From positions 62,001-126,000 of IMG/VR virus record IMGVR_UViG_3300037487_000968: a stretch of 64,000 bases of DNA; one strand, given 5' to 3'. The notes beneath the pieces were generated by a model. It was given only the letters and a program-made list of their open reading frames with translations. It was not told the DNA's origin and ran no database searches. This DNA comes from a virus. How positions within the stretch are numbered: position 1 is the stretch's first letter; each line of letters opens with the position of its first letter. Below, one piece after another: positions 1 through 64,000 of this stretch. The position numbers and the translations under genes were made by a program.

Positions 1-2
1 AG

Positions 3-236
3 TGTTTTGGTAATTCTTCGTTTGTACCATCGTTTGTACATATGAAATCGTTATTACAAGATGTAGATGAAAAATATATAACCGAAGATTGGACAGAACA
101 CTTCCCTACACACTTTGCAGACAATGGGACTTTTAAGATTGGTAACTACGAACAAACATTGCCCTTTCATTATCAAATTAAATCTTGGTTAAAAGATGAT
201 ATGATTACAACTCTAGAAAAAAGGCTCGATATATGA
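3..236 (+). CDS. C-terminal part of an unknown protein, cut by the window edge
   Basis: The frame is open from the first bases with no stop before the Met at 42, so the gene probably starts outside the window. The visible end is rich in aromatic and charged residues with no domain I recognise. Its stop overlaps the next start by 4 bp (ATGA), which places it in the long plus-strand operon. It could be the tail of an SGNH- or glycosyltransferase-like protein such as those downstream, but nothing proves that. Confidence 0.5.
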   Translation, partial: CFGNSSFVPSFVHMKSLLQDVDEKYITEDWTEHFPTHFADNGTFKIGNYEQTLPFHYQIKSWLKDDMITTLEKRLDI

Positions 237-841
237 AACCTTTAATATTAATGTATGTCTTCTATGATAAGAATGGAGATATTAAAGCAATCACACCTGT
301 ATTAAATGATACCTATGCGGCTGACTTTTCTGTGGCAACTTTTCCACTGTCCGAAGTAGAAATGTTTTTAACCGCACAGAAAAACACGTTCGATTATCAG
401 GTAAAGGTAGTTGAAAAAATAACAGGTATAACCTATTCCCTTGTTAAGAAGCAATTAAATATTAATTATACAAGAACATTAAATACATATCTTACCAAAG
501 TCGATGAAGTATTACCTAATGGTAATTCCGTTATTATTACTAACGATACAGTTAGGGGCGGTGTATTTATTGAAGTGAACAAGGCATTAAAAGAAGTGCA
601 TAAGCAGATAGCATCTTCCGAAGAGCAAGAAGATGTTGTTAATAATTTCTTCAATAGTGGTCCATCAATTGTGTACCTTACTAAAGAAAATAATCCTTAT
701 CATTTATTATTTTCGTTTTCATTCTTGCCGAAAACATTATTCAGTGTAGATAAATTGTATTTTCCTTATAAAGGGTCATATACTAATACAAGTGCCTATA
801 CGAAAAAAATAATAGTCGGGTACGGATTTAAAGAAAAATAA
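233..841 (+). CDS. Hypothetical protein, 202 aa
   Basis: Unknown function. The ATG overlaps the preceding stop by 4 bp, indicating translational coupling. The product appears soluble, with no signal peptide or clear membrane segment. It is AT-rich like its neighbours and stops 16 bp before the glycosyltransferase-like gene, so it is probably part of the same polysaccharide or metabolite operon. Confidence 0.6.
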   Translation: MKPLILMYVFYDKNGDIKAITPVLNDTYAADFSVATFPLSEVEMFLTAQKNTFDYQVKVVEKITGITYSLVKKQLNINYTRTLNTYLTKVDEVLPNGNSVIITNDTVRGGVFIEVNKALKEVHKQIASSEEQEDVVNNFFNSGPSIVYLTKENNPYHLLFSFSFLPKTLFSVDKLYFPYKGSYTNTSAYTKKIIVGYGFKEK

Positions 842-857
842 CATAGGAATAAACCAA

Positions 858-1862
858 ATGGCATTTACACCAATGAGCGAATTATCAGTTATTTTTATCA
901 GTTATGATGAAGATAATTGCGAAGAAAATTGGGCTGATTTACAGAACAAGGTGCCCTGGGCGCAACGTGTCCACGGTGTAAAAGGATCTGATGCAGCACA
1001 TAAGGCTGCTGCAAATTTATCAGATACAAGTAGATTCATTTCAGTTGATGCCGATAATATTGTTGATCCTAATTTTTTCGATATGGAATTAGATTATGAT
1101 CATCCTAAATTATCAGGTAAGGCAGTCAGCTGGGCAGCAAAAAATTATGTAAATGGTTTAGAATATGGCAACGGTGGCCTAAAATGCTGGCCTAAACAAT
1201 ATGTTTTAGATATGCGTACTCACGAAAATTCCGATAGTACTGATGAAAGAAATCAGGTAGATTTCTGTTGGGAAGATAGTTATGTACAGATGGCAAATCA
1301 GTACAGCACTACCTACCCAAATGGTAGTCCACGGCAGGCCTTCCGCGCAGGATTCAGAGAAGGTGTTAAGATGAGTTTAGATCAAGGTGGTAAAGTGCAT
1401 CCAGATAATTTCAAGAAAACCATCTGGTGGGGAAATTATAAACGTCTTATCACATGGTGCAGTATTGGTGCCGATGTAGAAAACGGCTTATGGTCTATGT
1501 ACGGTACTCGTTTAGGTTGTCAAATGACTAATCTAACAGATTGGAATTATGTAAATGTTAGAGACTTTGATTATCTAAACAATCTATTTACAAACGAAAT
1601 AATGCCTAAATTCGAAACAAAGGCAGATGTAACTACCGCGGAAAAATGCTATAAGACTGGCTATGTCTGGGATACACATAAATTACAGAATTCAATTAAC
1701 GAGTTAGGTGTTGATTTAAGAAAATGTCTTGGATTAGAACTTGCTGAATTAGACAAAATCGGTAGCAAATTCTATAAGGCAGCTCAATATAACACTCCTC
1801 GAATGAATAAAATGTTCACAGAAGAAGAGTTATACGAACTTCGAAGAATTAATAGCAAATGA
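858..1862 (+). CDS. Glycosyltransferase-like protein, 334 aa
   Basis: The first 80 residues follow the pattern of a nucleotide-sugar-binding fold. A hydrophobic strand (LSVIFISYDED) is followed by FISVDADNIVD, whose D-x-D matches the metal and nucleotide-sugar site of GT-A glycosyltransferases. The rest, rich in Trp and Tyr, is not diagnostic. A Shine-Dalgarno AGGAA precedes the ATG, and the stop overlaps the methyltransferase start by 4 bp. Assignment to a GT class is inferred. Acceptor and sugar are unknown. Confidence 0.55.
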   Translation: MAFTPMSELSVIFISYDEDNCEENWADLQNKVPWAQRVHGVKGSDAAHKAAANLSDTSRFISVDADNIVDPNFFDMELDYDHPKLSGKAVSWAAKNYVNGLEYGNGGLKCWPKQYVLDMRTHENSDSTDERNQVDFCWEDSYVQMANQYSTTYPNGSPRQAFRAGFREGVKMSLDQGGKVHPDNFKKTIWWGNYKRLITWCSIGADVENGLWSMYGTRLGCQMTNLTDWNYVNVRDFDYLNNLFTNEIMPKFETKADVTTAEKCYKTGYVWDTHKLQNSINELGVDLRKCLGLELAELDKIGSKFYKAAQYNTPRMNKMFTEEELYELRRINSK

Positions 1863-2455
1863 TAGATTCTTCGTTTATTATTAAATACACAAATGCATTA
1901 TATTCTACTCCTGCAGAGTTTGCACCCAGATATGACGAATTTCGTGATATGTTTAGTTCGGGTCAGGTTCTTAGTAAAGAATGGATTGTAGAACAACTCT
2001 ACAATATAGATCATACATATTATAATAAAAAATTAATCATAGTTGGTGCTTGGTATGGCACACTAGGTATGATGCTTAAGAAAAAGTTTCCTAGTACAAA
2101 GGTAACAATGCTAGATATAGATCCTCGTTGTGAGAAATTTATTCATAATATGATCTATGATAATCCAGATTTAAAAAGCATAACCGCAGATATGTATAGA
2201 CATTCTTATGTCGAAGATGTTATAATAAATACAAGCTGCGAACATATCAACAATGTTCGAGAATGGTTATCTTTAATTCCTAAGGGTCGAATAGTTGTTT
2301 TACAATCAAACAATTATCTTAAAGGCAATGGGCATGTCAATTGTGTTAATAGCACAGAAGAATTTATAGAACAGGTAGATTTATCGGATGTCTTATATAC
2401 AGGCGAGTTAATAATGCCGATGTATACAAGATATATGATAATAGGTAAAACATAG
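1859..2455 (+). CDS. Class I SAM-dependent methyltransferase-like protein, 198 aa
   Basis: Residues around 60-90 carry the Rossmann SAM-binding signature: a beta strand and glycine loop (LIIVGAWYGTLG), then an acidic strand end (VTMLDIDPRC) that would bind the SAM ribose. The protein is short, about one methyltransferase domain. It sits directly before a run of radical-SAM enzymes, so it may methylate an intermediate of the same pathway. Substrate unknown. Confidence 0.6.
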   Translation: MIDSSFIIKYTNALYSTPAEFAPRYDEFRDMFSSGQVLSKEWIVEQLYNIDHTYYNKKLIIVGAWYGTLGMMLKKKFPSTKVTMLDIDPRCEKFIHNMIYDNPDLKSITADMYRHSYVEDVIINTSCEHINNVREWLSLIPKGRIVVLQSNNYLKGNGHVNCVNSTEEFIEQVDLSDVLYTGELIMPMYTRYMIIGKT

Positions 2456-2464
2456 AGGGTATTT

Positions 2465-3874
2465 ATGAATGCAGATAATGAACAATCTCGTATAGAGTTT
2501 ATTAAGAAACGAGTTGATAAAGAGATTGGACCGACCTTTTGTTTGGCTAAATGGCACCATGTAACTATGTATCTGCAATCAGGAGAAACACATAGTTGTT
2601 ATCATCCTAAACCACATAAGATACCACTCGGCGAAATTGCTATTAACCCATCGGCTTTGCACAATACAGAAGAGAAAAAGCAAGAACGAAAGTTAATGTT
2701 AGAAGGTGGTAAACCTGTTGGATGTACCTATTGTTGGAATATAGAGGATATGGGTCCCGATTATGTAAGTGACAGACATATTCGTAATGCTTCTATCTTT
2801 AACGAAGAGAGACTTAAGGAGTGTGCAACCGGATCGTGGGATCAGAATATTAATCCACAGTATATAGAAATCAACTTTGGAAACGAATGCAATTTCAAAT
2901 GCGGTTACTGCCATCCTAAATATTCAACACGCTTCTATAACGAGATTAAAGAGTTTGGCCCTGTTACGACTGTCTCGAATCATCGTTGCGATATTGATTG
3001 GATGAGATTATATCAACGCGAAGACGAAAATCCTTATGTAGATGCATTCTGGAAGTGGTGGCCGGAACTTCGTAAGACATTGACTATTATGCGTGTGACC
3101 GGTGGGGAACCATTATTACACCGAAGCACATGGCAGTTATTTGATAAATTAGAAGAAGACCCTTTACCACATTTAGAATTAAATATAAACAGTAATCTAG
3201 GTGCTAAACATGCCTTGGTGAAAAAGCTGACAGAGAAGGTAACAAGTCTGCTAAAAGGTAATAAAATAAAAAGCTTTAAATTATTTACTAGTTTGGATAC
3301 TTGGGGACCGCGTGCTGAATATATTCGTACCGGTTTAGATTTAGTACTATGGGAAAGAAACTTTTATGAATACCTAAATCAGACTAATAGTCCTATTACA
3401 TTCATGATTACCTTTAATTTATTATCAGTAACAACCTTTAAATCTTTCTTAGCAAAAATATTAGAATGGCGCAAACAATATAAATCAAACGGCATGCCCG
3501 GTGAACAACAGCACCGTATTAGATTTGATACACCGTATCTACGTGATCCATTGCAGTATGACATGAACATATTACCTAAAAAAGACTTTATGCCATTTAT
3601 GCTCGAATCGTTGAAGTTTATGGAAGATAATGTCGATAATGAAGATACTGATAAATTTACCAGTATAGAATATGAAAAATTTAAAAGAGTTGTAAATTAT
3701 ATGGATACAACAATATACTCTGATGAAAAATTAATCACAGGGCGCCGAGATTTCTATAACTGGTTTTCGGCCTTAGACGCTCGACGCGAAACAAAGATAT
3801 TATCAGTATTTCCGGAGATGAGCGATTTTTATCAATTGTGCGAAGAGATAAATCGCTCACACCCCAAGCTATGA
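2465..3874 (+). CDS. Radical SAM enzyme with N-terminal twitch domain, 469 aa
   Basis: The radical-SAM cluster motif CNFKCGYC is at residues 142-149, with the GGEP SAM-binding motif further on. The first 90 residues carry extra cysteines (C26, C45, C87, C90) that resemble the N-terminal twitch or auxiliary-cluster domain of the N-twitch radical-SAM family. Such enzymes cleave SAM to a 5'-deoxyadenosyl radical. The substrate is not predictable. Its stop (TGA) overlaps the next ATG, and it is the first of five consecutive radical-SAM genes. Confidence 0.85.
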   Translation: MNADNEQSRIEFIKKRVDKEIGPTFCLAKWHHVTMYLQSGETHSCYHPKPHKIPLGEIAINPSALHNTEEKKQERKLMLEGGKPVGCTYCWNIEDMGPDYVSDRHIRNASIFNEERLKECATGSWDQNINPQYIEINFGNECNFKCGYCHPKYSTRFYNEIKEFGPVTTVSNHRCDIDWMRLYQREDENPYVDAFWKWWPELRKTLTIMRVTGGEPLLHRSTWQLFDKLEEDPLPHLELNINSNLGAKHALVKKLTEKVTSLLKGNKIKSFKLFTSLDTWGPRAEYIRTGLDLVLWERNFYEYLNQTNSPITFMITFNLLSVTTFKSFLAKILEWRKQYKSNGMPGEQQHRIRFDTPYLRDPLQYDMNILPKKDFMPFMLESLKFMEDNVDNEDTDKFTSIEYEKFKRVVNYMDTTIYSDEKLITGRRDFYNWFSALDARRETKILSVFPEMSDFYQLCEEINRSHPKL

Positions 3875-5070
3875 CAATCGATCATAATATAGTTTGTCTC
3901 ATGCCATGGATGCATATGCATGTATGGCCTAACGGCGATACCTTTCCTTGCTGCATGAGTGATTCTAGCATTGTATTTGGTAATGTTCATAGAGAAAATA
4001 TCAACGAATTAATTAATAATAATAATTATAAGACACTAAGAAAACAAATGATACAGGGAGAAAAACCTGCGGCCTGTTCACGATGTTACGAATTGGAAAC
4101 TTCAGCCAATAGTTGGACACTAAGAAAGAATAGCCTATCTAGTTTTAAAGATTATTTACCTCTTATAGGGGAGACCAACAAAGACGGTAGTATAGATAAC
4201 TTTAAAATGAGATATATGGATATTCGCTTCAGTAATTTATGTAATATGAAATGTAGAACCTGCGGGCCCGATTTAAGTAGTACATGGCATGAAGATCAAG
4301 TAGTTATGTATCCGGAATATTCGTCTCCTAAGTTCATAGATTTAAAAACCAATCCCACTTTTATGGAGCAATTAATACCTCATCTGAATACAATAGAGGA
4401 GGTATATTTTGCCGGTGGTGAGGCATTAATAACACCACAACATTATGAAATATTAGATTATTGGTTGGCCAAAGGCAAAACTGATGTGAAATTGCGTTAT
4501 ACAACAAACTTTAGTGGGCTAAAATATAAGAATAAATCTATTTTAGATTATTGGAAAAAATTTAAAGATGTAAGAGTTGCAGCAAGCTTAGATACATATG
4601 GCGTTCGTGCAGAGTATGCTAGAAAAGGTACAAATTGGGATAAAATTATTCAAAATCGAAGTATAATGATTGAAAGTTGTCCCGATGTTTATTTTGAAAT
4701 TACACCTACAGTAAGTATTTTTAGTGTTCATAGTCTATTTAATTTTCACAAAGAATGGGTAGAAAAAGGTCTTCTAAATATAAACAATATTAGAATTAAT
4801 ATTTTAACTCATCCTCGGTATTTCTCTATTACTATATTACCCGAAGAATATAAAGAAGAGATATGTAATTTATACAAGAAGTACGAAGAATGGCTAATAA
4901 ATAATGGTGCACAGAAACATATAATAAATGCTATTCGTGGTATAGTAAGTTACATGAATAGTGAGAATCATACAGAATTATTAGAACAATTCAAAACAGA
5001 AATCAACAGAATCGACAATATTAGAAATGAAAATTTTAAAGATATATACCCGGAGTTAAAAAATTTATGA
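3871..5070 (+). CDS. Radical SAM enzyme with N-terminal twitch domain, 399 aa
   Basis: CNMKCRTC at residues 124-131 is the 4Fe-4S site, and FAGGEAL is the GGE motif. Cysteines C9, C27, C28, C69 and C72 form the N-terminal auxiliary site, and CLMPW is typical of this family. I chose ATG at 3871 because it forms an ATGA overlap with the preceding stop and starts just before the conserved CLMPW. The longer frame begins inside the upstream gene. Substrate unknown. Confidence 0.85.
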   Translation: MTIDHNIVCLMPWMHMHVWPNGDTFPCCMSDSSIVFGNVHRENINELINNNNYKTLRKQMIQGEKPAACSRCYELETSANSWTLRKNSLSSFKDYLPLIGETNKDGSIDNFKMRYMDIRFSNLCNMKCRTCGPDLSSTWHEDQVVMYPEYSSPKFIDLKTNPTFMEQLIPHLNTIEEVYFAGGEALITPQHYEILDYWLAKGKTDVKLRYTTNFSGLKYKNKSILDYWKKFKDVRVAASLDTYGVRAEYARKGTNWDKIIQNRSIMIESCPDVYFEITPTVSIFSVHSLFNFHKEWVEKGLLNINNIRINILTHPRYFSITILPEEYKEEICNLYKKYEEWLINNGAQKHIINAIRGIVSYMNSENHTELLEQFKTEINRIDNIRNENFKDIYPELKNL

Positions 5071-6425
5071 GTACTACAGTACCTGAAGATATTCCTCAAG
5101 AAAAAAGAATAGAATGGTTATCTAAGAATTTAGATAAATTTTGTGTGTTACCGTGGCTTAATTTAAATACAAACACAGATGGTAACATAAAGCTATGTTG
5201 TAATATTCAGTTAGAACATTTAGTAGCAGATGCTGATACCGGCACATATAACCTAGGTAAACACGATATAGAGACAATATGGAATAGTGTCTATATGAAA
5301 TATACGCGCAAAATGCACCGTCGTAATTTCGGTTCTACCGAATGCAAAGAATGCTATAAGGCAGAGAAAGTGTCCGGGCATAGTCCACGGGTAGGGCAGA
5401 ATGCATTATGGATAGAAAGACAGGACCATGACGAACAGCTCAAAAACCATCTTGTTGATGTTTCGCAAGAGGAGCCGATGGTTAATCCGGTACAGTTACC
5501 TACTAGCCTAGAACTTAGATTAGGTAATCAATGTAATCTAAGATGTATAACATGCTGGGGCATGAGTAGTTCTTTAATACATGAAGAAAGATCGGCATAT
5601 CTAAAGAATAATTTATTAGATGACCCAAAACTAATATGGCTAAAGTCGAGGTGGAAAAACGAAATAGAAACTGTTGAGAAGACAGAAGTTAGTGAATGGT
5701 TTGATACTGACATATTCTATAATAATTTCAGAAAAATGGCGCCTACTCTTAGACGTCTATACACAACCGGCGGCGAACCTACAGTAATTAAAGCAAATTA
5801 TAAGATGTTACAAATGTTGCTAGATGCAGGAAATACTGACTGTAGAATAGAATTTACAAGTAATATGACTAACTGGAATCCATTATTCTACAGTAATTTA
5901 TCTAAATTTAAGAATGTCGAAATACAAATGAGTATAGATGGCGTAGATGAAATTGGGGAATATATCAGATACCCGAGTGACTTCTCTAAAGTAAGAGAAA
6001 ATATTGATAAGGTAGTAAAAATAGCATCAAGAAATCCTAATTGGAGTATTAAATGCTATACCGTATTGCAGGCACTAAATTATAAACATCTTACACCCAT
6101 ATGGGATTTATTAAATAACATAGGATTTAAGTACTGTAAGAGTATAGACTGGTGGCCAATAACATTAGTTGCGCCAGCGTTTTTATCATTAGGCGCTGTA
6201 CCGTTAGAAACACGCACTGAATATATGCCAGAATTGCAGAAGGCTTTTGATTTATTCAAAGAGTTAGGAGACGGTCGTTTATATCTAGCAGATGATACAA
6301 TTAGTGCATGTAAAGAATCTATGTTAAATGTATCATATCAGCCCATACTAGAATCTAATCTTGCAACTTTTATAGAATTTACAGATAAACAACGAGCAGT
6401 AACTAATAAATTAGGAAAAATATGA
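5067..6425 (+). CDS. Radical SAM enzyme with N-terminal twitch domain, 452 aa
   Basis: The 4Fe-4S motif CNLRCITC is at residues 156-163 and TTGGEPT is present. N-terminal cysteines C26, C44, C45, C93 and C96 repeat the auxiliary-cluster pattern of the two preceding genes (CVLPW then CC then C-x2-C). It overlaps both neighbours by 4 bp. The three N-twitch paralogues differ strongly outside the motifs, which suggests successive distinct reactions rather than recent duplication. Confidence 0.85.
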   Translation: MSTTVPEDIPQEKRIEWLSKNLDKFCVLPWLNLNTNTDGNIKLCCNIQLEHLVADADTGTYNLGKHDIETIWNSVYMKYTRKMHRRNFGSTECKECYKAEKVSGHSPRVGQNALWIERQDHDEQLKNHLVDVSQEEPMVNPVQLPTSLELRLGNQCNLRCITCWGMSSSLIHEERSAYLKNNLLDDPKLIWLKSRWKNEIETVEKTEVSEWFDTDIFYNNFRKMAPTLRRLYTTGGEPTVIKANYKMLQMLLDAGNTDCRIEFTSNMTNWNPLFYSNLSKFKNVEIQMSIDGVDEIGEYIRYPSDFSKVRENIDKVVKIASRNPNWSIKCYTVLQALNYKHLTPIWDLLNNIGFKYCKSIDWWPITLVAPAFLSLGAVPLETRTEYMPELQKAFDLFKELGDGRLYLADDTISACKESMLNVSYQPILESNLATFIEFTDKQRAVTNKLGKI

Positions 6426-7405
6426 TAGACGACACATTGATAGAAATTAAACCTAAGAGTAGGCCGTACGTTAGTATAACCTGGCAGGTCAGCGATTTCT
6501 GTAATTATAAATGTAAATACTGTAACCCTGGTAATTGGGCCGGCAATAATGCTAAGAACAGGAATGAGTCAGAATATGAACAGGTACTCTATAACTTAAA
6601 TTATCTCCTTGGCCATTATGAAACTCGCGGGTATAATGCATTTAAGTTTTATTTTAGCGGAGGCGAACCAACAGTATGGCCACATCTGCTTCCGCTCATT
6701 ACCTGGTTAAAAGGGAGACTTGATGATCCGCAAATAGGTATCAATACAAATCTTAGTACATCTACGGCTTGGTGGAAAAAGAACCATCATTTATTTCACG
6801 ATGTTGTTGCAAGTTATCATATTGATTTTGCCAATACAGAGAGATACATAAATAATCTTATTTTCTTACAGGATAAAGTTAATTATCTATGCAGCAGAAT
6901 GATGATGCAAGAGGATAAATTTGATGAAATAATATTATTCGGTGAAAGAGTAAAATCTACATTGCAAAATTATAATATAGAATGGGTACCGTTATTCGAC
7001 GAAATTAGTGTCGATACCGGGCCGTGGAAATATAAAGAACAGCGTATGTATGATTTCTTTGAGACTCACAGTTTTGATACTCAGACATTATTAAAGAAAC
7101 CTGCAAGTAGTCGATGGGCTTGCGCCAGTAATGAAATATATGATTCGGGTAGAATAATTCCGTTGAACGGGAATAGATTAGTAGCGGAACGTAGGAACTT
7201 TTTCGAAGGTTGGCAATGTAATGTTGATGAAAGTTTATTTATTAATAGTGCAGGTAATATCACTGCTGCTAGTTGCGGCCAAGGTCCCGCACTAGGTAAT
7301 ATATATGATACCGTTAATGCTATGTCGCAACCTATTATATGTAAGAAAACGCAATGTACGTGTGGTACAGATATTCTTATAACTAAATCTCGCAAAAATG
7401 GCTGA
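6422..7405 (+). CDS. Radical SAM enzyme without N-twitch domain, 327 aa
   Basis: CNYKCKYC lies at residues 27-34, near the N-terminus, with FSGGEPT after it. Unlike its neighbours it lacks the N-terminal cysteine region and instead ends in clustered cysteines (CKKTQCTCG), a possible SPASM- or twitch-like auxiliary cluster site. ATGA overlap upstream, 8-bp overlap downstream. Substrate unknown. Confidence 0.82.
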   Translation: MIDDTLIEIKPKSRPYVSITWQVSDFCNYKCKYCNPGNWAGNNAKNRNESEYEQVLYNLNYLLGHYETRGYNAFKFYFSGGEPTVWPHLLPLITWLKGRLDDPQIGINTNLSTSTAWWKKNHHLFHDVVASYHIDFANTERYINNLIFLQDKVNYLCSRMMMQEDKFDEIILFGERVKSTLQNYNIEWVPLFDEISVDTGPWKYKEQRMYDFFETHSFDTQTLLKKPASSRWACASNEIYDSGRIIPLNGNRLVAERRNFFEGWQCNVDESLFINSAGNITAASCGQGPALGNIYDTVNAMSQPIICKKTQCTCGTDILITKSRKNG

Positions 7406-8651
7406 CCCTATCTACTGTGCCTTAGCATTTAATTCAGTTAGCTTCGGGCCGTTTGGTGGCAGTAGACCATGCTGTGCAGTTGATACACAGTTTTGGCAAG
7501 AAAGTAAAGACATACTTTCTGACTACGATGACCAAATAATACCATGGTTTAATAACCCGTCTTTAGTAAAGTTACGAAAGACATTATTAGAAGGTAAATG
7601 GAGTCCGGTGTGTAATATGTGTAAAACACGTGAACAACACGGACAACCTAGCACAAGAACAATATTCAATGAAGAATTAACAAGAATTGAAACTCGTACC
7701 AAACTAGATTGGAGAGAAGATAAAAGTATTTTAACCAATCTATCTAAGGTATTTCTATTAGATGTTACTGTTGGTAATAAATGCAATAGTGCATGTCTAA
7801 TGTGCAATCCAGCAGCTAGTTCTTTATGGGCTAAAGAACAAGAAATAATTACAGGGAAAGAATTTGAATGGATATCGAAAAATTGGTTTGCCGAAGAGCA
7901 TGTACCTGCATTATTAGATCACTTACCTAATTTACGTACCATACAATTTGTTGGTGGAGAACCCACAATTAGTCAACCACATATTTTTCTGTTAAAAAGA
8001 CTGATAGAATTAGATCGTGCTAAGAATATTTCGTTAGGATACGTTACGAATCTAACCGGTGTATCAGCTGAATTATTAGAACTGTGGGGGCACTTTGGTA
8101 CTAAAAATATCACCATTAGTGTTGATGGTGTTGGCCCTGTCAACGAATATATTAGGTACCCGTTCAGCTGGAATAAAGTAGTAAATCAATTATCTAACCT
8201 TAAAGAGATAGCGAAGAATGGGGGTTATAATATAGGTTTAAGTCATACCGTAACTTCACTTAATCTATTAACAATAGATCAATTATTAAGTTGGTGGGAA
8301 GAGGAAGTAAAAGATGGATCGGGTGTATCTACATGGTTACCACATATACAATGCGTAAATAATCCTGATCATTTTAATCCAATTTATATGCCGCGGGATA
8401 TGAAGGAAAAGGCTCGAGAAAGTCTACTCAGGGTAGAGGAAATGTGTATAAAAAATAACCTTGGTCCAAAATATACAGCAGCAATGGATAATATAAGAAC
8501 AAATATATTAGATAAAGATGCACCCGAAGGGCCGGTATATGCACGTACCATGTGGTTAAAAATGCAAGACTTCTTAATTTCTTTAGATAAATACAGAAAT
8601 AGAGATATATTTGAATACTTACCTTTTATGAAAGAATACTGGATCAACTAA
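7398..8651 (+). CDS. Radical SAM enzyme with N-terminal twitch domain, 417 aa
   Basis: The core motif CNSACLMC is at residues 129-136 and the SAM motif VGGEPT follows. The N-terminus has C7, CC at 25-26 and C-x2-C at 72-75, as in the other N-twitch members. It closes the run of five adjacent radical-SAM genes. The long loop between N-domain and core is unrelated in sequence to its neighbours. Substrate unknown. Confidence 0.85.
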   Translation: MADPIYCALAFNSVSFGPFGGSRPCCAVDTQFWQESKDILSDYDDQIIPWFNNPSLVKLRKTLLEGKWSPVCNMCKTREQHGQPSTRTIFNEELTRIETRTKLDWREDKSILTNLSKVFLLDVTVGNKCNSACLMCNPAASSLWAKEQEIITGKEFEWISKNWFAEEHVPALLDHLPNLRTIQFVGGEPTISQPHIFLLKRLIELDRAKNISLGYVTNLTGVSAELLELWGHFGTKNITISVDGVGPVNEYIRYPFSWNKVVNQLSNLKEIAKNGGYNIGLSHTVTSLNLLTIDQLLSWWEEEVKDGSGVSTWLPHIQCVNNPDHFNPIYMPRDMKEKARESLLRVEEMCIKNNLGPKYTAAMDNIRTNILDKDAPEGPVYARTMWLKMQDFLISLDKYRNRDIFEYLPFMKEYWIN

Positions 8652-8653
8652 AT

Positions 8654-9241
8654 ATGCCAAATCCTAATTTAACTAACATACTTAATTTAGCAATCTGCCT
8701 ATATGGACTAAACGAAGATAAAGAACTCGTACAAAGAATAAGAAAAGAAAATGATAGAATTTTCCCAGGACACCGATTAACTTATTTCGAAACTACAAGT
8801 GACCCAATTCTTCACAGAAATTTGTGGCTAGCGAGCTTTAAGAAACGCCAGCATGAATTAAACAATATCGTTGAATTTGATGCATGTTTAGCACTTAATA
8901 TCGAAGATAAATGGGTAACTGATTTTCTGTATTCTCCAACTAATCCAGTATTTGACTTAATAATAAATCCTTTAACATTTAAGAATATGTCAGATGAGAA
9001 ATTATATTTCGTTAAAGGCGCCTACAGTAAGGGATTTACAGTTATCTCACCTAGTGTATTTTTTGCATCATCGTTGCTATTTGATCTAGCGTGTAATTTC
9101 AGTATTGCAAGGCCGACATTTCCGAAGGATAGGGCAAGAGAAACAGATGATGAGGATTTTTATTACTTTTTAAAAACTCTTAAAATAAGAACGGAGTGTA
9201 CGAACTATGAGAATAGCAGTTTGTTTAAGCGGACAACCTAG
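8654..9241 (+). CDS. Hypothetical protein, 195 aa
   Basis: No family recognised. It starts 2 bp after the radical-SAM gene, and its 3' end overlaps the next gene by 35 bp in another frame, so it is coupled to both. The pattern LAICLYGL near the N-terminus recalls the first beta strand of the glycosyltransferase-like neighbours (IAVCLSGQ), so it may be a diverged member of that group. That is only a guess. Confidence 0.6.
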   Translation: MPNPNLTNILNLAICLYGLNEDKELVQRIRKENDRIFPGHRLTYFETTSDPILHRNLWLASFKKRQHELNNIVEFDACLALNIEDKWVTDFLYSPTNPVFDLIINPLTFKNMSDEKLYFVKGAYSKGFTVISPSVFFASSLLFDLACNFSIARPTFPKDRARETDDEDFYYFLKTLKIRTECTNYENSSLFKRTT

Positions 9242-10004
9242 GGTTATTGATTATGCAGCCCAGTCGATTCTAAATTTCTTTTCGGGCGAACATCAGTATG
9301 ATTTTTTTTGCCATACATGGGATTATAATTCGTATAAACGTAAGAAAGAGAATCCCGAAATTGGTGAGTTTCCTGTATGGTGGGAAAAAGATGTTAAGGT
9401 AGATGTAGAACAATTAAAGAACTCTCTTGCATTATTTAATCCTAAGAAGTATATCATTCATGATGCACATGTATTAGGTAAACGATTTATATGGGATTCA
9501 TTAATGTATTCGTTAATGTATGCAAATAATCTTAAAAAACAATACGAAATAGAAAATAATTTTAGATATGACTTCGTTGTTAAATCTAGGTATGATACTA
9601 TTTTTTCACCCGACCGTAAGTTTGTGTTAAACAAACGGGCAGATAAAGATAATTATTTAGATTCTTTCTGCATTCATGATGCCAGAATGACTTACGAATA
9701 TAATAGGGTGAACACATCGGATAATGTATTTTATGGAACATCGTTGGGGATGGATATGATATGCGATGTATATAGACATATTTATATAAAGATGAAAAAT
9801 ATAAGATTAGATGATTTTGAATATCTAGGACCCGGGTCGTATATATCCGATTATGCCGAAGGTAGAAATCTACGATTAATAGCAGCAGCGAGTGAACTAT
9901 TTGAGACTGTATATAGAAAAGAAATGATACCACAAGATCCTGTTGCTAACTTCCCTGCCTTTCGCGAATTTAACCAATCTATGTATAGAAGGATATATGA
10001 TTAA
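9207..10004 (+). CDS. Glycosyltransferase-like protein, 265 aa
   Basis: It begins IAVCLSGQPR and continues with FFCHTWDYN and DFVVKSRYDTIF, an arrangement seen in phage and viral glycosyltransferase-like proteins with a GT-A fold. The N-terminal half of the gene at 10731 has the same arrangement (IAVLIAGEYR, CYFSTWTQ), so the two are paralogues. The stop overlaps the next start by 8 bp. Donor and acceptor unknown. Confidence 0.55.
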   Translation: MRIAVCLSGQPRVIDYAAQSILNFFSGEHQYDFFCHTWDYNSYKRKKENPEIGEFPVWWEKDVKVDVEQLKNSLALFNPKKYIIHDAHVLGKRFIWDSLMYSLMYANNLKKQYEIENNFRYDFVVKSRYDTIFSPDRKFVLNKRADKDNYLDSFCIHDARMTYEYNRVNTSDNVFYGTSLGMDMICDVYRHIYIKMKNIRLDDFEYLGPGSYISDYAEGRNLRLIAAASELFETVYRKEMIPQDPVANFPAFREFNQSMYRRIYD

Positions 10005-10734
10005 ACTATTCTATGCAGTTGGCGATTCTTTTGTATTTGGGCAAGAAATGGGCCCCCCAATTACACCTCAAAATTTACATATATTTGACGATTATAAAAG
10101 ACGTCATTGTTATACCGGTATAATATCTGATGCACTAAAGATAGAGAATTATAAAAATAGTGCCTGCCCTGCCGCATCTAATGAACGATCGTACAGAATG
10201 TTAATAAACGACATAACTACCGCAATGTTGACATATAAGCCCGATGAAATTTTTGTAAATATAGGATTAACAAGTGCAACTCGACGAGAATTTTGTATGA
10301 ATGAAAGAGGGCATTACTACTTACATATGCATACATATGAACCGTCACTTGAGCATAATATACAGTGTCATGACTTATGGAAAGTTATAGTTAAAGACTT
10401 TAATCACTCATTAGGCGACGAAATGTTTAATGCCATGCTAATCTTGGGTATGCAAAATTTCTTATATGTTAATAAGATTCCGTACCTAATGTCTTACTCT
10501 TTACGTACACCCCATGGCATAGCAGTAACCAATGAGTGCGTGCCTGCACCTGTGTTAAACCAAATACGTTCGAGAAGATTTTTTTCGTGGCCGTCCTTCA
10601 TGGAATTCGTTTTAAATAATTCCTACGATAGGGGACCCGGGCACCATCCGTTAGAAGTGGGTCACTTAGCATGGGCCGAACTTCTTTTAAGGTATATAAA
10701 TGACAATAATTTATTAGATAATTCGGATCTATGA
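9997..10734 (+). CDS. SGNH-hydrolase-like protein, 245 aa
   Basis: YAVGDSFVFG near the N-terminus is the GDS block of SGNH/GDSL esterases. A late GPGHHP segment can supply the catalytic His. Such enzymes often add or remove O-acyl groups on sugars. I start at ATG 9997, which is right before the GDS strand and overlaps the previous stop by 8 bp. The longer frame starts inside the upstream gene. The ATGA overlap at its end couples it to the next gene. Confidence 0.6.
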   Translation: MIKLFYAVGDSFVFGQEMGPPITPQNLHIFDDYKRRHCYTGIISDALKIENYKNSACPAASNERSYRMLINDITTAMLTYKPDEIFVNIGLTSATRREFCMNERGHYYLHMHTYEPSLEHNIQCHDLWKVIVKDFNHSLGDEMFNAMLILGMQNFLYVNKIPYLMSYSLRTPHGIAVTNECVPAPVLNQIRSRRFFSWPSFMEFVLNNSYDRGPGHHPLEVGHLAWAELLLRYINDNNLLDNSDL

Positions 10735-12539
10735 AGATAGCCGTATTAATTGCAGGAGAATATAGGGAATTTGCAATTGCACATAAATTTTGGACATTCC
10801 TGGGTTGGCCAGATGTAGATTGCTATTTCTCTACATGGACACAGAGTTGTCGCGTTACAGACGATGTGCATATGCCATATACCTGCGAAATCATAACTAC
10901 TGAAAATATTCGAAGTCTAATAAATGTAATAGATCTAGAAATTACAGAATTAGTTGTGGAGGAATTAGGTAATCACTTCACAACATGGAAGATGATTAGT
11001 AGATGGAAATCTGCAATAAATTTATTAAGAAAATCAAAGATTCAGTATGATCGTGTTATATTAATACGCCCGGATATTGCTTTAGCGTACGATGAAAAGT
11101 TATTTAAAGAATTTATATATCAAAGTTTTAATGATAATGACTTATATGGTATAACTAATTCAGACCTTAATGTGCCATTTCCGTTAAAAGATCGAGGGCA
11201 AATGTCCGACTTGATGCTCTTAGGCACACAAAATAGTGTCATGAAATTGCTTGATTTACCCACAGATGGTTTCTTTAAAATACAAGATACGAAGAGGATT
11301 CCTATATTAATTGATGTTCATGCATACCTTGCTGAACATTGTTCAAAACTGTATAGTAGATTTATGAATATGCCGATAGCTGATCAGTGCATTGTTCGTA
11401 CCAATTGCAGGACATTAACTGATCCTACTTTCTATGATTGTAAATTAAAAGCAAAAGAATGGTGGGAGAAAAAACATAAAAAATTTTACTGGATGGGCGG
11501 AAATATATGGGATTATAAGTTATATCATGATACACATCCGGAAAGTAGAAGGCAAAGAACATTCAACACAGATAATATAAATCTCTGGGGAAAGATTGAT
11601 TTATCGTGTCATTGGGATAGTCCCCGCGGTAGCCAATCTTGGCACGCTCCAGACACAGAAGAAATATTCTTACGTAATAGTGCAGATAAGCACAATCAAC
11701 ATAAGATCACCTACGGAAAAACTGATATTACATATGACTACAATTCTTTCGGATTTCGTACAGATTCGGGGCCTAAAGAATTTGAAGATATAGGAACGAA
11801 TCCTGTATTTATGGTCGGCGGCTGTTCTATAACCGAAGGGATAGGACTACCCGAACACCGCATCTGGCATAGTTTCTTATACAATAGGCTTGCTGATCAT
11901 TGTAATAGACCTATGGTAAAACTCAATATGGGCAAAGGCGGTATCAGCATTGCAACAACAATACGATACATTTATACAATGATAGAACATTATAATGTGC
12001 ATCCTGATTTACTATATATTGTATTACCACCAGTAAGTAGGCAGGAATTAATAGTTGATAATCATAACGACTATGTACACCATTATATACCGGGTTTACC
12101 ACCGCCATTAAATGCCAGCCGTTTATTAAATAATGCTATAAATGTATTAAATAAAAATATAAATTATAGACAATTATATCATAATTGCTATCGTGATTTA
12201 TTATTTCTTAAATGGTTTCTTTTAGCCAAAAATATTCCGTGGTTCTTTAGTTCCTGGTCAAATGATTTTGCAGAAGAAACTATTAAACAATTAATACCCG
12301 CCGCTAGTGGGGCAGATTATACTATTCCGTCAGAGTTATTGATTAATTATATACCTGCGAAAATTTTATATAACGAATATATAAAACCCGATAATATAAA
12401 ATTTCCGCAGACGATTGCTAGAGATTATGTACATTATGGTCCCAATTCGCATCTTGATTTAGCAGATCAGATTTATGATAAATTAAGTAAACATAACAAC
12501 TTTAGGCATATATTAGAAAAATGGAGAAAAGATGACTGA
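10731..12539 (+). CDS. Fusion: glycosyltransferase-like domain plus SGNH-hydrolase-like domain, 602 aa
   Basis: Residues about 1-270 resemble the glycosyltransferase-like gene at 9207 (IAVLIAGEYR, CYFSTWTQ, DRVILIRPDIA). From about residue 340 a second unit begins with VFMVGGCSITEGIGLP, where GCS replaces the usual GDS of SGNH enzymes, and it ends with YGPNSHLD, a plausible catalytic His block. The fusion joins two activities that occur as separate genes on both sides, which supports one pathway. The Asp-to-Cys change in the GDS block may alter or abolish hydrolysis. Confidence 0.6.
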   Translation: MKIAVLIAGEYREFAIAHKFWTFLGWPDVDCYFSTWTQSCRVTDDVHMPYTCEIITTENIRSLINVIDLEITELVVEELGNHFTTWKMISRWKSAINLLRKSKIQYDRVILIRPDIALAYDEKLFKEFIYQSFNDNDLYGITNSDLNVPFPLKDRGQMSDLMLLGTQNSVMKLLDLPTDGFFKIQDTKRIPILIDVHAYLAEHCSKLYSRFMNMPIADQCIVRTNCRTLTDPTFYDCKLKAKEWWEKKHKKFYWMGGNIWDYKLYHDTHPESRRQRTFNTDNINLWGKIDLSCHWDSPRGSQSWHAPDTEEIFLRNSADKHNQHKITYGKTDITYDYNSFGFRTDSGPKEFEDIGTNPVFMVGGCSITEGIGLPEHRIWHSFLYNRLADHCNRPMVKLNMGKGGISIATTIRYIYTMIEHYNVHPDLLYIVLPPVSRQELIVDNHNDYVHHYIPGLPPPLNASRLLNNAINVLNKNINYRQLYHNCYRDLLFLKWFLLAKNIPWFFSSWSNDFAEETIKQLIPAASGADYTIPSELLINYIPAKILYNEYIKPDNIKFPQTIARDYVHYGPNSHLDLADQIYDKLSKHNNFRHILEKWRKDD

Positions 12540-13335
12540 TAAAAAAACAATTGTGGTTTGCGGGGACAGTTTTAATTACGGAATAGGTTGCGTAAATCAA
12601 CATACCCAGCCGTATGGAGTATTAACAGCCAAACATTTTGACTGGGATTTAGTTAGACTAGCAAGAGGTAGTGCAAGTAATTATGTTATACACCTACAAG
12701 GAAAATATGCAGCAAGAATGAATCCAAAACCGCATCTTGTAATACTAGGAACAACATCATATGATAGGCTAGAGTGGTTGGCAACAGGTAAAGAATTTAA
12801 AGGCGAACCCCGCCTTGAGGATGTTAATTATCATTTATATCCGCCACACCATCATCCTCAACCATTACACGATGCGCCAATGCCGTACCATCTTGCTGGG
12901 GATCCAAACTATCAACCTAAGATATTGAGCGAACAAATGGTCGCTATACCTGATTTTTTACATCATATCAAAACCTCGGGCTATGCAATAGATTATTATA
13001 AAAGATTACATAGTGAATCTATAGAAAAATTAAACCTAATTAATACCTATTACTTTGATATATTTGACTCTCTTATAAAAAGGGATTATGATGTAGGGGT
13101 AATATCAATGGCATATAGAATAATAAAAAATGCCGGCATTAATTGTGTTATATGCTCGCAAGAAAGTCAGTTTAAAGAATTAGTGGAAGATGAGAGAGAT
13201 TATTTCTTCCCTGATTGGGGTAGATGTACTGCAACCTGGCCAGATTCGGTAGGTAGTCTGCACACTGGCGAAGGCGGTCACAAAGATATAGCCAATCGTT
13301 TAATAAGTCATATTGAAACATATAACTTAGCCTGA
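12532..13335 (+). CDS. SGNH-hydrolase-like protein, 267 aa
   Basis: IVVCGDSFNYGIGC at residues about 6-19 is a good block I of SGNH hydrolases. LHTGEGGH near the C-terminus can hold the His. An internal HHHPQP-type stretch is unusual. It overlaps the fusion gene by 8 bp. Likely role, by family, is acyl transfer to or from a glycan. Confidence 0.6.
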   Translation: MTDKKTIVVCGDSFNYGIGCVNQHTQPYGVLTAKHFDWDLVRLARGSASNYVIHLQGKYAARMNPKPHLVILGTTSYDRLEWLATGKEFKGEPRLEDVNYHLYPPHHHPQPLHDAPMPYHLAGDPNYQPKILSEQMVAIPDFLHHIKTSGYAIDYYKRLHSESIEKLNLINTYYFDIFDSLIKRDYDVGVISMAYRIIKNAGINCVICSQESQFKELVEDERDYFFPDWGRCTATWPDSVGSLHTGEGGHKDIANRLISHIETYNLA

Positions 13336-13343
13336 GAATTATA

Positions 13344-14090
13344 ATGAAATTAGCTATATATGGAGATAGTTTTGCAGCACATCAATTGCATATTAAGGAT
13401 AATAACGGAAAAATATTACAAGAACATCTGGGTCGAGGTTGGCCAGAGATTTTGGAAGATTATCACGAAGTTAATAATTTTGGATCGTCCGGCACAGCAT
13501 TTATGTACAGCTACGAATTATTCCTAAAGAATTATAAAGATTATGATTTGAATATTTTTATTGCTACTTCACCACAAAGAACATACGTAAGAGCACTAGA
13601 TGGAAGATTAGTATTTGGGATAGACTTTGTGGATGAAGAGGTTGAACGAATTAAGAAAGCGCCATTTTATAATAGAAAATATATACACTTAGAGATACTA
13701 AAGAGTGTAAGAATATATTTAGAATTATGGCAGGATATAGAGTTATTACGTTACGCTCAACATGCAATGGTTAATAATTTATGGAATCTTGCCCCTAATA
13801 CACTAGTTATACCTGCATTTGAAGACTCGATAGAACAAACATGTTTTAATCTAAATGATTTATCTAGACAAGAATTAGATAATGTTGAAAATGGCTTATA
13901 TAGAAAACTTAACTATCCTGTAATGAAATGTTTAAGGAAGTGCCATTTTTCGGAAGAAAATAATAAGATATTAGCAAAATATATATTATCTGCAATAGAA
14001 TCAAATCAGAAGATATTTGAACTCGGCCATGCCGAGTTGGCGGTGCCTTCTAAAAATTTTAATTTTTATATGGAAGACAGTGAATTATGA
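13344..14090 (+). CDS. SGNH-hydrolase-like protein, 248 aa
   Basis: LAIYGDSFAAHQ at the N-terminus is the catalytic-Ser block, and the FGSSGTAF segment fits the Gly block. No clear Asp-x-x-His block is visible near the end, so activity is uncertain. It is the third consecutive SGNH-like unit. Its stop overlaps the cupin start by 4 bp. Confidence 0.55.
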   Translation: MKLAIYGDSFAAHQLHIKDNNGKILQEHLGRGWPEILEDYHEVNNFGSSGTAFMYSYELFLKNYKDYDLNIFIATSPQRTYVRALDGRLVFGIDFVDEEVERIKKAPFYNRKYIHLEILKSVRIYLELWQDIELLRYAQHAMVNNLWNLAPNTLVIPAFEDSIEQTCFNLNDLSRQELDNVENGLYRKLNYPVMKCLRKCHFSEENNKILAKYILSAIESNQKIFELGHAELAVPSKNFNFYMEDSEL

Positions 14091-14521
14091 AAAAAGTGTC
14101 AAAGCCATGGGGGTACGAGTTATGGATAGCCGATGGAGTCGATACTCCATATGCAAGTAAGCGTATATTATTTAAGGCAGGGAATAGAACTAGTCTGCAA
14201 GTCCACGAATACAAAATTGAAACAAATTATGTTCTTAGTGGATCGGGAATATTACATCGCAGTAAAGAGCCATTAGATCTAATTGTATTCATGCAGAATG
14301 GGATGACAGCACAACAGGTAAAAGATTACGAAGACACCTTTGAAGTAGTAGATCTGCATGAAGGGGTAATATTCAACATAACACCGGGATATGTGCATCG
14401 GGTTATTGCCATTACAAATTTAGAATTCATGGAAACAAGTACAACAGAGCTCGATGATGTTATTAGATTACAAGATGACACAGGAAGAGAACACGGTAGG
14501 ATATTAAAAGAACATGAATGA
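14087..14521 (+). CDS. Phosphomannose-isomerase type II-like cupin, 144 aa
   Basis: KPWGYELW followed by a strand with LQVHEYKIETNYVLSG matches the cupin domain at the end of ManC/type II phosphomannose isomerases, with His, Glu and Lys positions available for metal and substrate. It is one isolated cupin, without the GDP-mannose pyrophosphorylase part, and overlaps a nucleotidyltransferase gene by 8 bp. Probably a sugar-phosphate isomerase or epimerase of the pathway. Confidence 0.7.
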   Translation: MKKVSKPWGYELWIADGVDTPYASKRILFKAGNRTSLQVHEYKIETNYVLSGSGILHRSKEPLDLIVFMQNGMTAQQVKDYEDTFEVVDLHEGVIFNITPGYVHRVIAITNLEFMETSTTELDDVIRLQDDTGREHGRILKEHE

Positions 14522-16040
14522 TCTAACCGTTCTTATACTTGCTGCAGGCTACGGTCGCCGCATGGGCCCGTTCTCAAGAATGGTCAATAAGAGCCTTGTT
14601 CCTTACGATAACAAGCCATTAATTAGCCATATAATGGCTAAATTTGACCCTAATACAAAATTTGTTATCGCGTGTGGCAACATGGGTCAACAAGTTAAAG
14701 ACTATATGTTAAATGTACATTCTGAGAAAAATATAACTTTTGTTGATATACCCGAGTTTGATGAAGGCAATACGGGACCTGCCACAACTATAAAATATTG
14801 TGCAGAATATTTGCCAGAAAAATTTCTATGGATTACATGCGATACCTTGTTTGAATTTAATCTTGCTGATAAACTAGACCATAATTGGATTGCTGTATCG
14901 CCTGTAGATAGCACGGTGGCGCAGGATTATTGTTGGATAGAAAGAGATGGAGATACCATTGTAAAAATTCATAATAAGAAAAGATCTTCACATGCTGTTG
15001 ATGCATTTATTGGACTGATGTATGTCAACGATTCACAATTTATTAATAACCTTATTGACTCTAAAGCAAAAGATGCATATGAAGGGTTTAACAACATCGA
15101 TCTAAGAGCTTATACAGTAAGATCTTGGCAAGATTTTGGAACATATGAAAAATGGAAAATGCTTAGTGAAGGCTTACCTGAAGTAAGTTTTCCAAAGCCG
15201 GATGAACTATTCTACAGAGACAACAATAAAATTATTAAATTTACAACTGATGAAAAATTAGCACGCTTAAGGCACGAAAGAGCTCTTCTAAATCCATTAT
15301 GTATGCCCGCTAATGTTGTTCATAAAGGCAACTTTCTTATATATGATTATGCTGTTGGCGAAACACTATATACATGCCTCACACCTGAATTATTTAACAA
15401 ATTTATGAATTGGGCAGAAACAAAATTATGGAATCATGCAGGGACATTCGGTGATACATTTGGATATGCAGATAAGTTTTATCATAAGAAAACATTAGAG
15501 CGTCTAGAAAAATTTAGAGTAAAATATAGTACGTGGGTAGAATTTTCTATAGTAAACGGCCGAGATGTAAAAACAATAAAAGAATACATGTCTGAAATCG
15601 ACTTCACATGGCTAGCATCAGAAACAGAATGGAGATTTACTCACGGGGATATGCAGTTTGATAATATTATATATAATTCTATAACCGAACAATTTACAGC
15701 GATAGATTGGAGGACAGATTTTGCAGGAGACCAATACGGCGACATGTATTATGATTTAGCCAAGATGCTAGGTGGTCTATACCTAAGTTATAAATCTATA
15801 AAAGAAGATAAGTTTAGTTATGAAGAAAATGATGATCAGGCTATCATCGACTTCCCTTCAGTTGATCATGTAAATATATATGTATCACAATTGCAGGAAC
15901 GGGTTATGGCAATGGGTTATGATTGGCAAAAAGTAAAAACACTCGTGCCTATTATATATCTTAACATGGCTCCCTTACATACCGCACCTTTTGATAAATT
16001 CTTAATCGCATTGGCACAACTTTTCTTCTCGCAACTATGA
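14514..16040 (+). CDS. Fusion: sugar/choline-type nucleotidyltransferase plus APH/choline-kinase-like domain, 508 aa
   Basis: Residues about 4-230 carry LILAAGYGRRMGP and NKSLVP, the nucleotide-binding loop and following Lys of NTP transferases. From about residue 260 a kinase-like domain follows, with THGDMQFDNI (H-x-D-x4-N catalytic loop) and AIDWRTD in place of the DFG-like metal loop. The pairing recalls LicC- and LicA-type activities in one chain: phosphorylation of a small alcohol or sugar and its activation with CTP or another NTP. Substrate not determinable. Confidence 0.72.
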   Translation: MNDLTVLILAAGYGRRMGPFSRMVNKSLVPYDNKPLISHIMAKFDPNTKFVIACGNMGQQVKDYMLNVHSEKNITFVDIPEFDEGNTGPATTIKYCAEYLPEKFLWITCDTLFEFNLADKLDHNWIAVSPVDSTVAQDYCWIERDGDTIVKIHNKKRSSHAVDAFIGLMYVNDSQFINNLIDSKAKDAYEGFNNIDLRAYTVRSWQDFGTYEKWKMLSEGLPEVSFPKPDELFYRDNNKIIKFTTDEKLARLRHERALLNPLCMPANVVHKGNFLIYDYAVGETLYTCLTPELFNKFMNWAETKLWNHAGTFGDTFGYADKFYHKKTLERLEKFRVKYSTWVEFSIVNGRDVKTIKEYMSEIDFTWLASETEWRFTHGDMQFDNIIYNSITEQFTAIDWRTDFAGDQYGDMYYDLAKMLGGLYLSYKSIKEDKFSYEENDDQAIIDFPSVDHVNIYVSQLQERVMAMGYDWQKVKTLVPIIYLNMAPLHTAPFDKFLIALAQLFFSQL

Positions 16041-16732
16041 GTCAGTTTTTCAGTTTAAGTAGATATCCTGGCAAGACAGGAGAGTACTTCTTTAACTCAA
16101 TGTTCAAGAAATTTAGCATGCCTCATACATATACAGCTCTAGCATGTGATAATATTGCCGACGGTGTTAAAGATATGGCAGAAAGAAATGCTGCAGGATT
16201 TAGTGTTAGTATGCCATTTAAATCCGATGTAATAAAAGAAATAAACTTTATCGAAAATACAGTAGCTCGGTTTAATAGCTGTAACACTGTTTATCATGCG
16301 TCCGATGGATGGCACGGATACAATACAGATTACTTTGGTGCATATCATGTACTTCAACAGGTACCCAATAATGCAAAAGTATCCATCCTTGGCGACGGTG
16401 TTATGGGATCAATGTTTAAGAAAATATTAGGTGATGGAGCAACCATATATGCAAGAAAGTTAGGTAATTGGGAACAGAGATATAGGGCCGATGATGTCAT
16501 AATTAATTGTACATCTTTTGGTACAGCAAGAGAGGATTCACCCTTCAACATTCTTCCGTCTGCAAATCTAATAATAGATCTTGCAATCAAATCAAATCAG
16601 TTAGAACAACAATCTATTGCTGCAGATGTTAAATACACAGGCGGTATGGAATTCTATAAGCATCAGTTTATAAGACAGTTTGGAATTTATACAAAGAAAG
16701 TGATTACAATAGAAGATGTAAATAGCATATGA
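16037..16732 (+). CDS. Shikimate-dehydrogenase-like reductase, 231 aa
   Basis: GFSVSMPFK (K62) corresponds to the GxNVTxPxK catalytic-Lys motif of shikimate dehydrogenases. NTVYHASDGWHGYNTDY holds the Asn and Asp (about N83, D98) that bind the substrate, and VSILGDGVMG is the NADP-binding loop. It is shorter than typical AroE (about 270 aa). In this sugar-like operon it more likely reduces a related polyol or quinate-like intermediate than serves aromatic synthesis. Confidence 0.7.
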   Translation: MSQFFSLSRYPGKTGEYFFNSMFKKFSMPHTYTALACDNIADGVKDMAERNAAGFSVSMPFKSDVIKEINFIENTVARFNSCNTVYHASDGWHGYNTDYFGAYHVLQQVPNNAKVSILGDGVMGSMFKKILGDGATIYARKLGNWEQRYRADDVIINCTSFGTAREDSPFNILPSANLIIDLAIKSNQLEQQSIAADVKYTGGMEFYKHQFIRQFGIYTKKVITIEDVNSI

Positions 16733-17208
16733 TTAAACACATAGTAATGGATGTAGACGGTGTCCTTAATACAGGACATTTTTTATATAGTGATAAAGGA
16801 AAGATATTTAAAGTCTTTGGTCCGCATGATAAAGATGGTATTAAAATTGCTCAAAAATTAGGTCTTACTATTGATTTCATAACAGCTGATAAATCAGGAT
16901 GGGAAATAACATGCGCTAGATTAATTAAAGATTGGGGATTCACAAAGACTAGTGTTCATTTAGTTACTGAAGAAGATAGAATGGCATGGATCGAAGAGAG
17001 GTATAACCCGGAAGAAGTGGCATATATAGGTGACGGAATTCACGATGCGCCTATATTACAAAAAGTAGCAATAGGCATTGCACCCAATAGTGCCAGAAGA
17101 GAAGCAAAGGAATCAGCTAACTATATTACAGAAAGCAATGCCGGTTCGGGTGCTGTTCTTGATGCTATTCTTATAATACAAAAGATATTAACAAATGAAA
17201 AATTATAA
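16729..17208 (+). CDS. KdsC-like HAD phosphatase, 159 aa
   Basis: MDVDGVLNTG with D8 and D10 is HAD motif I. A late GDGIHDAPI is motif IV. The length and lack of a cap domain fit the KdsC family (C0 HAD phosphatases acting on 3-deoxy-octulosonate-8-P or N-acylneuraminate-9-P). It overlaps both neighbours. With a downstream aldolase and an upstream nucleotidyltransferase it suggests synthesis of a ketose-acid-like sugar. That link is inference. Confidence 0.8.
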   Translation: MIKHIVMDVDGVLNTGHFLYSDKGKIFKVFGPHDKDGIKIAQKLGLTIDFITADKSGWEITCARLIKDWGFTKTSVHLVTEEDRMAWIEERYNPEEVAYIGDGIHDAPILQKVAIGIAPNSARREAKESANYITESNAGSGAVLDAILIIQKILTNEKL

Positions 17209-18181
17209 ATTAGGTGTAGGCCCTATGAGTCGAGAGATTATCGGATGTATTAGCGAATATGGAGATCGCAATAATTTAATGGTAGTCGCATCTCGTAATC
17301 AAGTTGATTATAATTCTGGTTATGTATGTACATCTACGGAATTAGCAGAATTAATACTTAATCCTGCTACACTTATTTGTAGAGATCATTGCGGGCCATA
17401 CTTCAGTGATTCAGATAAGGGGTTATCTGTAAGTGATGCAATGGACGAATGTAAGAAAACTATAGAACAAGATATCAGCGCAGGGTTTGATCTTATACAC
17501 ATAGATGTTTCTAGAATACCCGATAAACAATTAATATATGCTAAAGAATTAATTGAATTCACCTTACATCTTAGTCCTAATATTATGTTGGAATTTGGGA
17601 GTGAAAATAATACAGGGACAGATTTAGCACCTAGCATGGCTCGTATAGATGAACAACTAGATTTCATCGGTCAATACAAAGATAATATTGTATTTTTTGT
17701 AACACAAACCGGTAGTTTTACTCAACATACGCAGGTAGGATCGTTTGATATTGATTTTACTAAACTTTTGGCGAAGAAAATACACGATGCAGGGTTTTTA
17801 TTTAAAGAACATAATGCTGATTATCTTACTCATAGCGATGTCAAATTACGTGGTCCAGGTGGCGTTGATGCGCTAAATATAGCACCCCAACTAGGTACCA
17901 TCCAAACAAAGATTTTGAAGGAATTATCTAATAATAGTATCGCCTGGCAAGATTTTGCGAAGATAGTTTATAATTCGAATCTCTGGACAAAATGGATACC
18001 GAAAAACATAAATGACCCGGCATTAGCGGTTATTGTTGCAGGACATTATATGTTTAACACACCACAATATAAACAGCTAATGAGCACAATAGATAAAGAA
18101 TTATTTATGGTACAATTGAAAAAAGAATTATTTAAAACATTAGATGTATATACAGGAGGTAATAATGACACTGCTCACTAA
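17195..18181 (+). CDS. GatZ/KbaZ-like class II aldolase subunit, 328 aa
   Basis: VVASRNQVD, a Gly-Tyr pair, then LICRDHCGPYFSD resemble the NQV...GG and GDHLGP motifs of tagatose-bisphosphate aldolase accessory subunits (GatZ, KbaZ), and FKEHNADYLT is also typical. In those enzymes it is a chaperone-like subunit for GatY. No GatY is visible here, so it may act alone. It follows the KdsC-like gene with a 14-bp overlap. Confidence 0.65.
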   Translation: MKNYKLGVGPMSREIIGCISEYGDRNNLMVVASRNQVDYNSGYVCTSTELAELILNPATLICRDHCGPYFSDSDKGLSVSDAMDECKKTIEQDISAGFDLIHIDVSRIPDKQLIYAKELIEFTLHLSPNIMLEFGSENNTGTDLAPSMARIDEQLDFIGQYKDNIVFFVTQTGSFTQHTQVGSFDIDFTKLLAKKIHDAGFLFKEHNADYLTHSDVKLRGPGGVDALNIAPQLGTIQTKILKELSNNSIAWQDFAKIVYNSNLWTKWIPKNINDPALAVIVAGHYMFNTPQYKQLMSTIDKELFMVQLKKELFKTLDVYTGGNNDTAH

Positions 18182-18290
18182 GATTAGAGATTTTATCGTA
18201 TACCGGTTATTTGGTAAATTGACTAGGGAAATTAAATATCGTAAACGATTAAAAGAAATGCGTAAACGCGACCCATTTATCTACAAATAA
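18165..18290 (+). CDS. Small basic protein, 41 aa
   Basis: A strong Shine-Dalgarno AGGAGG lies 6 bp before ATG 18165. The product is very basic and likely helical (repeated Arg and Lys, ending RDPFIYK). It overlaps the aldolase end by 17 bp in another frame and is followed by the cobalamin-type radical-SAM gene. Function unknown. It is the only peptide-sized gene next to the radical-SAM genes, so it is the best, though weak, candidate for a peptide substrate. Confidence 0.6.
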   Translation: MTLLTKIRDFIVYRLFGKLTREIKYRKRLKEMRKRDPFIYK

Positions 18291-18313
18291 ACATCAATAA
18301 TATACCGAACATT

Positions 18314-20497
18314 ATGCACGAATTAGAAATATATAAAAACACAAACGCAACGGCTCGTCCCATGGAACCTGACGCCGATGTAAAACATCTTGCAATGTTA
18401 CAGGCTATTGCGCCATTTGCCAAGAGCAAGGTTCAGAAGAATATGACTACAATCGATGTAGATTATGCTCATCGTAATACAAAATTAATGCTTATTTTAA
18501 TGCCAGAATGGGCAGAAATGTTTCCTCCGTTTAATTTAGCAAGATTATCAGCAGTTGCTAAAAAGGCCGGTTACAAAACTAAATGCCTTGATCTTAATAT
18601 AGCAGCATACAGAACTATGAGAGATCCGGTGAAGAGTGGAGCAATTGCATATGATCCATGGGATGGTACAAGAGAGTGGACTTGGAGAGAAGCCACATAT
18701 TATACTGATATCCATCCACATTTAGAGACATTATACAGAAATTATATAGAAGAGATTAAGAAATTTAATCCTACTGTTATAGGCTTCACTATGTATTATT
18801 GTAATGAACAACCAGTCCTCTGGTTGGCCGCCGAATTAAAAAAGGCTATACCGGGTATTAAGTTAGTGGTTGGTGGCAGTAATATTCATAATAATAGTGG
18901 TAACTTTAAAGATAATGTATTTGATTACGTTGTTAGTGGCGAAGGCGAGATGATGATTCTAGAGATTCTAGAAGAAATTGAACAACATAAAACATACGAT
19001 ACCGTACAGATTAGACGCCAACCCGAAGAACAACGACTAAACCTTAATGAGTTACCGTTACCAGATTATACAGATTTTAACTTTAATGAATATATGATGC
19101 CAAACGGCGTATGTAGTGAATTAAGCAGAGGGTGTACAGCAAAGTGTACATTCTGTGATGAAACACATTTCTGGAAATATCGCCAGCGTATGGCGACAGA
19201 TATACTGAAGGAAGTAGAATCGTTATACTATTCAAGAGGTACAGATGTTTTCTGGTTTATCGACAGCCTTGTTAATGGTAATTTAAACGAGCTAAGGGCA
19301 TTTTGTAAAGGTGTTATAGCAAAAGAAATGAAGATACACTGGACAGGATATTGCAGATGTGATGGCAGAATGGATCTCGAATATTATCAAGATCTTGCAG
19401 ATTCCGGGTGTACGATGTTAAATTACGGAATCGAATCTGGTAGCCAAAAAGTGCTCGATGATATGGATAAGGGTGTAACCATTGCCGAAATGGAACAAAA
19501 CCTAGCAAACGGAAAGAAGACAGGAGTGCAAGCATTTACCAACTGGATTGTTGGTTTTCCCACAGAGGACTACCAGGGATTTGCTGATACAATAACATTT
19601 CTATGGCGTAACAGAAATCAAGGAATAGTTAACATAGCCGCAGGATTTGGTTATGGATTAGGTATGAATTCTATTATTGGACAAAATCCTGAAAAGTTTA
19701 ATCTATTAGATCACAAATATTTAAATGGGTGGATTACAAGAGATTTTAAATTATCTAAATTTAATGTATTAATGCGTATGAAGAGTTTTGCTATCTTCCT
19801 TCAACAATTAATAACAGAGAATCATGTCAATATTCCGCATAGAGAAAATCTGCCATTACGTCATTATAAGATTACGTTCAATAATCCGTTATTGCAGAAA
19901 GAAATAGAGTATGAACAATTCGATTACAATATTATTAAACCTAATATTAATCCACTTGCAGATAGTATAGTAAATGAAATGTTTGTTTTATTTAGAATGC
20001 TGTGGAGAATGCGAGGGAGTTTTATTGCATCTGTTGTTTTTGATGAGAAATTAGATACCGAAGAATGGGGCGGCATGCTTACAGGGCCGTTTAGCTCGTC
20101 ACACCTATTTTCAATAGATGACGCCGGGAACTGGGATGCAGATTTTTCTTTCGACTTTAAACAACCGCCTGCATTGGTATACCCGGCGGATCCTATGACA
20201 CCTAGGTCACCGTTTTTTGCTCAAGATTATTCACACGAATTATCAACTACAACAATTCGTGCAAAGAAGTTAGCACGACCTAAATGGGGTGATGGCAGTA
20301 GAAGTCACGAAGAGTTTATGGATTTAATGGTTGAGGAACGGATGCTTAATAGTACCATTGATTTCTCATTCACTTATAATTGGGTAGGATGCGGCTGCTG
20401 GGGGAATAATACCGATTACTTAATTTCTGTCCCTAATAAACATACAAACAAAGTGGCACAACAGACTGAAGATATACACTATATTAATTTTAAATGA
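18314..20497 (+). CDS. Cobalamin-binding-type (B12) radical SAM protein, 727 aa
   Basis: The N-terminal part (about 55-230) is a Rossmann-like B12-binding domain (LMLILMPEWAEMFPP, then VVGGSN and VVSGEGE). The radical-SAM motif CTAKCTFC is at residues 274-281, in the usual SRGC context. The order matches BchE-type enzymes, which often methylate unactivated carbons. The last 250 residues are not recognised. The canonical DxHxxG Co-ligand motif is not visible, which is common in this class. Confidence 0.82.
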   Translation: MHELEIYKNTNATARPMEPDADVKHLAMLQAIAPFAKSKVQKNMTTIDVDYAHRNTKLMLILMPEWAEMFPPFNLARLSAVAKKAGYKTKCLDLNIAAYRTMRDPVKSGAIAYDPWDGTREWTWREATYYTDIHPHLETLYRNYIEEIKKFNPTVIGFTMYYCNEQPVLWLAAELKKAIPGIKLVVGGSNIHNNSGNFKDNVFDYVVSGEGEMMILEILEEIEQHKTYDTVQIRRQPEEQRLNLNELPLPDYTDFNFNEYMMPNGVCSELSRGCTAKCTFCDETHFWKYRQRMATDILKEVESLYYSRGTDVFWFIDSLVNGNLNELRAFCKGVIAKEMKIHWTGYCRCDGRMDLEYYQDLADSGCTMLNYGIESGSQKVLDDMDKGVTIAEMEQNLANGKKTGVQAFTNWIVGFPTEDYQGFADTITFLWRNRNQGIVNIAAGFGYGLGMNSIIGQNPEKFNLLDHKYLNGWITRDFKLSKFNVLMRMKSFAIFLQQLITENHVNIPHRENLPLRHYKITFNNPLLQKEIEYEQFDYNIIKPNINPLADSIVNEMFVLFRMLWRMRGSFIASVVFDEKLDTEEWGGMLTGPFSSSHLFSIDDAGNWDADFSFDFKQPPALVYPADPMTPRSPFFAQDYSHELSTTTIRAKKLARPKWGDGSRSHEEFMDLMVEERMLNSTIDFSFTYNWVGCGCWGNNTDYLISVPNKHTNKVAQQTEDIHYINFK

Positions 20498-20928
20498 TAA
20501 TAAATTGTAATGGTGATAGTTTTGTATCGGGAGAAGAATTAGGCGACAACTCTTTTCCTAATTACCCTGGTAATTATCCAACTATACCCGATAAGAAATT
20601 AAGCGAAATAGTTCAATGGACTAATTTTATAAACACATTACCATTTGATCAAATATTAGAATTAAGAAATTTATATCGTACTTTTGCATTGCAATATAAT
20701 TGGCGGCCTTATAAATCGAACACGCCAAATACTGCATTAGATAACTTTAATGATTTAAAAGACCTTGTAGAATATTCAAAATTTAAATACTCGTTTGATA
20801 TAAATGAAGTAGCATTAAATAGTAATATAAAAAATATATATTGTCCAAAAGGTCATTATATTGAACAGATACACGATTTGTTAGCTGAACAAATTAGTAA
20901 TAAAATAGCTCATTTGGAGAATATATGA
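20494..20928 (+). CDS. Shortened SGNH-like protein, 144 aa
   Basis: It starts INCNGDSFVSGEELGDN, the SGNH block I, and ends with CPKGHYIEQIHDLL, which resembles the His block at the end of these enzymes. The middle is about 100 residues shorter than in the SGNH-like neighbours, so the Gly and Asn blocks are missing or reduced. The frame is intact. It could be a remnant after internal deletion or a small specialised form. 4-bp overlaps on both sides. Confidence 0.5.
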   Translation: MIINCNGDSFVSGEELGDNSFPNYPGNYPTIPDKKLSEIVQWTNFINTLPFDQILELRNLYRTFALQYNWRPYKSNTPNTALDNFNDLKDLVEYSKFKYSFDINEVALNSNIKNIYCPKGHYIEQIHDLLAEQISNKIAHLENI

Positions 20929-22397
20929 AAATAATATGGGGCATATGTGCGTTAAATCATGATGCATCAATTACTGTAATGTGCGGCAACGAAATATTAT
21001 TTGCAGGCCATGCTGAAAGATATTCACGAATTAAAAACGATCCGTATCTCAATAAAGAGTTAATTGCCGCAGCACAAAAATTTGGAACACCGTCTGAACT
21101 AGTATGGTTTGAAAAACCATACTTAAAAAAGATGAGGCAGGCGTATGCAGGTCAGTGGCAAGAAGTTAAATCCATAACTCCATCTGCTTATCTTAAATCA
21201 GTAGGGCTAAACGGCATACCAATCAAGTATAGTTCGCACCATGCATCCCATGCGGCAGCCGGCTATTTTACCTCTCCATTTAATAATGCTGCTATAGTTA
21301 TAGTAGATGCTATAGGCGAATGGGATACTATTTCTATATGGCATGCTAAAGATAACGATATGAAGAAAGTGCATTCAGTTCGTTACCCAAGCTCATTAGG
21401 TTTATTCTACTCAGCGGTTACAGATCGTATCGGTTTAAAAGCTAACGAGGAAGAGTATATACTAATGGGAATGGCTGCGTACGGCGAGCCAATTTATTAT
21501 GATGATTTGCGAAAAGATTTTATAGAAACTTGTATCGCACCCAATTTCACACTAAAAGAAAATCTCCATCGCGGCATGCGTTACTGGCGCCCAGATATTA
21601 AATCTGAGCAGGATTATATGAACCTAGCTGCTAGTATTCAAAAAATTACTGAAGAATTTATGTGTGACATAACTCGTTGGGCAAGTGAAAATATACCATC
21701 TAAGAACTTGGTATTAATGGGCGGGTGTGCATTAAATTGTGTAGCCAATGAAAAGTTAGCACGCCAAAATTTATTTAACGATATCTGGATTATGCCGAAT
21801 CCGGGTGATGCAGGTAGTTCTCTTGGGTGCATATTAGCTCACACTAAAGAAAAAGCGAACTGGGTAAATCCGTTTTTAGGCACTAGTATTAGACATATGT
21901 TTGATATTCAAGGGACCGTAGATGCATTGGTTAAGGGCGATATAATTGGTATAGCAACCGGTAAGGCAGAGTACGGTCCACGGGCATTAGGTAACAGATC
22001 GCTCGTTGCTGATCCCAGAGGCAGCACTATTAAGGATAGGGTAAATGACATAAAGAAACGTCAGCGTTTCCGGCCATTTGCACCAATGGTGTTGGAACAC
22101 GTGGCCCATGAATATTTCGATATGCCTGTAAAGACTTCACCATATATGCAGTATACGGCTAAATGTCTTCGGCCCGATCTTTATCCTGCGATATGTCATG
22201 TTGACGGAACTTCTCGGGTACAGACATTAAATTATAAACAGAACCCAGTTATGTTCAAAGTACTTGAAGAATTCTACAAAAGAACCGGTTGTCCTATTTT
22301 ATTGAATACAAGTCTTAATATCAAAGGGGAACCACTGGTCGATACATGGGCTGATGCTATAAAATTTCAAAATAAATATAAGATACAAATGTATTAA
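20925..22397 (+). CDS. NodU/TobZ-type O-carbamoyltransferase, 490 aa
   Basis: NHDASI and SHHASHAAAGY are the metal and substrate His motifs of the N-terminal NodU domain. GGCALNCVANEKL follows, and the C-terminal domain has YGPRALGNRS and RFRPFAP. These enzymes transfer carbamoyl phosphate to a sugar or antibiotic hydroxyl. It is shorter than typical members (about 570 aa), ending soon after LLNTSLNIKGEP. It closes the plus-strand operon and suggests that the product is an O-carbamoylated glycan. Confidence 0.88.
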   Translation: MKIIWGICALNHDASITVMCGNEILFAGHAERYSRIKNDPYLNKELIAAAQKFGTPSELVWFEKPYLKKMRQAYAGQWQEVKSITPSAYLKSVGLNGIPIKYSSHHASHAAAGYFTSPFNNAAIVIVDAIGEWDTISIWHAKDNDMKKVHSVRYPSSLGLFYSAVTDRIGLKANEEEYILMGMAAYGEPIYYDDLRKDFIETCIAPNFTLKENLHRGMRYWRPDIKSEQDYMNLAASIQKITEEFMCDITRWASENIPSKNLVLMGGCALNCVANEKLARQNLFNDIWIMPNPGDAGSSLGCILAHTKEKANWVNPFLGTSIRHMFDIQGTVDALVKGDIIGIATGKAEYGPRALGNRSLVADPRGSTIKDRVNDIKKRQRFRPFAPMVLEHVAHEYFDMPVKTSPYMQYTAKCLRPDLYPAICHVDGTSRVQTLNYKQNPVMFKVLEEFYKRTGCPILLNTSLNIKGEPLVDTWADAIKFQNKYKIQMY

Positions 22398-22398
22398 T

Positions 22399-22635
22399 TT
22401 AAGATTCGTCTTTGGTTATTTTATCTAACTCTCGGCCAGCCCATTGATATATTTCACCAATAAGTTCACTTGCCTGTAATGCCATAGCCGAGTGTTCTTC
22501 ATCTAACCCGGGATGATCACTAAATGCTGTCTCGATATGATTACACAACATATGTGCCCTATCCATAATTTCAAAATAGAACCATTTATCAGGTACAACA
22601 TCTTTATCAAATTCTTCGCTACGTAATAAGTCCAT
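22399..22635 (-). CDS. Hypothetical protein, 78 aa
   Basis: First gene of the minus-strand block, converging with the carbamoyltransferase 1 bp away. Acidic, probably helical (motifs ASELIGEIYQWAGREL). Its start overlaps the stop of the next gene upstream by one base. No family recognised. Confidence 0.65.
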   Translation of the reverse strand: MDLLRSEEFDKDVVPDKWFYFEIMDRAHMLCNHIETAFSDHPGLDEEHSAMALQASELIGEIYQWAGRELDKITKDES

Positions 22636-23123
22636 TATCTTCTCATCCTTGCTATTTCGATTGCTTCTTCACTGCTGAATACAGGTTGTAAACAGCTCTT
22701 ATGAAGAATGGCTATTCCAATCATTTTCGATCCCGTATACGTTGGCGACGGTTTGGACGAGCAGGGCCCTGTGACCCAGACACCCAACGAGGGAATATTA
22801 TTGACCACTTCCCTTGTAGACGTCGGGCAGCTGAAGCAATCATTGCCCACGGACTCGGCGAGTTTGCCTTGAGTAACCTTTTTGGGAGTGGGTGCCTGAA
22901 CTGCTGAGTGAACTGACGTTTGCCTCTTCTCTTTTTTGCTGTGCCCATACACGAACTCCATATACTGTTCAAACGTCTCTTTAGGAAGATGCATATCTTT
23001 TAGACGTTGATTTCTATCGCGCCATCCACGTTCAAACTCTTCCTGTTTTGATTTTGTGATCTTTTCAACTCGCTTCTTATAAGAAGTTGTCGTAAGTGCG
23101 GGACCGCACAGATGCATACTCAT
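22635..23123 (-). CDS. Conserved phage protein of unknown function, 162 aa
   Basis: The N-terminal MHLCGPALTTT and C-terminal block MIGIAILHKS followed by PVFSSEEAIEIARMRR match, from memory, a small protein widespread in T4-like and marine phages. The middle is basic and low complexity. The stop/start overlap with the gene at 22399 and the 4-bp overlap with the upstream gene indicate an operon. Function unknown. Confidence 0.75.
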   Translation of the reverse strand: MSMHLCGPALTTTSYKKRVEKITKSKQEEFERGWRDRNQRLKDMHLPKETFEQYMEFVYGHSKKEKRQTSVHSAVQAPTPKKVTQGKLAESVGNDCFSCPTSTREVVNNIPSLGVWVTGPCSSKPSPTYTGSKMIGIAILHKSCLQPVFSSEEAIEIARMRR

Positions 23124-23341
23124 AATCTAAACTGCTTCAATATTTTGTTTGCTATACTTATATCAGTGACATCTTCTTCGAGTAATGCAGACTTCACTTC
23201 TAGTTCTTCACTATATCGAGCTATTAATTCACTTGCGTAATCGATGTCATCACTACTTGTTTTATTATACCAATCTTTTAAAGTAGCCGTATCAATGCTT
23301 AAGAGGAAATCTAAATTACTTCTATCATAATTATTCATCAT
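23120..23341 (-). CDS. Hypothetical protein, 73 aa
   Basis: The longest frame reaches 23419 but runs deep into the upstream gene. ATG 23341 (or 23338) follows GGGAGAG and lies at the stop of that gene, so I use it. Acidic helical protein (DWYNKTSSDDIDYASELI). No function recognised. Confidence 0.6.
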   Translation of the reverse strand: MMNNYDRSNLDFLLSIDTATLKDWYNKTSSDDIDYASELIARYSEELEVKSALLEEDVTDISIANKILKQFRL

Positions 23342-23558
23342 CTCTCCCAACACATCTAACTGCCGCTGCTGCGCCATAACACCCAGCGCCTGCGTCACCA
23401 TCCGAATAACTTCGGGCATGGAGTTCTGCTGCTACCGCACATTCCTCAATTAGAAGTTTTGCAAACCTTGCCAAACTGGCATCATCTGCCTCTGAGTTAC
23501 CTGCGCTCAATCTACATATAGTTGCCTGTCTGGCAAGCTCTTTAATCCGCTTATTCAT
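23331..23558 (-). CDS. Hypothetical phage protein (MNKRIKELA family), 75 aa
   Basis: Pattern NKRIKELARQA, then FAKLLIEECA, common in small proteins of coliphages and other myoviruses. The gene at 48097 has the same layout (NKQIEALAKSC, FAELIVEECLEAC), so they are paralogues. The C-terminus is Gly/Ala-rich. Overlaps both neighbours. Function unknown. Confidence 0.7.
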   Translation of the reverse strand: MNKRIKELARQATICRLSAGNSEADDASLARFAKLLIEECAVAAELHARSYSDGDAGAGCYGAAAAVRCVGRDDE

Positions 23559-23722
23559 TTTAAAATCCCCCAGCTTGCGCCACGTGGTTCTGTATCAAAC
23601 CCGCAGTCTCTTAATTGTTTTGCTACCCACTCGGCAATCTCTTCGTTGGACTTACCGTGTAAATAGTTAGCCGCCACCAATGCAATTTCAAATGTTATAT
23701 CGATTAATTTTTGGTCATTCAT
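23555..23722 (-). CDS. Hypothetical protein, 55 aa
   Basis: Start set at ATG 23722, which overlaps the upstream stop by 8 bp. The longer frame begins within that gene. Helix-rich, with NEEIAEWVAKQLRDCGFDT. Unknown role. Confidence 0.6.
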   Translation of the reverse strand: MNDQKLIDITFEIALVAANYLHGKSNEEIAEWVAKQLRDCGFDTEPRGASWGILK

Positions 23723-23909
23723 CTGCATCATCCCAGTTAATATTTGGTTCTTCGAAGTCTGCCTTATAATAAATAATGAACTCATCAATTTCATCACGTA
23801 ATTCTTTGAGTTCGAGCTTAGTCACATAAAGTCTATCATCATTTCTATTCAGCATAATAACTGGTAGATTACTGCTAATCCATTTTATGTGAGTTAGTTT
23901 ATTAGACAT
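23715..23909 (-). CDS. Hypothetical protein, 64 aa
   Basis: Acidic protein ending INWDDADE, with a predicted central helix LELKELRDEIDEFI. It starts 1 bp after the exonuclease stop and is probably co-transcribed with it. No family recognised. Confidence 0.65.
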   Translation of the reverse strand: MSNKLTHIKWISSNLPVIMLNRNDDRLYVTKLELKELRDEIDEFIIYYKADFEEPNINWDDADE

Positions 23910-23910
23910 G

Positions 23911-24423
23911 TTACTTTCTTTTCATCATTGCTAACATTTTTAATAATGCTTCGGCATTACCCTTAGCATCATCTACAGGGTTGTGAGTATGCTTTGTTTC
24001 TCGCAAGTGTTTAAATGTTGAATAAGTATCTCTTTCGATACCTTTGTAAAAGGAGCCGATGTTGGCAGATGACCACCCAAACGGGTTACGTCCAATCTGT
24101 TGCCAAAAATAATAGTTTATGAATGCAGCATCGTATCCATTATTATCAGACCAAAGGACTGGCCGCCCATCTACGTTCTTATTAAGCCATATTTCGAAGT
24201 TCTGCATAGCATCTCGTGGATCAGGAAACTTCATAGTTTCTTCACGAGAAAACCCGCTGATAGCAAGTGCTTCGGGTATATAAATTTCTGAAATTGGTTT
24301 TAATTGTGCGTAGAATGTGCGCTGTAATCCTGCCTCAACAATAACTGCTCCAAAGCAAATCATGCTGTGCATACCCGGGCAAGGTCCGTCGCTCTCTACA
24401 TCCACTGAAACATTTCGACTCAT
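23911..24423 (-). CDS. DEDDh 3'-5' exonuclease/exoribonuclease (Rv2179c-like), 170 aa
   Basis: VDVESDG gives ExoI (D8, E10), WSDNNGYDAAF gives ExoII (about D98), and HTHNPVDDAKGNA gives ExoIII with His147 and Asp152 four residues apart in between, the DEDDh pattern. CPGMHSMICFGAVIV is typical of the Rv2179c-like exoribonuclease family, common in phages. It is driven by its own promoter (24447-24475). Likely degrades RNA or single-stranded DNA ends. Confidence 0.82.
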   Translation of the reverse strand: MSRNVSVDVESDGPCPGMHSMICFGAVIVEAGLQRTFYAQLKPISEIYIPEALAISGFSREETMKFPDPRDAMQNFEIWLNKNVDGRPVLWSDNNGYDAAFINYYFWQQIGRNPFGWSSANIGSFYKGIERDTYSTFKHLRETKHTHNPVDDAKGNAEALLKMLAMMKRK

Positions 24424-24446
24424 AAAAATACTTTCTATAAAAGTAT

Positions 24447-24475
24447 AGTATAAACTAATCTGCCTGTTATGTCAA
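24447..24475 (-). promoter_or_regulatory. Sigma70-type promoter for the exonuclease gene
   Basis: TTGACA, 17-bp spacer, TATACT. The -35 contains the TGA stop of the upstream gene (24472). Confidence 0.75.
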
Positions 24476-24834
24476 GGAGTCACAGTTCCGTTTACTGTAT
24501 TCACAATAGGAATATGTGGTAATATCAGATACTGTAGATCAATTTGACTACGCGGGAAAGGTTGAAGTATAGCCTGACGAATCGAAGTGGCTGCACCATA
24601 GCGTACCATAAAGCTTGCTAGACCTAAGTTAGTTTCTTTATCAAACATTGTATAGATAAAGTTACCTAGTCCGTTGTTTAATGTCTGATAGTAGTAAACG
24701 TTAGGACCACCGTAATCACCGTAGGGAATCACCGAATTTGTGTTAATCGCGTTCACCACAGCAGCCACATTAGCATCTAGTGACACTGTGTTCTGATTTG
24801 TTGCTACTAGCAGATTTTGATATGGATATTGCAT
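24472..24834 (-). CDS. Hypothetical protein, 120 aa
   Basis: Starts QYPYQNLLVATNQNT, then a neutral, Asn/Tyr-rich, probably beta-strand-rich sequence, unlike the charged mini-proteins around it. Could be a small virion or tail-associated protein, but nothing identifies it. The stop codon lies in the -35 box of the exonuclease promoter. Confidence 0.65.
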   Translation of the reverse strand: MQYPYQNLLVATNQNTVSLDANVAAVVNAINTNSVIPYGDYGGPNVYYYQTLNNGLGNFIYTMFDKETNLGLASFMVRYGAATSIRQAILQPFPRSQIDLQYLILPHIPIVNTVNGTVTP

Positions 24835-24837
24835 GAA

Positions 24838-25107
24838 CTATTTATCAGCTCTTTTTAATTTATCAATAAGAAGTCTTATGTCAACTAAGGTACCATTTAT
24901 ATTGACATATGAATTAACAAGAACACCTACAGCCACAACACCAAATATGAGTACAAATGTCATTGGGTAGGCTAACATAATAAAGCAACATAATGCACCA
25001 AACACATCAATAATCTTACATGCTGATATGGCAGCACTTTCGTATTTGCCTAATTCTTCAGCTGACAATGCTTTTAATTGTTCAATAAATGCAGCTCTTC
25101 TACTCAT
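24838..25107 (-). CDS. Small membrane protein, 89 aa
   Basis: Two adjacent hydrophobic stretches (around residues 30-65: VFGALCCFIMLAYPMTF and VLIFGVVAVGVLV) predict a two-pass membrane hairpin with a charged C-terminal tail LLIDKLKRADK. Overlaps the upstream gene by 8 bp. Function unknown. Confidence 0.65.
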   Translation of the reverse strand: MSRRAAFIEQLKALSAEELGKYESAAISACKIIDVFGALCCFIMLAYPMTFVLIFGVVAVGVLVNSYVNINGTLVDIRLLIDKLKRADK

Positions 25108-25795
25108 GTATCACACCCTTCAATTTATAAAATTCTAATAGCTCAAAGAAGATCTCTGGATAATTCAAATAATGATACCCTATTGTTTCTTCAATATATC
25201 GTCTTGTTATCAACATAGTATCATCTACATTAATTACAGAGTCTATATAGTAGTGGAATGCCTCTAATAATGCGACCTGATCATTGCGTATCAACTTAAA
25301 ATATTTAAATCTATAATCGGGATTTTGTAATAAAGAATGTTGTATATAAAATTTGTGTCTTGAAATAAATGTTATAACATCTATTTGATAATTTACCAAT
25401 TCATTATTGAAGAGAATTAAACCGTATATACCTAAATCCTCATAGACCATCTTATCAAAAACATCAAAGGGCATAAACCCTAGCCAATTAAGTTCCGGAT
25501 CAGAAACTAGCGAACCTGCAAGCATATTGTAGTTTGGAGTAATCTCATCTATACATTCCTGCATCATTATTTCAAATTGTGTTTGTGATTTGAATTTCCA
25601 GCCAAATGAAACTTTAAGTGATGAAGTATCATCAATTACATCTCTTAGATCTTGTACATTACCTCTTTCTCGACCAACTCTAGATACCAATCGCCGACGA
25701 TTAAGCTGCTGCTCAACCGGCTCAATGATATCTAAGTTAATACATTTTAGAAAGTTGATATTGCATATTTGATTAGTTATTACAAATCTATCCAT
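25100..25795 (-). CDS. Hypothetical protein, 231 aa
   Basis: AT-rich and soluble, with many aromatic and Ile residues. No motif recognised. It contains GWKFKSQTQFEIMMQECIDE and a long C-terminal helical region. It lies between the two-TM gene and the Imm-like gene, in operon arrangement. Confidence 0.65.
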   Translation of the reverse strand: MDRFVITNQICNINFLKCINLDIIEPVEQQLNRRRLVSRVGRERGNVQDLRDVIDDTSSLKVSFGWKFKSQTQFEIMMQECIDEITPNYNMLAGSLVSDPELNWLGFMPFDVFDKMVYEDLGIYGLILFNNELVNYQIDVITFISRHKFYIQHSLLQNPDYRFKYFKLIRNDQVALLEAFHYYIDSVINVDDTMLITRRYIEETIGYHYLNYPEIFFELLEFYKLKGVIHE

Positions 25796-25807
25796 GCAAT
25801 AGTAACT

Positions 25808-25981
25808 CTATGTCTTAACCGAATCTGTGAATAAACTCCACGCCAATAATGGAACCCACACTAATATAGTCCAACCTAATAATATATTGATCAAAAAGCA
25901 TGTTCGTTCACGTTTTGCATGTCTGTAATGTGCAACTAATGTTGGCACAAATACAATCAGCAGTAAGAAAATAATTTCCAT
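25808..25981 (-). CDS. imm: Imm-like superinfection-immunity protein, 57 aa
   Basis: Two hydrophobic helices separated by a basic loop: FLLLIVFVPTLVAHYR, KRER, then NILLGWTILVWVPLLAW. The P-T-x-x-A-x-x-R and N-x-x-L-GWT signatures fit the superinfection-immunity family to which T4 Imm belongs. In T4 this inner-membrane protein blocks DNA entry by a second phage. Assigned from pattern and length (T4 Imm is longer, 83 aa). Confidence 0.72.
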   Translation of the reverse strand: MEIIFLLLIVFVPTLVAHYRHAKRERTCFLINILLGWTILVWVPLLAWSLFTDSVKT

Positions 25982-26129
25982 ATCTCTCCAATTAAGTTAC
26001 GCTATTTATGCTTTTCTTCCAAATATTGCATTATTTAACAATTAATGCTATAATTAAATAGTTGGTAAGGTTGGTTGGGTCTGCGGCGTCAGAAGGACGC
26101 GCCGTTAGCGCAAATTTTTCTAACCGGTT

Positions 26130-26375
26130 CTATGCGTCTATAATATCCAATCTAGTATTAAATTTAAGTCTAAATGCATCACTATCTGTTTCACACTTAA
26201 ATATAATTGTCCCTGACACATCTACTCCATACAAACATATTGTAGAACCATAATCAAATTTCCAATTACTATTATGTATATTATCGCAACACCAATCTTC
26301 GATGGTTCGGAAAAGGATATAGGACTCAACTGTTTCTTTGTTACCTACTATATCCTGTAACCTTATATACACCAT
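26130..26375 (-). CDS. Paralogue array member 8 (C-terminal FRLKF), 81 aa
   Basis: Last gene of a tandem family. Conserved parts are a central W...C..N followed by a short strand and, near the C-terminus, SDAFRLKFNTRL. Unlike the others it continues about 10 residues past the motif. Unknown function. The 26040-26130 stretch downstream has a GC-rich hairpin (GGCGTC, GACGCGCC), perhaps a terminator. Confidence 0.65.
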   Translation of the reverse strand: MVYIRLQDIVGNKETVESYILFRTIEDWCCDNIHNSNWKFDYGSTICLYGVDVSGTIIFKCETDSDAFRLKFNTRLDIIDA

Positions 26376-26411
26376 TAATACTTCTCTAGTCTAATTGGCA
26401 GTATTTACCTT

Positions 26412-26621
26412 TTATAGATTAAATTTAAGCTTAAAGGCTAAAGCATCTTCTCTTGTTTCAAAACGTATTGTACCAGGGTTTCTACTACAGGCACCATGGA
26501 ACTGCCAGTTATTTCTACCTATAATTTCATTCAACCATGTTCTATATATGTTGTCATGTTTTAGAAATAGATTATATGCTTCATCGCATCTAACAAAGTA
26601 TTCTTCAGCCATTACATCCAC
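26412..26621 (-). CDS. Paralogue array member 7, 69 aa
   Basis: Ends REDALAFKLKFNL, the family signature, preceded by a Trp-rich region (WQFHGACSRNPG). Overlaps the upstream member by 10 bp. Function unknown. Confidence 0.68.
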   Translation of the reverse strand: MDVMAEEYFVRCDEAYNLFLKHDNIYRTWLNEIIGRNNWQFHGACSRNPGTIRFETREDALAFKLKFNL

Positions 26622-27106
26622 TTCAACTTAAAAGCAGTAGCATCTGCTTCAGATAGGAATACACCTGTTTTTTTATCATTTATTAGACCCCAATCAGCCT
26701 TTGTATTTTGTTCTATCCATTCTTCAAGCCCATCGGGTATTTTATAATCACCATTAAGATTAAAACTTCCTTTATTAACCGGCGGGAAAGCAACATAGAT
26801 AATACCATCACTAAATTTTCTCATAGACATCATAGTTAAGTTCCTTGCTTTCGATTTAACATAATTAAAATCACTTAAGACCATATGTGGAGTTGTTTCT
26901 AATTCGCCATGCCTATTTTTTATATAGGTAACAGTATAGTCACTTTCTAACCATGCTCTATCAGCAATATTCATAGTATAGTTATGGTATCTAATCCCCG
27001 GGTTCGAGCCCGAACTAATACTGCCACTACACTTAAGATTAGTTTCTACCCAATACCTATAACCCCATTCGTGGTCATTATGCAATTCATAATATATGTT
27101 ATACAT
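26612..27106 (-). CDS. Long paralogue array member 6, 164 aa
   Basis: Twice the length of its relatives. The last 75 residues hold the family unit (WIEQNTKADWG, then EADATAFKLKWM), and the N-terminal 85 residues are an extra part (YWVETNLKCSGS) of unknown kind, perhaps a degenerate second copy. Confidence 0.68.
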   Translation of the reverse strand: MYNIYYELHNDHEWGYRYWVETNLKCSGSISSGSNPGIRYHNYTMNIADRAWLESDYTVTYIKNRHGELETTPHMVLSDFNYVKSKARNLTMMSMRKFSDGIIYVAFPPVNKGSFNLNGDYKIPDGLEEWIEQNTKADWGLINDKKTGVFLSEADATAFKLKWM

Positions 27107-27319
27107 TTATGGTCCAAACTTTAACCTAAAAAATATTGCGTCCTCTTCGTTCTCGAATTCTATCGCCCATTCCGACCAGAGATTCTCTACCAAAATTATT
27201 TTAGCACCGTATTGCTTAATCCAGTCCTCATAAGAAGGTACATCTCCTGCTATATCAAAAATATGCTTCCTATAAAAGTCGGAGCCATTATAACCGTCGC
27301 TATATAGTTTTCGTATCAT
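27107..27319 (-). CDS. Paralogue array member 5, 70 aa
   Basis: Ends NEEDAIFFRLKFGP, preceded by EDWIKQYGAK and WAIEF. Directly follows the upstream member with a 4-bp overlap. Unknown function. Confidence 0.68.
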   Translation of the reverse strand: MIRKLYSDGYNGSDFYRKHIFDIAGDVPSYEDWIKQYGAKIILVENLWSEWAIEFENEEDAIFFRLKFGP

Positions 27320-27546
27320 AATCCATACTTTAATCTAAACGCTGTAGCATCCTCACGCCTAACAAATGTTACGCCAAACGCAGACTTACTATATCTGTTA
27401 CTCTTCATTCTAAATGCTGCATTGCCACGCTTAGTTTTCGGCAACGCTGCCAACCAACGAGACTGTTCTATCAATAGTTCAACATTCAACCCTGCTACGG
27501 AATCTAGTATGTCAGTATTCTTATCAAAGATATAAATTGTTTTCAT
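27316..27546 (-). CDS. Paralogue array member 4, 76 aa
   Basis: Ends RREDATAFRLKYGL. The N-terminal half differs from its siblings (KTIYIFDKNTDIL). 4-bp overlaps on both sides. Confidence 0.68.
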   Translation of the reverse strand: MKTIYIFDKNTDILDSVAGLNVELLIEQSRWLAALPKTKRGNAAFRMKSNRYSKSAFGVTFVRREDATAFRLKYGL

Positions 27547-27752
27547 AATCCAAACTTTAATTTAACTATTACGGCTTGTTCGGAATCTAAAGTTATTCCA
27601 CACAGGTATGTTGACCTAGATGTAGAAACACCCCACGCAGCATAATTTCGAAATACTTCATCTACATTCTCAAGTACCCAGTCTTCTAACTCTTTATTCT
27701 TAAGACGTTGATTATTGTATCGCTCCATACCAGCAAAACTAATATAACTCAT
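27543..27752 (-). CDS. Paralogue array member 3, 69 aa
   Basis: Ends DSEQAVIVKLKFGL, a diverged version of the signature. Central LEDWVLENVDEVF and WGVST match the Trp positions of the family. 4-bp overlaps. Confidence 0.68.
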   Translation of the reverse strand: MSYISFAGMERYNNQRLKNKELEDWVLENVDEVFRNYAAWGVSTSRSTYLCGITLDSEQAVIVKLKFGL

Positions 27753-27934
27753 AATTGAAACCTTAACTTGAAAGCTGTGGCATCTTCACTATCATTGAAG
27801 TAAAACGAACACGGATACCACTGAAACCACCAACTACTTTCACCTATATTATTATAACACCATTCTCTGTATATAATTACCATATTAACATTGAGTTGAC
27901 CTATATCAATATTAATCCACATACTATAATCCAA
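27749..27934 (-). CDS. Paralogue array member 2, 61 aa
   Basis: Ends DSEDATAFKLRFQL, with WWFQWYPCSFYF before it. Shortest member, overlapping member 1 by 11 bp. Unknown function. Confidence 0.68.
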   Translation of the reverse strand: MDYSMWINIDIGQLNVNMVIIYREWCYNNIGESSWWFQWYPCSFYFNDSEDATAFKLRFQL

Positions 27935-28133
27935 ACTTCAACTTGAACACTATAGCAACATCCTCGTCTTGAATGTAGACACCTTGTCCCACCACGTCTC
28001 CACGTCTCCACTTCCAACCCACATCCTCGGGACCCGCATGAAGTTCTAACCAATCCCGATATTCTTTAAATTCGTTATGTTCGTCGGTCCAATGTGAAAA
28101 GACATGGCGTTCAGCAATATTCACATATATCAT
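27924..28133 (-). CDS. Paralogue array member 1, 69 aa
   Basis: First gene of the array. Ends DEDVAIVFKLKFGL, with WKWRRGDVVG before it. A TATAAT-like box (around 28171-28176) lies about 40 bp upstream without a good -35, so transcription may depend on a phage factor. Unknown function. Confidence 0.66.
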   Translation of the reverse strand: MIYVNIAERHVFSHWTDEHNEFKEYRDWLELHAGPEDVGWKWRRGDVVGQGVYIQDEDVAIVFKLKFGL

Positions 28134-28140
28134 ATATCAT

Positions 28141-29080
28141 TGTAAGCTTGAAGTTAGAAACATAGAGTCATTATAACATAGAAAATTTAGAAAGGTCTAT
28201 AGTGTTGGGCAGAAAAATTTGTGTAAAAATTTTTAAGGTGGGAGAAATCGACCGACCAAGATAAAAAGGTGGCCCTATATAGATAGGCGAAAAAGTATAG
28301 GGCGTGCTTGCCCGAGGCTTTCAAATTGCTCATCTTCTCGCAGTATATACGCTGACCGCGCTGCAAACTGCGAGACTATGCAAATGCTGTAAAAACTGTA
28401 GCCTCGCACTGTACAGCACGCAACTAAATTGCGTACGAGGCAACGTGCTGCACGTTAGCACACGCTAACATACAGTCTCGCTGCTACTATGCACGCTACA
28501 TGCATAGTAGCACGGGGGTGCTGTGTTACAGTTGTTGTGCTGCGCTAAGTACGCTGCACAAGTCGTTTTGTGTACACTGCTTGCAGTAATTGTTAACTGT
28601 GAGACAACTGTTTGCGCTGCGTTGCATAAACTGTACATCCTTGCGAGGGTTGTACTGCTGTGCGCTTGCAAGTGTAATGCGCTGCACTTGCGCTGCTATT
28701 GTGCGCTGTTTGCTGCGTGTGTACTGTGTAGTAGTTTGTGCGTGCATAGTGTGCTTTACTAGTTAGTTGCTGCATAATGTTGTGCAGTGCTTGTATTATA
28801 GCGCACTTTTTATGTTTCGTGTGTTGTATTTGTGCAACAATGCAAAAATAAGTTACGCACTGGAATCGTGCGTAACTTAGGCTTAACCTGTACGACAGTG
28901 CCGAGACAGCACAAACCTATCAAATTGGGCTGTCTCGCGTTTAGCCTATACTGGGCCCAACCGTGGCCGAGACCACTGTATGTGCGTAGGTGGCTACACT
29001 GGGTGCTATACAGTGTACCAAGTATAACACACCCTGCACCCAGTGTCTACCCATACCCCTATGGGGTGTATGGGTATGGG
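28141..29080. other. Non-coding region with strong hairpins and a skewed TGC-rich stretch
   Basis: No credible gene. It holds perfect inverted repeats: GCCCTATA (28272/28296), TCTCGCAG (28336/28368), GCCTCG (28401/28436), an 11-bp stem (28482-28492/28502-28512), an 11-bp stem AAGTTACGCAC (28850/28868), CGAGACAGC (28902/28929) and ACCCATACCC (29049/29072). Between 28513 and 28860 the plus strand is very poor in A and rich in TG and GC words. Frames open there in several registers look like chance. Confidence 0.7.
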
Positions 29081-29087
29081 TGGCCCC

Positions 29088-29372
29088 CTATGCCTCCACC
29101 TTGTCCCAGCCGTAGGGCTCGTACTCAACCTTCTGGCCCATTGCTTCGAGGTCCGCCTTAGCTTGGTTGAGCATGGCTGACTTGGTGCGAAGCTTGGCCC
29201 CTCGGAGTTCGCCATCGCATGTCAAGCACTCCGGGCTAAGGCAAGTGAGCAGGCGATCAGCCAGGTTCTTCTTGTCCTCGGCTGTAAGGGCTTTAATGTC
29301 AAACACAGGAGCAGAGGGTTCCCAAAACTTTGCCATACGGTTCTCCTGCTCAATGAACTTCTTAAGTGACAT
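29088..29372 (-). CDS. Hypothetical protein, 94 aa
   Basis: Starts at ATG 29372 (SLKKFIEQENR) behind AAAGGAG. The longer frame only translates the promoter cassette. LLTCLSPECLTCDGELRGAKL holds three Cys, possibly a metal site. C-terminal helix then YEPYGWDKVEA. Own promoter at 29404-29432. Confidence 0.7.
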   Translation of the reverse strand: MSLKKFIEQENRMAKFWEPSAPVFDIKALTAEDKKNLADRLLTCLSPECLTCDGELRGAKLRTKSAMLNQAKADLEAMGQKVEYEPYGWDKVEA

Positions 29373-29403
29373 AACTAACTCCTTTGTGTGTTGCGATGTG
29401 TTT

Positions 29404-29432
29404 ATTATAGCGTAAAGGAACTGTGCTGTCAA
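29404..29432 (-). promoter_or_regulatory. Promoter for gene 29088-29372
   Basis: TTGACA, 17 bp, TATAAT, then the constant leader with CATCGCAACA and AAAGGAG. The upstream gene's TGA lies inside the -35. Confidence 0.8.
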
Positions 29433-29581
29433 CTGTTTTTAATGTAAAGTTGATAGTCCTCTGTGGAGATGTAGGGACCAATGAAGCTACCCGCGAGGTT
29501 GTACCATGTGAGTGTTACTCTCACATTCAGCATAACTTGCTTATGCTCTGCGGGTGTGAGGAGGATTTGATTTGCTTCCAT
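29429..29581 (-). CDS. Hypothetical protein, 50 aa, probably leaderless
   Basis: Frame starting MEANQILLTPAEHKQV and ending YIKNS. The ATG is only 5 nt downstream of a TATACT -10 box, so the transcript would begin at or next to the start codon. No Shine-Dalgarno is present. Its TGA stop is inside the next gene's -35. Function unknown. Confidence 0.6.
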   Translation of the reverse strand: MEANQILLTPAEHKQVMLNVRVTLTWYNLAGSFIGPYISTEDYQLYIKNS

Positions 29582-29586
29582 ACTGT

Positions 29587-29615
29587 AGTATAATACAGTT
29601 GGAAGCAGTTGTCAA
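29587..29615 (-). promoter_or_regulatory. Promoter, likely giving a leaderless mRNA
   Basis: TTGACA, 17 bp, TATACT. The -10 ends 5 nt before the ATG at 29581. Confidence 0.75.
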
Positions 29616-29621
29616 CTGTTA

Positions 29622-30038
29622 TTACCTGACCATGCAGCCAGTAAATACATAAGTCTCGACATAACGCCCTGACTGGTCCTGATAGTAACTGCGAGAGTAA
29701 GTTGCGTCTGTGCCTTGCGGGCAGACAGGCTGCTGCTGTGGGGGTGTTGCGGGCACTACAACGACTGTAGCTGGCTCGCTAGGGCGTGTCGCACCGTAGA
29801 CTATTGCCCCAGTGATTAGTGCTGGCACGAACCAACCTAAGCCTGGGCCGCCTCTGTAGCCGCCGTTGTCATGTCTGTAGTTAGCGGCAGGCCAGTGTCC
29901 TGGGCCGCCTCTGTAGCCGCCGTTGTCATGTCTGTAGTTAGCGGCAGGCCAGTGTCCTGGGCGGTACTGCTGATTGTGCTGAGCGTGTGCGCTTACTAGG
30001 GCAAGGCCTAGTATAATTGCTGTTAGAAACTTTTTCAT
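29622..30038 (-). CDS. Secreted Gly/Tyr/Pro-rich repeat protein, 138 aa
   Basis: A clear Sec signal peptide (KKFLTAIILGLALVSAHA, cleavage after AHA) precedes two identical 19-residue repeats, GHWPAANYRHDNGGYRGGP. Then comes a hydrophobic stretch (WFVPALITGAIVYGA), a Pro-rich linker and a C-terminal part with two Cys. It resembles host-type periplasmic glycine-rich proteins. Exported phage proteins of this kind may act on the envelope. Function unknown. Confidence 0.75.
   Translation of the reverse strand: MKKFLTAIILGLALVSAHAQHNQQYRPGHWPAANYRHDNGGYRGGPGHWPAANYRHDNGGYRGGPGLGWFVPALITGAIVYGATRPSEPATVVVVPATPPQQQPVCPQGTDATYSRSYYQDQSGRYVETYVFTGCMVR
29842..29955 (-). repeat. 57-bp in-frame tandem repeat, two copies
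   Basis: Copies begin at 29842 and 29899 and encode the duplicated 19-residue unit of the secreted protein. Near-perfect identity points to recent duplication. Confidence 0.9.
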
Positions 30039-30064
30039 TTGGTACTCCTGTGTGCTATGTATTT

Positions 30065-30093
30065 ATTATAACAGAAAGAAGAGCTGCTGTCAA
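30065..30093 (-). promoter_or_regulatory. Promoter for the secreted repeat protein
   Basis: TTGACA, 17 bp, TATAAT, then a leader ending AGGAGTACCAAATG. Confidence 0.8.
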
Positions 30094-30097
30094 GTAG

Positions 30098-30265
30098 TTA
30101 CAATGCAAAAGTAACTACCTCGTCACTGGGCAGTTTAATGTCTGCAGTTGCCTGCAAGAGCATAGACTTGTAGCGGTACATAAACACTTTGTTGCTGTTT
30201 GCCTCTGCAAGCGGAACAAAGACGCCATTAACTAAGTAGAGGCTGTTGCGTTTTAGTGTGTACAT
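30098..30265 (-). CDS. Hypothetical protein, 55 aa
   Basis: MYTLKRNSLYLVNGVFVPLA, then a helix with FMYRYKSMLLQ. ATG is preceded by AAAGGAAC and the promoter at 30291. Small beta-start protein of unknown role. Confidence 0.65.
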   Translation of the reverse strand: MYTLKRNSLYLVNGVFVPLAEANSNKVFMYRYKSMLLQATADIKLPSDEVVTFAL

Positions 30266-30290
30266 GCTTGTTCCTTTGTGCTATGTGTTT

Positions 30291-30319
30291 ATTATAGCAC
30301 AAAGTGAAACTAAACGCAA
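30291..30319 (-). promoter_or_regulatory. Promoter for gene 30098-30265
   Basis: TTGCGT (weak -35), 17 bp, TATAAT and the constant leader. Confidence 0.7.
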
Positions 30320-30332
30320 GCTTTATTTACAT

Positions 30333-30352
30333 TGTTACATCTTGTTACATCT
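30333..30352. repeat. 20-bp inverted repeat, left copy
   Basis: TGTTACATCTTGTTACATCT. Its exact reverse complement is at 34585-34604, 4.2 kb away. Both copies adjoin the hairpin-unit regions. Confidence 0.85.
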
Positions 30353-30587
30353 TAGCAGCCGCGCATAGGCAGTGTCAGGTCTTAAGTTTGTGCATGAGGC
30401 TTTGTGCCGCCCATCATCTATTACGCAGAACCTCGGGATCTTAAGTATACCTTGTTTAGGTAAAACGCATAATTGCGAGACTTTAGCAATTGTGCTGATC
30501 TCTTTGGCATTTGTTTAGAACCTCGGAGTTATGCATTTTAACCTTAACTGACCTGCAGTAGGACTGCGAGGCTCTATGTAAAAAGAC

Positions 30588-30616
30588 TTGACTTGGCAGG
30601 CGATTTTTTGTATAAT
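30588..30616 (+). promoter_or_regulatory. Plus-strand promoter in the hairpin array
   Basis: TTGACT, 17 bp, TATAAT. No gene follows. The transcript would begin near GGAGGGAGAGCTCTGACC, which resembles the start made by the promoter at 31059. Confidence 0.75.
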
Positions 30617-31058
30617 AAGGCATAGGAGGGAGAGCTCTGACCTCAAAACTTTTGGCCTCGGAAAAAGTTTGGCACTAAGCTTAGATTGTGTAGAGGCTTT
30701 GCACGCTAATGCCTATGTCTTTGCTGAGCCTCGGAGTTATGCATTTTAACCTTAACTGACCTGCAGTGGGTTTGCGAGGCTTTGCTGTTAATGTCTTTTA
30801 AGATCTGTTTTATAAGACGTTTTGCACGCAGCCTCGGATGTTTGTGTTTGATCAGTGCACAGAATCTACTAAGTGCGAGGTTCTGGCATTTTAGGGCTTG
30901 TAAGTTGTTGATTTATAAGGCTTTTTTTAACTAAAACAAATAAGTTTTTGTTTTTGTAGATTCTTAAAATTTAGTCTTTTACTGATCTCTAAGAGCCTCG
31001 GAGTTTATAGATTCTGTGCACTGATCAAACACAAAAACGCGAGGCACAGCAAAAGTTA

Positions 31059-31087
31059 TTGACAAGACCTGCGATCTGCCTTATAAT
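31059..31087 (+). promoter_or_regulatory. Plus-strand promoter for a ~310-nt untranslated RNA
   Basis: TTGACA, 17 bp, TATAAT. The region to the terminator at 31385 has three hairpin units and no open frame of note. Confidence 0.78.
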
Positions 31088-31384
31088 TTTTACATAGCAC
31101 CATTTGGAGGGGAAGCTCTGACTTGTTCCCAAAAATCGTCTCGGCCGGCACGCGCTTGCACAAGAGCAATGTGTGCGAGACTGCACGCAAACATCTTAAA
31201 GACAGGCGGCTAACAGATTCTGTTATTGCTAGAGCCTCGGGTAGGCAAGTGCAGGTTGATAAAACCTAAACCGAGGCTCTGCTTAGGTCTGTGTTTGATC
31301 TATAGATCTTAGACGACAATTAAGACGTAGTCTCGGGCTTTAGCACGCAACTACCTTTAGTGTGCGAGAGTTTGTGGCCACAAT

Positions 31385-31413
31385 AAAAGGGGCCTAAGCC
31401 CCTTTTTGCCCCT
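31385..31413. terminator. Bidirectional intrinsic terminator
   Basis: AAAAGGGGC, loop CTAA, GCCCCTTTTT. A tract on one side and T tract on the other, ending the plus-strand RNA and the minus-strand gene at 31422. Confidence 0.8.
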
Positions 31414-31421
31414 GCCGGGCC

Positions 31422-31670
31422 CTAGTCGTTGATGATGAGCAGCCCGTGCCCCGCGAGTGCAGGGTTGATGCTAAGGCTGTTGCCCGTCGGGGCATAGCGC
31501 CAGCCCATGATGTCTTCCCCTGAGATATCTTTGTCGGCGTGCGTAAAGACAAAGGCGTAGCCGTCGACAGTGACGTATTGCCCAGGGCTACTGATCCTCA
31601 GGTCGCTCGCTTCAGCAACATAGGTTTTAGTTGCCAGGTTGTAGCTAAACTGCGATTCTTTGAAGTTCAT
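31422..31670 (-). CDS. Hypothetical protein, 82 aa
   Basis: Start at ATG 31670 behind CAACAAGGAG (the longer frame is promoter). NFKESQFSYNLATKTYVAEA and a beta-rich middle (QYVTVDGYAFVFTH). Unknown function. Confidence 0.7.
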   Translation of the reverse strand: MNFKESQFSYNLATKTYVAEASDLRISSPGQYVTVDGYAFVFTHADKDISGEDIMGWRYAPTGNSLSINPALAGHGLLIIND

Positions 31671-31697
31671 TTGCTGCGCTCCTTGTTGCGATATGCT

Positions 31698-31726
31698 ATT
31701 ATAGCGCAACTGGAGCGATGTGTCAA
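31698..31726 (-). promoter_or_regulatory. Promoter for gene 31422-31670
   Basis: TTGACA, 17 bp, TATAAT. The upstream gene's TGA is within the -35. Confidence 0.8.
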
Positions 31727-32061
31727 TAGTTAAAACTCACCCTCGTACGGATCAGGAGACGCCTTGAGCCCAGGTGCGAGACACTCACATGCCTGCTCGC
31801 ACACCCGCAGCAGTCGTGCTCATGTCTGCAATTGCTACCGCCCAGTGTGTCTCGCAGCGCCTGGATCAGCTGCTGCATGTTGACACCAGAGGGCGCCCTG
31901 GCGTACTGCACAAACGCCCCACCGTCGTCGTAGTCTTTAGGCGCCTCGGTTTGCCTTGCTGGTGTCATATTGACTGAGCCCAGGTACACATCCTTGTCCA
32001 GGTAACGCCAGCCATCGGCATAACCATGCGTTAGGCGTTTGAATGCGTAGACCTTTTCCAT
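31723..32061 (-). CDS. Hypothetical protein, 112 aa
   Basis: EKVYAFKRLTHGYADGWRYL at the start. A Cys/His cluster near the C-terminus (CRHEHDCCGCASRH) could bind a metal. Stop codon inside the next -35 box. Unknown function. Confidence 0.68.
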   Translation of the reverse strand: MEKVYAFKRLTHGYADGWRYLDKDVYLGSVNMTPARQTEAPKDYDDGGAFVQYARAPSGVNMQQLIQALRDTLGGSNCRHEHDCCGCASRHVSVSHLGSRRLLIRTRVSFNY

Positions 32062-32087
32062 TGTTGACTCCTTGTTGCGATGTATGT

Positions 32088-32116
32088 ATTATAACGCAAT
32101 TGGAAGTCTTTGTCAA
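32088..32116 (-). promoter_or_regulatory. Promoter for gene 31723-32061
   Basis: TTGACA, 17 bp with central TTCC, TATAAT. -35 overlaps the upstream TGA. Confidence 0.8.
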
Positions 32117-32361
32117 GCTTCTGTAAGCTGTTTTAGGCTGCGCTTTGCCAGGAGGATGTTCTCCATAAAAGCAGAGCGGAGCAGGCTAGCTGCCTCGTTG
32201 CGAGTATGGCCGTTGTTTAGGAGTTGCTTCAAGAAGGGAGTGCCCAGGATGGCAACCTCTGCTTGCATCAGCGGCGTAGGAGGTTTTCCTTTGAGGTGCG
32301 CTACCGCTGTGCTAAACTGCATCAGGATGAAAGCGTCTGTGTCTTGTAAGTGTTGTGCCAT
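32113..32361 (-). CDS. Hypothetical helical protein, 82 aa
   Basis: Hydrophobic and helical (AFILMQFSTAVAHLKG, EVAILGTPFLKQLL), soluble-looking, ending KRSLKQLTEA. Unknown function. Confidence 0.68.
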   Translation of the reverse strand: MAQHLQDTDAFILMQFSTAVAHLKGKPPTPLMQAEVAILGTPFLKQLLNNGHTRNEAASLLRSAFMENILLAKRSLKQLTEA

Positions 32362-32388
32362 TTGCTGCTCCTATGTTGCTATGTATTT

Positions 32389-32417
32389 ATTATAGCACCA
32401 TAGGAAGCTGCTGTCAA
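32389..32417 (-). promoter_or_regulatory. Promoter for gene 32113-32361
   Basis: TTGACA, 17 bp, TATAAT. -35 overlaps the upstream TGA. Confidence 0.8.
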
Positions 32418-32707
32418 TAGCTATAGGAATATTGTTGTACTTCAAAAACTTTGTCGAGCTTTTTTTGCACGTCTGGCTTAGTGACGCTGTAAGTCTCTGA
32501 TGCGTTAGAGTGCTTAACGAGCGTTGCAACTGCGGCATCGATGCTTTGCTGCGTAAGCATTGACACAGGATTGAGTGTCTCGTAGTACGTTGCTGTTGCT
32601 TGCACAAGTTTGCTCTCGAAGCCTGCTAGTAAGATGTACTGCACTGCTGCCTGAGAGCCTTGCAATTTACGTGCAATAATGCGTGTAAACAAAGTACCGT
32701 TTTTCAT
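32414..32707 (-). CDS. Hypothetical protein, 97 aa
   Basis: KNGTLFTRIIARKLQGSQAA then a helical body with LVKHSNASETYSVTKPDVQKK. Ends in YSYSY. Unknown function. Confidence 0.68.
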   Translation of the reverse strand: MKNGTLFTRIIARKLQGSQAAVQYILLAGFESKLVQATATYYETLNPVSMLTQQSIDAAVATLVKHSNASETYSVTKPDVQKKLDKVFEVQQYSYSY

Positions 32708-32731
32708 ATTACTCCTTGTTGCGATGTGTTT

Positions 32732-32760
32732 ATTATACTGCTAAGGAACGGTACTGTCAA
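32732..32760 (-). promoter_or_regulatory. Promoter for gene 32414-32707
   Basis: TTGACA, 17 bp with GTTCC, TATAAT and the constant leader. Confidence 0.8.
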
Positions 32761-32787
32761 CAACTATTTTCATCTTTGCGTGTCAAA

Positions 32788-32836
32788 CCTGTCTCGGTTT
32801 TTCCCGCAAGAACCTGCCGCAGGAAGGCGAGACAGG
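32788..32836. repeat. CTCG/CGAG hairpin unit
   Basis: Perfect 9-bp arms CCTGTCTCG and CGAGACAGG with an inner hairpin (CCTGC/GCAGG), between genes. Same class as the arrays at 30.4 and 44.3 kb. Confidence 0.75.
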
Positions 32837-32909
32837 CACTACACTTAAAAATGTAAACCTAAATCCTCGCATAGACTTCTGAGTCTGACCGGGCAGTCTA
32901 TCAGAGATC

Positions 32910-33023
32910 CTAGCACTGGCTCTCTATCTTGTCGCACAGGGCATTGAACTGTAGCCAGGTCAAAGGCTTGAAGTTGTTGTGTGAGCGGACATAGTGCGCT
33001 TGATAAGCATTGTAGCGTGGCAT
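32910..33023 (-). CDS. Hypothetical mini-protein, 37 aa
   Basis: MPRYNAYQAHYVRSHNNFKP ... ending CDKIESQC. The ATG follows CAGGGAGTCAAT. The longer frame upstream would need a TTG start. An alternative frame at 32845-33105 covers the same place but its sequence is less protein-like. Moderate support only. Confidence 0.45.
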   Translation of the reverse strand: MPRYNAYQAHYVRSHNNFKPLTWLQFNALCDKIESQC

Positions 33024-33185
33024 ATTGACTCCCTGTAAAGATATTATCATAAGCATCTGCATTGCTGCAACGCTTATGGAAGTACCCTTCACATCGCTTT
33101 TCCATTGTTCAACCACCGGCCCCGAAATGCGATACAACTAACCGGAGAATAACAAACAATGTCTTGTTTGCTTTGCTATGTGTTT

Positions 33186-33214
33186 ATTATAACGTAGTTG
33201 GAGCCTGCTGTCAA
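33186..33214 (-). promoter_or_regulatory. Promoter upstream of 32910-33023
   Basis: TTGACA, 17 bp, TATAAT. About 160 bp of leader lies before the mini-gene. -35 overlaps the upstream TGA. Confidence 0.75.
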
Positions 33215-33396
33215 GCCTGAACGTTCCAAGCCCGCGCCGTTTCAATCTTTCGCTTCAAGTTGATAGCGTCAATCGCAGCCTCTTTCAGGAGATGAAACGA
33301 TTTGTCAGATACCTCGAGGTTGTCCATGTTGCGCTTCAACTCGGCGTAAACCAACTCTACCATGTTCTCGACAGTCTTGAGAGATTCGTTGTTCAT
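33211..33396 (-). CDS. Hypothetical helical protein, 61 aa, probably leaderless
   Basis: All-helical and acidic to basic: VENMVELVYAELKRN, then SFHLLKEAAIDAINLKRK. ATG is 6 nt after the TATAAT box, with no Shine-Dalgarno. TGA lies inside the next -35. Unknown function. Confidence 0.65.
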   Translation of the reverse strand: MNNESLKTVENMVELVYAELKRNMDNLEVSDKSFHLLKEAAIDAINLKRKIETARAWNVQA

Positions 33397-33402
33397 GTAT
33401 GT

Positions 33403-33431
33403 ATTATAACAGGTTTGGGTATTATTGTCAA
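33403..33431 (-). promoter_or_regulatory. Promoter giving a leaderless mRNA
   Basis: TTGACA, 17 bp, TATAAT, then ACATACATG. The conserved leader is cut off at ACATAC, where ATG replaces ATC. Confidence 0.78.
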
Positions 33432-33589
33432 GCCAAAGCTATCATTAAATCAGCAGCCTCCGAGACTTTCATGTTGCTGTACTCGTCGCCGCATGTCTCT
33501 GCCAGTTTCAATGCCTTCGCAGGAACACGCATGCCGCACGCCTTCATAACCTTCAGTTCGGCCAGCAACTGTTTGACAAACTCGCTCAT
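33428..33589 (-). CDS. Hypothetical protein, 53 aa
   Basis: SEFVKQLLAELKVMKACGMR then VPAKALKLAETCGDEY. A compact helical protein with two Cys. RBS GGAGTCG. The stop codon is within the promoter of the leaderless gene. Confidence 0.65.
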   Translation of the reverse strand: MSEFVKQLLAELKVMKACGMRVPAKALKLAETCGDEYSNMKVSEAADLMIALA

Positions 33590-33616
33590 TTAACGACTCC
33601 TTGTTGTTGAGTGTTT

Positions 33617-33646
33617 ATTATAGCGCAATTGGAACAGTGCAGTCAA
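33617..33646 (-). promoter_or_regulatory. Promoter for gene 33428-33589
   Basis: TTGACT, 18 bp with GTTCC, TATAAT. Confidence 0.72.
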
Positions 33647-33652
33647 GCACTA

Positions 33653-33826
33653 TTATGCGTAATTAACTTCCTCGCACTCGACCTTTACGTCTAGTTCCGG
33701 AAACTCTGCGAGTATTTCAGCCTTTTGTGCGTCTGCTAACGCTTGTGAGCTGTGCATGCCGCACATTTCCCACTGATTCTCGTCGTCGCCGAAGCCCAGG
33801 CCGTACACTATGTAAACTTTTTGCAT
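33653..33826 (-). CDS. Hypothetical protein, 57 aa
   Basis: Start at ATG 33826 (QKVYIVYGLGFGDDENQW), behind AAGGAGCAGCA. Acidic C-terminus. Pattern suggests a small alpha/beta protein. Unknown function. Confidence 0.68.
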   Translation of the reverse strand: MQKVYIVYGLGFGDDENQWEMCGMHSSQALADAQKAEILAEFPELDVKVECEEVNYA

Positions 33827-33851
33827 TGCTGCTCCTTGTTGCGATGTATGT

Positions 33852-33880
33852 ATTATAGCGCAAAGGAACAGTGCAGTCAA
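33852..33880 (-). promoter_or_regulatory. Promoter for gene 33653-33826
   Basis: TTGACT, 17 bp with GTTCC, TATAAT. Confidence 0.78.
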
Positions 33881-33892
33881 GCACTGTTACAC

Positions 33893-34126
33893 TTAATACG
33901 CTTCTAATTCGTGTATGCAATAACGTGCGCCGAGCTGACGCAATGCAGCACGACAAGGTTCAGGCGAGATACTCCAAAACGTGCTGTAGATCTCATCGCG
34001 TAAGTCTTGTGAGATCTCGTCTTCAAACAGTGCATAGATCTGATCAAAGCTGAGGCCTTTACAAGCATTTGCAAAGTCACGCATACTGTGTATGTTACGT
34101 GCTACGACTGCAAGTGTTTTCTTCAT
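33893..34126 (-). CDS. Hypothetical protein, 77 aa
   Basis: Helical: VARNIHSMRDFANACKGL, then EDEISQDLRDEIYSTFW. Ends HELEAY. Unknown function. Confidence 0.68.
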   Translation of the reverse strand: MKKTLAVVARNIHSMRDFANACKGLSFDQIYALFEDEISQDLRDEIYSTFWSISPEPCRAALRQLGARYCIHELEAY

Positions 34127-34153
34127 ACGCTACTCCTTTGTTGCTATGTGTTT

Positions 34154-34182
34154 ATTATAGCAACAAAGAAAGCTGCTGTCAA
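34154..34182 (-). promoter_or_regulatory. Promoter for gene 33893-34126
   Basis: TTGACA, 17 bp, TATAAT. Confidence 0.8.
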
Positions 34183-34195
34183 CAACTTTAGTCTA

Positions 34196-34414
34196 CTAAT
34201 AGTCGCCGTCTTCTGCTCTCTGTGCTAAAAACACAATGTCGTAGTTAGCACCCTTCGCTGCTACTAGCGTCTCTACTAGCGCACCCGCAATGTCATTGCT
34301 AACATCGTTGTCATCCTCGTACCAATCGCTGTCACTAGCATTTTCAACTGAGAACATAACATCGTCTGCTGCTTTGCGTAAAGCTGCTGCAAGTGCTTCA
34401 TACTTTGCCTTCAT
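34196..34414 (-). CDS. Acidic hypothetical protein, 72 aa
   Basis: KAKYEALAAALRKAADDVMF then an acidic stretch (DSDWYEDDNDVSND). Ends AQRAEDGDY. Could mimic DNA charge, but no evidence beyond composition. Confidence 0.67.
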   Translation of the reverse strand: MKAKYEALAAALRKAADDVMFSVENASDSDWYEDDNDVSNDIAGALVETLVAAKGANYDIVFLAQRAEDGDY

Positions 34415-34441
34415 ACGCTACTCCTTTGTTGCTATGTATGT

Positions 34442-34470
34442 ATTATAGCGCAAAAGGAACTGTGTGTCAA
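34442..34470 (-). promoter_or_regulatory. Promoter for gene 34196-34414
   Basis: TTGACA, 17 bp with GTTCC, TATAAT. Confidence 0.8.
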
Positions 34471-34481
34471 CAACTATTTAG

Positions 34482-34577
34482 AGCCTCGCAGGTCTTAATC
34501 TTAGACACATAAGAGCTCAAGCGAGGCTACGCCCTCCTCGGGTAAGGTTCAGAGGACCTTAGAATCTACTATGCGAG
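34482..34577. repeat. Two CTCG/CGAG hairpin units
   Basis: AGCCTCGC at 34482 pairs with GCGAGGCT at 34521. A second unit runs from CCTCGG (34536) to GCGAG (34577) and shares AGAATCTACTA with the unit at 30832. Confidence 0.7.
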
Positions 34578-34584
34578 AAGGTTC

Positions 34585-34604
34585 AGATGTAACAAGATGT
34601 AACA
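34585..34604. repeat. 20-bp inverted repeat, right copy
   Basis: AGATGTAACAAGATGTAACA, the exact reverse complement of 30333-30352. Confidence 0.85.
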
Positions 34605-34617
34605 GGCGAAAAAAGAC

Positions 34618-34646
34618 TTGACAGGAACGCCCCAATCGCATACAAT
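34618..34646 (+). promoter_or_regulatory. Distal promoter for the plus-strand THYNHA gene
   Basis: TTGACA, 17 bp, TACAAT, followed by ACATGGACAGCAAACA, nearly the leader found before the paralogue at 58766. Confidence 0.7.
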
Positions 34647-34704
34647 AACGACATGGACAGCAAACATCGCAACAAACAAAAATGCAAAAGCTTGCAAATA
34701 GTTG

Positions 34705-34733
34705 TTGACGAAGCTTGCATCCAGTGTTATAAT
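34705..34733 (+). promoter_or_regulatory. Proximal promoter for the plus-strand THYNHA gene
   Basis: TTGACG, 17 bp, TATAAT, then CAACACAAGGAGTTAGTA before the ATG at 34760. Confidence 0.8.
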
Positions 34734-34759
34734 ATGTTTTTCAACACAAGGAGTTAGTA

Positions 34760-35263
34760 ATGGACAAAGGTATCCGCCCCGCTTGCAACGCAAAGTTCGC
34801 TGAACTGTTGCCCACACGTGCCGAAGTCGGCAACACGGCTTTCCGCAAGAACGTTATGTTCTACGTGATGGAAGAGTTCGGCATCACGCTTGCTAGTGCT
34901 GCAACGCACTACAATCACGCTTTCCAAGCTGTGAAGGCTGCTAACCCGGAACTTGTTGCAGGCTTGGGCCGTGCAGACGACAAGAAGGGCGGCCGCAAGC
35001 CGAAGGCGACTGTTGTTGCTGAAGCTGTTGCTGTGCTGCTTGGCACGCCGGAAGGTGCTGCGCCCGAAGCTGCTACGCTGCTTTCGGAAGGCGTCAAGGA
35101 GAACACGTCGACGCTGACGGTTACAGTTAACCCGGCAGCGACGTTTACCGTCCGCAAGAAGTCCGACGGCACTGTTGTTGCCGAAGGGCTGTCGCAGGAA
35201 GCTGCTGACACGCTGGTTGCAAAGGCCAAGGCTGCAAAGAAAGCGGCACTGGAAATTGCTTAA
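34760..35263 (+). CDS. THYNHA-motif phage protein, copy 1, 167 aa
   Basis: The only confident plus-strand gene of the 22-64 kb part. A helical N-terminal domain (about 1-60) with ITLASAATHYNHAFQA is followed by GLGRADDKKGGRKPK, a basic linker, and an Ala/Val-rich C-terminal domain with FTVRKKSDGTVVAEG. Two paralogues are on the minus strand (56255, 58766). Basic linker and small helical domain suggest nucleic-acid binding, which is inference. Two promoters and a terminator indicate a single-gene unit with strong expression. Confidence 0.8.
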   Translation: MDKGIRPACNAKFAELLPTRAEVGNTAFRKNVMFYVMEEFGITLASAATHYNHAFQAVKAANPELVAGLGRADDKKGGRKPKATVVAEAVAVLLGTPEGAAPEAATLLSEGVKENTSTLTVTVNPAATFTVRKKSDGTVVAEGLSQEAADTLVAKAKAAKKAALEIA

Positions 35264-35268
35264 GGGGT

Positions 35269-35292
35269 TAGGGGCTACGGCCCCTACTCTTT
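35269..35292 (+). terminator. Intrinsic terminator of the 34760 gene
   Basis: TAGGGGC, TACG-type loop, GCCCCTA, then CTCTTTT, 6 bp after the stop codon. Confidence 0.72.
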
Positions 35293-35298
35293 TGGCCG

Positions 35299-35485
35299 CG
35301 CATAGGCAGTGTCAGGTCGTAGACCGAACCACCCGAGGATGCTACAAACGGTTCTCGGATAGGCAGTGTCAGACCAATATTAGCTAGTGCGAGGAGGGGC
35401 ATGGCAGGGTCTCGGATAGGCAGTGTCAGACCAATATTAGCTAGTGCGAGGAGGGGCATGGCAGGGTCTCGGATAGGCAGTGTCA
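35299..35485 (+). repeat. 57-bp tandem repeat with ATAGGCAGTGTCAG motif
   Basis: Two identical 57-bp copies (35353-35409, 35410-35466) and the first part of a third (35467-) each start TCTCGGATAGGCAGTGTCAG and contain GTGCGAGG, so each is a CTCGG...GCGAG unit. The same ATAGGCAGTGTCAG core occurs alone at about 35299 and at about 30364. Minus-strand frames through it look like repeat artefacts. Function unknown. Confidence 0.85.
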
Positions 35486-35550
35486 GGACGTGGGCCGTAG
35501 CTGCAAGGGTCTGCACAACTTGCATAGCTTAGTTAAAGTCAAAAGATAAG

Positions 35551-35739
35551 CTAGGTAGGACATTTTAGTTTCCTACCTAGCTTTCCTAACCACTCATCCG
35601 GTTCGTAGTGACCTTGATAGAGTTGTATATCAAACTGAATATACCCGGACCGTGCGCGAATTGTGTGTAGTGATCTAACCCAGATCCCATCGTTGCCGGG
35701 GTCATCAGTGTGCGGCATATACATGTAGTGATCCGTCAT
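35551..35739 (-). CDS. Hypothetical protein, 62 aa
   Basis: MTDHYMYMPHTDDPGNDGIW start, then IRARSGYIQFDIQLYQ. Weak GGGGACC before ATG. It lies directly downstream of the tRNA on the same strand, so it may be read from the tRNA transcript. Protein-like composition, no homologue recalled. Confidence 0.5.
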   Translation of the reverse strand: MTDHYMYMPHTDDPGNDGIWVRSLHTIRARSGYIQFDIQLYQGHYEPDEWLGKLGRKLKCPT

Positions 35740-35744
35740 GGTCC

Positions 35745-35763
35745 CCGTATGTCGGGACTTCGA
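35745..35763. repeat. Imperfect direct repeat flanking the tRNA, left copy
   Basis: Minus-strand sense GAAGTCCCGACATACGGGG. A near-copy (GAAGTCCCGACGCATGGGG) lies at 36069-36087 on the other side of the tRNA. Confidence 0.6.
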
Positions 35764-35871
35764 AACCCGAAATTCGTTGCAAAAATTGAGACTATAGCCC
35801 CTACCGGTAACGCGGTGATCTAGCTATTGCTGCGTGAGCCTGATTCTCGCAAATCAGGAGTCTCTAAACTT

Positions 35872-35957
35872 TGGTGGAGATGGATGGATTTGAACCACCG
35901 TGCTTTTTAGGGGCCAGATTTACAGTCTGGTGCAATCAACCGCTCTGCCACATCTCC
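35872..35957 (-). tRNA. tRNA-Tyr (GUA)
   Basis: Minus strand: 7-bp acceptor GGAGATG/CATCTCC, anticodon loop CTGTAAA (anticodon GTA), long class II variable arm, T-arm GGTGG TTCAAAT CCATC, and encoded CCA. It presumably supplements host tRNA-Tyr for phage codons. Confidence 0.93.
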
Positions 35958-35961
35958 AAAA

Positions 35962-36069
35962 TCATATCTAAACGCACTCGCATCTCCCTTTGGGGGCGCG
36001 TGTTCACCAACTTTTTATCCTGCGTCCAGGAAGTTGTGTGCCCATTTACACCAGCGTTTAGATATGACC
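35962..36069 (-). repeat. 14-bp inverted repeat in the tRNA 5' leader
   Basis: TCATATCTAAACGC (35962) and GCGTTTAGATATGA (36056) are perfect complements around a 80-nt segment that has a further hairpin (TCCTG/CAGGA). It lies just upstream of the tRNA 5' end and may be a pre-tRNA structure. Confidence 0.75.
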
Positions 36070-36190
36070 CCATGCGTCGGGACTTCTTACAGACAGGATA
36101 TACAATACTAATCTCGTAACTAGCGCAGACATTACTTATGTAGTTGCTAGATTAAGATTAGCCTTTTTTTGGCTAATTTAAGCAGCTACT

Positions 36191-36385
36191 TTACTGATGT
36201 ACAGTCCACTCATCGGACTCAAGCATATAGCTGTACGCTACGTCTTCGGGCAACTCGCTGCCATCTTGCATCACGCCTGTTGACACAATCTCTTCTGCTA
36301 TCGTGCGGGCAGAGTCTTCACTGTCTGCTTCCACTTCGATGCTCTGAACCCAGACTTCCTTAACTCGTACAGTAAACTTAGCCAT
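36191..36385 (-). CDS. Hypothetical protein, 64 aa
   Basis: AKFTVRVKEVWVQSIEVEADSE: a beta-hairpin start followed by a helix (ARTIAEEIVSTG), acidic. Looks like small phage alpha/beta proteins with a 'V-A-DSE-A' core. Unknown function. Confidence 0.7.
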   Translation of the reverse strand: MAKFTVRVKEVWVQSIEVEADSEDSARTIAEEIVSTGVMQDGSELPEDVAYSYMLESDEWTVHQ

Positions 36386-36418
36386 ATGTTACTCCTATGT
36401 GTTGCTTGCTGTGCATGT

Positions 36419-36447
36419 ATTATAGCGTCTATAGGAGCAAAGGTCTA
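36419..36447 (-). promoter_or_regulatory. Promoter for gene 36191-36385
   Basis: TAGACC, 17 bp, TATAAT. A perfect palindrome AGGTCTATAGACCT overlaps the -35. Confidence 0.65.
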
Positions 36448-36532
36448 TAGACCTCTAGGTGCTTAGGCGGGAAATCTGTGCCAGAACCTGTCGCAAATTC
36501 CAAAATTAAAAAACCAAATCTGGTCGCGAAAG

Positions 36533-36784
36533 TTATTTTGGAAACCTAGGGTCGTAATTTCGGCCTGAACACTCACACGCATAGGTATCTAACATCTCGA
36601 CAGCACTGGCCTCCGCTTTAGTGTTCCTCGGATCCTTGGCCCACTCCTTTGTCTTCTTGTCGAGACTTTTATTCATTGTGTAAGCACACCAAGCAACGAA
36701 CAATGCCAGCATTGCTTGACCCCACATAGCAGTAGCGACACCGATGACAGCAAGCACAAGAAAGACACCAATTATTGTATTCAT
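36533..36784 (-). CDS. Membrane protein, 83 aa
   Basis: Residues 4-38 are hydrophobic (GVFLVLAVIGVATAMW and MLALFVAWCAY), two TM segments or a hairpin, then a charged cytoplasm-like tail with two Cys (CECSGRNYDP). 4-bp overlap with the upstream membrane gene. Confidence 0.67.
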   Translation of the reverse strand: MNTIIGVFLVLAVIGVATAMWGQAMLALFVAWCAYTMNKSLDKKTKEWAKDPRNTKAEASAVEMLDTYACECSGRNYDPRFPK

Positions 36785-37017
36785 TTTATATCAGAGTGGA
36801 AAGAAGTACCTTTAAGTGCTGAAGCAAGCAATATAATTAATGCACAGCCTAGCACAAAGACATTAACAACAGGGATTACAATAGCAAGCAACAGTGTAGA
36901 GACAAACCTAACTGTAAGCGGGTTATGCTCTTCAACTACCTCTACCCAGCAAACAAGACCTGCCAACACAGTCGCGAGAATCGCTGCTACAATATACACG
37001 ATCCAGAAAGTGCTCAT
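36781..37017 (-). CDS. Two-TM membrane protein, 78 aa
   Basis: TM1 at about 5-24 (FWIVYIVAAILATVLAGLV) and TM2 at about 42-66 (LLLAIVIPVVNVFVLGCALI). Overlaps both neighbours by 4 bp. May work with the gene at 36533. Confidence 0.68.
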   Translation of the reverse strand: MSTFWIVYIVAAILATVLAGLVCWVEVVEEHNPLTVRFVSTLLLAIVIPVVNVFVLGCALIILLASALKGTSFHSDIK

Positions 37018-37205
37018 GTCTCTAACCGATTAAGGAACTTGTTGAGTGCATCAACAGAGACGCTGCCATAGATCTTTGCGTAGTTGATGCTATCCAGTGA
37101 GTACTCAACCGCTGCGGCAATAGCTGTAGCCTCGTCGCGGGGAACACCCGCAGACATCATGTTGTCTACGAGTGCTGTTATTCTGGGATCAGTTTGTGTG
37201 CTCAT
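37014..37205 (-). CDS. Hypothetical helical protein, 63 aa, probably leaderless
   Basis: ITALVDNMMSAGVPRDEATA resembles a UBA-like three-helix bundle. ATG is 5 nt after TATAAT without a Shine-Dalgarno. First gene of a three-gene unit with the two membrane proteins. Confidence 0.65.
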   Translation of the reverse strand: MSTQTDPRITALVDNMMSAGVPRDEATAIAAAVEYSLDSINYAKIYGSVSVDALNKFLNRLET

Positions 37206-37232
37206 AGCGTATTATACTATCTATGAGCACAC
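37196..37232 (-). promoter_or_regulatory. 12-bp perfect inverted repeat over promoter and start codon
   Basis: GTGTGCTCATAG and CTATGAGCACAC flank 13 bp that contain the -10 box. The arm reaches into codons 1-4 of the gene at 37014. It could be an operator for a dimeric repressor. Confidence 0.7.
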
Positions 37233-37239
37233 TTGTCTA
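37211..37239 (-). promoter_or_regulatory. Promoter for the 37014-37205 unit
   Basis: TAGACA, 17 bp, TATAAT, ending 5 nt before ATG. Confidence 0.75.
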
Positions 37240-37241
37240 CC

Positions 37242-37538
37242 TTATGCCCGCAAAGCATTCACACGCACATAAGGGCCGCCGATGCTAACACGCCCGGGCA
37301 GATAAGCGTCAGTGTCGGTAACACGAACTTGATTGTTGAAACCTTTGGCACGCAGATTCCTGTTAGCCCGCTCAGCAATCTCGCCGGCGTAGGTTGTTTG
37401 GTATGTCACAACACGCATAGGTTTGTCGGGACGGGACCAATTCACCGGGTCTGTCCATGTGCGACCTTTGCGGCACTTTAGTTCGTCAAACGCTGCATTG
37501 ATTGCTGCACGAACTTCCAATGTGTTGCCTGCTTTCAT
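37242..37538 (-). CDS. Hypothetical protein, 98 aa
   Basis: Starts KAGNTLEVRAAINAAFDELK. Basic middle (WSRPDKPMRVV) and C-terminal VSIGGPYVRVNALRA. Longer frame is promoter. Unknown function. Confidence 0.68.
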   Translation of the reverse strand: MKAGNTLEVRAAINAAFDELKCRKGRTWTDPVNWSRPDKPMRVVTYQTTYAGEIAERANRNLRAKGFNNQVRVTDTDAYLPGRVSIGGPYVRVNALRA

Positions 37539-37568
37539 TTGCTGTCCTTTGTTTGTTGCGATGTATGT

Positions 37569-37597
37569 ATTATAACGCAGTAGGAACCAGTTGTCAA
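37569..37597 (-). promoter_or_regulatory. Promoter for gene 37242-37538
   Basis: TTGACA, 17 bp with GGTTCC, TATAAT. -35 overlaps the TGA of the upstream gene. Confidence 0.8.
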
Positions 37598-37779
37598 GCA
37601 ATAATTGCCAGCCTCTCAGGGAACTTCATTGGCTGCTTGCTGTCGTTGAGGTACACCTTGTCGCCATCGAGCTTTGTAACGACCTGCACCTCGATGTAAG
37701 CACTGAGGCGTGCAAAGGCAAAGGCACGAGCAACATTCTGCCCTACCTTGAACTTCTTTCCAAGTACATCCTTAGCCAT
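37594..37779 (-). CDS. Hypothetical protein, 61 aa
   Basis: AKDVLGKKFKVGQNVARAFA, then strands (IEVQVVTKLDGDKVYL). Resembles a small SH3- or KOW-like beta barrel. RBS GAAGGAG. 8-bp overlap with the upstream gene. Confidence 0.68.
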   Translation of the reverse strand: MAKDVLGKKFKVGQNVARAFAFARLSAYIEVQVVTKLDGDKVYLNDSKQPMKFPERLAIIA

Positions 37780-37981
37780 TTTGATCTCCTTCAATAATTT
37801 CTTTCATTGCCTTACGCTCAGCAACTTCAGCTGCCAACTCCAGGTCAGTGTAGTCATTATAACCACGGAACCCGAACTCAAGGTTCCATGCAACAACGGT
37901 CCAGTCGTTGTCCAACATATCCGCTTTGATGTACTCGATGTCCCCATCAACCAGCTGTTTGATGATTGCTTCACGATCCAT
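37772..37981 (-). CDS. Hypothetical protein, 69 aa
   Basis: DREAIIKQLVDGDIEYIKAD then acidic helices (LELAAEVAERKAMKEII). RBS AAGGAG. Longer frame upstream enters the neighbour and is rejected. Confidence 0.68.
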   Translation of the reverse strand: MDREAIIKQLVDGDIEYIKADMLDNDWTVVAWNLEFGFRGYNDYTDLELAAEVAERKAMKEIIEGDQNG

Positions 37982-37994
37982 GTTACGCTCCTTA

Positions 37995-38408
37995 TTAAAA
38001 GCTGTCAAAGACCCACACACCGTCTTCCTTGCGTGTAGGCAGGTCGCCACAGAATTCCCAGTTGCCTGCACCTTCCACCTTCAAATTGGAGTAGGCCATG
38101 CCGTCTTCAATTTTGGTAATCACACCGTATTCGTAATTGACTTCTTCGTCGCCCACAGTATCAGCGCAGCAGCGGTCGCCTACCTGTGGGGTGTCGCCCG
38201 CTTCGTTGCCTTCTTCACCCTCGGGTTCTGTGTTGTCCATCAACGTGCAGAGCAGGTTGTTGTAATCACCCGCCATGCACTTGAAGATCACATCCGAGAT
38301 CTCATCTGCTGTCCAGCCCTGCTTACGCGCAGCAGTCTTGAATGCACCCATAAGGGAAAACGCATTGCCGTCAATGCCTACGAGCGTCAGTTTAACTTTG
38401 TTTGCCAT
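37995..38408 (-). CDS. Hypothetical protein, 137 aa
   Basis: N-terminal ANKVKLTLVGIDGNAFSLMG and AARKQGWTADEISDVI match small phage proteins with an alpha/beta core. The C-terminal half is a second domain (VGDRCCADTVGDEEVNYEYG) that looks like a beta barrel. Heads the operon 38408-37594. Unknown function. Confidence 0.7.
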   Translation of the reverse strand: MANKVKLTLVGIDGNAFSLMGAFKTAARKQGWTADEISDVIFKCMAGDYNNLLCTLMDNTEPEGEEGNEAGDTPQVGDRCCADTVGDEEVNYEYGVITKIEDGMAYSNLKVEGAGNWEFCGDLPTRKEDGVWVFDSF

Positions 38409-38432
38409 ACAGTCCTTTGTTGCTATGAGTGT

Positions 38433-38461
38433 ATTATAGCAGGATGTTTCCACCCTGTCTA
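38433..38461 (-). promoter_or_regulatory. Promoter for the 37995 operon
   Basis: TAGACA, spacer GGGTGGAAACATCCTGC, TATAAT. Belongs to the inverted-repeat spacer group. Confidence 0.8.
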
Positions 38462-38470
38462 TATATTTGT

Positions 38471-39313
38471 TTACTGTACTGGAACACCCACCTTGGGAGC
38501 ATTGGCAAGATAGGTCGCACGTGCCAGCTGCCGTGTGTAACCGTTAGCGGCCATCATCGCTGTGATGATCTGCTCGTAACCGTGTCCTGCACGATGCCCT
38601 GTGAGCATAATGTTGCGACTGATGGCTGCTTTGCTTGTCCCTACTATAGACGAACCAACAGTCGAAACAAACGGTGCAGGGCGCTGTACAGGAACAACTA
38701 CGGGCGCCGGGTAAGGCACACCGATGATGGTAGCCGGCTCCACTTCCTTTGTCACTGCAACCTTCTTGACTATGGGTGCAGCAAACGAACGCCCACCTGC
38801 ACCAACAATGCTGTAAGCACATTGCTGGTTAACAGTGCCCAAGCCCTTACGATAGGACAGTGTACGCCCCAACTGAACGTGCTGGTGACGCCTATCATTC
38901 AAACGCACCTTGTGCCCACGATCGGTTGTGTATTCGTACGTGGTGCCCTTACCGTACACAACATCCATGTCGTGTGTGCGGTCTCCAGTGCCACCCAATG
39001 CCCTGCAAACACGGGCCCAACCGTAGTCGTGATTGCGGCCCAATTCGGGCTTCAGGAAGCAAACGATGTGTGCAATTTCGTGCGGGACAACAACATCAAC
39101 CATTTCGTCTGTTTCACGCAACAGCATATCGTAGTTGAAACGCATATGATAGACACGGGCAAAAACGCTGCCACGAGCACAGGCCATACCACCAACACGA
39201 CCCTTCAAGTCGAAGCGAATAGCAACCTTGCTCAAGTCCACTCCGTACAGTTCCTTGGCCTTTTCAAACACTGCTTTACATTTTGTAAGCACTTGCGCTT
39301 GTGGGGTTGTCAT
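38471..39313 (-). CDS. SprT-like zinc metalloprotease, 280 aa
   Basis: VVVPHEIAHIVCF at about 75-87 gives the HExxH zinc site (H78, E79, H82), and H95 in GRNHDYGWARVCRALGG is the third ligand, as in SprT/Spartan proteases that clear DNA-protein crosslinks. N-terminal GRVGGMACA fits the family. The last 110 residues (Pro/Val linker then a helical unit ISRNIMLTGHRAGHGYEQII) are extra and could bind DNA. Own promoter, single gene. Confidence 0.85.
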   Translation of the reverse strand: MTTPQAQVLTKCKAVFEKAKELYGVDLSKVAIRFDLKGRVGGMACARGSVFARVYHMRFNYDMLLRETDEMVDVVVPHEIAHIVCFLKPELGRNHDYGWARVCRALGGTGDRTHDMDVVYGKGTTYEYTTDRGHKVRLNDRRHQHVQLGRTLSYRKGLGTVNQQCAYSIVGAGGRSFAAPIVKKVAVTKEVEPATIIGVPYPAPVVVPVQRPAPFVSTVGSSIVGTSKAAISRNIMLTGHRAGHGYEQIITAMMAANGYTRQLARATYLANAPKVGVPVQ

Positions 39314-39345
39314 TTTGTGTGACCTTTGTGTGTTGCGATGTATGT

Positions 39346-39374
39346 ATTATAAGGGAGATGGAACCGATTGTCTA
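39346..39374 (-). promoter_or_regulatory. Promoter for the SprT-like gene
   Basis: TAGACA, 17 bp with GGTTCC, TATAAT and the constant leader. Confidence 0.8.
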
Positions 39375-39578
39375 CCTGAAGTTGAAATTTCTTATCCACT
39401 CAAAACGTGTAGTAGCTGGAACCCACTTAACCATCAGTGTGGTAGGGACAGTGTTAGGCTTGTCAACAACCTCGTCTGTGTCGATCAAGAGCCAATTTTT
39501 GTCTTGCGAGAACTGTACATCACGTGCAAACTTAACAATGCGTACAATTTTGTTTCCCAGCTTTGCTATAACTGCCAT
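39372..39578 (-). CDS. Hypothetical protein, 68 aa
   Basis: AVIAKLGNKIVRIVKFARDV then WLLIDTDEVVD: beta-rich small protein. Start at ATG 39578 behind CGAGGTGACT. The longer frame is possible. The stop overlaps the SprT promoter. Unknown function. Confidence 0.62.
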   Translation of the reverse strand: MAVIAKLGNKIVRIVKFARDVQFSQDKNWLLIDTDEVVDKPNTVPTTLMVKWVPATTRFEWIRNFNFR

Positions 39579-39626
39579 AGTCACCTCGGGAGTTGAATCA
39601 GGCCCGATCAAAGGCCACTTGCGAGA

Positions 39627-39722
39627 CTAGCCGAACAGGGCGATAGCAATGCAGATCGCTGATAACCAAGGATGCCCGGTCATCAATAGGAAGATGCTTG
39701 CTACTATAAGCCAAAACGTCAT
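39627..39722 (-). CDS. One-TM micro-protein, 31 aa
   Basis: Start overlaps the upstream stop (TAATG). Nearly entirely hydrophobic: FWLIVASIFLLM, HPW, AICIAIALFG. Short membrane peptide of unknown role. Confidence 0.55.
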   Translation of the reverse strand: MTFWLIVASIFLLMTGHPWLSAICIAIALFG

Positions 39723-40084
39723 TATGCTGTCTCCTTTTCCCACGCTACATCAGCTGCCGCACCGTATGCCACATAAGCATCAGAGCCGTATGCCGGGCGT
39801 GTCTCGCACCAATAATCTAAGCAGATCATGCCCGCTGCACGAACCTTTGCTGCAAGTCTATCGCAGTCTGCCTGTGCTTGCTCGCGAATGTCTTTGTATC
39901 CCACAGCCCATTCGTTCTCCCACTTCTGCACACCAGGGAACTCATTGCCGTGAACCCAGCGATTGCCGTATGCATCAGTAACATAGACGCAGTAGACTTC
40001 GCCGATGAAGGACTCGCCGTCTTCTGTGTAGCCAAAGTCCTTAAGATAAGAACTTGTACTAACGTCACATCCTGCTAGATCCAT
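39722..40084 (-). CDS. Hypothetical protein, 120 aa
   Basis: DLAGCDVSTSSYLKDFGYTE then YCVYVTDAYGNRWVHG (beta), helix QAQADCDRLAAKV, ending AYGAAADVAWEKETA. Several Cys. Unknown function. Confidence 0.7.
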   Translation of the reverse strand: MDLAGCDVSTSSYLKDFGYTEDGESFIGEVYCVYVTDAYGNRWVHGNEFPGVQKWENEWAVGYKDIREQAQADCDRLAAKVRAAGMICLDYWCETRPAYGSDAYVAYGAAADVAWEKETA

Positions 40085-40110
40085 TGTATGCTCCTTGCTG
40101 CTATGTATTT

Positions 40111-40139
40111 ATTATAACAGCAAGGAACCACTTTGTCTA
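40111..40139 (-). promoter_or_regulatory. Promoter for gene 39722-40084
   Basis: TAGACA, 17 bp with GGTTCC, TATAAT. Confidence 0.8.
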
Positions 40140-40142
40140 CCG

Positions 40143-40658
40143 TTAGTTAAACACTTTGCCGTCTACACGAACTTCTGTGATGCTGTCTGCTTTGAAGCTG
40201 CGGATGATAACCTTGTCTTCCAGCCCGCCTTGTGCGCCTTCTTCTTTGTCGTCAAGCCCAACGATTTCGCTCTTCGCAATGGGTGCCCCATCCAGGAAGT
40301 ATTGTACAGCACCGGGCTTCAGGAAGATGACTTCCACGTAGTAGGCAGTAGCACCGTCTTTGAAATGCTCGATGATTGGCATATTTGGAACGCGAGTGCC
40401 CCAGGCACGCTCGCCGAGCACAAAGCTTGTCGGGTCTTTGCCTTCAGCTACAAGACGCCTGCCCACCATTGCAGCGTAGCCGTTAACTGTCTTGTTCTGG
40501 AAGCACATAACGCTTGCACCCGTCATGCGTTTCGTAACGCGACCCTGCTGGGCATTGCTCTTGCCGCCCTTCAACTTGGGCTCTGTCAGAGTGTCGATGC
40601 CCACAAACGAAGCACCGTTTACGTTTTGGAACGCTGCTATGAGTTGAGTGTGCTTCAT
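40143..40658 (-). CDS. Hypothetical protein, 171 aa
   Basis: Begins KHTQLIAAFQNVNGASFVGI, a basic loop (GRVTKRMTGASVM), and ends in a beta-rich region (DKVIIRSFKADSITEVRV). The layout matches a conserved phage family of unknown function, from memory only. Confidence 0.7.
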   Translation of the reverse strand: MKHTQLIAAFQNVNGASFVGIDTLTEPKLKGGKSNAQQGRVTKRMTGASVMCFQNKTVNGYAAMVGRRLVAEGKDPTSFVLGERAWGTRVPNMPIIEHFKDGATAYYVEVIFLKPGAVQYFLDGAPIAKSEIVGLDDKEEGAQGGLEDKVIIRSFKADSITEVRVDGKVFN

Positions 40659-40688
40659 TTTGTGCCCTTTGTGTGTTGCGATGTATGT

Positions 40689-40717
40689 ATTATACGGCTT
40701 CTGGAACCGTATGTCAA
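40689..40717 (-). promoter_or_regulatory. Promoter for gene 40143-40658
   Basis: TTGACA, 17 bp, TATAAT. Spacer has TACGGTTCC and a partial inverted repeat with the -10. Confidence 0.8.
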
Positions 40718-40720
40718 CAA

Positions 40721-41017
40721 CTATTTGCCGGGCGGGATGCCCCACAGGGAGAACCTTCTGTAGCCTCGTGGCTTGCAGATCCGCAAGTCAGTACATTGCG
40801 AGACCTTGGCGTGCAGGTGTGCAGCGGCATAGTCGTAGTCGAAGTACTTCTCCTCGCGGTTAATGTCTTTGTCCAGTGGGTCCAGTGCGTAGACTGTGCC
40901 CAGCATACACTCCCAGATCAGCCTGCGGTGCTTCAGGGTGATGTTAGCCTTCTTCACACCACCCGCAAAGGGATGACGAACCTGCCCGCTGATGGCAGTA
41001 ATAAGTGGGTTAAGCAT
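40721..41017 (-). CDS. Hypothetical protein, 98 aa
   Basis: LNPLITAISGQVRHPFAGGV, then KHRRLIWECMLGTVYALDPL. Basic and aromatic. The ORF ends RFSLWGIPPGK. Longer frame is promoter. Unknown function. Confidence 0.66.
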   Translation of the reverse strand: MLNPLITAISGQVRHPFAGGVKKANITLKHRRLIWECMLGTVYALDPLDKDINREEKYFDYDYAAAHLHAKVSQCTDLRICKPRGYRRFSLWGIPPGK

Positions 41018-41042
41018 TTGCTCTCCTTGTTGCGATGTATGT

Positions 41043-41071
41043 ATTATAACGCAAATGGAACCACCCGTCAA
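41043..41071 (-). promoter_or_regulatory. Promoter for gene 40721-41017
   Basis: TTGACG, 17 bp with GGTTCC, TATAAT. Confidence 0.78.
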
Positions 41072-41078
41072 CAACTAT

Positions 41079-41321
41079 TTACGCAGTGACGATAACCTTC
41101 GGAGTCAGCGACTTCGCGATCTCCCTCGCAGCAGCCTTCAGTGCCTCCGGTGCGGGTTCGCGGTGTCCCCAGCCCATGCGATCCTTCAACAAGTGACGAA
41201 TGAATGCTTCGTTGGGCACAGCCACCACGTCTCGCGGCTTGCGGCCCTTGGCAGCAACAAACACAGCACGGCGATCGTCAACCGTGACATTGGAACGTTG
41301 GGCAGTTGCGAATTTGTTCAT
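41079..41321 (-). CDS. Hypothetical protein, 80 aa
   Basis: Basic: NKFATAQRSNVTVDDRRAVF, AKGRKPRDVVAVPNEAFI, then a helix. Possibly nucleic-acid binding by composition only. Confidence 0.68.
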   Translation of the reverse strand: MNKFATAQRSNVTVDDRRAVFVAAKGRKPRDVVAVPNEAFIRHLLKDRMGWGHREPAPEALKAAAREIAKSLTPKVIVTA

Positions 41322-41357
41322 ATCGTTTCCTTGTTGATTGTTTGTTGCGATGAGTAT

Positions 41358-41386
41358 ATTGTAGCAGGGAGTTTCCTCCCTGTCTA
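41358..41386 (-). promoter_or_regulatory. Promoter for gene 41079-41321
   Basis: TAGACA, spacer GGGAGGAAACTCCCTGC (inverted repeat), TACAAT. Confidence 0.76.
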
Positions 41387-41390
41387 CCTT

Positions 41391-41588
41391 TTAAATCCGG
41401 TCTGCCATGATCTCTTGCAGGATCTGCTTGCTCTTGCCGGGCCACATCTTCTGTGCAGCAGCCAGCACTTTGGGGTCGTCGAGCAGGCCACCTGCCATCT
41501 CGTACGCCATTGAGTCATCAATAGCTTCACCACCCATGTCTGCCTTCATGTCGTTGCCAGCATCCTTGAGCATCTTAAGCAAGTCCAT
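41391..41588 (-). CDS. Hypothetical protein, 65 aa
   Basis: DLLKMLKDAGNDMKADMGGE then helices; ends KQILQEIMADRI. Methionine-rich and acidic. Unknown function. Confidence 0.67.
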   Translation of the reverse strand: MDLLKMLKDAGNDMKADMGGEAIDDSMAYEMAGGLLDDPKVLAAAQKMWPGKSKQILQEIMADRI

Positions 41589-41617
41589 CTCTACTCCTTG
41601 TGTGTTGCAAAAATGTT

Positions 41618-41646
41618 ATTGTAGCAGGGAGTTTCCTCCCTGTCTA
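41618..41646 (-). promoter_or_regulatory. Promoter for gene 41391-41588
   Basis: TAGACA, spacer GGGAGGAAACTCCCTGC, TACAAT. Spacer identical to the promoter at 41358. Confidence 0.76.
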
Positions 41647-41653
41647 CCTTTAC

Positions 41654-41803
41654 TTACAGGTTCTTCCAGTGATCCGGGCCTGTCTGGACAGTGTACTTGT
41701 ACACCGGGTCACCATCGTGCCCATTCACACGCTCACCACGAGCAGCCTTGGCCGCGGCCTTGGATGCATAGAACTCACCGTTGACTTTGAAAAGACGCTT
41801 CAT
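41654..41803 (-). CDS. Hypothetical basic protein, 49 aa
   Basis: KRLFKVNGEFYASKAAAKAA then GDPVYKYTVQTGPDHWKNL. GGAGAG precedes the ATG. Shape suggests a beta hairpin plus helix. Unknown function. Confidence 0.65.
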   Translation of the reverse strand: MKRLFKVNGEFYASKAAAKAARGERVNGHDGDPVYKYTVQTGPDHWKNL

Positions 41804-41832
41804 ATTTACTCTCCACGTTGTTGTAAAAGTGT

Positions 41833-41861
41833 ATTATAGCAGGGAGTTTCCTCCCTGTCTA
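41833..41861 (-). promoter_or_regulatory. Promoter for gene 41654-41803
   Basis: TAGACA, spacer GGGAGGAAACTCCCTGC, TATAAT. Confidence 0.8.
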
Positions 41862-41865
41862 CCGT

Positions 41866-42144
41866 TTAGTCCACCAGACGGACAATAAAACTCTTGCCGC
41901 CCATGCGATCCGTTGCGCGGATAAACATGCCATAGAGGTAGCGGCCCTGGAACTGACGCTTCAGTTGACGCTCCAACTCCTGTTGTGCAAACAGCGGAGC
42001 ATGGAAGATGTGCTCGCCATTCCACAGCTTCAGGCGGCGCGTACCGTCCTTAGCCTTGTCATTGAACACAGCGGGCGCCCAGGGATTAGCTTGGCGGAAG
42101 CCAGCATCCTTAAATGCTTGGCGAAGCTTCTTTGTATCAGACAT
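41866..42144 (-). CDS. Hypothetical protein, 92 aa
   Basis: SDTKKLRQAFKDAGFRQANP, RRLKLWNGEHIFHA, then RYLYGMFIRATDRMGG. Basic, mixed alpha/beta. Unknown function. Confidence 0.67.
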   Translation of the reverse strand: MSDTKKLRQAFKDAGFRQANPWAPAVFNDKAKDGTRRLKLWNGEHIFHAPLFAQQELERQLKRQFQGRYLYGMFIRATDRMGGKSFIVRLVD

Positions 42145-42171
42145 TACTGTCTCCTTTGTTGCGATGCGTGT

Positions 42172-42200
42172 ATTATAGCAGGGAGTTGCCTCCCTGTCTA
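42172..42200 (-). promoter_or_regulatory. Promoter for gene 41866-42144
   Basis: TAGACA, spacer GGGAGGCAACTCCCTGC, TATAAT. Confidence 0.8.
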
Positions 42201-42205
42201 CCACT

Positions 42206-42475
42206 TTATGCCAGTACGCAGCGAACAGTGACACCCGGCAGGCCGCCACTATAGCCGAAGCCCGACGGGTAATTCAAGCCACCGTCCGTCAGCGTGACAT
42301 TCTTCTTGCCACACTTCTTCTGCAATGCCTTCAGCATCTTCTTGTTGCCGTTGTAATAAGCCTTCACGCGGCGGTTAGGGCCTTCATAGCCCGTCGTCTT
42401 GTTCGTGTAAGCAGGGTAGCCGCCATGCTTACGCATGATTTTGCGGACTTGGAGTGTGGTAAGCAGTTTCTTCAT
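42206..42475 (-). CDS. Hypothetical basic protein, 89 aa
   Basis: KKLLTTLQVRKIMRKHGGYP, lysine-rich centre (KKMLKALQKKCGKKNV), Gly-rich C-terminus. Likely nucleic-acid binding by charge only. Confidence 0.67.
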   Translation of the reverse strand: MKKLLTTLQVRKIMRKHGGYPAYTNKTTGYEGPNRRVKAYYNGNKKMLKALQKKCGKKNVTLTDGGLNYPSGFGYSGGLPGVTVRCVLA

Positions 42476-42505
42476 TCTCTATCCTTTGTGTGTTGCGAAG
42501 TATGT

Positions 42506-42534
42506 ATTATAGCACCAAAGCGGTTTATTGTCAA
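42506..42534 (-). promoter_or_regulatory. Promoter for gene 42206-42475
   Basis: TTGACA, 17 bp, TATAAT. Confidence 0.8.
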
Positions 42535-42780
42535 CTAATAGTCAGCAATAAACTTCTTCTTGCCTTCATCCCATGTCACAAAGATGACAGCAGTTCCTAC
42601 ACCCTCGGGCGCATCATCCCACGGGAAGTTAATAGTGTACACGAACTCTGCACCATTTGCAATGCCTATGAACTTGCGCTCACTCACCCTGTCACCCTCG
42701 TAGCCACCGGCATGCAATGCCCAAGCAAGCTCACGAGATCCAAGGTTAATACCTTGTATGATAGTCTCTGCCTTAAGCAT
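42535..42780 (-). CDS. Hypothetical protein, 81 aa
   Basis: LKAETIIQGINLGSRELAWA then beta strands (RKFIGIANGAEFVYTI, TAVIFVTWDEG). Unknown function. Confidence 0.67.
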   Translation of the reverse strand: MLKAETIIQGINLGSRELAWALHAGGYEGDRVSERKFIGIANGAEFVYTINFPWDDAPEGVGTAVIFVTWDEGKKKFIADY

Positions 42781-42808
42781 GTTATACTCCTTTTACGTCG
42801 TTGTTGGT

Positions 42809-42837
42809 ATTATAACAGGTAGGAACCTACCAGTCAA
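42809..42837 (-). promoter_or_regulatory. Promoter for gene 42535-42780
   Basis: TTGACT, spacer with the palindrome GGTAGGTTCCTACC, TATAAT. Confidence 0.78.
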
Positions 42838-42842
42838 CCAAT

Positions 42843-43046
42843 TTAGGAGACTTTAGCGATCTTGCCTTCTTTCATCGTCACTTCGGCAAACCACTTGCGT
42901 TCGTACGCACTGGGCCCTACCACTGCGAACTTGCCGTCTGCCTTGTACTCCGGGCCGAACATGCTTGTTTCGCTGAAGCCAAGCGGCTTGCCAATGCATG
43001 CCTTCAAGTCCTTCTTCGTCTTGTAACCGGATGCTGCGAGTGTCAT
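42843..43046 (-). CDS. Hypothetical protein, 67 aa
   Basis: KTKKDLKACIGKPLGFSETS then beta strands ending EVTMKEGKIAKVS. Second gene of the 43295 operon. Unknown function. Confidence 0.67.
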   Translation of the reverse strand: MTLAASGYKTKKDLKACIGKPLGFSETSMFGPEYKADGKFAVVGPSAYERKWFAEVTMKEGKIAKVS

Positions 43047-43067
43047 ATAGACTCCTGTGTAGTTAAT

Positions 43068-43295
43068 TTACCAACGATTGTCACGCTCTTCTGCGCCAAT
43101 AGCATCGCAGATATCCTTTGCTTCCTTCAGGCCCAGCCCATACTGCTGGCGGATGAACTTGATTGCAAGGACCTTTTGACCAGCACCACCGTTGCTGGGA
43201 TTGAAGAGATTCCATACCAAGTCGAACTCAGCGACAGTCACTTCCTGAGTTGCGTAATTGTGTACCGGATACTTAACAGTCTTCATCTGTGCCAT
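43068..43295 (-). CDS. L7/L12 C-terminal-domain-like protein, 75 aa
   Basis: KVLAIKFIRQQYGLGLKEAK is the helix pair of ribosomal protein L7/L12 C-terminal domains (LGLKEAK signature), followed by CDAIGAEERDNRW. Such single domains occur in many phages. They may interact with translation or transcription factors, but the role is unproven. Confidence 0.78.
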   Translation of the reverse strand: MAQMKTVKYPVHNYATQEVTVAEFDLVWNLFNPSNGGAGQKVLAIKFIRQQYGLGLKEAKDICDAIGAEERDNRW

Positions 43296-43321
43296 TGTAG
43301 ACTCCTTGTTGCGATGTATGT

Positions 43322-43350
43322 ATTATACTAGATAGAAGCCAGCCTGTCAA
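43322..43350 (-). promoter_or_regulatory. Promoter for the 43295 operon
   Basis: TTGACA, 17 bp, TATAAT. -35 overlaps the upstream TGA. Confidence 0.8.
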
Positions 43351-43499
43351 CGGCCTGTTACCAAAGCTTTCGTTTCTTTTCCGGTAACTGGGCAAACAAA
43401 TGTCAGCAAGTCCCTACCTTGCGGGTCTTCCTCGATGTTGACAAACACAACATCGGCGGGATCGTGAGGCTCGTGGCACTCAGGACATTGTACTTGCAT
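43347..43499 (-). CDS. Zinc-ribbon-like mini-protein, 50 aa
   Basis: VQCPECHEPHDPADV supplies C-x2-C, and one more Cys (FVCP) follows, so three or four metal ligands with His. Ends ALVTGR. ATG overlaps the upstream stop by one base. Unknown function. Confidence 0.65.
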   Translation of the reverse strand: MQVQCPECHEPHDPADVVFVNIEEDPQGRDLLTFVCPVTGKETKALVTGR

Positions 43500-43726
43500 T
43501 AGCCGAAGTACCCGTATTTGATCTCGTTAAGGAAATCACTCACTGTGCAGATTGCCCAGACTGTTAGTACAATCGCCCCCACACCGGTGCCTGCTACAAA
43601 GAACACTGTCACCAGCAACGGTAGTGAAGACCAGAGTAAGTACAGTGCAACACTGCCTCCCACCAGCAGCCAGGCGCCGGCAACCCATACCTGCCATTTG
43701 ATTTGTTTGAGTGTTGGAAGTTTCAA
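43499..43726 (-). CDS. Two-TM membrane protein, 75 aa
   Basis: TM1 about 13-34 (WVAGAWLLVGGSVALYLLW) and TM2 about 36-60 (LLVTVFFVAGTGVGAIVL), short charged ends. Unknown function. Confidence 0.67.
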   Translation of the reverse strand: MKLPTLKQIKWQVWVAGAWLLVGGSVALYLLWSSLPLLVTVFFVAGTGVGAIVLTVWAICTVSDFLNEIKYGYFG

Positions 43727-43859
43727 ATTGTTCTCCTAAAACATATGGGACAGCACTAATCTAGATGCACAGCAATGCACCCTTCGCCGTATTGCTGCAC
43801 AGCCGCTTGTAAAACGTCAATGCGGTCTCATATCCTCTATGCCTTATTATAGCATAGAT

Positions 43860-44273
43860 CTAAGCGTATGCAATTTGATTTGAAGGCCAACGCTCCCTCT
43901 TTTGGTACCGCCTTAACTCGGATGCTGTACTAAACACTTCTGACGTGCTGTACATTTCATAGACTTCTGCTTCCTTTATGTGCATAATAAGCACAGGTTG
44001 GTTGCGAAACTCCTTGAATTGTGTAGCTGTAACATCAATTACATGATCTTCAACCACTACAAAGCAGTGACACTCTTGCCAAGAGCTTACCCACATATGG
44101 ATCTTTGCTTCTATTCCTTCTATATTAAGCCGTCTTTGCAGTTCTGCAGACGCAATTGCACACCACCCTTGCAGGTCGTCTGGGTTATAGTCAGAGCGGA
44201 ACGCCTTGGCTTCCACCCAGGTTCTGGTTCCGTTTGCTATAGCCGCGACAGTATCGTGAAGCATTCTGTTCAT
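43860..44273 (-). CDS. Transglutaminase/papain-like protein, 137 aa
   Basis: GWCAIASAELQRRL gives a Cys at a helix start, CHCFVVVEDHVIDVTATQF a His then Asp, the C-H-D layout of transglutaminase-like cysteine proteins. A related layout is in the gene at 53383. Probably a peptidase or an inactive relative. I start at ATG 44273, 6 nt after a TATACT box, so leaderless. The annotated longer start lies within the promoter. Confidence 0.6.
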   Translation of the reverse strand: MNRMLHDTVAAIANGTRTWVEAKAFRSDYNPDDLQGWCAIASAELQRRLNIEGIEAKIHMWVSSWQECHCFVVVEDHVIDVTATQFKEFRNQPVLIMHIKEAEVYEMYSTSEVFSTASELRRYQKRERWPSNQIAYA

Positions 44274-44279
44274 GCCACA

Positions 44280-44308
44280 AGTATAACTGGGCAAGCTCTA
44301 TCTGTCAA
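44280..44308 (-). promoter_or_regulatory. Promoter giving a leaderless mRNA for gene 43860
   Basis: TTGACA, 17 bp, TATACT. -10 ends 6 nt before ATG. Confidence 0.75.
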
Positions 44309-45576
44309 GCCCTCATTACAGTCTCGGCATTACTAGGGCAGCCCAATGATCCAGCCATGCGAGGCTACACTGTGCTGGCTCTGCCTCGGGCATTGCCCAG
44401 TAACTGGGCACGCACATCCGAGAACGAAACCCTAAGCCGCCTCGGAAGTTAGTAAGCGCCAACTAACCTTTCGAAACCCTGCCGAGAACGAAACCCTTGG
44501 ACCATTTCAGAAACCGAAACTCATATTAGATCGAAACTCGAAATCCTAATTGAAATTCGATATCCTATAATTGATTTTCTATCTTAATGAAGACCGTATG
44601 CTATATAATAGGCTAGTGTGCCGCTGCTATGTAATCAATTAGATCTTGTGCTATATAGAAGGTTTATTGCATAATCTAGCTCACGGTCAAACACTGTGTA
44701 AGCATAGGGGCAGTTAATACGTCTAGACTATAGTATAGATCATATAGTATAGGTTCTCGGATCTTACTACACATACATTGATCTAATAGAGCCGAGGTTA
44801 AGATAGAGGACAAACGGCGAAAGGGCTTATATGCCCTATTATCGAAACTCTATCCATAGCATGTCGAGACGTATCTAGACAGTGGCTCGTGCAGGCATAT
44901 ATGTAAATCAATATCACCATCTGCATTATGTGATATCCGCTCTAACTCAACTTCTATTATAGGACTCAATACCTATTGGTTAATCATTTATTATTCGCTG
45001 TTATACCTGTTTGCGAAGCGTATATAAGATAGAACTTCTAACTGCTGGCCAATGCTCGTAAGCGACTTTAAGAATAGGTGTTCTATGGTTCTATACAATG
45101 TTATTTATCACCGACCAGATCGAAACAGTATAGAAGATTAGCATAGGGGTTCGGTGATGTGGCCTTGCGTATAAGGCCACAGTGGTTAGCATAGATAACC
45201 TATGCTAAAGCAATGTCAAGAAAACCACGCGAAAAGGGGCAAGATTCTAGCTTAGAAAAGGTTTAGATAGGGTTTCGGCACCTATGCTAGATAGGTTGAA
45301 AACAATGGAAGCATTGGATACAGTGTATGCACTATGCACAAAGCAAACCGCATAGGGCTTCTATGCGCCTATTTTACACACATAGGCGCGAAATCCGCGC
45401 ACAAATCTGCGCCCAAAACCGCCCGCAGGATTCCAATTTGAAAACCTGCCGCAAAAAGGGCACCTAGGATTCCGAATCTGACCGAGAAATCTACCGAGAG
45501 AGGTTCATTCGAATATGTTCTTTAATGGTGCGTTCTGGATATTGCACAATACCACACTTTATTGCACTTCATTGCA
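44309..45576. other. 1.27-kb gene-free region with hairpin units and repeats
   Basis: No reading frame of note. CTCG-type units: 44321-44365, 44383-44422, 44439-44486 and 44753-44798. CCGAGAACGAAACCC occurs twice (about 44418, 44482). Perfect hairpins: GTGGCCTT/AAGGCCAC (45159/45173) and TTAGCATAG/CTATGCTAA (45186/45200). Short AGCATAG words recur (44699, 45138, 45189). It could hold a replication origin or packaging-related site. That is a guess from AT-richness and repeats. Confidence 0.6.
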
Positions 45577-45834
45577 CTAAGGCTGAAGATCGTGCTCCTT
45601 TATTCTGCGTTGTAAAGCCTTTAAGGAGCGTTCTACAAACTCGTACCACACTCTTGATTTCATATTAGGGCCGCCATTCATGAAGCTGTATATGCTAGTA
45701 GGATTCGATAATACAGGGTCTATATCTAAGTCTTCACTACACCATTTCCACAATATAATGGACGGAATACGCTCTAGATCTTCTAATAGAAATCGATCAT
45801 CTATTGGGTATGCTATAACATCAAATAGACTCAT
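45577..45834 (-). CDS. MSLFD-family array member 6, 85 aa
   Basis: Start at the conserved MSLFD (45834). The longer frame has 6 extra residues (MNTKKK). Family pattern: MSLFDVIAYP, a Leu/Glu-rich helix with ERIPSIILWKW, a variable middle. Overlaps the upstream member by 14 nt. Unknown function. Confidence 0.7.
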   Translation of the reverse strand: MSLFDVIAYPIDDRFLLEDLERIPSIILWKWCSEDLDIDPVLSNPTSIYSFMNGGPNMKSRVWYEFVERSLKALQRRIKEHDLQP

Positions 45835-46024
45835 TTTCTTCTTCGTATTCAATAATTATTTGCTTTAAGCGACGAACACCTTCTTGATTACATAGAGTTT
45901 GAGTACCCATTGAATAAGCTTCATATCTCCATTTATCAATAAAATGTCTAGGAACACCGTGATGATGAACTCTGGATTCATTGTCTAAATAGATATTGTA
46001 TTTTATAATATCAAATAGGCTCAT
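45821..46024 (-). CDS. MSLFD-family array member 5, 67 aa
   Basis: MSLFDIIKYNIYLD, VPRHFIDKWRYEA, C-terminal EYEEENESI. The last residues are encoded by the same bases as the next gene's MSLFD start. 14-nt overlap. Confidence 0.72.
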   Translation of the reverse strand: MSLFDIIKYNIYLDNESRVHHHGVPRHFIDKWRYEAYSMGTQTLCNQEGVRRLKQIIIEYEEENESI

Positions 46025-46271
46025 ATTCAGCTATAGCCTTTCTTGCTTGTTTGATTTTATCTGTATTCGGTATGTCACGTTCGCTGCGCCACAAGTAACC
46101 ATAATAAATATGGTTTGAAAGAAGTTTTATATTGAACGCTCTTGTGCTTATATCTTTTCTTACACCGAATATATCGAACATCTTTGATATCAGATCATCA
46201 GGCATTCTAGCAAATTCTTCATGTGTTGGTATATCACTTAATGGATATCGTAATACATCAAATAGGGTCAT
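46011..46271 (-). CDS. MSLFD-family array member 4, 86 aa
   Basis: MTLFDVLRYPLSDIPTHEEF, ARMPDDLISKM, C-terminal AIAEYEPI. 14-nt overlaps on both sides. Confidence 0.72.
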   Translation of the reverse strand: MTLFDVLRYPLSDIPTHEEFARMPDDLISKMFDIFGVRKDISTRAFNIKLLSNHIYYGYLWRSERDIPNTDKIKQARKAIAEYEPI

Positions 46272-46458
46272 TGTATTCCGATAGAAGTGTTATTAGGATA
46301 TTGCGAATTTGTTCCGGTGGCTTGTTGAATTTATTATTATTAGAAAGGCCGTTCCAATATCTTGTGTATCTATAGCGAATTTGTTCCGGTAGGGCTTCGA
46401 ACTCTTTAACCATCACTGGAATGCTTAACGGATACTTGATAACATCAAATAGACTCAT
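46258..46458 (-). CDS. MSLFD-family array member 3, 66 aa
   Basis: Start placed at MSLFDVIKYPLS (46458). The longer frame adds MLSGMI. EALPEQIRYRYTRYW, ending LLSEYNDPI. 14-nt overlaps. Confidence 0.72.
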   Translation of the reverse strand: MSLFDVIKYPLSIPVMVKEFEALPEQIRYRYTRYWNGLSNNNKFNKPPEQIRNILITLLSEYNDPI

Positions 46459-46720
46459 AATCATCCCACTTAGCAATAAGTCTTCTAAGAAAGTCTATTT
46501 CCATTTTATCTACATTCATTGCAACAATAACTTCGGGCGTGAGTAGGGCACTTCGTGGTCGCGCATACCAAGCTGAGACACCTTCAATTGATATTGTGCT
46601 ATGTTGTTTCCATACAGTATGATCTCTCCACTGTTGGATTATCTGTTGTGGTACTCGCTGTAATTCTTCTACAGTGGGTTTATTGCTTATCGGATATCTA
46701 ATAGCATCAAATAGGCTCAT
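46445..46720 (-). CDS. MSLFD-family array member 2, 91 aa
   Basis: MSLFDAIRYPISNKPTVEEL, RVPQQIIQQWRDHTVW, ending KWDDYESI. ATGA overlap with member 1, 14-nt overlap with member 3. Confidence 0.72.
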   Translation of the reverse strand: MSLFDAIRYPISNKPTVEELQRVPQQIIQQWRDHTVWKQHSTISIEGVSAWYARPRSALLTPEVIVAMNVDKMEIDFLRRLIAKWDDYESI

Positions 46721-46926
46721 TGTTGCCCTGCTATGTTATTATCGGAATCGTTGTGCTTGAGCATCAAGTATCTAACTATTTGATAAGCGACAGGCCCGTA
46801 TGCGTCGAATTCGGGTTTGCGATTTAATTCGTGGACTTGATTTAATACTGCGGAAGGTAAGGCACAGTATTCCGCCGCAGTGGGAGGATTGCTTATTGGA
46901 TATCTTAGTATATCAAATAGGCTCAC
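46717..46926 (-). CDS. MSLFD-family array member 1, 69 aa, GTG start
   Basis: Family alignment puts the start at GTG 46926 (VSLFDILRYPISNPPTAAEY), giving a 4-nt overlap with the upstream stop. An ATG at 46953 adds 9 residues. Unlike the others its C-terminus (NNIAGQQ) is not the YE-S/P-I signature, and its overlap with the next gene is ATGA. Confidence 0.65.
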   Translation of the reverse strand: MSLFDILRYPISNPPTAAEYCALPSAVLNQVHELNRKPEFDAYGPVAYQIVRYLMLKHNDSDNNIAGQQ

Positions 46927-47111
46927 TCTATCACTCGTAATACTTTTAACCATTTATTGAAATCACGCAGCTTCCATTGGCCGGTCTTAACCCATTCAAA
47001 TACATGGCTCGTACTTATACCGGCTATCTGATCGTCAGTAAGCCTGTTTTCGTGCTTAATGTCTTCAGAACGAATTTTACGAGCGATGCGAGCTTCTAGT
47101 TCAGGTATCAT
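46923..47111 (-). CDS. Hypothetical protein, 62 aa
   Basis: EARIARKIRSEDIKHENRLT, LTDDQIAGISTSHVFEWV. The second part resembles a helix-turn-helix-type segment. Leads into the array. Overlaps both neighbours by 4 nt. Unknown function. Confidence 0.65.
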   Translation of the reverse strand: MIPELEARIARKIRSEDIKHENRLTDDQIAGISTSHVFEWVKTGQWKLRDFNKWLKVLRVIE

Positions 47112-47365
47112 TCCACACCTCTCTGAATGTAAATTTCGCCGTCAAGTTTAAGGCTCCAATGTGTTCCGGGGCGATAGCTTTTGTCAGCTTCGGTTGCTTG
47201 GAAGGTCTTGCGATTTATCTTTGTGACGACTGCTGTCACATGATAATGGCCACCACGACCGCGTCCGTTGCAGGTAAATTCTACCTTGTCACCAACATAG
47301 AGTGAATGGATTGGTACTTCTTCGTACACCCAACCAAGCAACTGAGTAAGGGTCTTAGTTTTCAT
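47108..47365 (-). CDS. Hypothetical protein, 85 aa
   Basis: KTKTLTQLLGWVYEEVPIHS, then a beta-rich, Gly/Arg section (FTCNGRGRGGHYHVTAVV) that could be a small barrel. First gene of the 47365-45577 operon. Unknown function. Confidence 0.67.
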   Translation of the reverse strand: MKTKTLTQLLGWVYEEVPIHSLYVGDKVEFTCNGRGRGGHYHVTAVVTKINRKTFQATEADKSYRPGTHWSLKLDGEIYIQRGVE

Positions 47366-47395
47366 ATAACTGTCTTTGTTTGCTGCAATGAGTGT

Positions 47396-47424
47396 ATTAT
47401 ATACTGGATGTTGGATGGTGTCAA
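47396..47424 (-). promoter_or_regulatory. Promoter for the 47365-45577 operon
   Basis: TTGACA, 17 bp, TATAAT. Confidence 0.8.
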
Positions 47425-47427
47425 CTA

Positions 47428-47622
47428 CTAACAGATAACAATGCCGGCAATTTCATATGCCTTGTTGCGTAGTTCCTCATCTCGGTCCATAGGGACATTC
47501 ATGTAATGATCGAATCCCATTTCTTTTGCTGCTCTCTTAAGGCAGACCGTCCAGCAAGGACGAATTGTATATGTGGCAGGATTACGTCTTAGTGAAGAAT
47601 CTGCTTGTCCCATATCGATCAT
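47428..47622 (-). CDS. Hypothetical protein, 64 aa
   Basis: Start at ATG 47622 behind TTAGGAGTTACT. IDMGQADSSLRRNPATYTIR, then KRAAKEMGFDHYMNV. Unknown function. Confidence 0.65.
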   Translation of the reverse strand: MIDMGQADSSLRRNPATYTIRPCWTVCLKRAAKEMGFDHYMNVPMDRDEELRNKAYEIAGIVIC

Positions 47623-47630
47623 AGTAACTC

Positions 47631-47795
47631 CTAAAGCGAAGCACAATCAACTGGAACATCGGCAAGGAGAACAGTTACTTCCCAAGACTTCTTGGCCTTG
47701 AAAAACTTTGCTGCTTCTTGTTGTGCTGCATAGGAGGTTTCAGCAATAACGGTAACCGTCTTGCCTTTGTAGAATGCTTTGTATGTACGCATCAT
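47631..47795 (-). CDS. Hypothetical protein, 54 aa
   Basis: MRTYKAFYKGKTVTVIAETS then YAAQQEAAKFFKAKKSW: the beta-beta-alpha layout of small phage 'YKG' proteins. Start 47795 or 47792. The longer frame is promoter. Confidence 0.65.
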   Translation of the reverse strand: MMRTYKAFYKGKTVTVIAETSYAAQQEAAKFFKAKKSWEVTVLLADVPVDCASL

Positions 47796-47822
47796 TGACC
47801 TATTGTTTGTTTGTGTAAATGT

Positions 47823-47851
47823 ATTATACAATAGGATCAACCTACTGTCAA
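47823..47851 (-). promoter_or_regulatory. Promoter for genes 47795 and 47622
   Basis: TTGACA, 17 bp, TATAAT. -35 overlaps the TGA of the upstream gene. Confidence 0.8.
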
Positions 47852-48093
47852 GCCTTAGATTTACGATCGAGCACTTGACTTTTCAGTGCAGTCAGCACGT
47901 TGATTGCAGTGTCGAAATTGTCCTTGCTGGGCCGTGTCTTACACAGTTCAACATAGAAGTCCAGGTCTTCCCAATCCACGTCACCTATGTTTTGCCAGTT
48001 AGCGGAAGGACGGTCAGCTATCTTTTTCGCCATCTTTACTTGCAGGGCTTTCGCATTGGCTTCAACTTGTGCTGCCCATACTTCATCTACCAT
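47848..48093 (-). CDS. Hypothetical helical protein, 81 aa
   Basis: VDEVWAAQVEANAKALQVKM, then DFDFYVELCK-like aromatic section (WEDLDFYVELCKTRP). Last gene of a run of five overlapping genes upstream. Unknown function. Confidence 0.67.
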   Translation of the reverse strand: MVDEVWAAQVEANAKALQVKMAKKIADRPSANWQNIGDVDWEDLDFYVELCKTRPSKDNFDTAINVLTALKSQVLDRKSKA

Positions 48094-48096
48094 TAT

Positions 48097-48327
48097 TCAA
48101 CTCCGAAATGTTGTTTCAATCTCACGCATACAACTCAACACCACTTGTTCTTGTGTTGGTGGTACAAAATGTCTAATCTCATTTGCTCTGCCACAGGCCT
48201 CTAAACATTCTTCTACAATCAACTCGGCGAATTTTTCATAATCAAAACTGGAGTCAAGTAATTCCCCATTCACTCCGTATGTTTCGATTTGGCAAGATTT
48301 GGCAAGTGCTTCAATTTGTTTATTCAT
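48097..48327 (-). CDS. Hypothetical phage protein (NKQIEALA family), 76 aa
   Basis: NKQIEALAKSCQIETYG and FAELIVEECLEACGRA match the gene at 23331 and common phage proteins. Unknown function. 4-bp overlap with the upstream gene. Confidence 0.7.
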   Translation of the reverse strand: MNKQIEALAKSCQIETYGVNGELLDSSFDYEKFAELIVEECLEACGRANEIRHFVPPTQEQVVLSCMREIETTFRS

Positions 48328-48509
48328 TTTGTTTCTTCTAGCATAGACAAGTCAGCGGGTAATACTTCGCACCATACCACTCCGGGCTTTTCAACCTTAG
48401 TGAATTGATGCCAGTAACCGTTGCCCGACCTATTGTATCCTATATAGATCAACCGCTCCGGTTGGCCTTTCCAATTGTAACGGCCACCAATCTTAAATTG
48501 TTCGTTCAT
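48324..48509 (-). CDS. Hypothetical protein, 61 aa
   Basis: NEQFKIGGRYNWKGQPERLI then YIGYNRSGNGYWHQF. A compact beta-rich (SH3-like) shape is plausible. Unknown function. Confidence 0.66.
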   Translation of the reverse strand: MNEQFKIGGRYNWKGQPERLIYIGYNRSGNGYWHQFTKVEKPGVVWCEVLPADLSMLEETK

Positions 48510-48661
48510 TGTGTCAATCCTAAGCTGTCCAAATCATCGATAATGTCTGCCACAGAAGTTTCGTCCATCTGCACTTCTTCAGCAATATCAATGTCTTCGA
48601 GCCCAGCGTTGTGCAGCTTCAGGATTCGACGCTCGAGTTCAGATAAGTTTGAATTATTCAT
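48506..48661 (-). CDS. Small helix-turn-helix-like protein, 51 aa
   Basis: SELERRILKLHNAGLEDIDI then AEEVQMDETSVADIIDDL follow the helix pattern of sigma region 4 or LuxR-type HTH. Acidic, so DNA binding is doubtful. ATGA overlaps on both sides. Confidence 0.62.
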   Translation of the reverse strand: MNNSNLSELERRILKLHNAGLEDIDIAEEVQMDETSVADIIDDLDSLGLTQ

Positions 48662-48819
48662 AAGAAGTAAATGTTCTTGGATTCTTTTTCCCGTTGCAGA
48701 GCGTAGTTGCGTTTTCGCTCGTCTTCACGCCCCATGCCTAATCCTGTTAGCCACCCAATAAAGCCTGCCACCAACGCAGAAAGGGCACACAATACAATCG
48801 TATTGTCGAAACCAAACAT
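48658..48819 (-). CDS. One-TM protein, 53 aa
   Basis: FGFDNTIVLCALSALVAGFI then WLTGLGMGREDERKRN: a TM helix with a basic cytoplasmic tail. Start at ATG 48819 behind TTGGAG. Unknown function. Confidence 0.64.
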   Translation of the reverse strand: MFGFDNTIVLCALSALVAGFIGWLTGLGMGREDERKRNYALQREKESKNIYFL

Positions 48820-49115
48820 TACATACTCCAATATGTTTCGGAGGCCGGGGAACAACAGAGCGGAGTGTCCTCGGCTTCCATATACTTCTTGCCAGACATC
48901 AAGTTGACACGCTCAACCATCTTGACAGGATTCATTGCGCGATAGCACTGATAGTCAGCCGACGAATACCAAAGGTATTGTGTCTTACCAACCTTCTTAT
49001 TCAACCGCGTTGCAGCCGTCTTACATCCAGTCATGCTGTTGTAACGGGCATGAGTGATTTGGCCGGGCTTCTTATACAGTGAATCTGTTTCGTTGTCGAA
49101 GATAACATAACCCAT
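48819..49115 (-). CDS. Hypothetical protein, 98 aa
   Basis: GYVIFDNETDSLYKKPGQIT, LWYSSADYQCYRAM, ending ASETYWSM. Longer frame is promoter. Unknown function. Confidence 0.68.
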   Translation of the reverse strand: MGYVIFDNETDSLYKKPGQITHARYNSMTGCKTAATRLNKKVGKTQYLWYSSADYQCYRAMNPVKMVERVNLMSGKKYMEAEDTPLCCSPASETYWSM

Positions 49116-49143
49116 TTGGTTGACTCCTTGTTGCGATGTGTTT

Positions 49144-49172
49144 ATTATAGCGCAAAGAAGCCTATGCGTCAA
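49144..49172 (-). promoter_or_regulatory. Promoter for the 49115-47848 operon
   Basis: TTGACG, 17 bp, TATAAT. The upstream gene reads through the -35 and stops in the spacer (49162). Confidence 0.78.
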
Positions 49173-49326
49173 GCTCTTTTAGAACTTTAGGAATCAAATC
49201 ACATTCAACGACTTCCAAATCCCATGTCTGGGTTAAACAGTATTGGTCAACAGTGTGACTGCGGTCTTCACCATTCAACATCCAATGTGGATGCCAATTG
49301 TTTGCGCCCTTGTTCATTACCGTCAT
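49162..49326 (-). CDS. Hypothetical protein, 54 aa
   Basis: Frame TVMNKGANNWHPHWMLNGED ... ending LKELDA. ATG at 49326 or 49317, AAGG upstream. Contains several His and Trp. Its stop lies inside the next promoter. Unknown function. Confidence 0.55.
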   Translation of the reverse strand: MTVMNKGANNWHPHWMLNGEDRSHTVDQYCLTQTWDLEVVECDLIPKVLKELDA

Positions 49327-49332
49327 GGCCTT

Positions 49333-49452
49333 CTATGCGTTCGCTCTTGTGTTGAAGATCGCTGCCGCTTTAAAGGGATTGAAGTATGAATGCTTGGAAC
49401 TCTCGCAGTATGCACCGGACAGTTTATCTCGAATAACGAATAAGCTTCTCAT
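49333..49452 (-). CDS. Hypothetical mini-protein, 39 aa
   Basis: RSLFVIRDKLSGAYCESSKH ... FNTRANA. ATGA overlap with the upstream gene's stop. Frame open and coupled, otherwise unsupported. Confidence 0.5.
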   Translation of the reverse strand: MRSLFVIRDKLSGAYCESSKHSYFNPFKAAAIFNTRANA

Positions 49453-49595
49453 TCGTTTTCAGCCTTGACGATGATGTGCGGATCGAACCCGTCGTGCTTG
49501 ATTAGTGATTTTCGCACTTGATCTTCGGTGGTCCCTTCAATGAAGTACACCTTGTCAATCCATTCAAACCATAAGTAAACGTCCCAACCAATCAT
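49449..49595 (-). CDS. Hypothetical protein, 48 aa
   Basis: IGWDVYLWFEWIDKVYFIEG then helix TEDQVRKSLIKHDGFD. ATG follows the upstream stop by 3 bp, with GGAGTAG as RBS. Unknown function. Confidence 0.58.
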   Translation of the reverse strand: MIGWDVYLWFEWIDKVYFIEGTTEDQVRKSLIKHDGFDPHIIVKAENE

Positions 49596-49598
49596 GAT

Positions 49599-49757
49599 CT
49601 ACTCCTTAGATATTGCGGGTGAATCAACATAAGATTTCACCTGCGAATATTTGAATTTGTTACCAATTAAAAATTTACCATCCTTGAATACAGTGTAAGA
49701 CTGAGTGTTACAATCAAAGAATACTTCGAAACCTCTGTCTTCTTTTACTAAGAACAT
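49599..49757 (-). CDS. Hypothetical protein, 52 aa
   Basis: FLVKEDRGFEVFFDCNTQSY then strands and FKYSQVKSYVDS. RBS AAGGAG and promoter at 49783. First gene of a four-gene run. Unknown function. Confidence 0.6.
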   Translation of the reverse strand: MFLVKEDRGFEVFFDCNTQSYTVFKDGKFLIGNKFKYSQVKSYVDSPAISKE

Positions 49758-49782
49758 ATCTGCTCCTTGTTGCTATGTGTTT

Positions 49783-49811
49783 ATTATAGCGTAGAGAATG
49801 GATTTGGTCAA
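49783..49811 (-). promoter_or_regulatory. Promoter for gene 49599-49757
   Basis: TTGACC, 17 bp, TATAAT. About 44 bp around it are identical to the promoter at 51064. -35 contains the upstream TGA. Confidence 0.8.
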
Positions 49812-49987
49812 CCTCTAAGTGGCCAACGATCGCGAGCATAATCGCCCAACCATTTGCCCGCTGTGAAGATGCCGAGCACCTTGAAGACCTCGGTGCAGGC
49901 CCTATTATCAAAGTAGGCAAAGACCCCAACTGATATCAGGAACACCGAACAGAGTGCGATATGCTTGTATAGGTTAGGCTTGTTCAT
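49808..49987 (-). CDS. Small membrane protein, 59 aa
   Basis: NKPNLYKHIALCSVFLISVG then VFAYFD: one clear TM segment, with a second weak one (VFKVLGIFTAG). Start overlaps the upstream stop (TGATG). Stop lies inside the next -35. Confidence 0.6.
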   Translation of the reverse strand: MNKPNLYKHIALCSVFLISVGVFAYFDNRACTEVFKVLGIFTAGKWLGDYARDRWPLRG

Positions 49988-50160
49988 CAGTAAGTCTCTT
50001 TGGAGTAATCGAAAAGTTCAGGAGGAAACTTTGCCAGGAATTCAGCGGACTTCACATATTCGTTGTAATCCTTAGCGGTAAAGAATACCTTGTGCAAGAC
50101 GGTTTTGAATGTGCCTTTTGGGCTAACCGTTAGATAAACGGATTTTGATTTGCCTGCCAT
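49987..50160 (-). CDS. Hypothetical protein, 57 aa
   Basis: AGKSKSVYLTVSPKGTFKTV, FFTAKDYNEYVKSAEFL. Longer frame is promoter. Unknown function. Confidence 0.66.
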   Translation of the reverse strand: MAGKSKSVYLTVSPKGTFKTVLHKVFFTAKDYNEYVKSAEFLAKFPPELFDYSKETY

Positions 50161-50188
50161 TTTGTTTCTTCCTTGTTGTGAAGTGTTT

Positions 50189-50217
50189 ATTATAGCACTA
50201 AAAGAGTCAACTGTCAA
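50189..50217 (-). promoter_or_regulatory. Promoter for gene 49987-50160
   Basis: TTGACA, 17 bp, TATAAT. -35 overlaps the TGA of the upstream gene. Confidence 0.8.
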
Positions 50218-50480
50218 TCCCAGCTTATCGTTAAGCTGCTTCCGTCCCGTTGATCTGAAAAGACTGATACATTGTATCCTAAATTTGTCAATCGATCAAC
50301 GATAACCTGATCAGTGCAGTCTTTGGTATAAACGGTGACAGAAGTCATCCCTTTCTTTGCGCCTTCCCGGATAGTATCCAATATGGCCTTAGTCTGCGCT
50401 TTCTTGTATTCTCCTTGCAATGCTCGGGCTTCAGCGGTTATGTGACGAGCTTCTTCTACCGTTAGAAAGTTGTTTGCCAT
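50214..50480 (-). CDS. Hypothetical protein, 88 aa
   Basis: NNFLTVEEARHITAEARALQ then SVTVYTKDCTDQVIVDRLTN and a last strand LTISWD, an alpha/beta layout. Last gene of the 51036 operon. Unknown function. Confidence 0.68.
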   Translation of the reverse strand: MANNFLTVEEARHITAEARALQGEYKKAQTKAILDTIREGAKKGMTSVTVYTKDCTDQVIVDRLTNLGYNVSVFSDQRDGSSLTISWD

Positions 50481-50497
50481 TTTGATTCCTTGTGATA

Positions 50498-50713
50498 CTA
50501 ATCGGCACCACCGGGCAGACCGATAGTCATAAATTCATCTGCTTCAACTCGAAGGTTAGGACATTTCACGATGATATGTTCTTCCAGTGTCCAAACGCGG
50601 GCACCCTCTGGTCCCACCTTGCCAGGATTAGAATTGCCCACCCACTCTTTGAGAGCGTCTTCATTGATGTAGCGACTCTTACCGTTGTAGAGTTCGATCA
50701 GCAGATATTTCAT
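50498..50713 (-). CDS. Hypothetical protein, 71 aa
   Basis: KYLLIELYNGKSRYINEDAL then EWVGNSNPGKVGPEG and acidic end. Start 50713 behind GACGGGAGAGAAG. Unknown function. Confidence 0.66.
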   Translation of the reverse strand: MKYLLIELYNGKSRYINEDALKEWVGNSNPGKVGPEGARVWTLEEHIIVKCPNLRVEADEFMTIGLPGGAD

Positions 50714-51036
50714 TTCTTCTCTCCCGTCGAGCATTCGCGGATATGAATTGTGCCCCATTCTTCGGGCGCGTCTACAAGCAGAGGCTCTGTTTCGAAATCT
50801 TCAAGACATGGTTCCATTGCGTCCCATTCTTCGTCGGAGTCATCCTCGTCACCAAAACCTTCTTCGAACAGTTCGCTTAAATGTGTTTCGCAGAATTGTT
50901 TCACATCAGCTTCATCCATCCAGCCGAGTAAGTCATTTATCAGACTCTTTTGATCTAAAACACCCTGATCTACAAGTTCCAACACGGCGCAGGTATAGGC
51001 CCGCGACTTGCGTGTATCTACCTTAATGGCTGACAT
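50710..51036 (-). CDS. Acidic hypothetical protein, 108 aa
   Basis: Helical first half (YTCAVLELVDQGVLDQKSLI) and very acidic second half (FGDEDDSDEEWD). Unknown function; DNA-mimic type charge only. Confidence 0.68.
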   Translation of the reverse strand: MSAIKVDTRKSRAYTCAVLELVDQGVLDQKSLINDLLGWMDEADVKQFCETHLSELFEEGFGDEDDSDEEWDAMEPCLEDFETEPLLVDAPEEWGTIHIRECSTGEKK

Positions 51037-51063
51037 CTTGTGCTCCTTTGTTGCTATGTGTTT

Positions 51064-51092
51064 ATTATAGCGTAGAGAATGGATTTGGTCAA
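51064..51092 (-). promoter_or_regulatory. Promoter for the 51036 operon
   Basis: TTGACC, 17 bp, TATAAT. Twin of 49783-49811. Confidence 0.8.
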
Positions 51093-51108
51093 TGCTTATG
51101 TGAAATAA

Positions 51109-51279
51109 TCACGCAGAATAATCTGCACCATCCATCTGATCTTCCCAAAATGCACGGGCATCGGCCTCGTTGTCAAACGATTCCAGCACATCCATACCGC
51201 CCAACGGATACGGAAACCAGACGAGCCATTCGTCTCGCTCTTCATCATATGTGCAGTGAAGTTCTACAGGTTCATCCAT
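51109..51279 (-). CDS. Acidic hypothetical protein, 56 aa
   Basis: DEPVELHCTYDEERDEWLVW, then NEADARAFWEDQM, similar in shape to the DAxAF motif of the 26-28 kb array. RBS AAAGGAAAC. Unknown function. Confidence 0.64.
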   Translation of the reverse strand: MDEPVELHCTYDEERDEWLVWFPYPLGGMDVLESFDNEADARAFWEDQMDGADYSA

Positions 51280-51293
51280 TTTGTTTCCTTTGT

Positions 51294-51746
51294 TCAACCT
51301 TTTGCGCGGCAGTTTGCGATAAAGTCATCCAGCGCATCTTTGGCCGGAGTAACCAATGCCGGATCATCGCTATCGATAACCATACCCAGGTTATATTCCA
51401 ACCGTGCCCGTTCATCGTCCTGCGCTTTGTTTTTCCGCGCTGCCTTTTCTTGTGCAACTTCCAGCAACTGACCAGCATAGATTCCGATACGCATTGATCC
51501 GGATTTGTCCTTCATGCGCCAGTAAGCCACTTGTTTTGGAGAAAGCCTGTTAAATTTTTCATAGAAAGTTGCCATCGATGTGCCCATGCGGGCGTGACAT
51601 GGACGAAAACCGCGCCCGTTTAAGTAGCGCGTCTGCTCGCTTACCTGCTCATCGGTCGTTTGACGCGCTGTGAGCACAACAAGGGCACGAGCAACCGCTT
51701 TGTCATTCGTTTGCAAGAGGCTAACGATAGATTCCTTAGTAGTCAT
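51294..51746 (-). CDS. Hypothetical protein, 150 aa
   Basis: TTKESIVSLLQTNDKAVARA, LTARQTTDEQV, GRGFRPCHAR, then KNKAQDDERARLEYNLGMVI. Pattern of a conserved phage family (TTKESIV... HARMGTSMA) of unknown function. Longer frame is promoter. Confidence 0.7.
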   Translation of the reverse strand: MTTKESIVSLLQTNDKAVARALVVLTARQTTDEQVSEQTRYLNGRGFRPCHARMGTSMATFYEKFNRLSPKQVAYWRMKDKSGSMRIGIYAGQLLEVAQEKAARKNKAQDDERARLEYNLGMVIDSDDPALVTPAKDALDDFIANCRAKG

Positions 51747-51777
51747 TTCAACTCCGTTTGTATGTTGCGATGAGTGT

Positions 51778-51806
51778 ATTATAGCGCAAAAAGGGCTACC
51801 GGTCAA
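51778..51806 (-). promoter_or_regulatory. Promoter for gene 51294-51746
   Basis: TTGACC, 17 bp, TATAAT. -35 overlaps the upstream TGA. Confidence 0.8.
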
Positions 51807-52111
51807 CCAAATTTCTTTTGCAAGCGTTCATATTGAACACGATCACTCGCTTCACGAGCAATTTCATATTTCTCTTCGTACATGATACGATTTTTCATTT
51901 GTGCATCGCTTTCGGGTTCCATAGCATAAACGCGCAAAGTACGATGTTTGTGTTCATCATACATATCATATTCATTCTTCAGTTCGGCATCAGGGCCATA
52001 CTTTTCAATCAAATACTGAATTCGTTTTAGTGCGGAGGCTAAAGATGTATCGAGCTCAGCACTTTCTTTCTCGGTGCTAATCATCTTACGGTTACGGTTC
52101 ACTGCCATCAT
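51803..52111 (-). CDS. Hypothetical helical protein, 102 aa
   Basis: AVNRNRKMISTEKESAELDT, IQYLIEKYGPDAELKNEYDM, then long charged helix to the end (YEEKYEIAREASDRVQYERL). Coiled-coil-like. Unknown function. Confidence 0.7.
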   Translation of the reverse strand: MMAVNRNRKMISTEKESAELDTSLASALKRIQYLIEKYGPDAELKNEYDMYDEHKHRTLRVYAMEPESDAQMKNRIMYEEKYEIAREASDRVQYERLQKKFG

Positions 52112-52134
52112 CTACTCCTTGTTGCGATGTGTTT

Positions 52135-52163
52135 ATTATAGCAGGAATTTAGACTTCGCCTAG
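52135..52163 (-). promoter_or_regulatory. Weak promoter for gene 51803-52111
   Basis: TATAAT and the constant leader are present, but the -35 (CTAGGC) is poor. Confidence 0.5.
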
Positions 52164-52409
52164 AACTTTTTGAATTGCACGTTTAGCTTCGGACACTGAG
52201 CTGAATCGACCTGTTCCTTCACATAAGCTCTGCGGGACAAATTTATCTTCTACCAAATCGAATTTCTGTACGTGGATACTATGCACCCAAAATAGGTCGA
52301 TAATACTTGTCCTCTTAACATACACACCGTTTTCTCTCTCGAAGAAGCGATACTTCCACTCGCCTTCCACACATTCGTAGATTGTTTCGACTACACGGGT
52401 GTTGAACAT
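52149..52409 (-). CDS. Hypothetical protein, 86 aa
   Basis: FNTRVVETIYECVEGEWKYR, basic/aromatic beta section, then a helix ending VSEAKRAIQKVLGEV. Start 52409 behind GAAGG. Unknown function. Confidence 0.66.
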   Translation of the reverse strand: MFNTRVVETIYECVEGEWKYRFFERENGVYVKRTSIIDLFWVHSIHVQKFDLVEDKFVPQSLCEGTGRFSSVSEAKRAIQKVLGEV

Positions 52410-52588
52410 TGCATTGCCTTCTTTCTCTTTTGAAACATCTTCTTGGTGCGCCAACGAGCATAATCCAATTGATTACCGCCGGAGTAAAAACCAAATGTCC
52501 CTATGCTAATGACAGCGTCGAGCAAAATGACCAACCCGAATATCAGATTGGACCAGAATCCCCATTCACTATTAGTTCTGCGTATCAT
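52391..52588 (-). CDS. Membrane protein, 65 aa
   Basis: WGFWSNLIFGLVILLDAVIS is one long TM segment with short ends, then a basic tail (RWRTKKMFQKRKK). Overlaps the gene at 52149 by 19 bp. Unknown function. Confidence 0.65.
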   Translation of the reverse strand: MIRRTNSEWGFWSNLIFGLVILLDAVISIGTFGFYSGGNQLDYARWRTKKMFQKRKKAMQCSTPV

Positions 52589-52593
52589 TTTTT

Positions 52594-52785
52594 TTACTTT
52601 ACAACAAGGTGGCCAGTCGCATACAGTATGGCCATCACAGGACCAGCAATATGCTCGGCAATTTCATAGATAGCCCATGCTGTAAGTGCCACAGCCCACC
52701 ACGGATTTGTTTCAGCCTTGTGCCCAAGCCAAGCAAAGAACTTACCGTGTGCGCGACCGATGGCATTGGCAAATTTAACAATCAT
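52594..52785 (-). CDS. Membrane protein, 63 aa
   Basis: WWAVALTAWAIYEIAEHIAG then PVMAILYATGHLVV, two TM-like segments after a basic amphipathic start. Unknown function. Confidence 0.65.
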   Translation of the reverse strand: MIVKFANAIGRAHGKFFAWLGHKAETNPWWAVALTAWAIYEIAEHIAGPVMAILYATGHLVVK

Positions 52786-52793
52786 TTCAATCC

Positions 52794-53087
52794 TTATGTA
52801 TTTAATTCAGTAGAAAGGCCTAGTGCCGCCACGACACTCGGGCCAACAGGTATTGCTTCTATCTGAGTGCGTAGAAACAGGTGTTCTTTGCTGAAATAAT
52901 CACCGCCATACGCAATCTTGGCAACCAGCATACGGTCATCCGATGCAATCAACCGAAAGATGTTTTCTTGATACGAACCGTCCTGCATCTTCACAGCCGT
53001 TGCAACACCGTACCCACTATCGATGATACGAGTTTTTGGCAAGAAGCGAATGTAGAACAGTTCGCCTTTACTTGGTAACCAAGACAT
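52794..53087 (-). CDS. Hypothetical protein, 97 aa
   Basis: SWLPSKGELFYIRFLPKTRI, then GVATAVKMQDGSYQEN and RLIASDDRMLVAKIAYGG: beta-rich barrel-like. RBS AGG AGGAAACT. Unknown function. Confidence 0.68.
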   Translation of the reverse strand: MSWLPSKGELFYIRFLPKTRIIDSGYGVATAVKMQDGSYQENIFRLIASDDRMLVAKIAYGGDYFSKEHLFLRTQIEAIPVGPSVVAALGLSTELNT

Positions 53088-53096
53088 AGTTTCCTC

Positions 53097-53168
53097 CTAA
53101 AGAAACAGTGTAACAATCCAACCAAATAGCAAAGCAAAGGTGAGGGGTATAAGAATAAGAGCAGCCAT
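53097..53168 (-). CDS. TM micro-peptide, 23 aa
   Basis: MAALILIPLTFALLFGWIV ... all hydrophobic. AAGGAAACC precedes ATG, and its end merges into the Shine-Dalgarno of the gene at 52794. Small size limits support. Confidence 0.5.
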   Translation of the reverse strand: MAALILIPLTFALLFGWIVTLFL

Positions 53169-53178
53169 TTTGGTTTCC

Positions 53179-53358
53179 TTAAGTTGAAGTTTCTTCTGTT
53201 GGAGTAATACTCTTCATGAGTCGCTCCATACACCGACCGAGACCGGTAAGGGTCTTATTACCCCACTCGGTATCATAGCGGCCAGTTTCTTTATTTGGCT
53301 TCAAAGCCAGAAAGTTGACAAGCGACAAGCCGAGTGATTCGTATTGTTCTTCGTTCAT
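53179..53358 (-). CDS. Hypothetical protein, 59 aa
   Basis: NEEQYESLGLSLVNFLALKP then GRYDTEWGNKTLTGLG. RBS AGGAAC, promoter at 53382. Unknown function. Confidence 0.64.
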   Translation of the reverse strand: MNEEQYESLGLSLVNFLALKPNKETGRYDTEWGNKTLTGLGRCMERLMKSITPTEETST

Positions 53359-53381
53359 TTGTGTTCCTATTATATGTGTTT

Positions 53382-53411
53382 ATTATAAGGCAGGAACAGG
53401 AGCCTTGTCAA
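53382..53411 (-). promoter_or_regulatory. Promoter for gene 53179-53358
   Basis: TTGACA, 18 bp, TATAAT. The -10 box contains the TAA stop of the upstream gene. Confidence 0.76.
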
Positions 53412-53877
53412 CCGCTAAGAACGACTTAACCAGCCGCCGGAGTTCAGGAATATCTCTACGGTTGAAACAAGTATTCCAACCATATTTCTTTGCTGCCAAA
53501 GCTCGCAGTTCGATATATTCCAATCGGCCTTTGTAGATTGGCATATGGTCCAATTCTTTCCCTGCTTTGCGAACGCCAGCGGTGTCATAGTGTTTCTTCT
53601 TGCCATTCAGCGTAAATTCTACACCGACATGGCTGAAACTAACACCGTTCTTCTGCCATTCATCGAGTGTGTTCTTTTCAATGAGAGGGCGAATCTTATC
53701 GATACTTTTACTGGCAAGAGAAGAATAAGATGCTACAATACCCTTGGCCGGAATATTCAGCTTATTTAATTCTGCTACAACCATTGCCGCATAGACGCAG
53801 CATCCACCTGAATTGATGTAAGGATAGCGATCATACACTTCATCGCCTAGGCGATTGAGTTTGATTTCCAAGTCCAT
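53383..53877 (-). CDS. Transglutaminase/papain-like protein, 164 aa
   Basis: INSGGCCVYAAMVVAELNKL has a Cys at a helix start, VSFSHVGVEFTLNGKKKHYD gives His then Asp. Same layout as the gene at 43860, so they are likely paralogues. Probable cysteine peptidase or amidase-like fold. Substrate unknown. Start 53877 (longer frame is promoter). Confidence 0.6.
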   Translation of the reverse strand: MDLEIKLNRLGDEVYDRYPYINSGGCCVYAAMVVAELNKLNIPAKGIVASYSSLASKSIDKIRPLIEKNTLDEWQKNGVSFSHVGVEFTLNGKKKHYDTAGVRKAGKELDHMPIYKGRLEYIELRALAAKKYGWNTCFNRRDIPELRRLVKSFLAVDKAPVPAL

Positions 53878-53907
53878 GTAAGGTCCTGTTTGTGTTGCGA
53901 TGTGTTT

Positions 53908-53936
53908 ATTATAACACCAGGAGTGAATTTTGTCTA
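53908..53936 (-). promoter_or_regulatory. Promoter for gene 53383-53877
   Basis: TAGACA, 17 bp, TATAAT. Confidence 0.8.
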
Positions 53937-54116
53937 TTGCTTTGTGAAACAACATGCCACACCATACGCAGCGAACATTACCAGACACGAGGTGAAGAAA
54001 ATCCCCGCAACATTAACCAGATATGGCAAGGAATATGTGAATACCGCAGGCAGTATGACTGACATTACAAGCATACCGGCAATCATTGCCCATGTCGGTT
54101 TAAGAAAATTTGTCAT
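53934..54116 (-). CDS. Two-TM membrane protein, 60 aa
   Basis: WAMIAGMLVMSVILPAVFTY and VNVAGIFFTSCLVMFAAYGV are two TM helices. Unknown function. Tail of an operon from 54917. Confidence 0.66.
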   Translation of the reverse strand: MTNFLKPTWAMIAGMLVMSVILPAVFTYSLPYLVNVAGIFFTSCLVMFAAYGVACCFTKQ

Positions 54117-54128
54117 GATAACCTTCTG

Positions 54129-54602
54129 TTAGTTCCAAAGTGTTCCAGCTTCGTCGAGAAGCTTCAACCTTGTTGAAGTAATACCAGACAATCCGATATA
54201 AGTTTCATTTCCGGAGAGGAGTGCTCGTTGTTGAACATCTGTGAGTTCCACGAAGCAACTCACCTTAATGCGGCGACCTTTAACGAATACATGGTTCTGC
54301 CCGCTTTGTGCAGCGAAGCCCACGTATTTGTGCCACAGCAAGGAACCATCCTTTGTAGAGACTACGAAGCGATGATTGGTATGAAGATCGCCCTGATAGT
54401 GAGCGGATGCTACTTCAGCGAAGTCTGTTCCATTTGCTTGCAGGATAGCACGAAGCTTCTTGAAGTTTTCGGTCTGCCGTTCAAAGCTGTAATCCTTTGC
54501 ATCGCCAACGAAGGTCTTTGCCGCCCTATCACGACGATGCAGATAGGCAGGATTAGGAATAGTGGTATCACGGAAACCGGTACGGATACGTTCTGGTAGC
54601 AT
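54129..54602 (-). CDS. Hypothetical protein, 157 aa
   Basis: LPERIRTGFRDTTIPNPAYL, QTENFKKLRAILQANGTDFA, beta section with HHRF-like loop (TNHRFVVSTKDGSLLW), end LKLLDEAGTLW. Mixed alpha/beta. Unknown function. Confidence 0.7.
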   Translation of the reverse strand: MLPERIRTGFRDTTIPNPAYLHRRDRAAKTFVGDAKDYSFERQTENFKKLRAILQANGTDFAEVASAHYQGDLHTNHRFVVSTKDGSLLWHKYVGFAAQSGQNHVFVKGRRIKVSCFVELTDVQQRALLSGNETYIGLSGITSTRLKLLDEAGTLWN

Positions 54603-54611
54603 GTCGTTTCC

Positions 54612-54917
54612 TTAGTTTGAAAACTCTTCAATCAATGAACGCATCCAAGCCTTGCGATATGCTTGCAACTTCCGGTTGGTAATACGCTTCACACCTTGTG
54701 CTTCCAGCCAATCTTCGACTGTTGTGTACGGGGCGATACGTTTGTGAATAACTTTCTTGGCAGCTTCGGCATCGGGGTCGTTGCTATATCCATGCGGTTC
54801 GTCAATTGCAAAACAGATAAATGACGTTTTATTATTATTGAGGATGCGACCATTCCACAAATATGGGAGGCCAGCACGAATTGCATTGGCAATTCTTTGA
54901 CGGTTAGCTTGTTTCAT
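54612..54917 (-). CDS. Hypothetical protein, 101 aa
   Basis: Basic start (KQANRQRIANAIRAGLPYLW) then SFICFAIDEPHGYSNDPDAE, ending in a helical basic tail. Pattern of small phage proteins that follow a constant layout (YLW..., FICFA). Unknown function. Confidence 0.7.
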   Translation of the reverse strand: MKQANRQRIANAIRAGLPYLWNGRILNNNKTSFICFAIDEPHGYSNDPDAEAAKKVIHKRIAPYTTVEDWLEAQGVKRITNRKLQAYRKAWMRSLIEEFSN

Positions 54918-54943
54918 AATCTACTCCTTGTTGCGATGTGTTT

Positions 54944-54972
54944 ATTATAGCAGGAAGAAGCCTGCTAGTCAA
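54944..54972 (-). promoter_or_regulatory. Promoter for the 54917 operon
   Basis: TTGACT, 17 bp, TATAAT. -35 overlaps the TGA of the phosphoribosyltransferase gene. Confidence 0.78.
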
Positions 54973-55451
54973 TGCCTTATTGAATAAATTTGGATGCTTT
55001 TCTTATCAGTGACAGCAAACGATTTCTCACGTCGGCGCTGTTCGAAACAGAAGATACCCACAGGCTTAGCAGGATAGGCACTCTGCTTTCTTGCTCTTAA
55101 AGCAATGCTGTCGATAATGTGATGGATAGTGTTACCGGTATCGATAAAGTCGTCCACAATCAGATACTTCTTAATCTGGAGATCGAAGCCGTTACATTCA
55201 ACGGAACCGCCGTGGCAATCTTCGTTCTTCTTCCTCACATAAAGCAGCGGGATCTTGTATTTGATGCCGAGATGAAAAGCAATAGCCGAACCCGAACTGC
55301 CGCAGAACGCAACGGCATCGAATTTAAGCGTGTCTTGAAGTTTTCTGATTGCGATGCCGGATTTGGTAATAGTGCGAGCAAGGTCGATTGGACCCATGCC
55401 AGCCCAACCATATCCTCCATACTCAACAAATGGGTAATATTCTTTTGCCAT
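54969..55451 (-). CDS. Phosphoribosyltransferase, 160 aa
   Basis: YLIVDDFIDTGNTIH at residues 96-110 is the PRPP-binding loop of type I phosphoribosyltransferases. FCGSSGSAIA is the first loop. It transfers ribose-5-phosphate between PRPP and a base, so it likely serves nucleotide salvage. The base specificity is not clear. Confidence 0.83.
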   Translation of the reverse strand: MAKEYYPFVEYGGYGWAGMGPIDLARTITKSGIAIRKLQDTLKFDAVAFCGSSGSAIAFHLGIKYKIPLLYVRKKNEDCHGGSVECNGFDLQIKKYLIVDDFIDTGNTIHHIIDSIALRARKQSAYPAKPVGIFCFEQRRREKSFAVTDKKSIQIYSIRH

Positions 55452-55463
55452 AACGAACGTATT

Positions 55464-55703
55464 TTACAGAGAAAGAAATACGAGCCCAGTTATAACAGCA
55501 GCCACAGCCATTATTGCCCAACTGATCCAGGAATTGCTATTGACTTTCCAATCCCCAACGCATACACTGACCACCTTAAGCAAGGCAACGGTGATAACGA
55601 CAAATAATATGCCTACACACAGAAAAAGCCCGACATATCCACCTTCCCAGAGTTGTTGTTCCAATGGGTTACGATAGACAATGATGCTTTGGGTTTGGTT
55701 CAT
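55464..55703 (-). CDS. Two-TM membrane protein, 79 aa
   Basis: GLFLCVGILFVVITVALLKV and WISWAIMAVAAVITGLVFL are two TM helices. Unknown function. Between the phosphoribosyltransferase and 55705. Confidence 0.66.
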   Translation of the reverse strand: MNQTQSIIVYRNPLEQQLWEGGYVGLFLCVGILFVVITVALLKVVSVCVGDWKVNSNSWISWAIMAVAAVITGLVFLSL

Positions 55704-55704
55704 G

Positions 55705-55884
55705 TTACTTCTTCCGACGCTTGCTATTGTAGATGTCTCTTGCTATCGAAGCGGCCGCGACAGTTCCTACCGCACGGACAACACCGTGAACAACCGGACT
55801 CTTGGAACGAAGGATTGCTCGCTCAATAGCATTCCAGGCCATCACAACAAGGCAGATGACAACGATCCCGATGATAAGTTCCAT
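55705..55884 (-). CDS. Small membrane protein, 59 aa
   Basis: ELIIGIVVICLVVMAWNAIE is a TM segment, followed by a basic region and a second weaker hydrophobic stretch, ending KRRKK. RBS-like AAGGGGCCGC. Unknown function. Confidence 0.6.
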   Translation of the reverse strand: MELIIGIVVICLVVMAWNAIERAILRSKSPVVHGVVRAVGTVAAASIARDIYNSKRRKK

Positions 55885-55896
55885 TGCGGCCCCTTG

Positions 55897-56145
55897 TTAG
55901 TCGAAACGAGCCAGATCGTTCAACACCTTCGGATTCACAGAGAAGCCGTTACGCATCGAAACATCGCGCAACTTGAATGCCGATGGCAGCGTCGGATTTT
56001 GCAAGCCGCCAAACAGTTGGTTGATGTCCTTCTGGACGTTTTCGCGGATCTCGCGGAGTTCCACAGCGGTGCCGATTGTGTCATGCGTCTTCTCGATTTC
56101 TTCAATCAGAACAGCCGCAGCCTTGATAAATGCACGTGATTCCAT
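55897..56145 (-). CDS. Hypothetical helical protein, 82 aa
   Basis: ESRAFIKAAAVLIEEIEKTH then a long acidic helix (ELREIRENVQKDINQLFGGL). Coiled-coil-like. Start 56145 behind AGAAGG. Unknown function. Confidence 0.67.
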   Translation of the reverse strand: MESRAFIKAAAVLIEEIEKTHDTIGTAVELREIRENVQKDINQLFGGLQNPTLPSAFKLRDVSMRNGFSVNPKVLNDLARFD

Positions 56146-56203
56146 TTTTACTAACCTTCTAACCTGGACTATGAGAGCTGGCATAGTCCTAACCAGGAAA
56201 ACT

Positions 56204-56232
56204 ATTATAACAGAATGAACTCAGATTGTCAA
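56204..56232 (-). promoter_or_regulatory. Promoter for gene 55897 and the following genes
   Basis: TTGACA, 17 bp, TATAAT. A 26-bp duplication (56218-56269) carries a second TTGACA at 56253. Confidence 0.78.
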
Positions 56233-56269
56233 GCAGTTTCCAGAACTCAGATTGTCAAGCAGTTTCCAG
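56218..56269 (-). repeat. 26-bp tandem duplication at a gene end
   Basis: Two perfect copies, each with the -35 TTGACA. The second copy encodes the last codons and stop of the gene at 56255. Confidence 0.9.
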
Positions 56270-56770
56270 AACTTGATTTCCAGATTCAACTGCCACCTTT
56301 GCAGGCGAATACCGTTTGATCTCTTTCTCACCGGTTTCCAACTTGAACGGGTCACCGTTGTTCGGGCCCAAGCCTTGGATCATTACCCAATCAGTATTGT
56401 TCCAGGTTTCGGTCTTGGAGTCAAATGTTTCACTGGCATCGCCTTGTGTGAGGAACGAATAGCAGCGAGCAACCTTATCATCAACGACTTCGATCACCGT
56501 GAAGCAATCATTATCGTCTTGGAGTTGAACTTGCGTCTTGCCTTTACTGCCCGGCTTGCGGATACCTTTGGGGACCGGGGCACGGCCTAGGCCCTCGATT
56601 GGTGTAGCCTGCTTCTTGGCGTTGTTGTAATGTGTAGCCGCCGCAGCAAGCGAGCAACCAGTCTCTGCTTGCAATTGATCCATCACGGTTTTGCGGAAAT
56701 TACGCCCATCTGTGCTTGCGAGTGCAAGATGTAGGTTGTAGATTTCGATTGCTCGTTGCTTTGCGTTCAT
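56255..56770 (-). CDS. THYNHA-motif phage protein, copy 2, 171 aa
   Basis: CSLAAAATHYNNAKKQATP, then GLGRAPVPKGIRKPGSKGK, the pattern of the protein at 34760. The C-terminal half (LQDDNDCFTVIEVVDDKVAR) differs strongly. Function unknown; probably related nucleic-acid-binding role. Confidence 0.77.
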   Translation of the reverse strand: MNAKQRAIEIYNLHLALASTDGRNFRKTVMDQLQAETGCSLAAAATHYNNAKKQATPIEGLGRAPVPKGIRKPGSKGKTQVQLQDDNDCFTVIEVVDDKVARCYSFLTQGDASETFDSKTETWNNTDWVMIQGLGPNNGDPFKLETGEKEIKRYSPAKVAVESGNQVLETA

Positions 56771-56795
56771 TTGCGTTCCTTGTTGCGATGTGTGT

Positions 56796-56824
56796 ATTAT
56801 AACAGGATGTTACCACCCTGTCAA
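56796..56824 (-). promoter_or_regulatory. Promoter for the THYNHA copy 2
   Basis: TTGACA, spacer GGGTGGTAACATCCTGT, TATAAT. Spacer related to 38433 and 41358. Confidence 0.8.
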
Positions 56825-56829
56825 TACAT

Positions 56830-57300
56830 TTACCAGCTTGAATGATATTCGAAGTTCCAGTCATCGGGCCATGCAAGACACTCGTCGATTTCCTTGGCTG
56901 TACGTTCCAGATCGCCGAAGTAGTATTCGTCAAACTCCGTGCCACCGAAGAAGAAGCCCGATTGCGAAGGAAGCAATTCTGCTGCCTTGCTGTGATCGGC
57001 TAGCACTTCTTTGCACTTATCGCGAAGTTCGGTTAGCAAATCACGATCGGCATAATAGTTACCACAATCGTCGACGCCGCCCTGCACATTTTTCACAAAC
57101 CATGCATGAATGGCATTAGCCTTGCGCCAATAGATTGCCCGTGCGCTAATTTCATTCACACGAGGACCCGGTGTGCCAAATTCGATGTGTGGTGTCAGTT
57201 CCGGGAACATTGCCGACACATCGGTGGCAATCTTCTTGTCCGGATGGTCACCCGAACTCCACAGATAACGCTTACCACTCAGATACATATCCAAACCCAT
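56830..57300 (-). CDS. Conserved phage protein of unknown function, 156 aa
   Basis: MGLDMYLSGKRYLW, then YWRKANAIHAWFVKNVQGG and GFFFGGTEFDEYYF. This set of motifs is widespread in phages, from memory, without a known function. Aromatic, possibly metal or nucleotide binding (YADRD, CGNYY). Own promoter. Confidence 0.8.
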   Translation of the reverse strand: MGLDMYLSGKRYLWSSGDHPDKKIATDVSAMFPELTPHIEFGTPGPRVNEISARAIYWRKANAIHAWFVKNVQGGVDDCGNYYADRDLLTELRDKCKEVLADHSKAAELLPSQSGFFFGGTEFDEYYFGDLERTAKEIDECLAWPDDWNFEYHSSW

Positions 57301-57327
57301 GATTGACTCCTTTGTTGCGATGTGTGT

Positions 57328-57356
57328 ATTATAAGGGAAAATTCCCTACCTGTCAA
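57328..57356 (-). promoter_or_regulatory. Promoter for gene 56830-57300
   Basis: TTGACA, spacer GGTAGGGAATTTTCCCT, TATAAT. Confidence 0.8.
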
Positions 57357-57370
57357 TGACTATTTGATAA

Positions 57371-57766
57371 TTAGCTGCCAATACAGAACTTGATGATCTT
57401 CTTTTCGGTATCGATTTCGATTTGCTCGAAGTAAAGATCGCTCAAGCAGTGACCCCAAATACCGTACGGACCTTCGGACGAATCACGATTGAGCATACCC
57501 GGAATGTTGGGTGTTTCGCCAACGGCTGCATCTTCAGCAGCATAGATATCCTCGTAGTCCTTCTTTGCCAGGAGCAAGATATCGATTGCGCTTGTCAGCC
57601 TGATAAGAGGGTGTGGGATACCGACTTCGACTGAAAGTGGGTAACGATACATAAACGAATAAGTACCCACCAATCCAAGAGGCGTGTCATCTACCAAATA
57701 GCGTTCTTCCTCGCCAATATCTTCACGGGAGAATGAAGCGACATGGTGGTTGCAATCAATTTTCAT
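57371..57766 (-). CDS. Hypothetical protein, 131 aa
   Basis: KIDCNHHVASFSREDIGEEE, GTYSFMYRYPLSVEVGI, ending EKKIIKFCIGS. His and Asp rich. Second gene after 57779 and 57946, which shares the promoter at 58452. Unknown function. Confidence 0.66.
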   Translation of the reverse strand: MKIDCNHHVASFSREDIGEEERYLVDDTPLGLVGTYSFMYRYPLSVEVGIPHPLIRLTSAIDILLLAKKDYEDIYAAEDAAVGETPNIPGMLNRDSSEGPYGIWGHCLSDLYFEQIEIDTEKKIIKFCIGS

Positions 57767-57778
57767 AGTGTGCTTTCT

Positions 57779-57943
57779 TTAACAAGATTCTAAATCAAAT
57801 TGGAGGCGATAAGATTCTTTGATAGCATCTTCATCGTTGGTAGCCTTAAGCAGGAATTCATCACCTGCCCAATGGAAGAAATATCTTCCGCAGGACCATT
57901 GCGAAACGCGATCAGTTATTTCACGGATGATAGGTTGTTTCAT
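57779..57943 (-). CDS. Hypothetical protein, 54 aa
   Basis: KQPIIREITDRVSQWSCGRY then FLLKATNDEDAIKESYRLQF. The ending resembles the DA-x-AFKLKF motif of the 26-28 kb array, so it may be a distant relative. Unknown function. Confidence 0.6.
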   Translation of the reverse strand: MKQPIIREITDRVSQWSCGRYFFHWAGDEFLLKATNDEDAIKESYRLQFDLESC

Positions 57944-57945
57944 AA

Positions 57946-58422
57946 TTAGACAGACTTTGGGCGAACAGGATCCCAGGCTGATTCAGGAAGTGGTTTGAAC
58001 TTAGGATATTCAAGATCATGGAGATCGATTAAATCATCAATAGCTATAACAGCTTCAAATGGAAAACCTGCACGATTAGGACGATTAGAAACAGTCAGGC
58101 TGGTAAGAAAATCTCTACCTTCTTTCTTGCCCCAAAACATATCCAATTCTGCCTGAATATGCGGAAACTTGTCCAACTTCGCAATCAAAGCATTCGCCGC
58201 AGCACGATCTACTATCGGTTTAGGTGGAGAAAATTTTGCAGGTGAAGTATCAAATGCCTCACCGCTATCAGTTGCTGAAGCAATCAACGAAATATCCTCG
58301 CCTGCAACTTGCCGCTCACGAAGAGCTGAAAGTCCGGCTATCAGGATATTCAGCGTTTGACATTTGAAAGATTTGACTTTTCCTTTTTCAGTCCAGTAAA
58401 TCTTATGAATATTCTTTTCCAT
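57946..58422 (-). CDS. Hypothetical protein, 158 aa
   Basis: EKNIHKIYWTEKGKVKSFKC (beta), Ala/Asp rich middle, then VSNRPNRAGFPFEAVIAID. Heads the 58422-57371 operon. Unknown function. Confidence 0.69.
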   Translation of the reverse strand: MEKNIHKIYWTEKGKVKSFKCQTLNILIAGLSALRERQVAGEDISLIASATDSGEAFDTSPAKFSPPKPIVDRAAANALIAKLDKFPHIQAELDMFWGKKEGRDFLTSLTVSNRPNRAGFPFEAVIAIDDLIDLHDLEYPKFKPLPESAWDPVRPKSV

Positions 58423-58451
58423 TACAATCCTATTGTTCGTATAATGTATTT

Positions 58452-58480
58452 ATTATAACAAGAAAAAGTCTATCTGTCAA
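58452..58480 (-). promoter_or_regulatory. Promoter for the 58422 operon
   Basis: TTGACA, 17 bp, TATAAT. Confidence 0.8.
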
Positions 58481-58489
58481 CAGTTATTT

Positions 58490-58765
58490 GAAAATAGCCA
58501 CGTAAGGGAAGGACTCCGTATTAGGGCACCTTACTGCTATTCGTCGAGGTTTTTCTAACCAAGGCACTCACGACTAATCCTTGTTGTGGATGTCCCATCC
58601 TGGGAGGCCCACACAGCCATCGAAAACCTAGTTTGATTAGTGCTCTTATCTGCCTGCCTGCACTCTCCGGATGGATAGCGTCGACCCGTATACGGAACTC
58701 GCCCGACTTCAGTCTAGAGGCACTAATCAAACAAGGCTCCCTTGAGCCTTGTTTCACCGTTTGGA
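58490..58765 (-). ncRNA. Structured non-coding stretch
   Basis: No gene is present. GTTTGATTAGTGC (58631) and GCACTAATCAAAC (58720) form a 13-bp perfect stem around 76 nt. AACAAGGCTC/GAGCCTTGTT (about 58732-58755) is a strong hairpin just after the THYNHA copy 3 stop. May be the long 3' UTR or a small RNA of that gene. Function unknown. Confidence 0.55.
58732..58755 (-). terminator. Hairpin after THYNHA copy 3
   Basis: AACAAGGCTC, loop AAGG, GAGCCTTGTT, followed by only a short T run, so termination is likely but not certain. Confidence 0.55.
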
Positions 58766-59194
58766 TTAAGCTGTCGCAGCTTCGGCGGCCACTTCAACTG
58801 CCGGAGCAGATTCAACGGTCTTGATTGCCAGCTTGGCCTTGTGCTTCGCAGCAGCAGTGGTGATCAGCAAAGTAGCCGCACCTTTGGACACGCCGCTGGC
58901 AACGACTTCACCCGTCTTCACCTTGATAACGTCCACAGTGTGGATGGGCTTGCGACCACCTTTCTTGTCTTCCGGACGACCCAAACCAGCCACCGACTTC
59001 GGATCAACAGCACGAGCCGCCTTCAACGAGTGGTTGTAATGAGTTGCAGCAGACGCAACAGTAATGCCGAATGCCACCACCGCCAAATCCATCACTTCCC
59101 GGCGGAATTCCGACGGTTTGAGTTCGCCGCTTTGCAGCCTGGGCAGAGTTGCACCAAAATTCGCATTCGTAAATTCCCGGATACCTTGTGTCAT
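58766..59194 (-). CDS. THYNHA-motif phage protein, copy 3, 142 aa
   Basis: ITVASAATHYNHSLKAARAV then GLGRPEDKKGGRKPIHTVD: closest to the protein at 34760. Its promoter leader (ACATGGACAGCAAAA) is also nearly that of the 34618 promoter. C-terminal VIKVKTGEVVASGVSKGAAT matches the copy 1 C-terminal unit. RBS TAGGAGTC. Confidence 0.8.
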   Translation of the reverse strand: MTQGIREFTNANFGATLPRLQSGELKPSEFRREVMDLAVVAFGITVASAATHYNHSLKAARAVDPKSVAGLGRPEDKKGGRKPIHTVDVIKVKTGEVVASGVSKGAATLLITTAAAKHKAKLAIKTVESAPAVEVAAEAATA

Positions 59195-59262
59195 AATAGA
59201 CTCCTACAGTTGATTAAAAGCAAACTATTCTTGGCTGGACTTGTTTTGCTGTCCATGTGCTT

Positions 59263-59291
59263 ATTATATGATAGGACGAGTTGTTTGTCTA
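59263..59291 (-). promoter_or_regulatory. Promoter for THYNHA copy 3
   Basis: TAGACA, 17 bp, TATAAT, then CACATGGACAGCAAAAC, like the promoter at 34618. Confidence 0.78.
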
Positions 59292-59324
59292 TAGGATAAT
59301 TGTAACAGTTCTTGGATAAAAGAA

Positions 59325-59342
59325 AACCTGCCGAAGCAGGTT
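59325..59342 (-). terminator. Intrinsic terminator of gene 59374
   Basis: Minus-strand AACCTGC, loop TTCG, GCAGGTT then TTCTTTT. Confidence 0.85.
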
Positions 59343-59373
59343 GTTCTTATGAAGGCCGAAGCAGCTTAAAAGA

Positions 59374-59622
59374 TTAAGCTAATACCTTTGCCTGCGATCC
59401 TGTAACATCACGACGCGACATTCTATATGCTGCGCGGCTAGTTGTCTTGGTAGGAATGGTTTGAACATTCAATCCAAGGCCGCGAAGTTCGCTAACACGA
59501 GCACTCAAATTTTGAATGCCGAATGTTGCCGAAGCCTGGGCCGAAGTTAAGGTTTGATCAGTGCCACGAAGATATGTTTCGAGGAACTTGTTCTGTGTTG
59601 TTTTCAAATTTGTAAATGACAT
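59374..59622 (-). CDS. Winged-helix-like DNA-binding protein, 82 aa
   Basis: TNLKTTQNKFLETYLRGTDQ, then SAQASATFGIQNLSARVSEL (helix-turn-helix), VQTIPTKTTSRAAYRMS (wing). This layout is common in small phage regulators of DNA packaging or repressor type. Own promoter and terminator. Target unknown. Confidence 0.68.
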   Translation of the reverse strand: MSFTNLKTTQNKFLETYLRGTDQTLTSAQASATFGIQNLSARVSELRGLGLNVQTIPTKTTSRAAYRMSRRDVTGSQAKVLA

Positions 59623-59648
59623 TGAAGTCTCCTTATGTAAGTGTTCTA

Positions 59649-59677
59649 ATTATAGCAGCCTCGGACACGAATGTCAA
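59649..59677 (-). promoter_or_regulatory. Promoter for gene 59374-59622
   Basis: TTGACA, 17 bp, TATAAT. Confidence 0.82.
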
Positions 59678-59680
59678 GAG

Positions 59681-59711
59681 AAAAGCGGCCAACCGAGAAC
59701 GATTGCCGCTT
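59681..59711 (-). terminator. Terminator of the 60142 RNA
   Basis: Minus-strand AAGCGGC, 15-nt loop, GCCGCTT then TTCTC. Confidence 0.7.
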
Positions 59712-60142
59712 AATAGAGTTAGAACATAGGTTCCACCATTGGATATGTAAACTCGGACTTACGAGATTCCTACCGTTTCGCCCTTTATAATAAAAAGGGA
59801 GTTTCTATGATTCCCTATGTTTAGAATTATTACTGTGGAGGCTAACTCCTCGAGCGCAAGCAGCGCATCCTGGTTCACGCCAGTTCGTTTACGCAGGGGC
59901 CAGGTTGCTTAGGCCTTCTTATACTCGGTGAGCTGGGAAGGATTCGAACCCCCAACGATAACCATTCCTTATTGCACGTTCGGATTCCTGTATAGCGGAG
60001 TGGTCCTTAACCCCGACTTCGTATCATATGGGACCAACCATATTTAACTACTGCCCTATTCTCCGTGCAAGTTTGAATGATCCTGTTTTACCACGCTCCA
60101 GGGCCTTTGTTCCTTTTTGCGTCTTGTTAAACTAACAGCTCA
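59682..60142 (-). ncRNA. Structured ~460-nt RNA with a tRNA-like T-arm
   Basis: Own promoter, terminator and no protein-like frame. Minus-strand sense starts near GAGCTGTTAGTTTAACAAG. A T-arm GGGGGTTCGAATCC and acceptor-like CCAGCTC ACC lie at about 59925-59960. The first seven bases GAGCTGT could pair with CCAGCTC (6 of 7). In between are long stems: TTGCAC...GTGCAA, CGGAG...CTCCG, GGTCC...GGACC. After the T-arm come short hairpins (CTGG/CCAG, GCGC/GCGC, GGAG/CTCC). Might be a degenerate tRNA with insertion or a tmRNA-like RNA; no tag peptide can be assigned. Confidence 0.55.
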
Positions 60143-60148
60143 AGTCAT

Positions 60149-60177
60149 AGTATAGTGCCAAATCACTATACTGTCAA
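60149..60177 (-). promoter_or_regulatory. Promoter of the structured RNA
   Basis: TTGACA, 17 bp, TATACT. A 9-bp perfect inverted repeat AGTATAGTG/CACTATACT covers the spacer and -10. Confidence 0.8.
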
Positions 60178-60194
60178 CGAGTATTTAGTCAAAA

Positions 60195-60218
60195 AGAAAG
60201 CGTCCGAAGACGCTTTCT
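60195..60218 (-). terminator. Terminator of the S53 protease gene
   Basis: AGAAAGCGTC, loop TTCG, GACGCTTTCT then TTTTG (minus strand). Confidence 0.88.
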
Positions 60219-60231
60219 AGGGTCTGTTTTC

Positions 60232-61653
60232 TTACTGTTGGGCTAGGTAGTTTACCAACACACTTGCATTCGGTACGCCGAGCCCGGTAACAAGATCGTA
60301 CCCGGTCTTTGCAGCGTTGCCATTAGATCCAGTCAATACATCGCCGAATGCTGTGGCATAATAGCCGGGGACAGATGCTACAGTGTATAGGCCTGCGGTA
60401 AAGTTGATAATCGATTTGCTATTTTCAGCTCGGACTGCCCGAGTAATTGCAGCGATCCCTGCCCACTGTGGCGCTCCAAGACTAGTCCCATATCCACCAT
60501 ACCAACCGCAGCTATTAGCACCTTTGGTCTTTACACACGAAGCATCTGGTACCCACGTACTAGGTGTAATATATACTGACATCGCACTAGCACTGTCTCC
60601 ATTATAAGCTACATCGGGTACCGCTCGAGTTGGGCTACCCGAGATAGATTGCCACGCAGGTGCTGTATAGTAGGCAGACAAGCCTCCCCCACTTCCACTC
60701 CATCCTACATCAACAAGCCCCTTATTGTTAGTTCCGCCTACTGAAAGTACCTTTGTAGAAACCGCTGGCCAGAGTGGAACACTCCTATCGCCTGATGCTG
60801 CAACATAAGTGACATTCGAATTAGTGAATCCGATAGTATCATATCCGCCGGCAGTTCCAGCAGCCGCAGGCCCATAAAGAAGTGTGGTGGTTTGTTTGAA
60901 AGATGTGCAAGTGGGTGAAATTCCGCCTCCTCGAATTGTAGGACAACCTGCTGCGAAAGCAGATTCTGGAGCACCCCAACTCATTGAAACAACATCAGCG
61001 AATGTGCTCGCATATTGCGTGGCATACGACAAGGCACTCACAAAATTATTCGGAGCCTGAACAAGCACAATAGATGCCATAGGAGCCATTGCGTGAGCCC
61101 ATTCAATGTCCATTGTGGACTCTGCCATCCAATTTCCGTCTGCGCTTACCCATGCACTTGTGCCACCATCGTTGCCGATTACATATGGTTCACCAGTTGA
61201 GGTGACGTTAATAACCTGGAAAGTACAACCGTCACCTGCTAGAGGTTTTGGCGTATTTGGTAAGAACGTCTTGGCTACGAGATCTTTCGTAAATACAGTT
61301 TTCACTACTGTACAAGGAGCCAATCCATGCTGTGCTGAAAACTTGGCAAGATCAGCAGCGGCATTTGGGTTATTGTATGCGCTAATAATAGCGATAACCT
61401 GCCCCGAACCTTGCTGTGCGGGCGTTGTAAGCCCGTCAAACCCGTAACGGGTGCGGATGAAGCTAGGCGACTGTCCTATACCAATTACTCCACCGGACGT
61501 TCTCATGGTTGCCGCTTCGGTCATCTTGGCAATTGATGCCATTGGGGACATTTGAATGTCTCCCGATGCTACAGAGGGATCGTTACCCCCACCCCCACAC
61601 GCTGCCAACAAAGCGGCCGACATGATACTTGCTACGATAAGTTTACTTTTCAT
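60232..61653 (-). CDS. S53 (sedolisin-type) serine peptidase lipoprotein, 473 aa
   Basis: Lipoprotein signal with LAAC lipobox (C19), Gly/Ser spacer, then a mature S53 peptidase. Glu178 and Asp182 in AESTMDIEWAHAM, Asp289 in AASGDRS, and Ser391 in GYGTSLGAPQWAG fit the Glu-Asp-Ser triad plus oxyanion Asp of sedolisins. A pro-domain is short or absent. It would act in the periplasm or outer membrane, perhaps on host envelope proteins. Secreted S53 enzymes are usual in bacteria and fungi, rare in phages, so it may be host-derived. Confidence 0.88.
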   Translation of the reverse strand: MKSKLIVASIMSAALLAACGGGGNDPSVASGDIQMSPMASIAKMTEAATMRTSGGVIGIGQSPSFIRTRYGFDGLTTPAQQGSGQVIAIISAYNNPNAAADLAKFSAQHGLAPCTVVKTVFTKDLVAKTFLPNTPKPLAGDGCTFQVINVTSTGEPYVIGNDGGTSAWVSADGNWMAESTMDIEWAHAMAPMASIVLVQAPNNFVSALSYATQYASTFADVVSMSWGAPESAFAAGCPTIRGGGISPTCTSFKQTTTLLYGPAAAGTAGGYDTIGFTNSNVTYVAASGDRSVPLWPAVSTKVLSVGGTNNKGLVDVGWSGSGGGLSAYYTAPAWQSISGSPTRAVPDVAYNGDSASAMSVYITPSTWVPDASCVKTKGANSCGWYGGYGTSLGAPQWAGIAAITRAVRAENSKSIINFTAGLYTVASVPGYYATAFGDVLTGSNGNAAKTGYDLVTGLGVPNASVLVNYLAQQ

Positions 61654-61677
61654 AAGAGTCCTTTCTGTTAAAATTAC

Positions 61678-61706
61678 ATTATAGTGACATCTATACCCTA
61701 TGTCAA
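61678..61706 (-). promoter_or_regulatory. Promoter of the S53 gene
   Basis: TTGACA, 17 bp, TATAAT, then AAAGGACTC before ATG. Confidence 0.82.
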
Positions 61707-61719
61707 TGTTTAATTGAAA

Positions 61720-61765
61720 AGGGCGGGGTGGCGTATCCGTGACGCCTACACCTTAACCCCGCCCT
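61720..61765 (-). terminator. Terminator of the AAA ATPase gene
   Basis: AGGGCGGGG and CCCCGCCCT arms with an inner GGCGT/ACGCC hairpin, then TTTTC on the minus strand. Confidence 0.82.
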
Positions 61766-61771
61766 AAATCT

Positions 61772-62914
61772 TTACACCTCTGCGAGCACCAGCCCACGCT
61801 TCTCTGCTTCAGCACGTTTGGCGAGCAGACGCTTGAACTTGGCTTCCTTCTGCAAGCAAGTGGCTTCCGCCATTTCCAACCATCCTACTGGATCTGCTTT
61901 GACAAAGTCTGCTACCTTTTTCACGGCTCGCAAACTCACTTCACGCATGTATTCTGCGTTATCCATTACGAATGCCAGCACATCGGCTTCTTGCTGCGGC
62001 GTGAACAAGTAAGGCAGCAACATACCATCGCGCACAATCTGCTTGATACGCAGCAACTTGTCACGCATGGATCCAATCTCCAAATCCAAGTAGTGACAGC
62101 GTGACATAATAGCAGCCAAGTGAGCTGCAATACGCGAGCCTTTCGCAATAGTCTTTTCAAAGTCGATATTCGACAAGAAGATAATGCTACCTTCGAAATC
62201 AAACGAATCAGGAATGCCTTCCACGCCAAGCACACGGCTTTCCTTGTTCCAGCAGATACGCCGTTTGTCGCCACTGTTCAACGCAGCCTTGAGCAAGTTC
62301 AGACATTCTTCTTCGAACAGAACACCGTCGCAGTCATCGAACACCAACACATTGTCGGAAGCACGATTAAAGTAAAGTTTCTGATACAGCCCAATGCTTG
62401 ATACGCCGCCACTAATGACTTCGTATTTGGGATCTTGCTGAGCAATCTTGCGAAACATATTCGCAGTTTCGAGTTGCTTCTCAACTCCAAACGACTTGCC
62501 AATACCAGGCGGGCCCGATACAACCAGTCCGCGAATAACGCTGCGAGCGCAAGCATCCACAATCTTATCCAGCATATTGAACGTTTCGGAGATACGCTCC
62601 ATTGCTTCGTCGTCTGTTTCAGCATTGACAAACACCTGCTCGTAGTTGGTGCCTGTTTCGATCTTGCTGCCGCTTTCGCCCATATCCACTGTAACGTGTT
62701 CGCCTAAAACTTCACCAGCAGCATCCAGCATCGTGAAGTCTGTCTTTTCAACAGTTACACGCTGAGCAGGCGGATGGCCTGCTTTGGGATTGGAGTTTTT
62801 GATGGTGATGAAGCCACCCTTGGCTCCGTCTTGATAAGGTTTGATAAGTGGAAAGATGCCAGAAACAACTTCACCACGATAATACCCTTTAACGATTGAT
62901 ACTTGAATGGACAT
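61772..62914 (-). CDS. AAA+ ATPase, 380 aa
   Basis: Walker A GPPGIGKS at 134-141, Walker B VLVFDDCD at 189-196, sensor 1 FLSNID at about 247. The N-terminal 130 residues are a separate domain. The C-terminal part is helical and charged (KKVADFVKADPVGWLEMAEA). From memory such ATPases are common in large phages. Role could be remodelling of proteins or nucleic acids; no partner is visible. Confidence 0.82.
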   Translation of the reverse strand: MSIQVSIVKGYYRGEVVSGIFPLIKPYQDGAKGGFITIKNSNPKAGHPPAQRVTVEKTDFTMLDAAGEVLGEHVTVDMGESGSKIETGTNYEQVFVNAETDDEAMERISETFNMLDKIVDACARSVIRGLVVSGPPGIGKSFGVEKQLETANMFRKIAQQDPKYEVISGGVSSIGLYQKLYFNRASDNVLVFDDCDGVLFEEECLNLLKAALNSGDKRRICWNKESRVLGVEGIPDSFDFEGSIIFLSNIDFEKTIAKGSRIAAHLAAIMSRCHYLDLEIGSMRDKLLRIKQIVRDGMLLPYLFTPQQEADVLAFVMDNAEYMREVSLRAVKKVADFVKADPVGWLEMAEATCLQKEAKFKRLLAKRAEAEKRGLVLAEV

Positions 62915-62944
62915 TCAAACCCTTTCTGTGTTGTGTAAGTGTAT

Positions 62945-62973
62945 ATTATACGGCATTTGGTCAGTTTGGTCTA
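62945..62973 (-). promoter_or_regulatory. Promoter of the AAA ATPase gene
   Basis: TAGACC, 17 bp, TATAAT, then AAAGGG before ATG. Confidence 0.72.
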
Positions 62974-63188
62974 CCGTTTTGTTCAACATATTCTTTGGCG
63001 TATCGAAGATGGCTGAACTCGGCAAATTTGAAATCTTCACCAACTCGCGTCCATGAATACCATTTGTCGGGAATCATTTCTCGTTTACCTGCCCAGATCT
63101 TTCTTCGGTACTCTCTGCGAATTTCTCCGCAGAGTTTTCCGTTTCGGAGAACATATAGTCCTGCCGCAGATTTCTGGTATGAAATCAT
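62961..63188 (-). CDS. Hypothetical basic protein, 75 aa
   Basis: ISYQKSAAGLYVLRNGKLCG then basic (RREYRRKIWAGKREMI) and YSWTRVGEDFKFAEF. Possibly a small nucleic-acid-binding protein; no motif. Ends within the ATPase promoter. Confidence 0.64.
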   Translation of the reverse strand: MISYQKSAAGLYVLRNGKLCGEIRREYRRKIWAGKREMIPDKWYSWTRVGEDFKFAEFSHLRYAKEYVEQNGRPN

Positions 63189-63192
63189 TTTC

Positions 63193-63516
63193 CTAGACAG
63201 TTTCTACTTCTTTAGAAGCATAGAAGGCAGCGATTTTCGTCTTCAAGTCTTCCACCAGCGTGAGTGCGTGGTTGTGTTGCTCTTCGACTTTCTTGCCCGT
63301 GCATTTGGTAGGTGCTGAATACACCATACGCTCAGAGAAGTCCTGATACATCACATAGCTGAAGAACGCACCCTCATCCTTACCGACGATTGCCGATGTG
63401 ATTAGCTGGCCACTGCTCACCTTGTGGGTACTGATTTCGAGACTTCGACCGTTTGGCAGATTGAACTTGCTCTCTGCCTTCCAGTTGCCACGAATGTCTT
63501 TGCGGATAAGAGTCAT
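63193..63516 (-). CDS. Hypothetical protein, 107 aa
   Basis: TLIRKDIRGNWKAESKFNLP then ISTHKVSSGQLITSAI (beta) and a helix (HALTLVEDLKTKIAAFYA). Start 63516 behind GGAGATCCC. Unknown function. Confidence 0.68.
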   Translation of the reverse strand: MTLIRKDIRGNWKAESKFNLPNGRSLEISTHKVSSGQLITSAIVGKDEGAFFSYVMYQDFSERMVYSAPTKCTGKKVEEQHNHALTLVEDLKTKIAAFYASKEVETV

Positions 63517-63740
63517 GACGGGATCTCCATTTTGGTAAGTTCGTGAAAGCATTCATCCCCTTCAAGTGTAATCTCGTCAAAAGGGATTTCGTATTCTTCA
63601 TACGAATCTTCATCGTGGCAATGAAGCATGCCTTCATCCATATCACAAAAGTCCATACGCAGCCACTTGCCGGATGGGTCTACATAGAAGCACGCCTTTT
63701 CAGCCATGTCAGCGATTTGATCGACAGTTGGTTTAGCCAT
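63513..63740 (-). CDS. Acidic hypothetical protein, 75 aa
   Basis: AKPTVDQIADMAEKACFYVD, FCDMDEGMLHCHDEDS, EEYEIPFDEITLEGDE. Cys/His/Asp-rich, ATGA overlap with the next gene. Unknown function. Confidence 0.67.
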   Translation of the reverse strand: MAKPTVDQIADMAEKACFYVDPSGKWLRMDFCDMDEGMLHCHDEDSYEEYEIPFDEITLEGDECFHELTKMEIPS

Positions 63741-63769
63741 TTCATTCCTTTGTTTGTTGCGATGTGTTT

Positions 63770-63798
63770 ATTATACGGCCAAACAGGAGCCTTGTCAA
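63770..63798 (-). promoter_or_regulatory. Promoter of the 63740 operon
   Basis: TTGACA, 17 bp, TATAAT. Confidence 0.82.
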
Positions 63799-63800
63799 TA

Positions 63801-64000
63801 TTAACTTGGAAAGAAGGTTGCAGGACCTATTCCGTATTTTTTACGAAATTCGAACCTATCGTAAGGCCCTTTCAGGCGTTGAATCATATATGCAGACTTC
63901 AGTTCGTCGTTTAGAAACAGTGCTGTGGCTCTGCTACATTGTGGTGAATTCTTCTCGTTCGGTATGTATTGGTGTCCGGAAGCGTATGGATAATTCGCAT
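63801..64000 (-). CDS. C-terminal part of an unknown protein, cut by the right edge
   Basis: Open frame from the edge to TAA at 63801: 65 residues, YPYASGHQYIPNEKNSPQCS, LFLNDELKSAYMIQRLKGPY, FRKKYGIGPATFFPS. Start is beyond the window. Unknown function. Confidence 0.55.
   Translation of the reverse strand, partial: ANYPYASGHQYIPNEKNSPQCSRATALFLNDELKSAYMIQRLKGPYDRFEFRKKYGIGPATFFPS

Follow-up and report, generated by a model that had tools for sequence, protein, structure and literature searches.

Five consecutive radical-SAM genes, here called A to E, form an ordered array in a T4-like phage, downstream of a conserved core of tail-fibre and three glycosyltransferase-like genes, and the array is best read as a block exchanged between phage lineages. 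We see about an even chance that it is a transferable cassette whose twitch-type radical-SAM oxidases together modify a glycoprotein or sugar chain from the linked glycosyltransferase-like proteins. The DNA analysed, referred to as the window, comprises 64,000 bases (62001-126000) of a virus record of 210,450 bases. Portal, major head protein, head protease, DNA polymerase and baseplate of this record matched T4-type tailed-phage PHROGs. The record is thus an uncultivated 210-kb T4-like phage, as expected from an earlier note on this DNA that had called the genome phage-like, and bacterial contamination was ruled out by the structural genes.

All five reading frames are intact on the plus strand between 2465 and 8651 and overlap at their junctions by 4 to 8 bases (A, 2465..3874; B, 3871..5070; C, 5067..6425; D, 6422..7405; E, 7398..8651). 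The CxxxCxxC and GGE motifs that the earlier note had reported for five consecutive genes were read directly as NECNFKCGYC and GGEP in A, NLCNMKCRTC and GGEA in B, NQCNLRCITC and GGEP in C, DFCNYKCKYC and GGEP in D, and NKCNSACLMC and GGEP in E. For B the start is most likely 3871 and not the GTG at 3838, where the listed ORF begins, because the ATGA overlaps the stop of A and the preceding residues are missing in about 98% of the family. Four of the genes had been proposed to carry an N-terminal twitch domain, and the profile search agreed. A, B, C and E belong to NF033640 (N_Twi_rSAM; curated cut-off 170 bits) with 310, 395, 257 and 277 bits and nearly the whole profile covered, whereas D reached only 36 bits and is classed as a radical SAM of a different subfamily. 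The Pfam radical-SAM matches of A, B and D stayed under cut-off, and a SPASM match (PF13186) was found at residues 20-84 of B.

None of the RiPP-maturase families reached its cut-off against A-E. Weak cross-matches to many maturases and cofactor enzymes were obtained, and these would fit ordinary metabolic or cofactor enzymes (heme- or cofactor-type) that aid host metabolism and are located here by chance. We consider such a role improbable, since every cross-match was far below cut-off and divergent paralogues in a fixed order beside glycosyltransferase and fibre genes are a misfit with a single cofactor step.

In a conservation alignment of 314 homologues (370-600 aa) the seven cluster cysteines, four N-terminal ones and those of CxxxCxxC, were invariant together with GGE in 314/314 N-twitch homologues. 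The array orthologues of locus L010 were 59-72% identical with pN/pS of 0.21-0.36; for A, B and D the identity was 72% and synonymous sites were saturated. The cysteine and GGE motifs are therefore not chance, and a sequencing artefact or pseudogenes were ruled out by the intact frames and the purifying selection on the orthologues. Recent tandem duplication was also ruled out, as the window paralogues were 21-23% identical to B, against 59-72% for the L010 orthologues. In D, the C-terminal cysteines C266, C285, C307, C312 and C314 were invariant in 49/49 sequences, and so was the CxxxCxxC and GGE core. The C-terminal set resembles a C-terminal twitch/SPASM domain, which suggests that D is not cluster-poor. 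Since D keeps these five cysteines, though it is without the N-twitch, an auxiliary Fe-S cluster is probably present in all five enzymes. The residue after the second twitch cysteine was Tyr, His or Phe in the A-class and Cys in other large groups.

The N-twitch family profile matched the C-terminal twitch of BtrN (2-deoxy-scyllo-inosamine dehydrogenase, PDB 4M7T) at its four cysteines (E 2.4e-8). From this alignment the N-twitch domain resembles a twitch that has changed ends, being C-terminal in BtrN and N-terminal in A, B, C and E. The sugar-nucleoside enzyme BlsE was among the radical-core matches of the profile. SkfB and other C-terminal twitch/SPASM maturases also match the array enzymes in the radical core, but the N-twitch proteins carry the cluster domain at the opposite end; D ends in CxC, like the SkfB auxiliary site CX33CXC. 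A predicted model of B (pLDDT 94.7) was near no solved structure, and its best fold matches (CteB, a tetraether synthase, anSME, SkfB, viperin and BlsE) had a TM of about 0.5 or less.

The four N-twitch proteins of the window were aligned and used to scan viral contigs, which gave at least 564 relatives. The best 80, i.e. those most similar to the query, were retained and represented 71 distinct viral loci with a mean of 4.3 N-twitch genes. In the synteny search proposed earlier, the same kind of array recurred across these loci. An A-class paralogue stood first in 58 of 60 arrays, compared with 14.1 expected under random order, a count that carries no formal probability as the loci are mutually related. 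The tree resolved orthologue sets with a repeating order, 0-13-15-16 in the window (A being group 0), L010, L012 and L016, and 0-3-1-2 and 10-6-11-12 in other lineages. In L024 and L060, ORFs some 820-840 aa long scored like two N-twitch units. A scan of 84,980 genomes with one narrow pattern confirmed 5 loci, including the phage contig L115. By tblastn (E 1e-5) no match was detected in 50,697 phage records for the A enzyme or for the core families fam0, fam1 and fam12, which is perhaps why the system has been overlooked. Two large records had 21 N-twitch profile matches each in several separate clusters, G006 (the L020 record, 518 kb; 16 over cut-off) and G014 (the L092 record, 342 kb).

The conserved neighbourhood exceeds 2465-8651. 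It starts some 1.9 kb before the window with fam12 (L004:142-501) and fam2 (L004:498-1403), followed by the glycosyltransferase-like fam1 (L004:1385-2236), whose 3' end lies at 1..236 on the plus strand of the window. On the same strand follow an unknown protein (233..841), whose slot between fam1 and fam0 holds fam20, fam28 or fam9 in relatives, and fam0 itself (858..1862). fam0 was present in 54 of the 71 loci, directly upstream of the array in 49, and fam1 and fam2 in 50 and 47. One fam1 member matched PF11051, and fam2 had no family match. The best fold matches of fam0 were HddC and a PBCV-1 glycosyltransferase with TM below 0.4, so that fam0 may be called GT-A-like at fold level only; no fusion of fam0 with an N-twitch unit was seen. 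A methyltransferase-like gene (1859..2455, plus strand; weak PF05175 match below cut-off) lies between fam0 and A and was found in 8/71 loci. A second fam0-like protein of the same phage (L006:12650-13714, 355 aa) is 31% identical to that of the window and is encoded on the plus strand amid minus-strand genes. Family 18 (L039:15590-16600) was a recurring neighbour in 12 loci, amidinotransferase-like by eye and without a Pfam match.

When fam0 was used as the query in a converse search, N-twitch genes were found within three genes in 28 of 61 loci with downstream room, and many array-less fam0 loci had a second fam0 copy in place of the array. The array is therefore optional cargo at a recurring site, present in about half of the core-searched loci.

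Fibre-type genes (L003:14765-19998) are contiguous with this core in our phage, and in 41 of the 62 loci that had room, fibre-type structural families lay upstream on the same strand. One protein amid these tail-fibre genes (L003:16594-18150) shows subtilisin-like motifs by eye. The enzymes could instead modify proteins or peptides directly, in the manner of RiPP-type SPASM/twitch maturases, with tail-fibre side chains, or those of an unrecognised precursor, as the target. The position of the fibre families and the nearest solved folds, CteB, anSME, SkfB and SuiB, are in line with this. We nevertheless regard it as possible but unlikely, because no precursor peptide was recognised nearby (a systematic small-ORF search was not part of this), the fibre-protein composition did not differ between array-bearing and array-less loci (a weak test, 60 against 8), and glycosyltransferase linkage was seen also without fibre genes. 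A co-variation of fibre proteins with the array was rejected on the same weak comparison.

The linkage to glycosyltransferases was also found elsewhere. In the isolated Vibrio phage K566 (OZ196521) four N-twitch-type genes are interleaved with two GT8 genes; its N-twitch sequence is about 26% identical to B over 60% of B, and no fam0, fam1, fam2 or fam12 match was detected among the proteins tested. In a Bdellovibrionaceae chromosome N-twitch genes are linked to GT2.

Comparison with two other phages points to exchange of the array. In the polymerase, our phage shares 82% identity with G011 (locus L097) and 49% with G005 (L010). Nucleotide collinearity with the distant L010 was restricted to 2537-8427, whereas with the close L097 it covered the flanks, up to 2448 and then from 14381. 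G011 had one N-twitch gene over cut-off, and B-E were missing at the array site. Because the distant relative is collinear only over the array and the close one only around it, the pattern is best explained if phage lineages exchange the five genes as one block.

Downstream of E, on the plus strand, we found variable cargo with phrog_13607-like and GDSF/SGNH-like genes (8654..14090; PF19547 at 9943-10734) that is not common to L010. The following block (14087..18181, plus strand) encodes a cupin, an NTP-transferase/kinase fusion, a shikimate-DH-like protein, a HAD protein and a KbaZ-like aldolase, and is also present in L097 and L111, there without the array. A B12-binding radical SAM (18314..20497, plus strand; PF04055, PF02310), of a family seen in 28/71 loci, and a NodU/CmcH-type carbamoyltransferase (20925..22397, plus strand; PF16861, PF02543) complete the region. 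As L097 and L111 have no B12 gene between the same aldolase and carbamoyltransferase genes, this gene is a separate insertion. The earlier note had joined the five genes with methyltransferase, glycosyltransferase-like, SGNH-like and cobalamin-type genes into one uncharacterised pathway. The methyltransferase-like, GT-A-like, GDSF-motif (SGNH-like) and B12 radical-SAM genes were indeed found and form a glycan-type neighbourhood. A single pathway was not borne out, since the five genes appear to be a discrete cassette that moves independently of the genes downstream. Beyond this region (22400-64000) the GC content climbs from ~35% to 46-50% near 28 kb and short ORFs are numerous, chiefly on the minus strand; one of them (35268-35525, minus strand) contains repeated LTLPIRDPAMPLLALANIG units.

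As to mechanism, the fully ligated auxiliary clusters of BtrN and anSME have been proposed as acceptors of the second electron, leading to two-electron oxidations (PMC9012708, PMC6231123), and our proposal of glycan or glycoprotein oxidation draws on this. By analogy with these two enzymes, a 5'-deoxyadenosyl radical would abstract a hydrogen from the substrate and the auxiliary cluster would accept the second electron, so that each step would be a net two-electron oxidation, e.g. of an alcohol to a ketone, or a bond formation. The paralogues may work at successive or different positions. The array enzymes would thus be BtrN-like oxidases that modify a glycan or glycoprotein built with the help of the linked glycosyltransferases of the tail-fibre/host-recognition region, and the product could decorate virion fibres or the infected-cell surface, which is the least certain step.

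This reading is favoured by the complete retention of the catalytic cysteines, the leading position of the A-class, the exchange as a unit, the cysteine alignment with BtrN and the presence of BlsE among the core matches. A glycan or glycoprotein as substrate is suggested by the constant glycosyltransferase-like partners, the independent GT8 and GT2 linkages and the sugar-type genes nearby or in relatives. Against the reading speak the fold-level match of fam0, the missing family match of fam2, the peptide maturases CteB, anSME and SkfB among the best full-length fold matches of B, and the separate exchange of the downstream sugar-nucleotide genes. A more specific version, in which the cassette is dedicated to tail-fibre (glyco)proteins of the phage itself, modifies them in a fixed order and, when exchanged, alters the decoration, seems rather doubtful to us.

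Phages glycosylate DNA, and the glycosyltransferases and radical enzymes might together act on phage DNA in base hypermodification. Among 11 array-bearing records tested, this one counted, 8 had a thymidylate-synthase-family gene. In this phage (G000), however, PF00303 (thymidylate-synthase-family hydroxymethylase) had no match, and the cassette-sharing G005 is likewise without such a gene; hmC-type modification was ruled out on this ground, the record being possibly incomplete. The array moreover lies among tail genes and not replication genes, and we hold DNA as the target to be highly improbable.

An IscU-type Fe-S scaffold gene (PF01592; L008:15501-15896) was found in this phage. It was present in 3 of 11 array-bearing records including this one (2 of the 10 others), which ruled out an obligatory link of the array to a phage IscU. 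The phage also has a QueE-like radical-SAM gene (L008:637-2487, record about 186,637-188,487) split by an intein-type domain (PF14890) that is inserted exactly at its CxxxCxxC. Consensus scans for promoters and terminators were uninformative; the T4-type late promoter TATAAATA gave 1 match, on the opposite strand, versus 7 expected.

Parts of this picture are already known, namely the named enzyme family and the radical-SAM cassettes in phage host-recognition islands. The host recognition cluster of pelagimyophages is described as an island of tail-fibre genes that also holds glycosyltransferases and radical-SAM cassettes, and its glycosyltransferases have been proposed to alter the host surface (PMC7029224). 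The region studied here is of this type, with fibre-type and glycosyltransferase-like genes in a T4-like phage; the parts of that account available to us describe no array of paralogues in a set order, nor the site of one or its exchange as a unit. Among T4-like environmental viral genomes, 12 radical-SAM genes have been reported in one genome together with IscU/ATC genes, and Fe-S assembly genes were linked with phage radical-SAM genes (PMC5332604); an IscU-type gene is common to our phage, and no array or glycosyltransferase linkage was described there. As far as the literature searched shows, a multi-paralogue array with a set order is new, as are its recurrent position next to the tail-fibre/glycosyltransferase core, the exchange of the array as a unit and the conserved C-terminal cysteines of D. 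If true, fibre tailoring by a radical cassette would be a virion modification that we did not find described in that literature.

The N-twitch family NF033640 has no assigned reaction, though some giant phages have many members. In the array studied here several divergent members stand in a set order, and as they move together, next to glycosyltransferase-like and tail-fibre genes, their role becomes testable. The cassette probably makes unusual modified sugars for recognising or altering the bacterial surface, and the context of the array suggests that radical chemistry takes part in phage-host surface recognition.

Follow-up and report, generated by a model that had tools for sequence, protein, structure and literature searches.

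The window analysed here is a 64,000-nt stretch, corresponding to bases 62001-126000 of a 210,450-bp phage record from IMG/VR (IMGVR_UViG_3300037487_000968, hereafter G000). Six paralogous open reading frames of 66-91 aa, A to F, lie on its minus strand at 45577-46926 (Table 1), all of them present as described in the sequence-only reading that was followed up. The encoded proteins start with MSLFD, except for D (MTLFD). No close orthologue of the diverged gene E was found among the compared family members. Gene F is not followed by a family member and lacks the ..PI tail. A seventh, distant family copy is located elsewhere in the record (G000:C1:129837-129526), and it has orthologues in two related records, G001 and G002.

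Downstream of a promoter at 47424-47396 come an 85-aa gene, a 62-aa gene and then the array; no promoter was found inside the window array. An almost identical promoter and first gene are found upstream of the G001 and G002 arrays. Judged by its consensus, the promoter would fit an early operon transcribed by the host polymerase. Between positions 2221 and 63775 of the window, 52 near-perfect promoters (TTGACA-N16..18-TATAAT, 0 or 1 mismatch) were counted, compared with 0-5 in shuffled sequences. They are mostly on the minus strand from 29 kb on, and in many cases a repeated leader, ACATCGCAACAAGGAG, comes next, ahead of small genes. A stretch of about 1.3 kb directly beyond the array (44300-45576) has no convincing genes, and the arrays of the related records G002 and G005 likewise end beside stretches with few or no open reading frames. 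Rfam gave no match at 43800-48000.

Table 1 Promoter, genes and overlaps of the array, with positions in the window.
Feature	Position	Strand	Details
Promoter	47396..47424	-	perfect sigma-70-type, TTGACA-N17-TATAAT; nearest upstream of the array
First operon gene	47108..47365	-	85 aa, MKTKTLTQLLGWVYEEV...; conserved upstream of the G001, G002 and G004 arrays
62-aa operon gene	46923..47111	-	upstream of A, MIPELEARIARKIRSEDIK...; also precedes the G002 and G004 arrays
62-aa gene/A overlap	46923..46926	-	4 nt, GTGA
Gene A	46717..46926	-	69 aa, GTG start, MSLFDILRYPIS..., array head; family HMM 45 bits
A/B overlap	46717..46720	-	4 nt, ATGA; closed by the second out-of-frame stop in the start motif
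Gene B	46445..46720	-	91 aa; 60% identity to the G001 and G002 orthologues
B/C overlap	46445..46458	-	14 nt, ATGAGTCTATTTGA
Gene C	46258..46458	-	66 aa; 89% identity to the G002 orthologue; dN/dS ~0.18
C/D overlap	46258..46271	-	14 nt, ATGACCCTATTTGA
Gene D	46011..46271	-	86 aa, MTLFD start; 73% identity to the G002 orthologue; dN/dS ~0.19
D/E overlap	46011..46024	-	14 nt, ATGAGCCTATTTGA
Gene E	45821..46024	-	67 aa; diverged family member
E/F overlap	45821..45834	-	14 nt, ATGAGTCTATTTGA
Gene F	45577..45834	-	85 aa, last gene; C-terminus KEHDLQP

At four of the internal junctions (B/C, C/D, D/E and E/F), the overlap is exactly 14 nt (ATGANYCTATTTGA), as had been noted; the fifth, A/B, overlaps by 4 nt. 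At the four, the upstream proteins end in YESI, NDPI, YEPI and NESI, respectively, followed by the stop. The pattern ATGANNHTNTTYGA occurred seven times in the 210-kb record, always on the array strand: at the five starts of B to F, at the distant seventh copy and at one unrelated gene. Its reversed control occurred once, and the 14-nt start motif exceeds chance expectation in G000. An MTLFD gene at G000:C1:144789-144802 (L013), which overlaps by 14 nt but lacks the family body, was judged to be a chance occurrence.

Relatives were searched with a 34-row family profile over whole IMG/VR records. The family was detected in eight of them, namely G000 (7 matches), G001 (4), G002 (8), G003 (8), G004 (6), G005 (13), G006 (5) and G007 (1). 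A query of viral contigs with a single member returned no relatives, but an alignment query did find some. At the sensitivity used, no convincing relative was detected among INPHARED phages (tblastn with three members) or plasmids (tblastn with one member), and none in GTDB representative genomes by DNA pattern or alignment. The family is thus real and recurrent, rare in the searched collections and so far confined to uncultured phages. Neighbouring genes loosely tie the phage to large myoviruses; an AAA-type ATPase encoded nearby has 42% identity to one from Pseudomonas phage PA5oct.

Across the arrays, 37 of the 38 counted junctions had overlaps of 4, 11 or 14 nt. The 14-nt class was the largest (23 junctions), followed by 4 nt (13), one 11-nt overlap and one 2-nt gap. 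This count comprises 35 junctions scored by script, including ten 4-nt ones, and three further 4-nt junctions: two flanking a diverged member in G006 and one following an internal-stop copy in G003. The same type of 14-nt junction recurs in the arrays of G001, G002, G004 and G005, and at two junctions of G003.

The start motif closes both other reading frames. In ATGANNNTNTTTGA, the second frame stops at the TGA of bases 2-4 and the third frame at the TGA of bases 12-14, so that only an upstream gene in the same frame would be fused. The 11-nt overlap is the same cassette less one codon (ATGATATTTGA, MIFD). The Phe codon of the start was TTT in 23 of 23 14-nt-class starts and TTC in 7 of 10 4-nt-class starts. 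With TTC, which most G003 and G006 starts carry, the motif lacks the 14-nt stop and the upstream gene ends at the 4-nt one. Since the arrays of these two records are mainly of the 4-nt type and do not conserve a CTA codon at Leu3, the 14-nt form is not essential. The tandem arrangement also functions with 4-nt and 11-nt overlaps.

The bases within the 14-nt class revealed which of the two frames is constrained. Base 6 (C in 14, G, T and A in three each) and base 9 (A in 18, C in five) are silent in the start frame and alter the upstream tail. Bases 8 and 11, which are third positions of tail codons and second positions of start-frame codons, were T in 23 of 23. Variation was seen at bases silent for the start frame and at none of those silent only for the tail, which indicates that constraint acts on the start frame, with the tail as its consequence. 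An example is gene B, with the tail DDHL in G001 and DDYL in G002, where the corresponding ACC and ACT both encode Thr in the next start. The constancy of the AGY codon at Ser2 is weak evidence, because more than one step separates AGY from TCN. The base pattern supports the view that the last three or four residues of the 14-nt-overlapped genes are a read-out of the next start.

A helix motif, L..I.E[YWH], is found just before the tail, and most genes without a follower, whether last or solo, also have it. Hence, the C-terminal helix is not imposed by the overlap. The conserved C-terminus is two things, an imposed tail and an intrinsic helix. The earlier proposal that the C-terminus is dictated by the next start thus holds for the last three to four residues, but not for the helix L..I.E[YW].

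Copy number and gene order differ among G000, G001 and G002, while the modules remain orthologous. The orders are A-B-C-D-E-F in G000, A-B-F in G001 and A-F2-B-D-C-X-F in G002. Between G001 and G002, identity was 95% for A, 90% for B and 94% for F; between G000 and G002, the orthologues of B, C and D had the identities given in Table 1. Gene A of G000 is not close kin to A of the other two. Decayed copies were also seen, one with an in-frame TAA in G003 (L071:2254-2529) and one with an apparent frameshift in G005 (L075:4085-4400).

The break points were mapped at these three closely related records. In six pairs with the same upstream gene and a different follower, identity was 0.80-0.97 in the 40 nt before the ATG and 0.26-0.54 past base 14. 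In six pairs with a different upstream gene and the same follower, the corresponding values were 0.23-0.42 before and 0.65-0.98 after. Identity breaks within ~15-25 nt of the start codon in these 12 comparisons. When B/F of G001 is compared with X/F of G002, the start variant goes with the upstream gene, which places the exchange in TTTGATGTTAT, just past the overlap start. These losses, gains and re-orderings among closely related records, broken at the start cassette, bear out the modular character first suggested for the array. Selection against chimeras could nevertheless account for breaks at gene ends, instead of a preference for crossover in the cassette.

For the B, C and D orthologue pairs, dN/dS was 0.17-0.35, which shows that the modules are maintained proteins. 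Shine-Dalgarno-like sequences are embedded within the upstream genes. The mean anti-Shine-Dalgarno pairing at internal starts was -4.05 kcal/mol, compared with -1.52 kcal/mol at control sites, which were same-phase positions inside upstream genes (Mann-Whitney p 6e-10, with junctions that are not independent of each other). Among overlapping genes, overlaps of 4 nt and 1 nt are by far the commonest, and reinitiation is strongly distance-dependent (PMC10666635, PMC6728339, PMC3887535). Coupling of array translation by termination-reinitiation would be likely with this arrangement and with no promoter inside the window array.

Two AlphaFold2 models, of gene B (pLDDT 82.7) and of a second protein (pLDDT 81.6), were all helical. 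Model confidence was low in the N-terminal ten residues and in the C-terminal tail, which are the overlap-encoded parts. In the protein sequences, the ends are conserved and the middle is variable. Foldseek searches against PDB and BFVD returned nothing at E<=0.001 (best VIA-align Z 2.2). Searches of 48 members against Pfam, PHROGs, NCBIfam and PADLOC gave only weak matches, with no family hit by more than 1-2 members. The Thoeris inhibitor Tad6 (PF25188) matched F2 of G002 alone, at 21.1 bits, below the cut-off of 27, and no member from the eight records exceeded it. Sequence matches to PDB entries, a leucine-rich-repeat protein and a designed protein, were weak or covered no self-standing stretch, and were discarded. 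In the literature on phage paralogue arrays, no description of the MSLFD family was found. By these searches, the MSLFD proteins appear to be a new orphan family. The early-type operon, the fast turnover of the repertoire and the purifying selection on each module suggest host-directed binding proteins. The MSLFD proteins may act as small binders of host functions, defence possibly among them, a role that we consider conceivable but rather doubtful.

Similar endings were seen in other small proteins. An unrelated one at L014:1796-2035 (minus strand) ends with RHKWLKMLIKEYETK, near the C-terminal helix motif of the family, and distant kinship or convergence would both be possible. At L021:9298-11439, two other small gene families (MSYTKQNRK... 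and MILPN...) alternate in a tandem array, and one of them ends with a similar HEWLDQLISEF motif.

We consider it probable that this locus, the last part of an early-type operon, is built of modules that encode small, mainly helical phage proteins and are joined through start/stop cassettes. Each gene would begin with such a cassette, in which ATGAGCCTATTTGAT encodes MSLFD and carries a stop in each other frame: the TGA at base 2 would give the 4-nt overlap and the TGA at base 12 the 14-nt overlap. An out-of-frame upstream gene would be closed within 14 nt, whatever gene enters, and the last residues of its protein would follow incidentally from the next start. Crossing over from one cassette to another would leave two intact genes, so that any modules could be joined. 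Such crossovers would be made by homologous recombination inside the cassette. Copies are gained, lost and re-ordered, and some decay, giving related phages different repertoires from one pool. Translation would be coupled by termination-reinitiation, and the products may interact with the host early, with a separate target for each module. The array had also been called self-propagating. Its operon consists only of the 85-aa and 62-aa genes and A-F, with no mobile or recombinase gene of its own, and no operon gene matched a recombinase, transposase or nuclease family. The term is unsupported, since homologous recombination between cassettes suffices.

A more specific proposal is that the MSLFD start is a coding recombination cassette conserved at the DNA level, and that frame-safe exchange builds host-interaction repertoires. 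We put it forward tentatively, as quite possible. The main alternative, which we regard as rather unlikely, is that of ordinary tandem paralogues. Here, MSLFD would be kept for the sake of the protein, overlaps would result from phage compaction, and re-ordering would occur anywhere, with only gene-end events surviving. The 14-nt overlap would then simply be the earliest phase-1 stop available within the motif. A gene that runs into MSLFD in the third frame is bound to end at TTTGA, and 4-nt overlaps, the commonest prokaryotic class (PMC3887535, PMC10666635), suffice in the G003 and G006 arrays. Against ordinary paralogues, the start shows far less variation at synonymous positions than the gene bodies do, even where no overlap forces it. 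Leu3 is encoded by CTA in 20 of 22 genes from the AT-rich records, compared with 20% of gene-body Leu codons, and in six of the seven starts free of 14-nt forcing (two of these being orthologues). Junctions of different records were on average ~0.8 identical across their first 18 nt; at some 30-60 nt upstream the value was ~0.3, and on the downstream side it ranged from 0.3 to 0.7. Furthermore, the N-terminus is the least confident part of both structure models, which offers no structural reason for its conservation.

Programmed +1 frameshifting at the overlap, fusing neighbouring modules into polyproteins, is very improbable. CTT precedes the TGA at five of the 23 14-nt junctions, and B/D of G002 reads GAC TAT CTT TGA, in which TAT CTT TGA resembles a release-factor-2 frameshift site. 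However, 18 of the 23 junctions read ATT TGA, which is expected to slip less, the CTT arises from ATC or CTC codons of the next start, and the internal ribosome-binding sequences indicate separate starts. Least probable of all is selection on the (Y/N)(E/D)(S/P)I tail itself, for example as a binding or degradation tag kept by the overlap: several genes have similar tails, but these change freely (EPI, ESI, ELI, DDI, DYL, DHL, DNL, VTL) with silent or conservative changes in the next start, are missing from genes without a follower or with 4-nt overlaps, and have low confidence in the structure models.

The array joined by start/stop cassettes is a new variant of overlapping, shuffled gene arrays. 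Termination-reinitiation has been described at short overlapping gene pairs (Huber et al. 2019, PMC6728339; 2023, PMC10666635), which share with the array the co-directional arrangement, interleaved stop and start, embedded Shine-Dalgarno sequences and 4-nt ATGA overlaps. Unlike these pairs, the array has mostly 14-nt phase-1 overlaps, at 23 junctions of one paralogous family, and its stop is supplied by the conserved coding motif of the next gene. A model of overlap origin shares the rule that overlap length is set by the out-of-frame stops of the downstream gene (PMC3887535); in the array, the 5' ends are near-constant, so that one length is reused after any gene.

Immunity-gene arrays of polymorphic toxin systems are rows of small, diverged paralogues with varying repertoires. 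The MSLFD array resembles them in its rows of small diverged paralogues and differing repertoires, but no sequence relation was found, and it lies in a phage early-type operon with overlapping coding junctions. Lambdoid phages have short conserved boundary sequences between modules, where exchanges join different genes. The MSLFD boundary, in contrast, belongs to two coding regions simultaneously and preserves the frame of each. Integron cassettes are somewhat like the proposed MSLFD cassette, which has no integrase and whose junction lies inside both genes.

The array provides a clear natural example, repeated at many junctions, of a gene start that sets how the preceding gene ends, and the sequence itself shows which way the constraint runs. 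If the cassette reading is true, it would provide a simple rule by which phages shuffle small genes with frames intact. The orphan family would be a good candidate for host-takeover or counter-defence proteins.

Elsewhere in the window, a cluster at 2465-22397 resembles, from its sequence, several radical-SAM-type proteins with cysteine motifs and glycan-type enzymes; a nucleotidyltransferase and a carbamoyltransferase were confirmed there by Pfam. A lipoprotein-like open reading frame at 60232-61653 contains GTSLGAPQWAG and resembles a sedolisin-type serine peptidase, with no Pfam match at 0.001. A SprT-like metallopeptidase gene at 38471-39313 has relatives in Pseudomonas, Aeromonas and Cronobacter phages.
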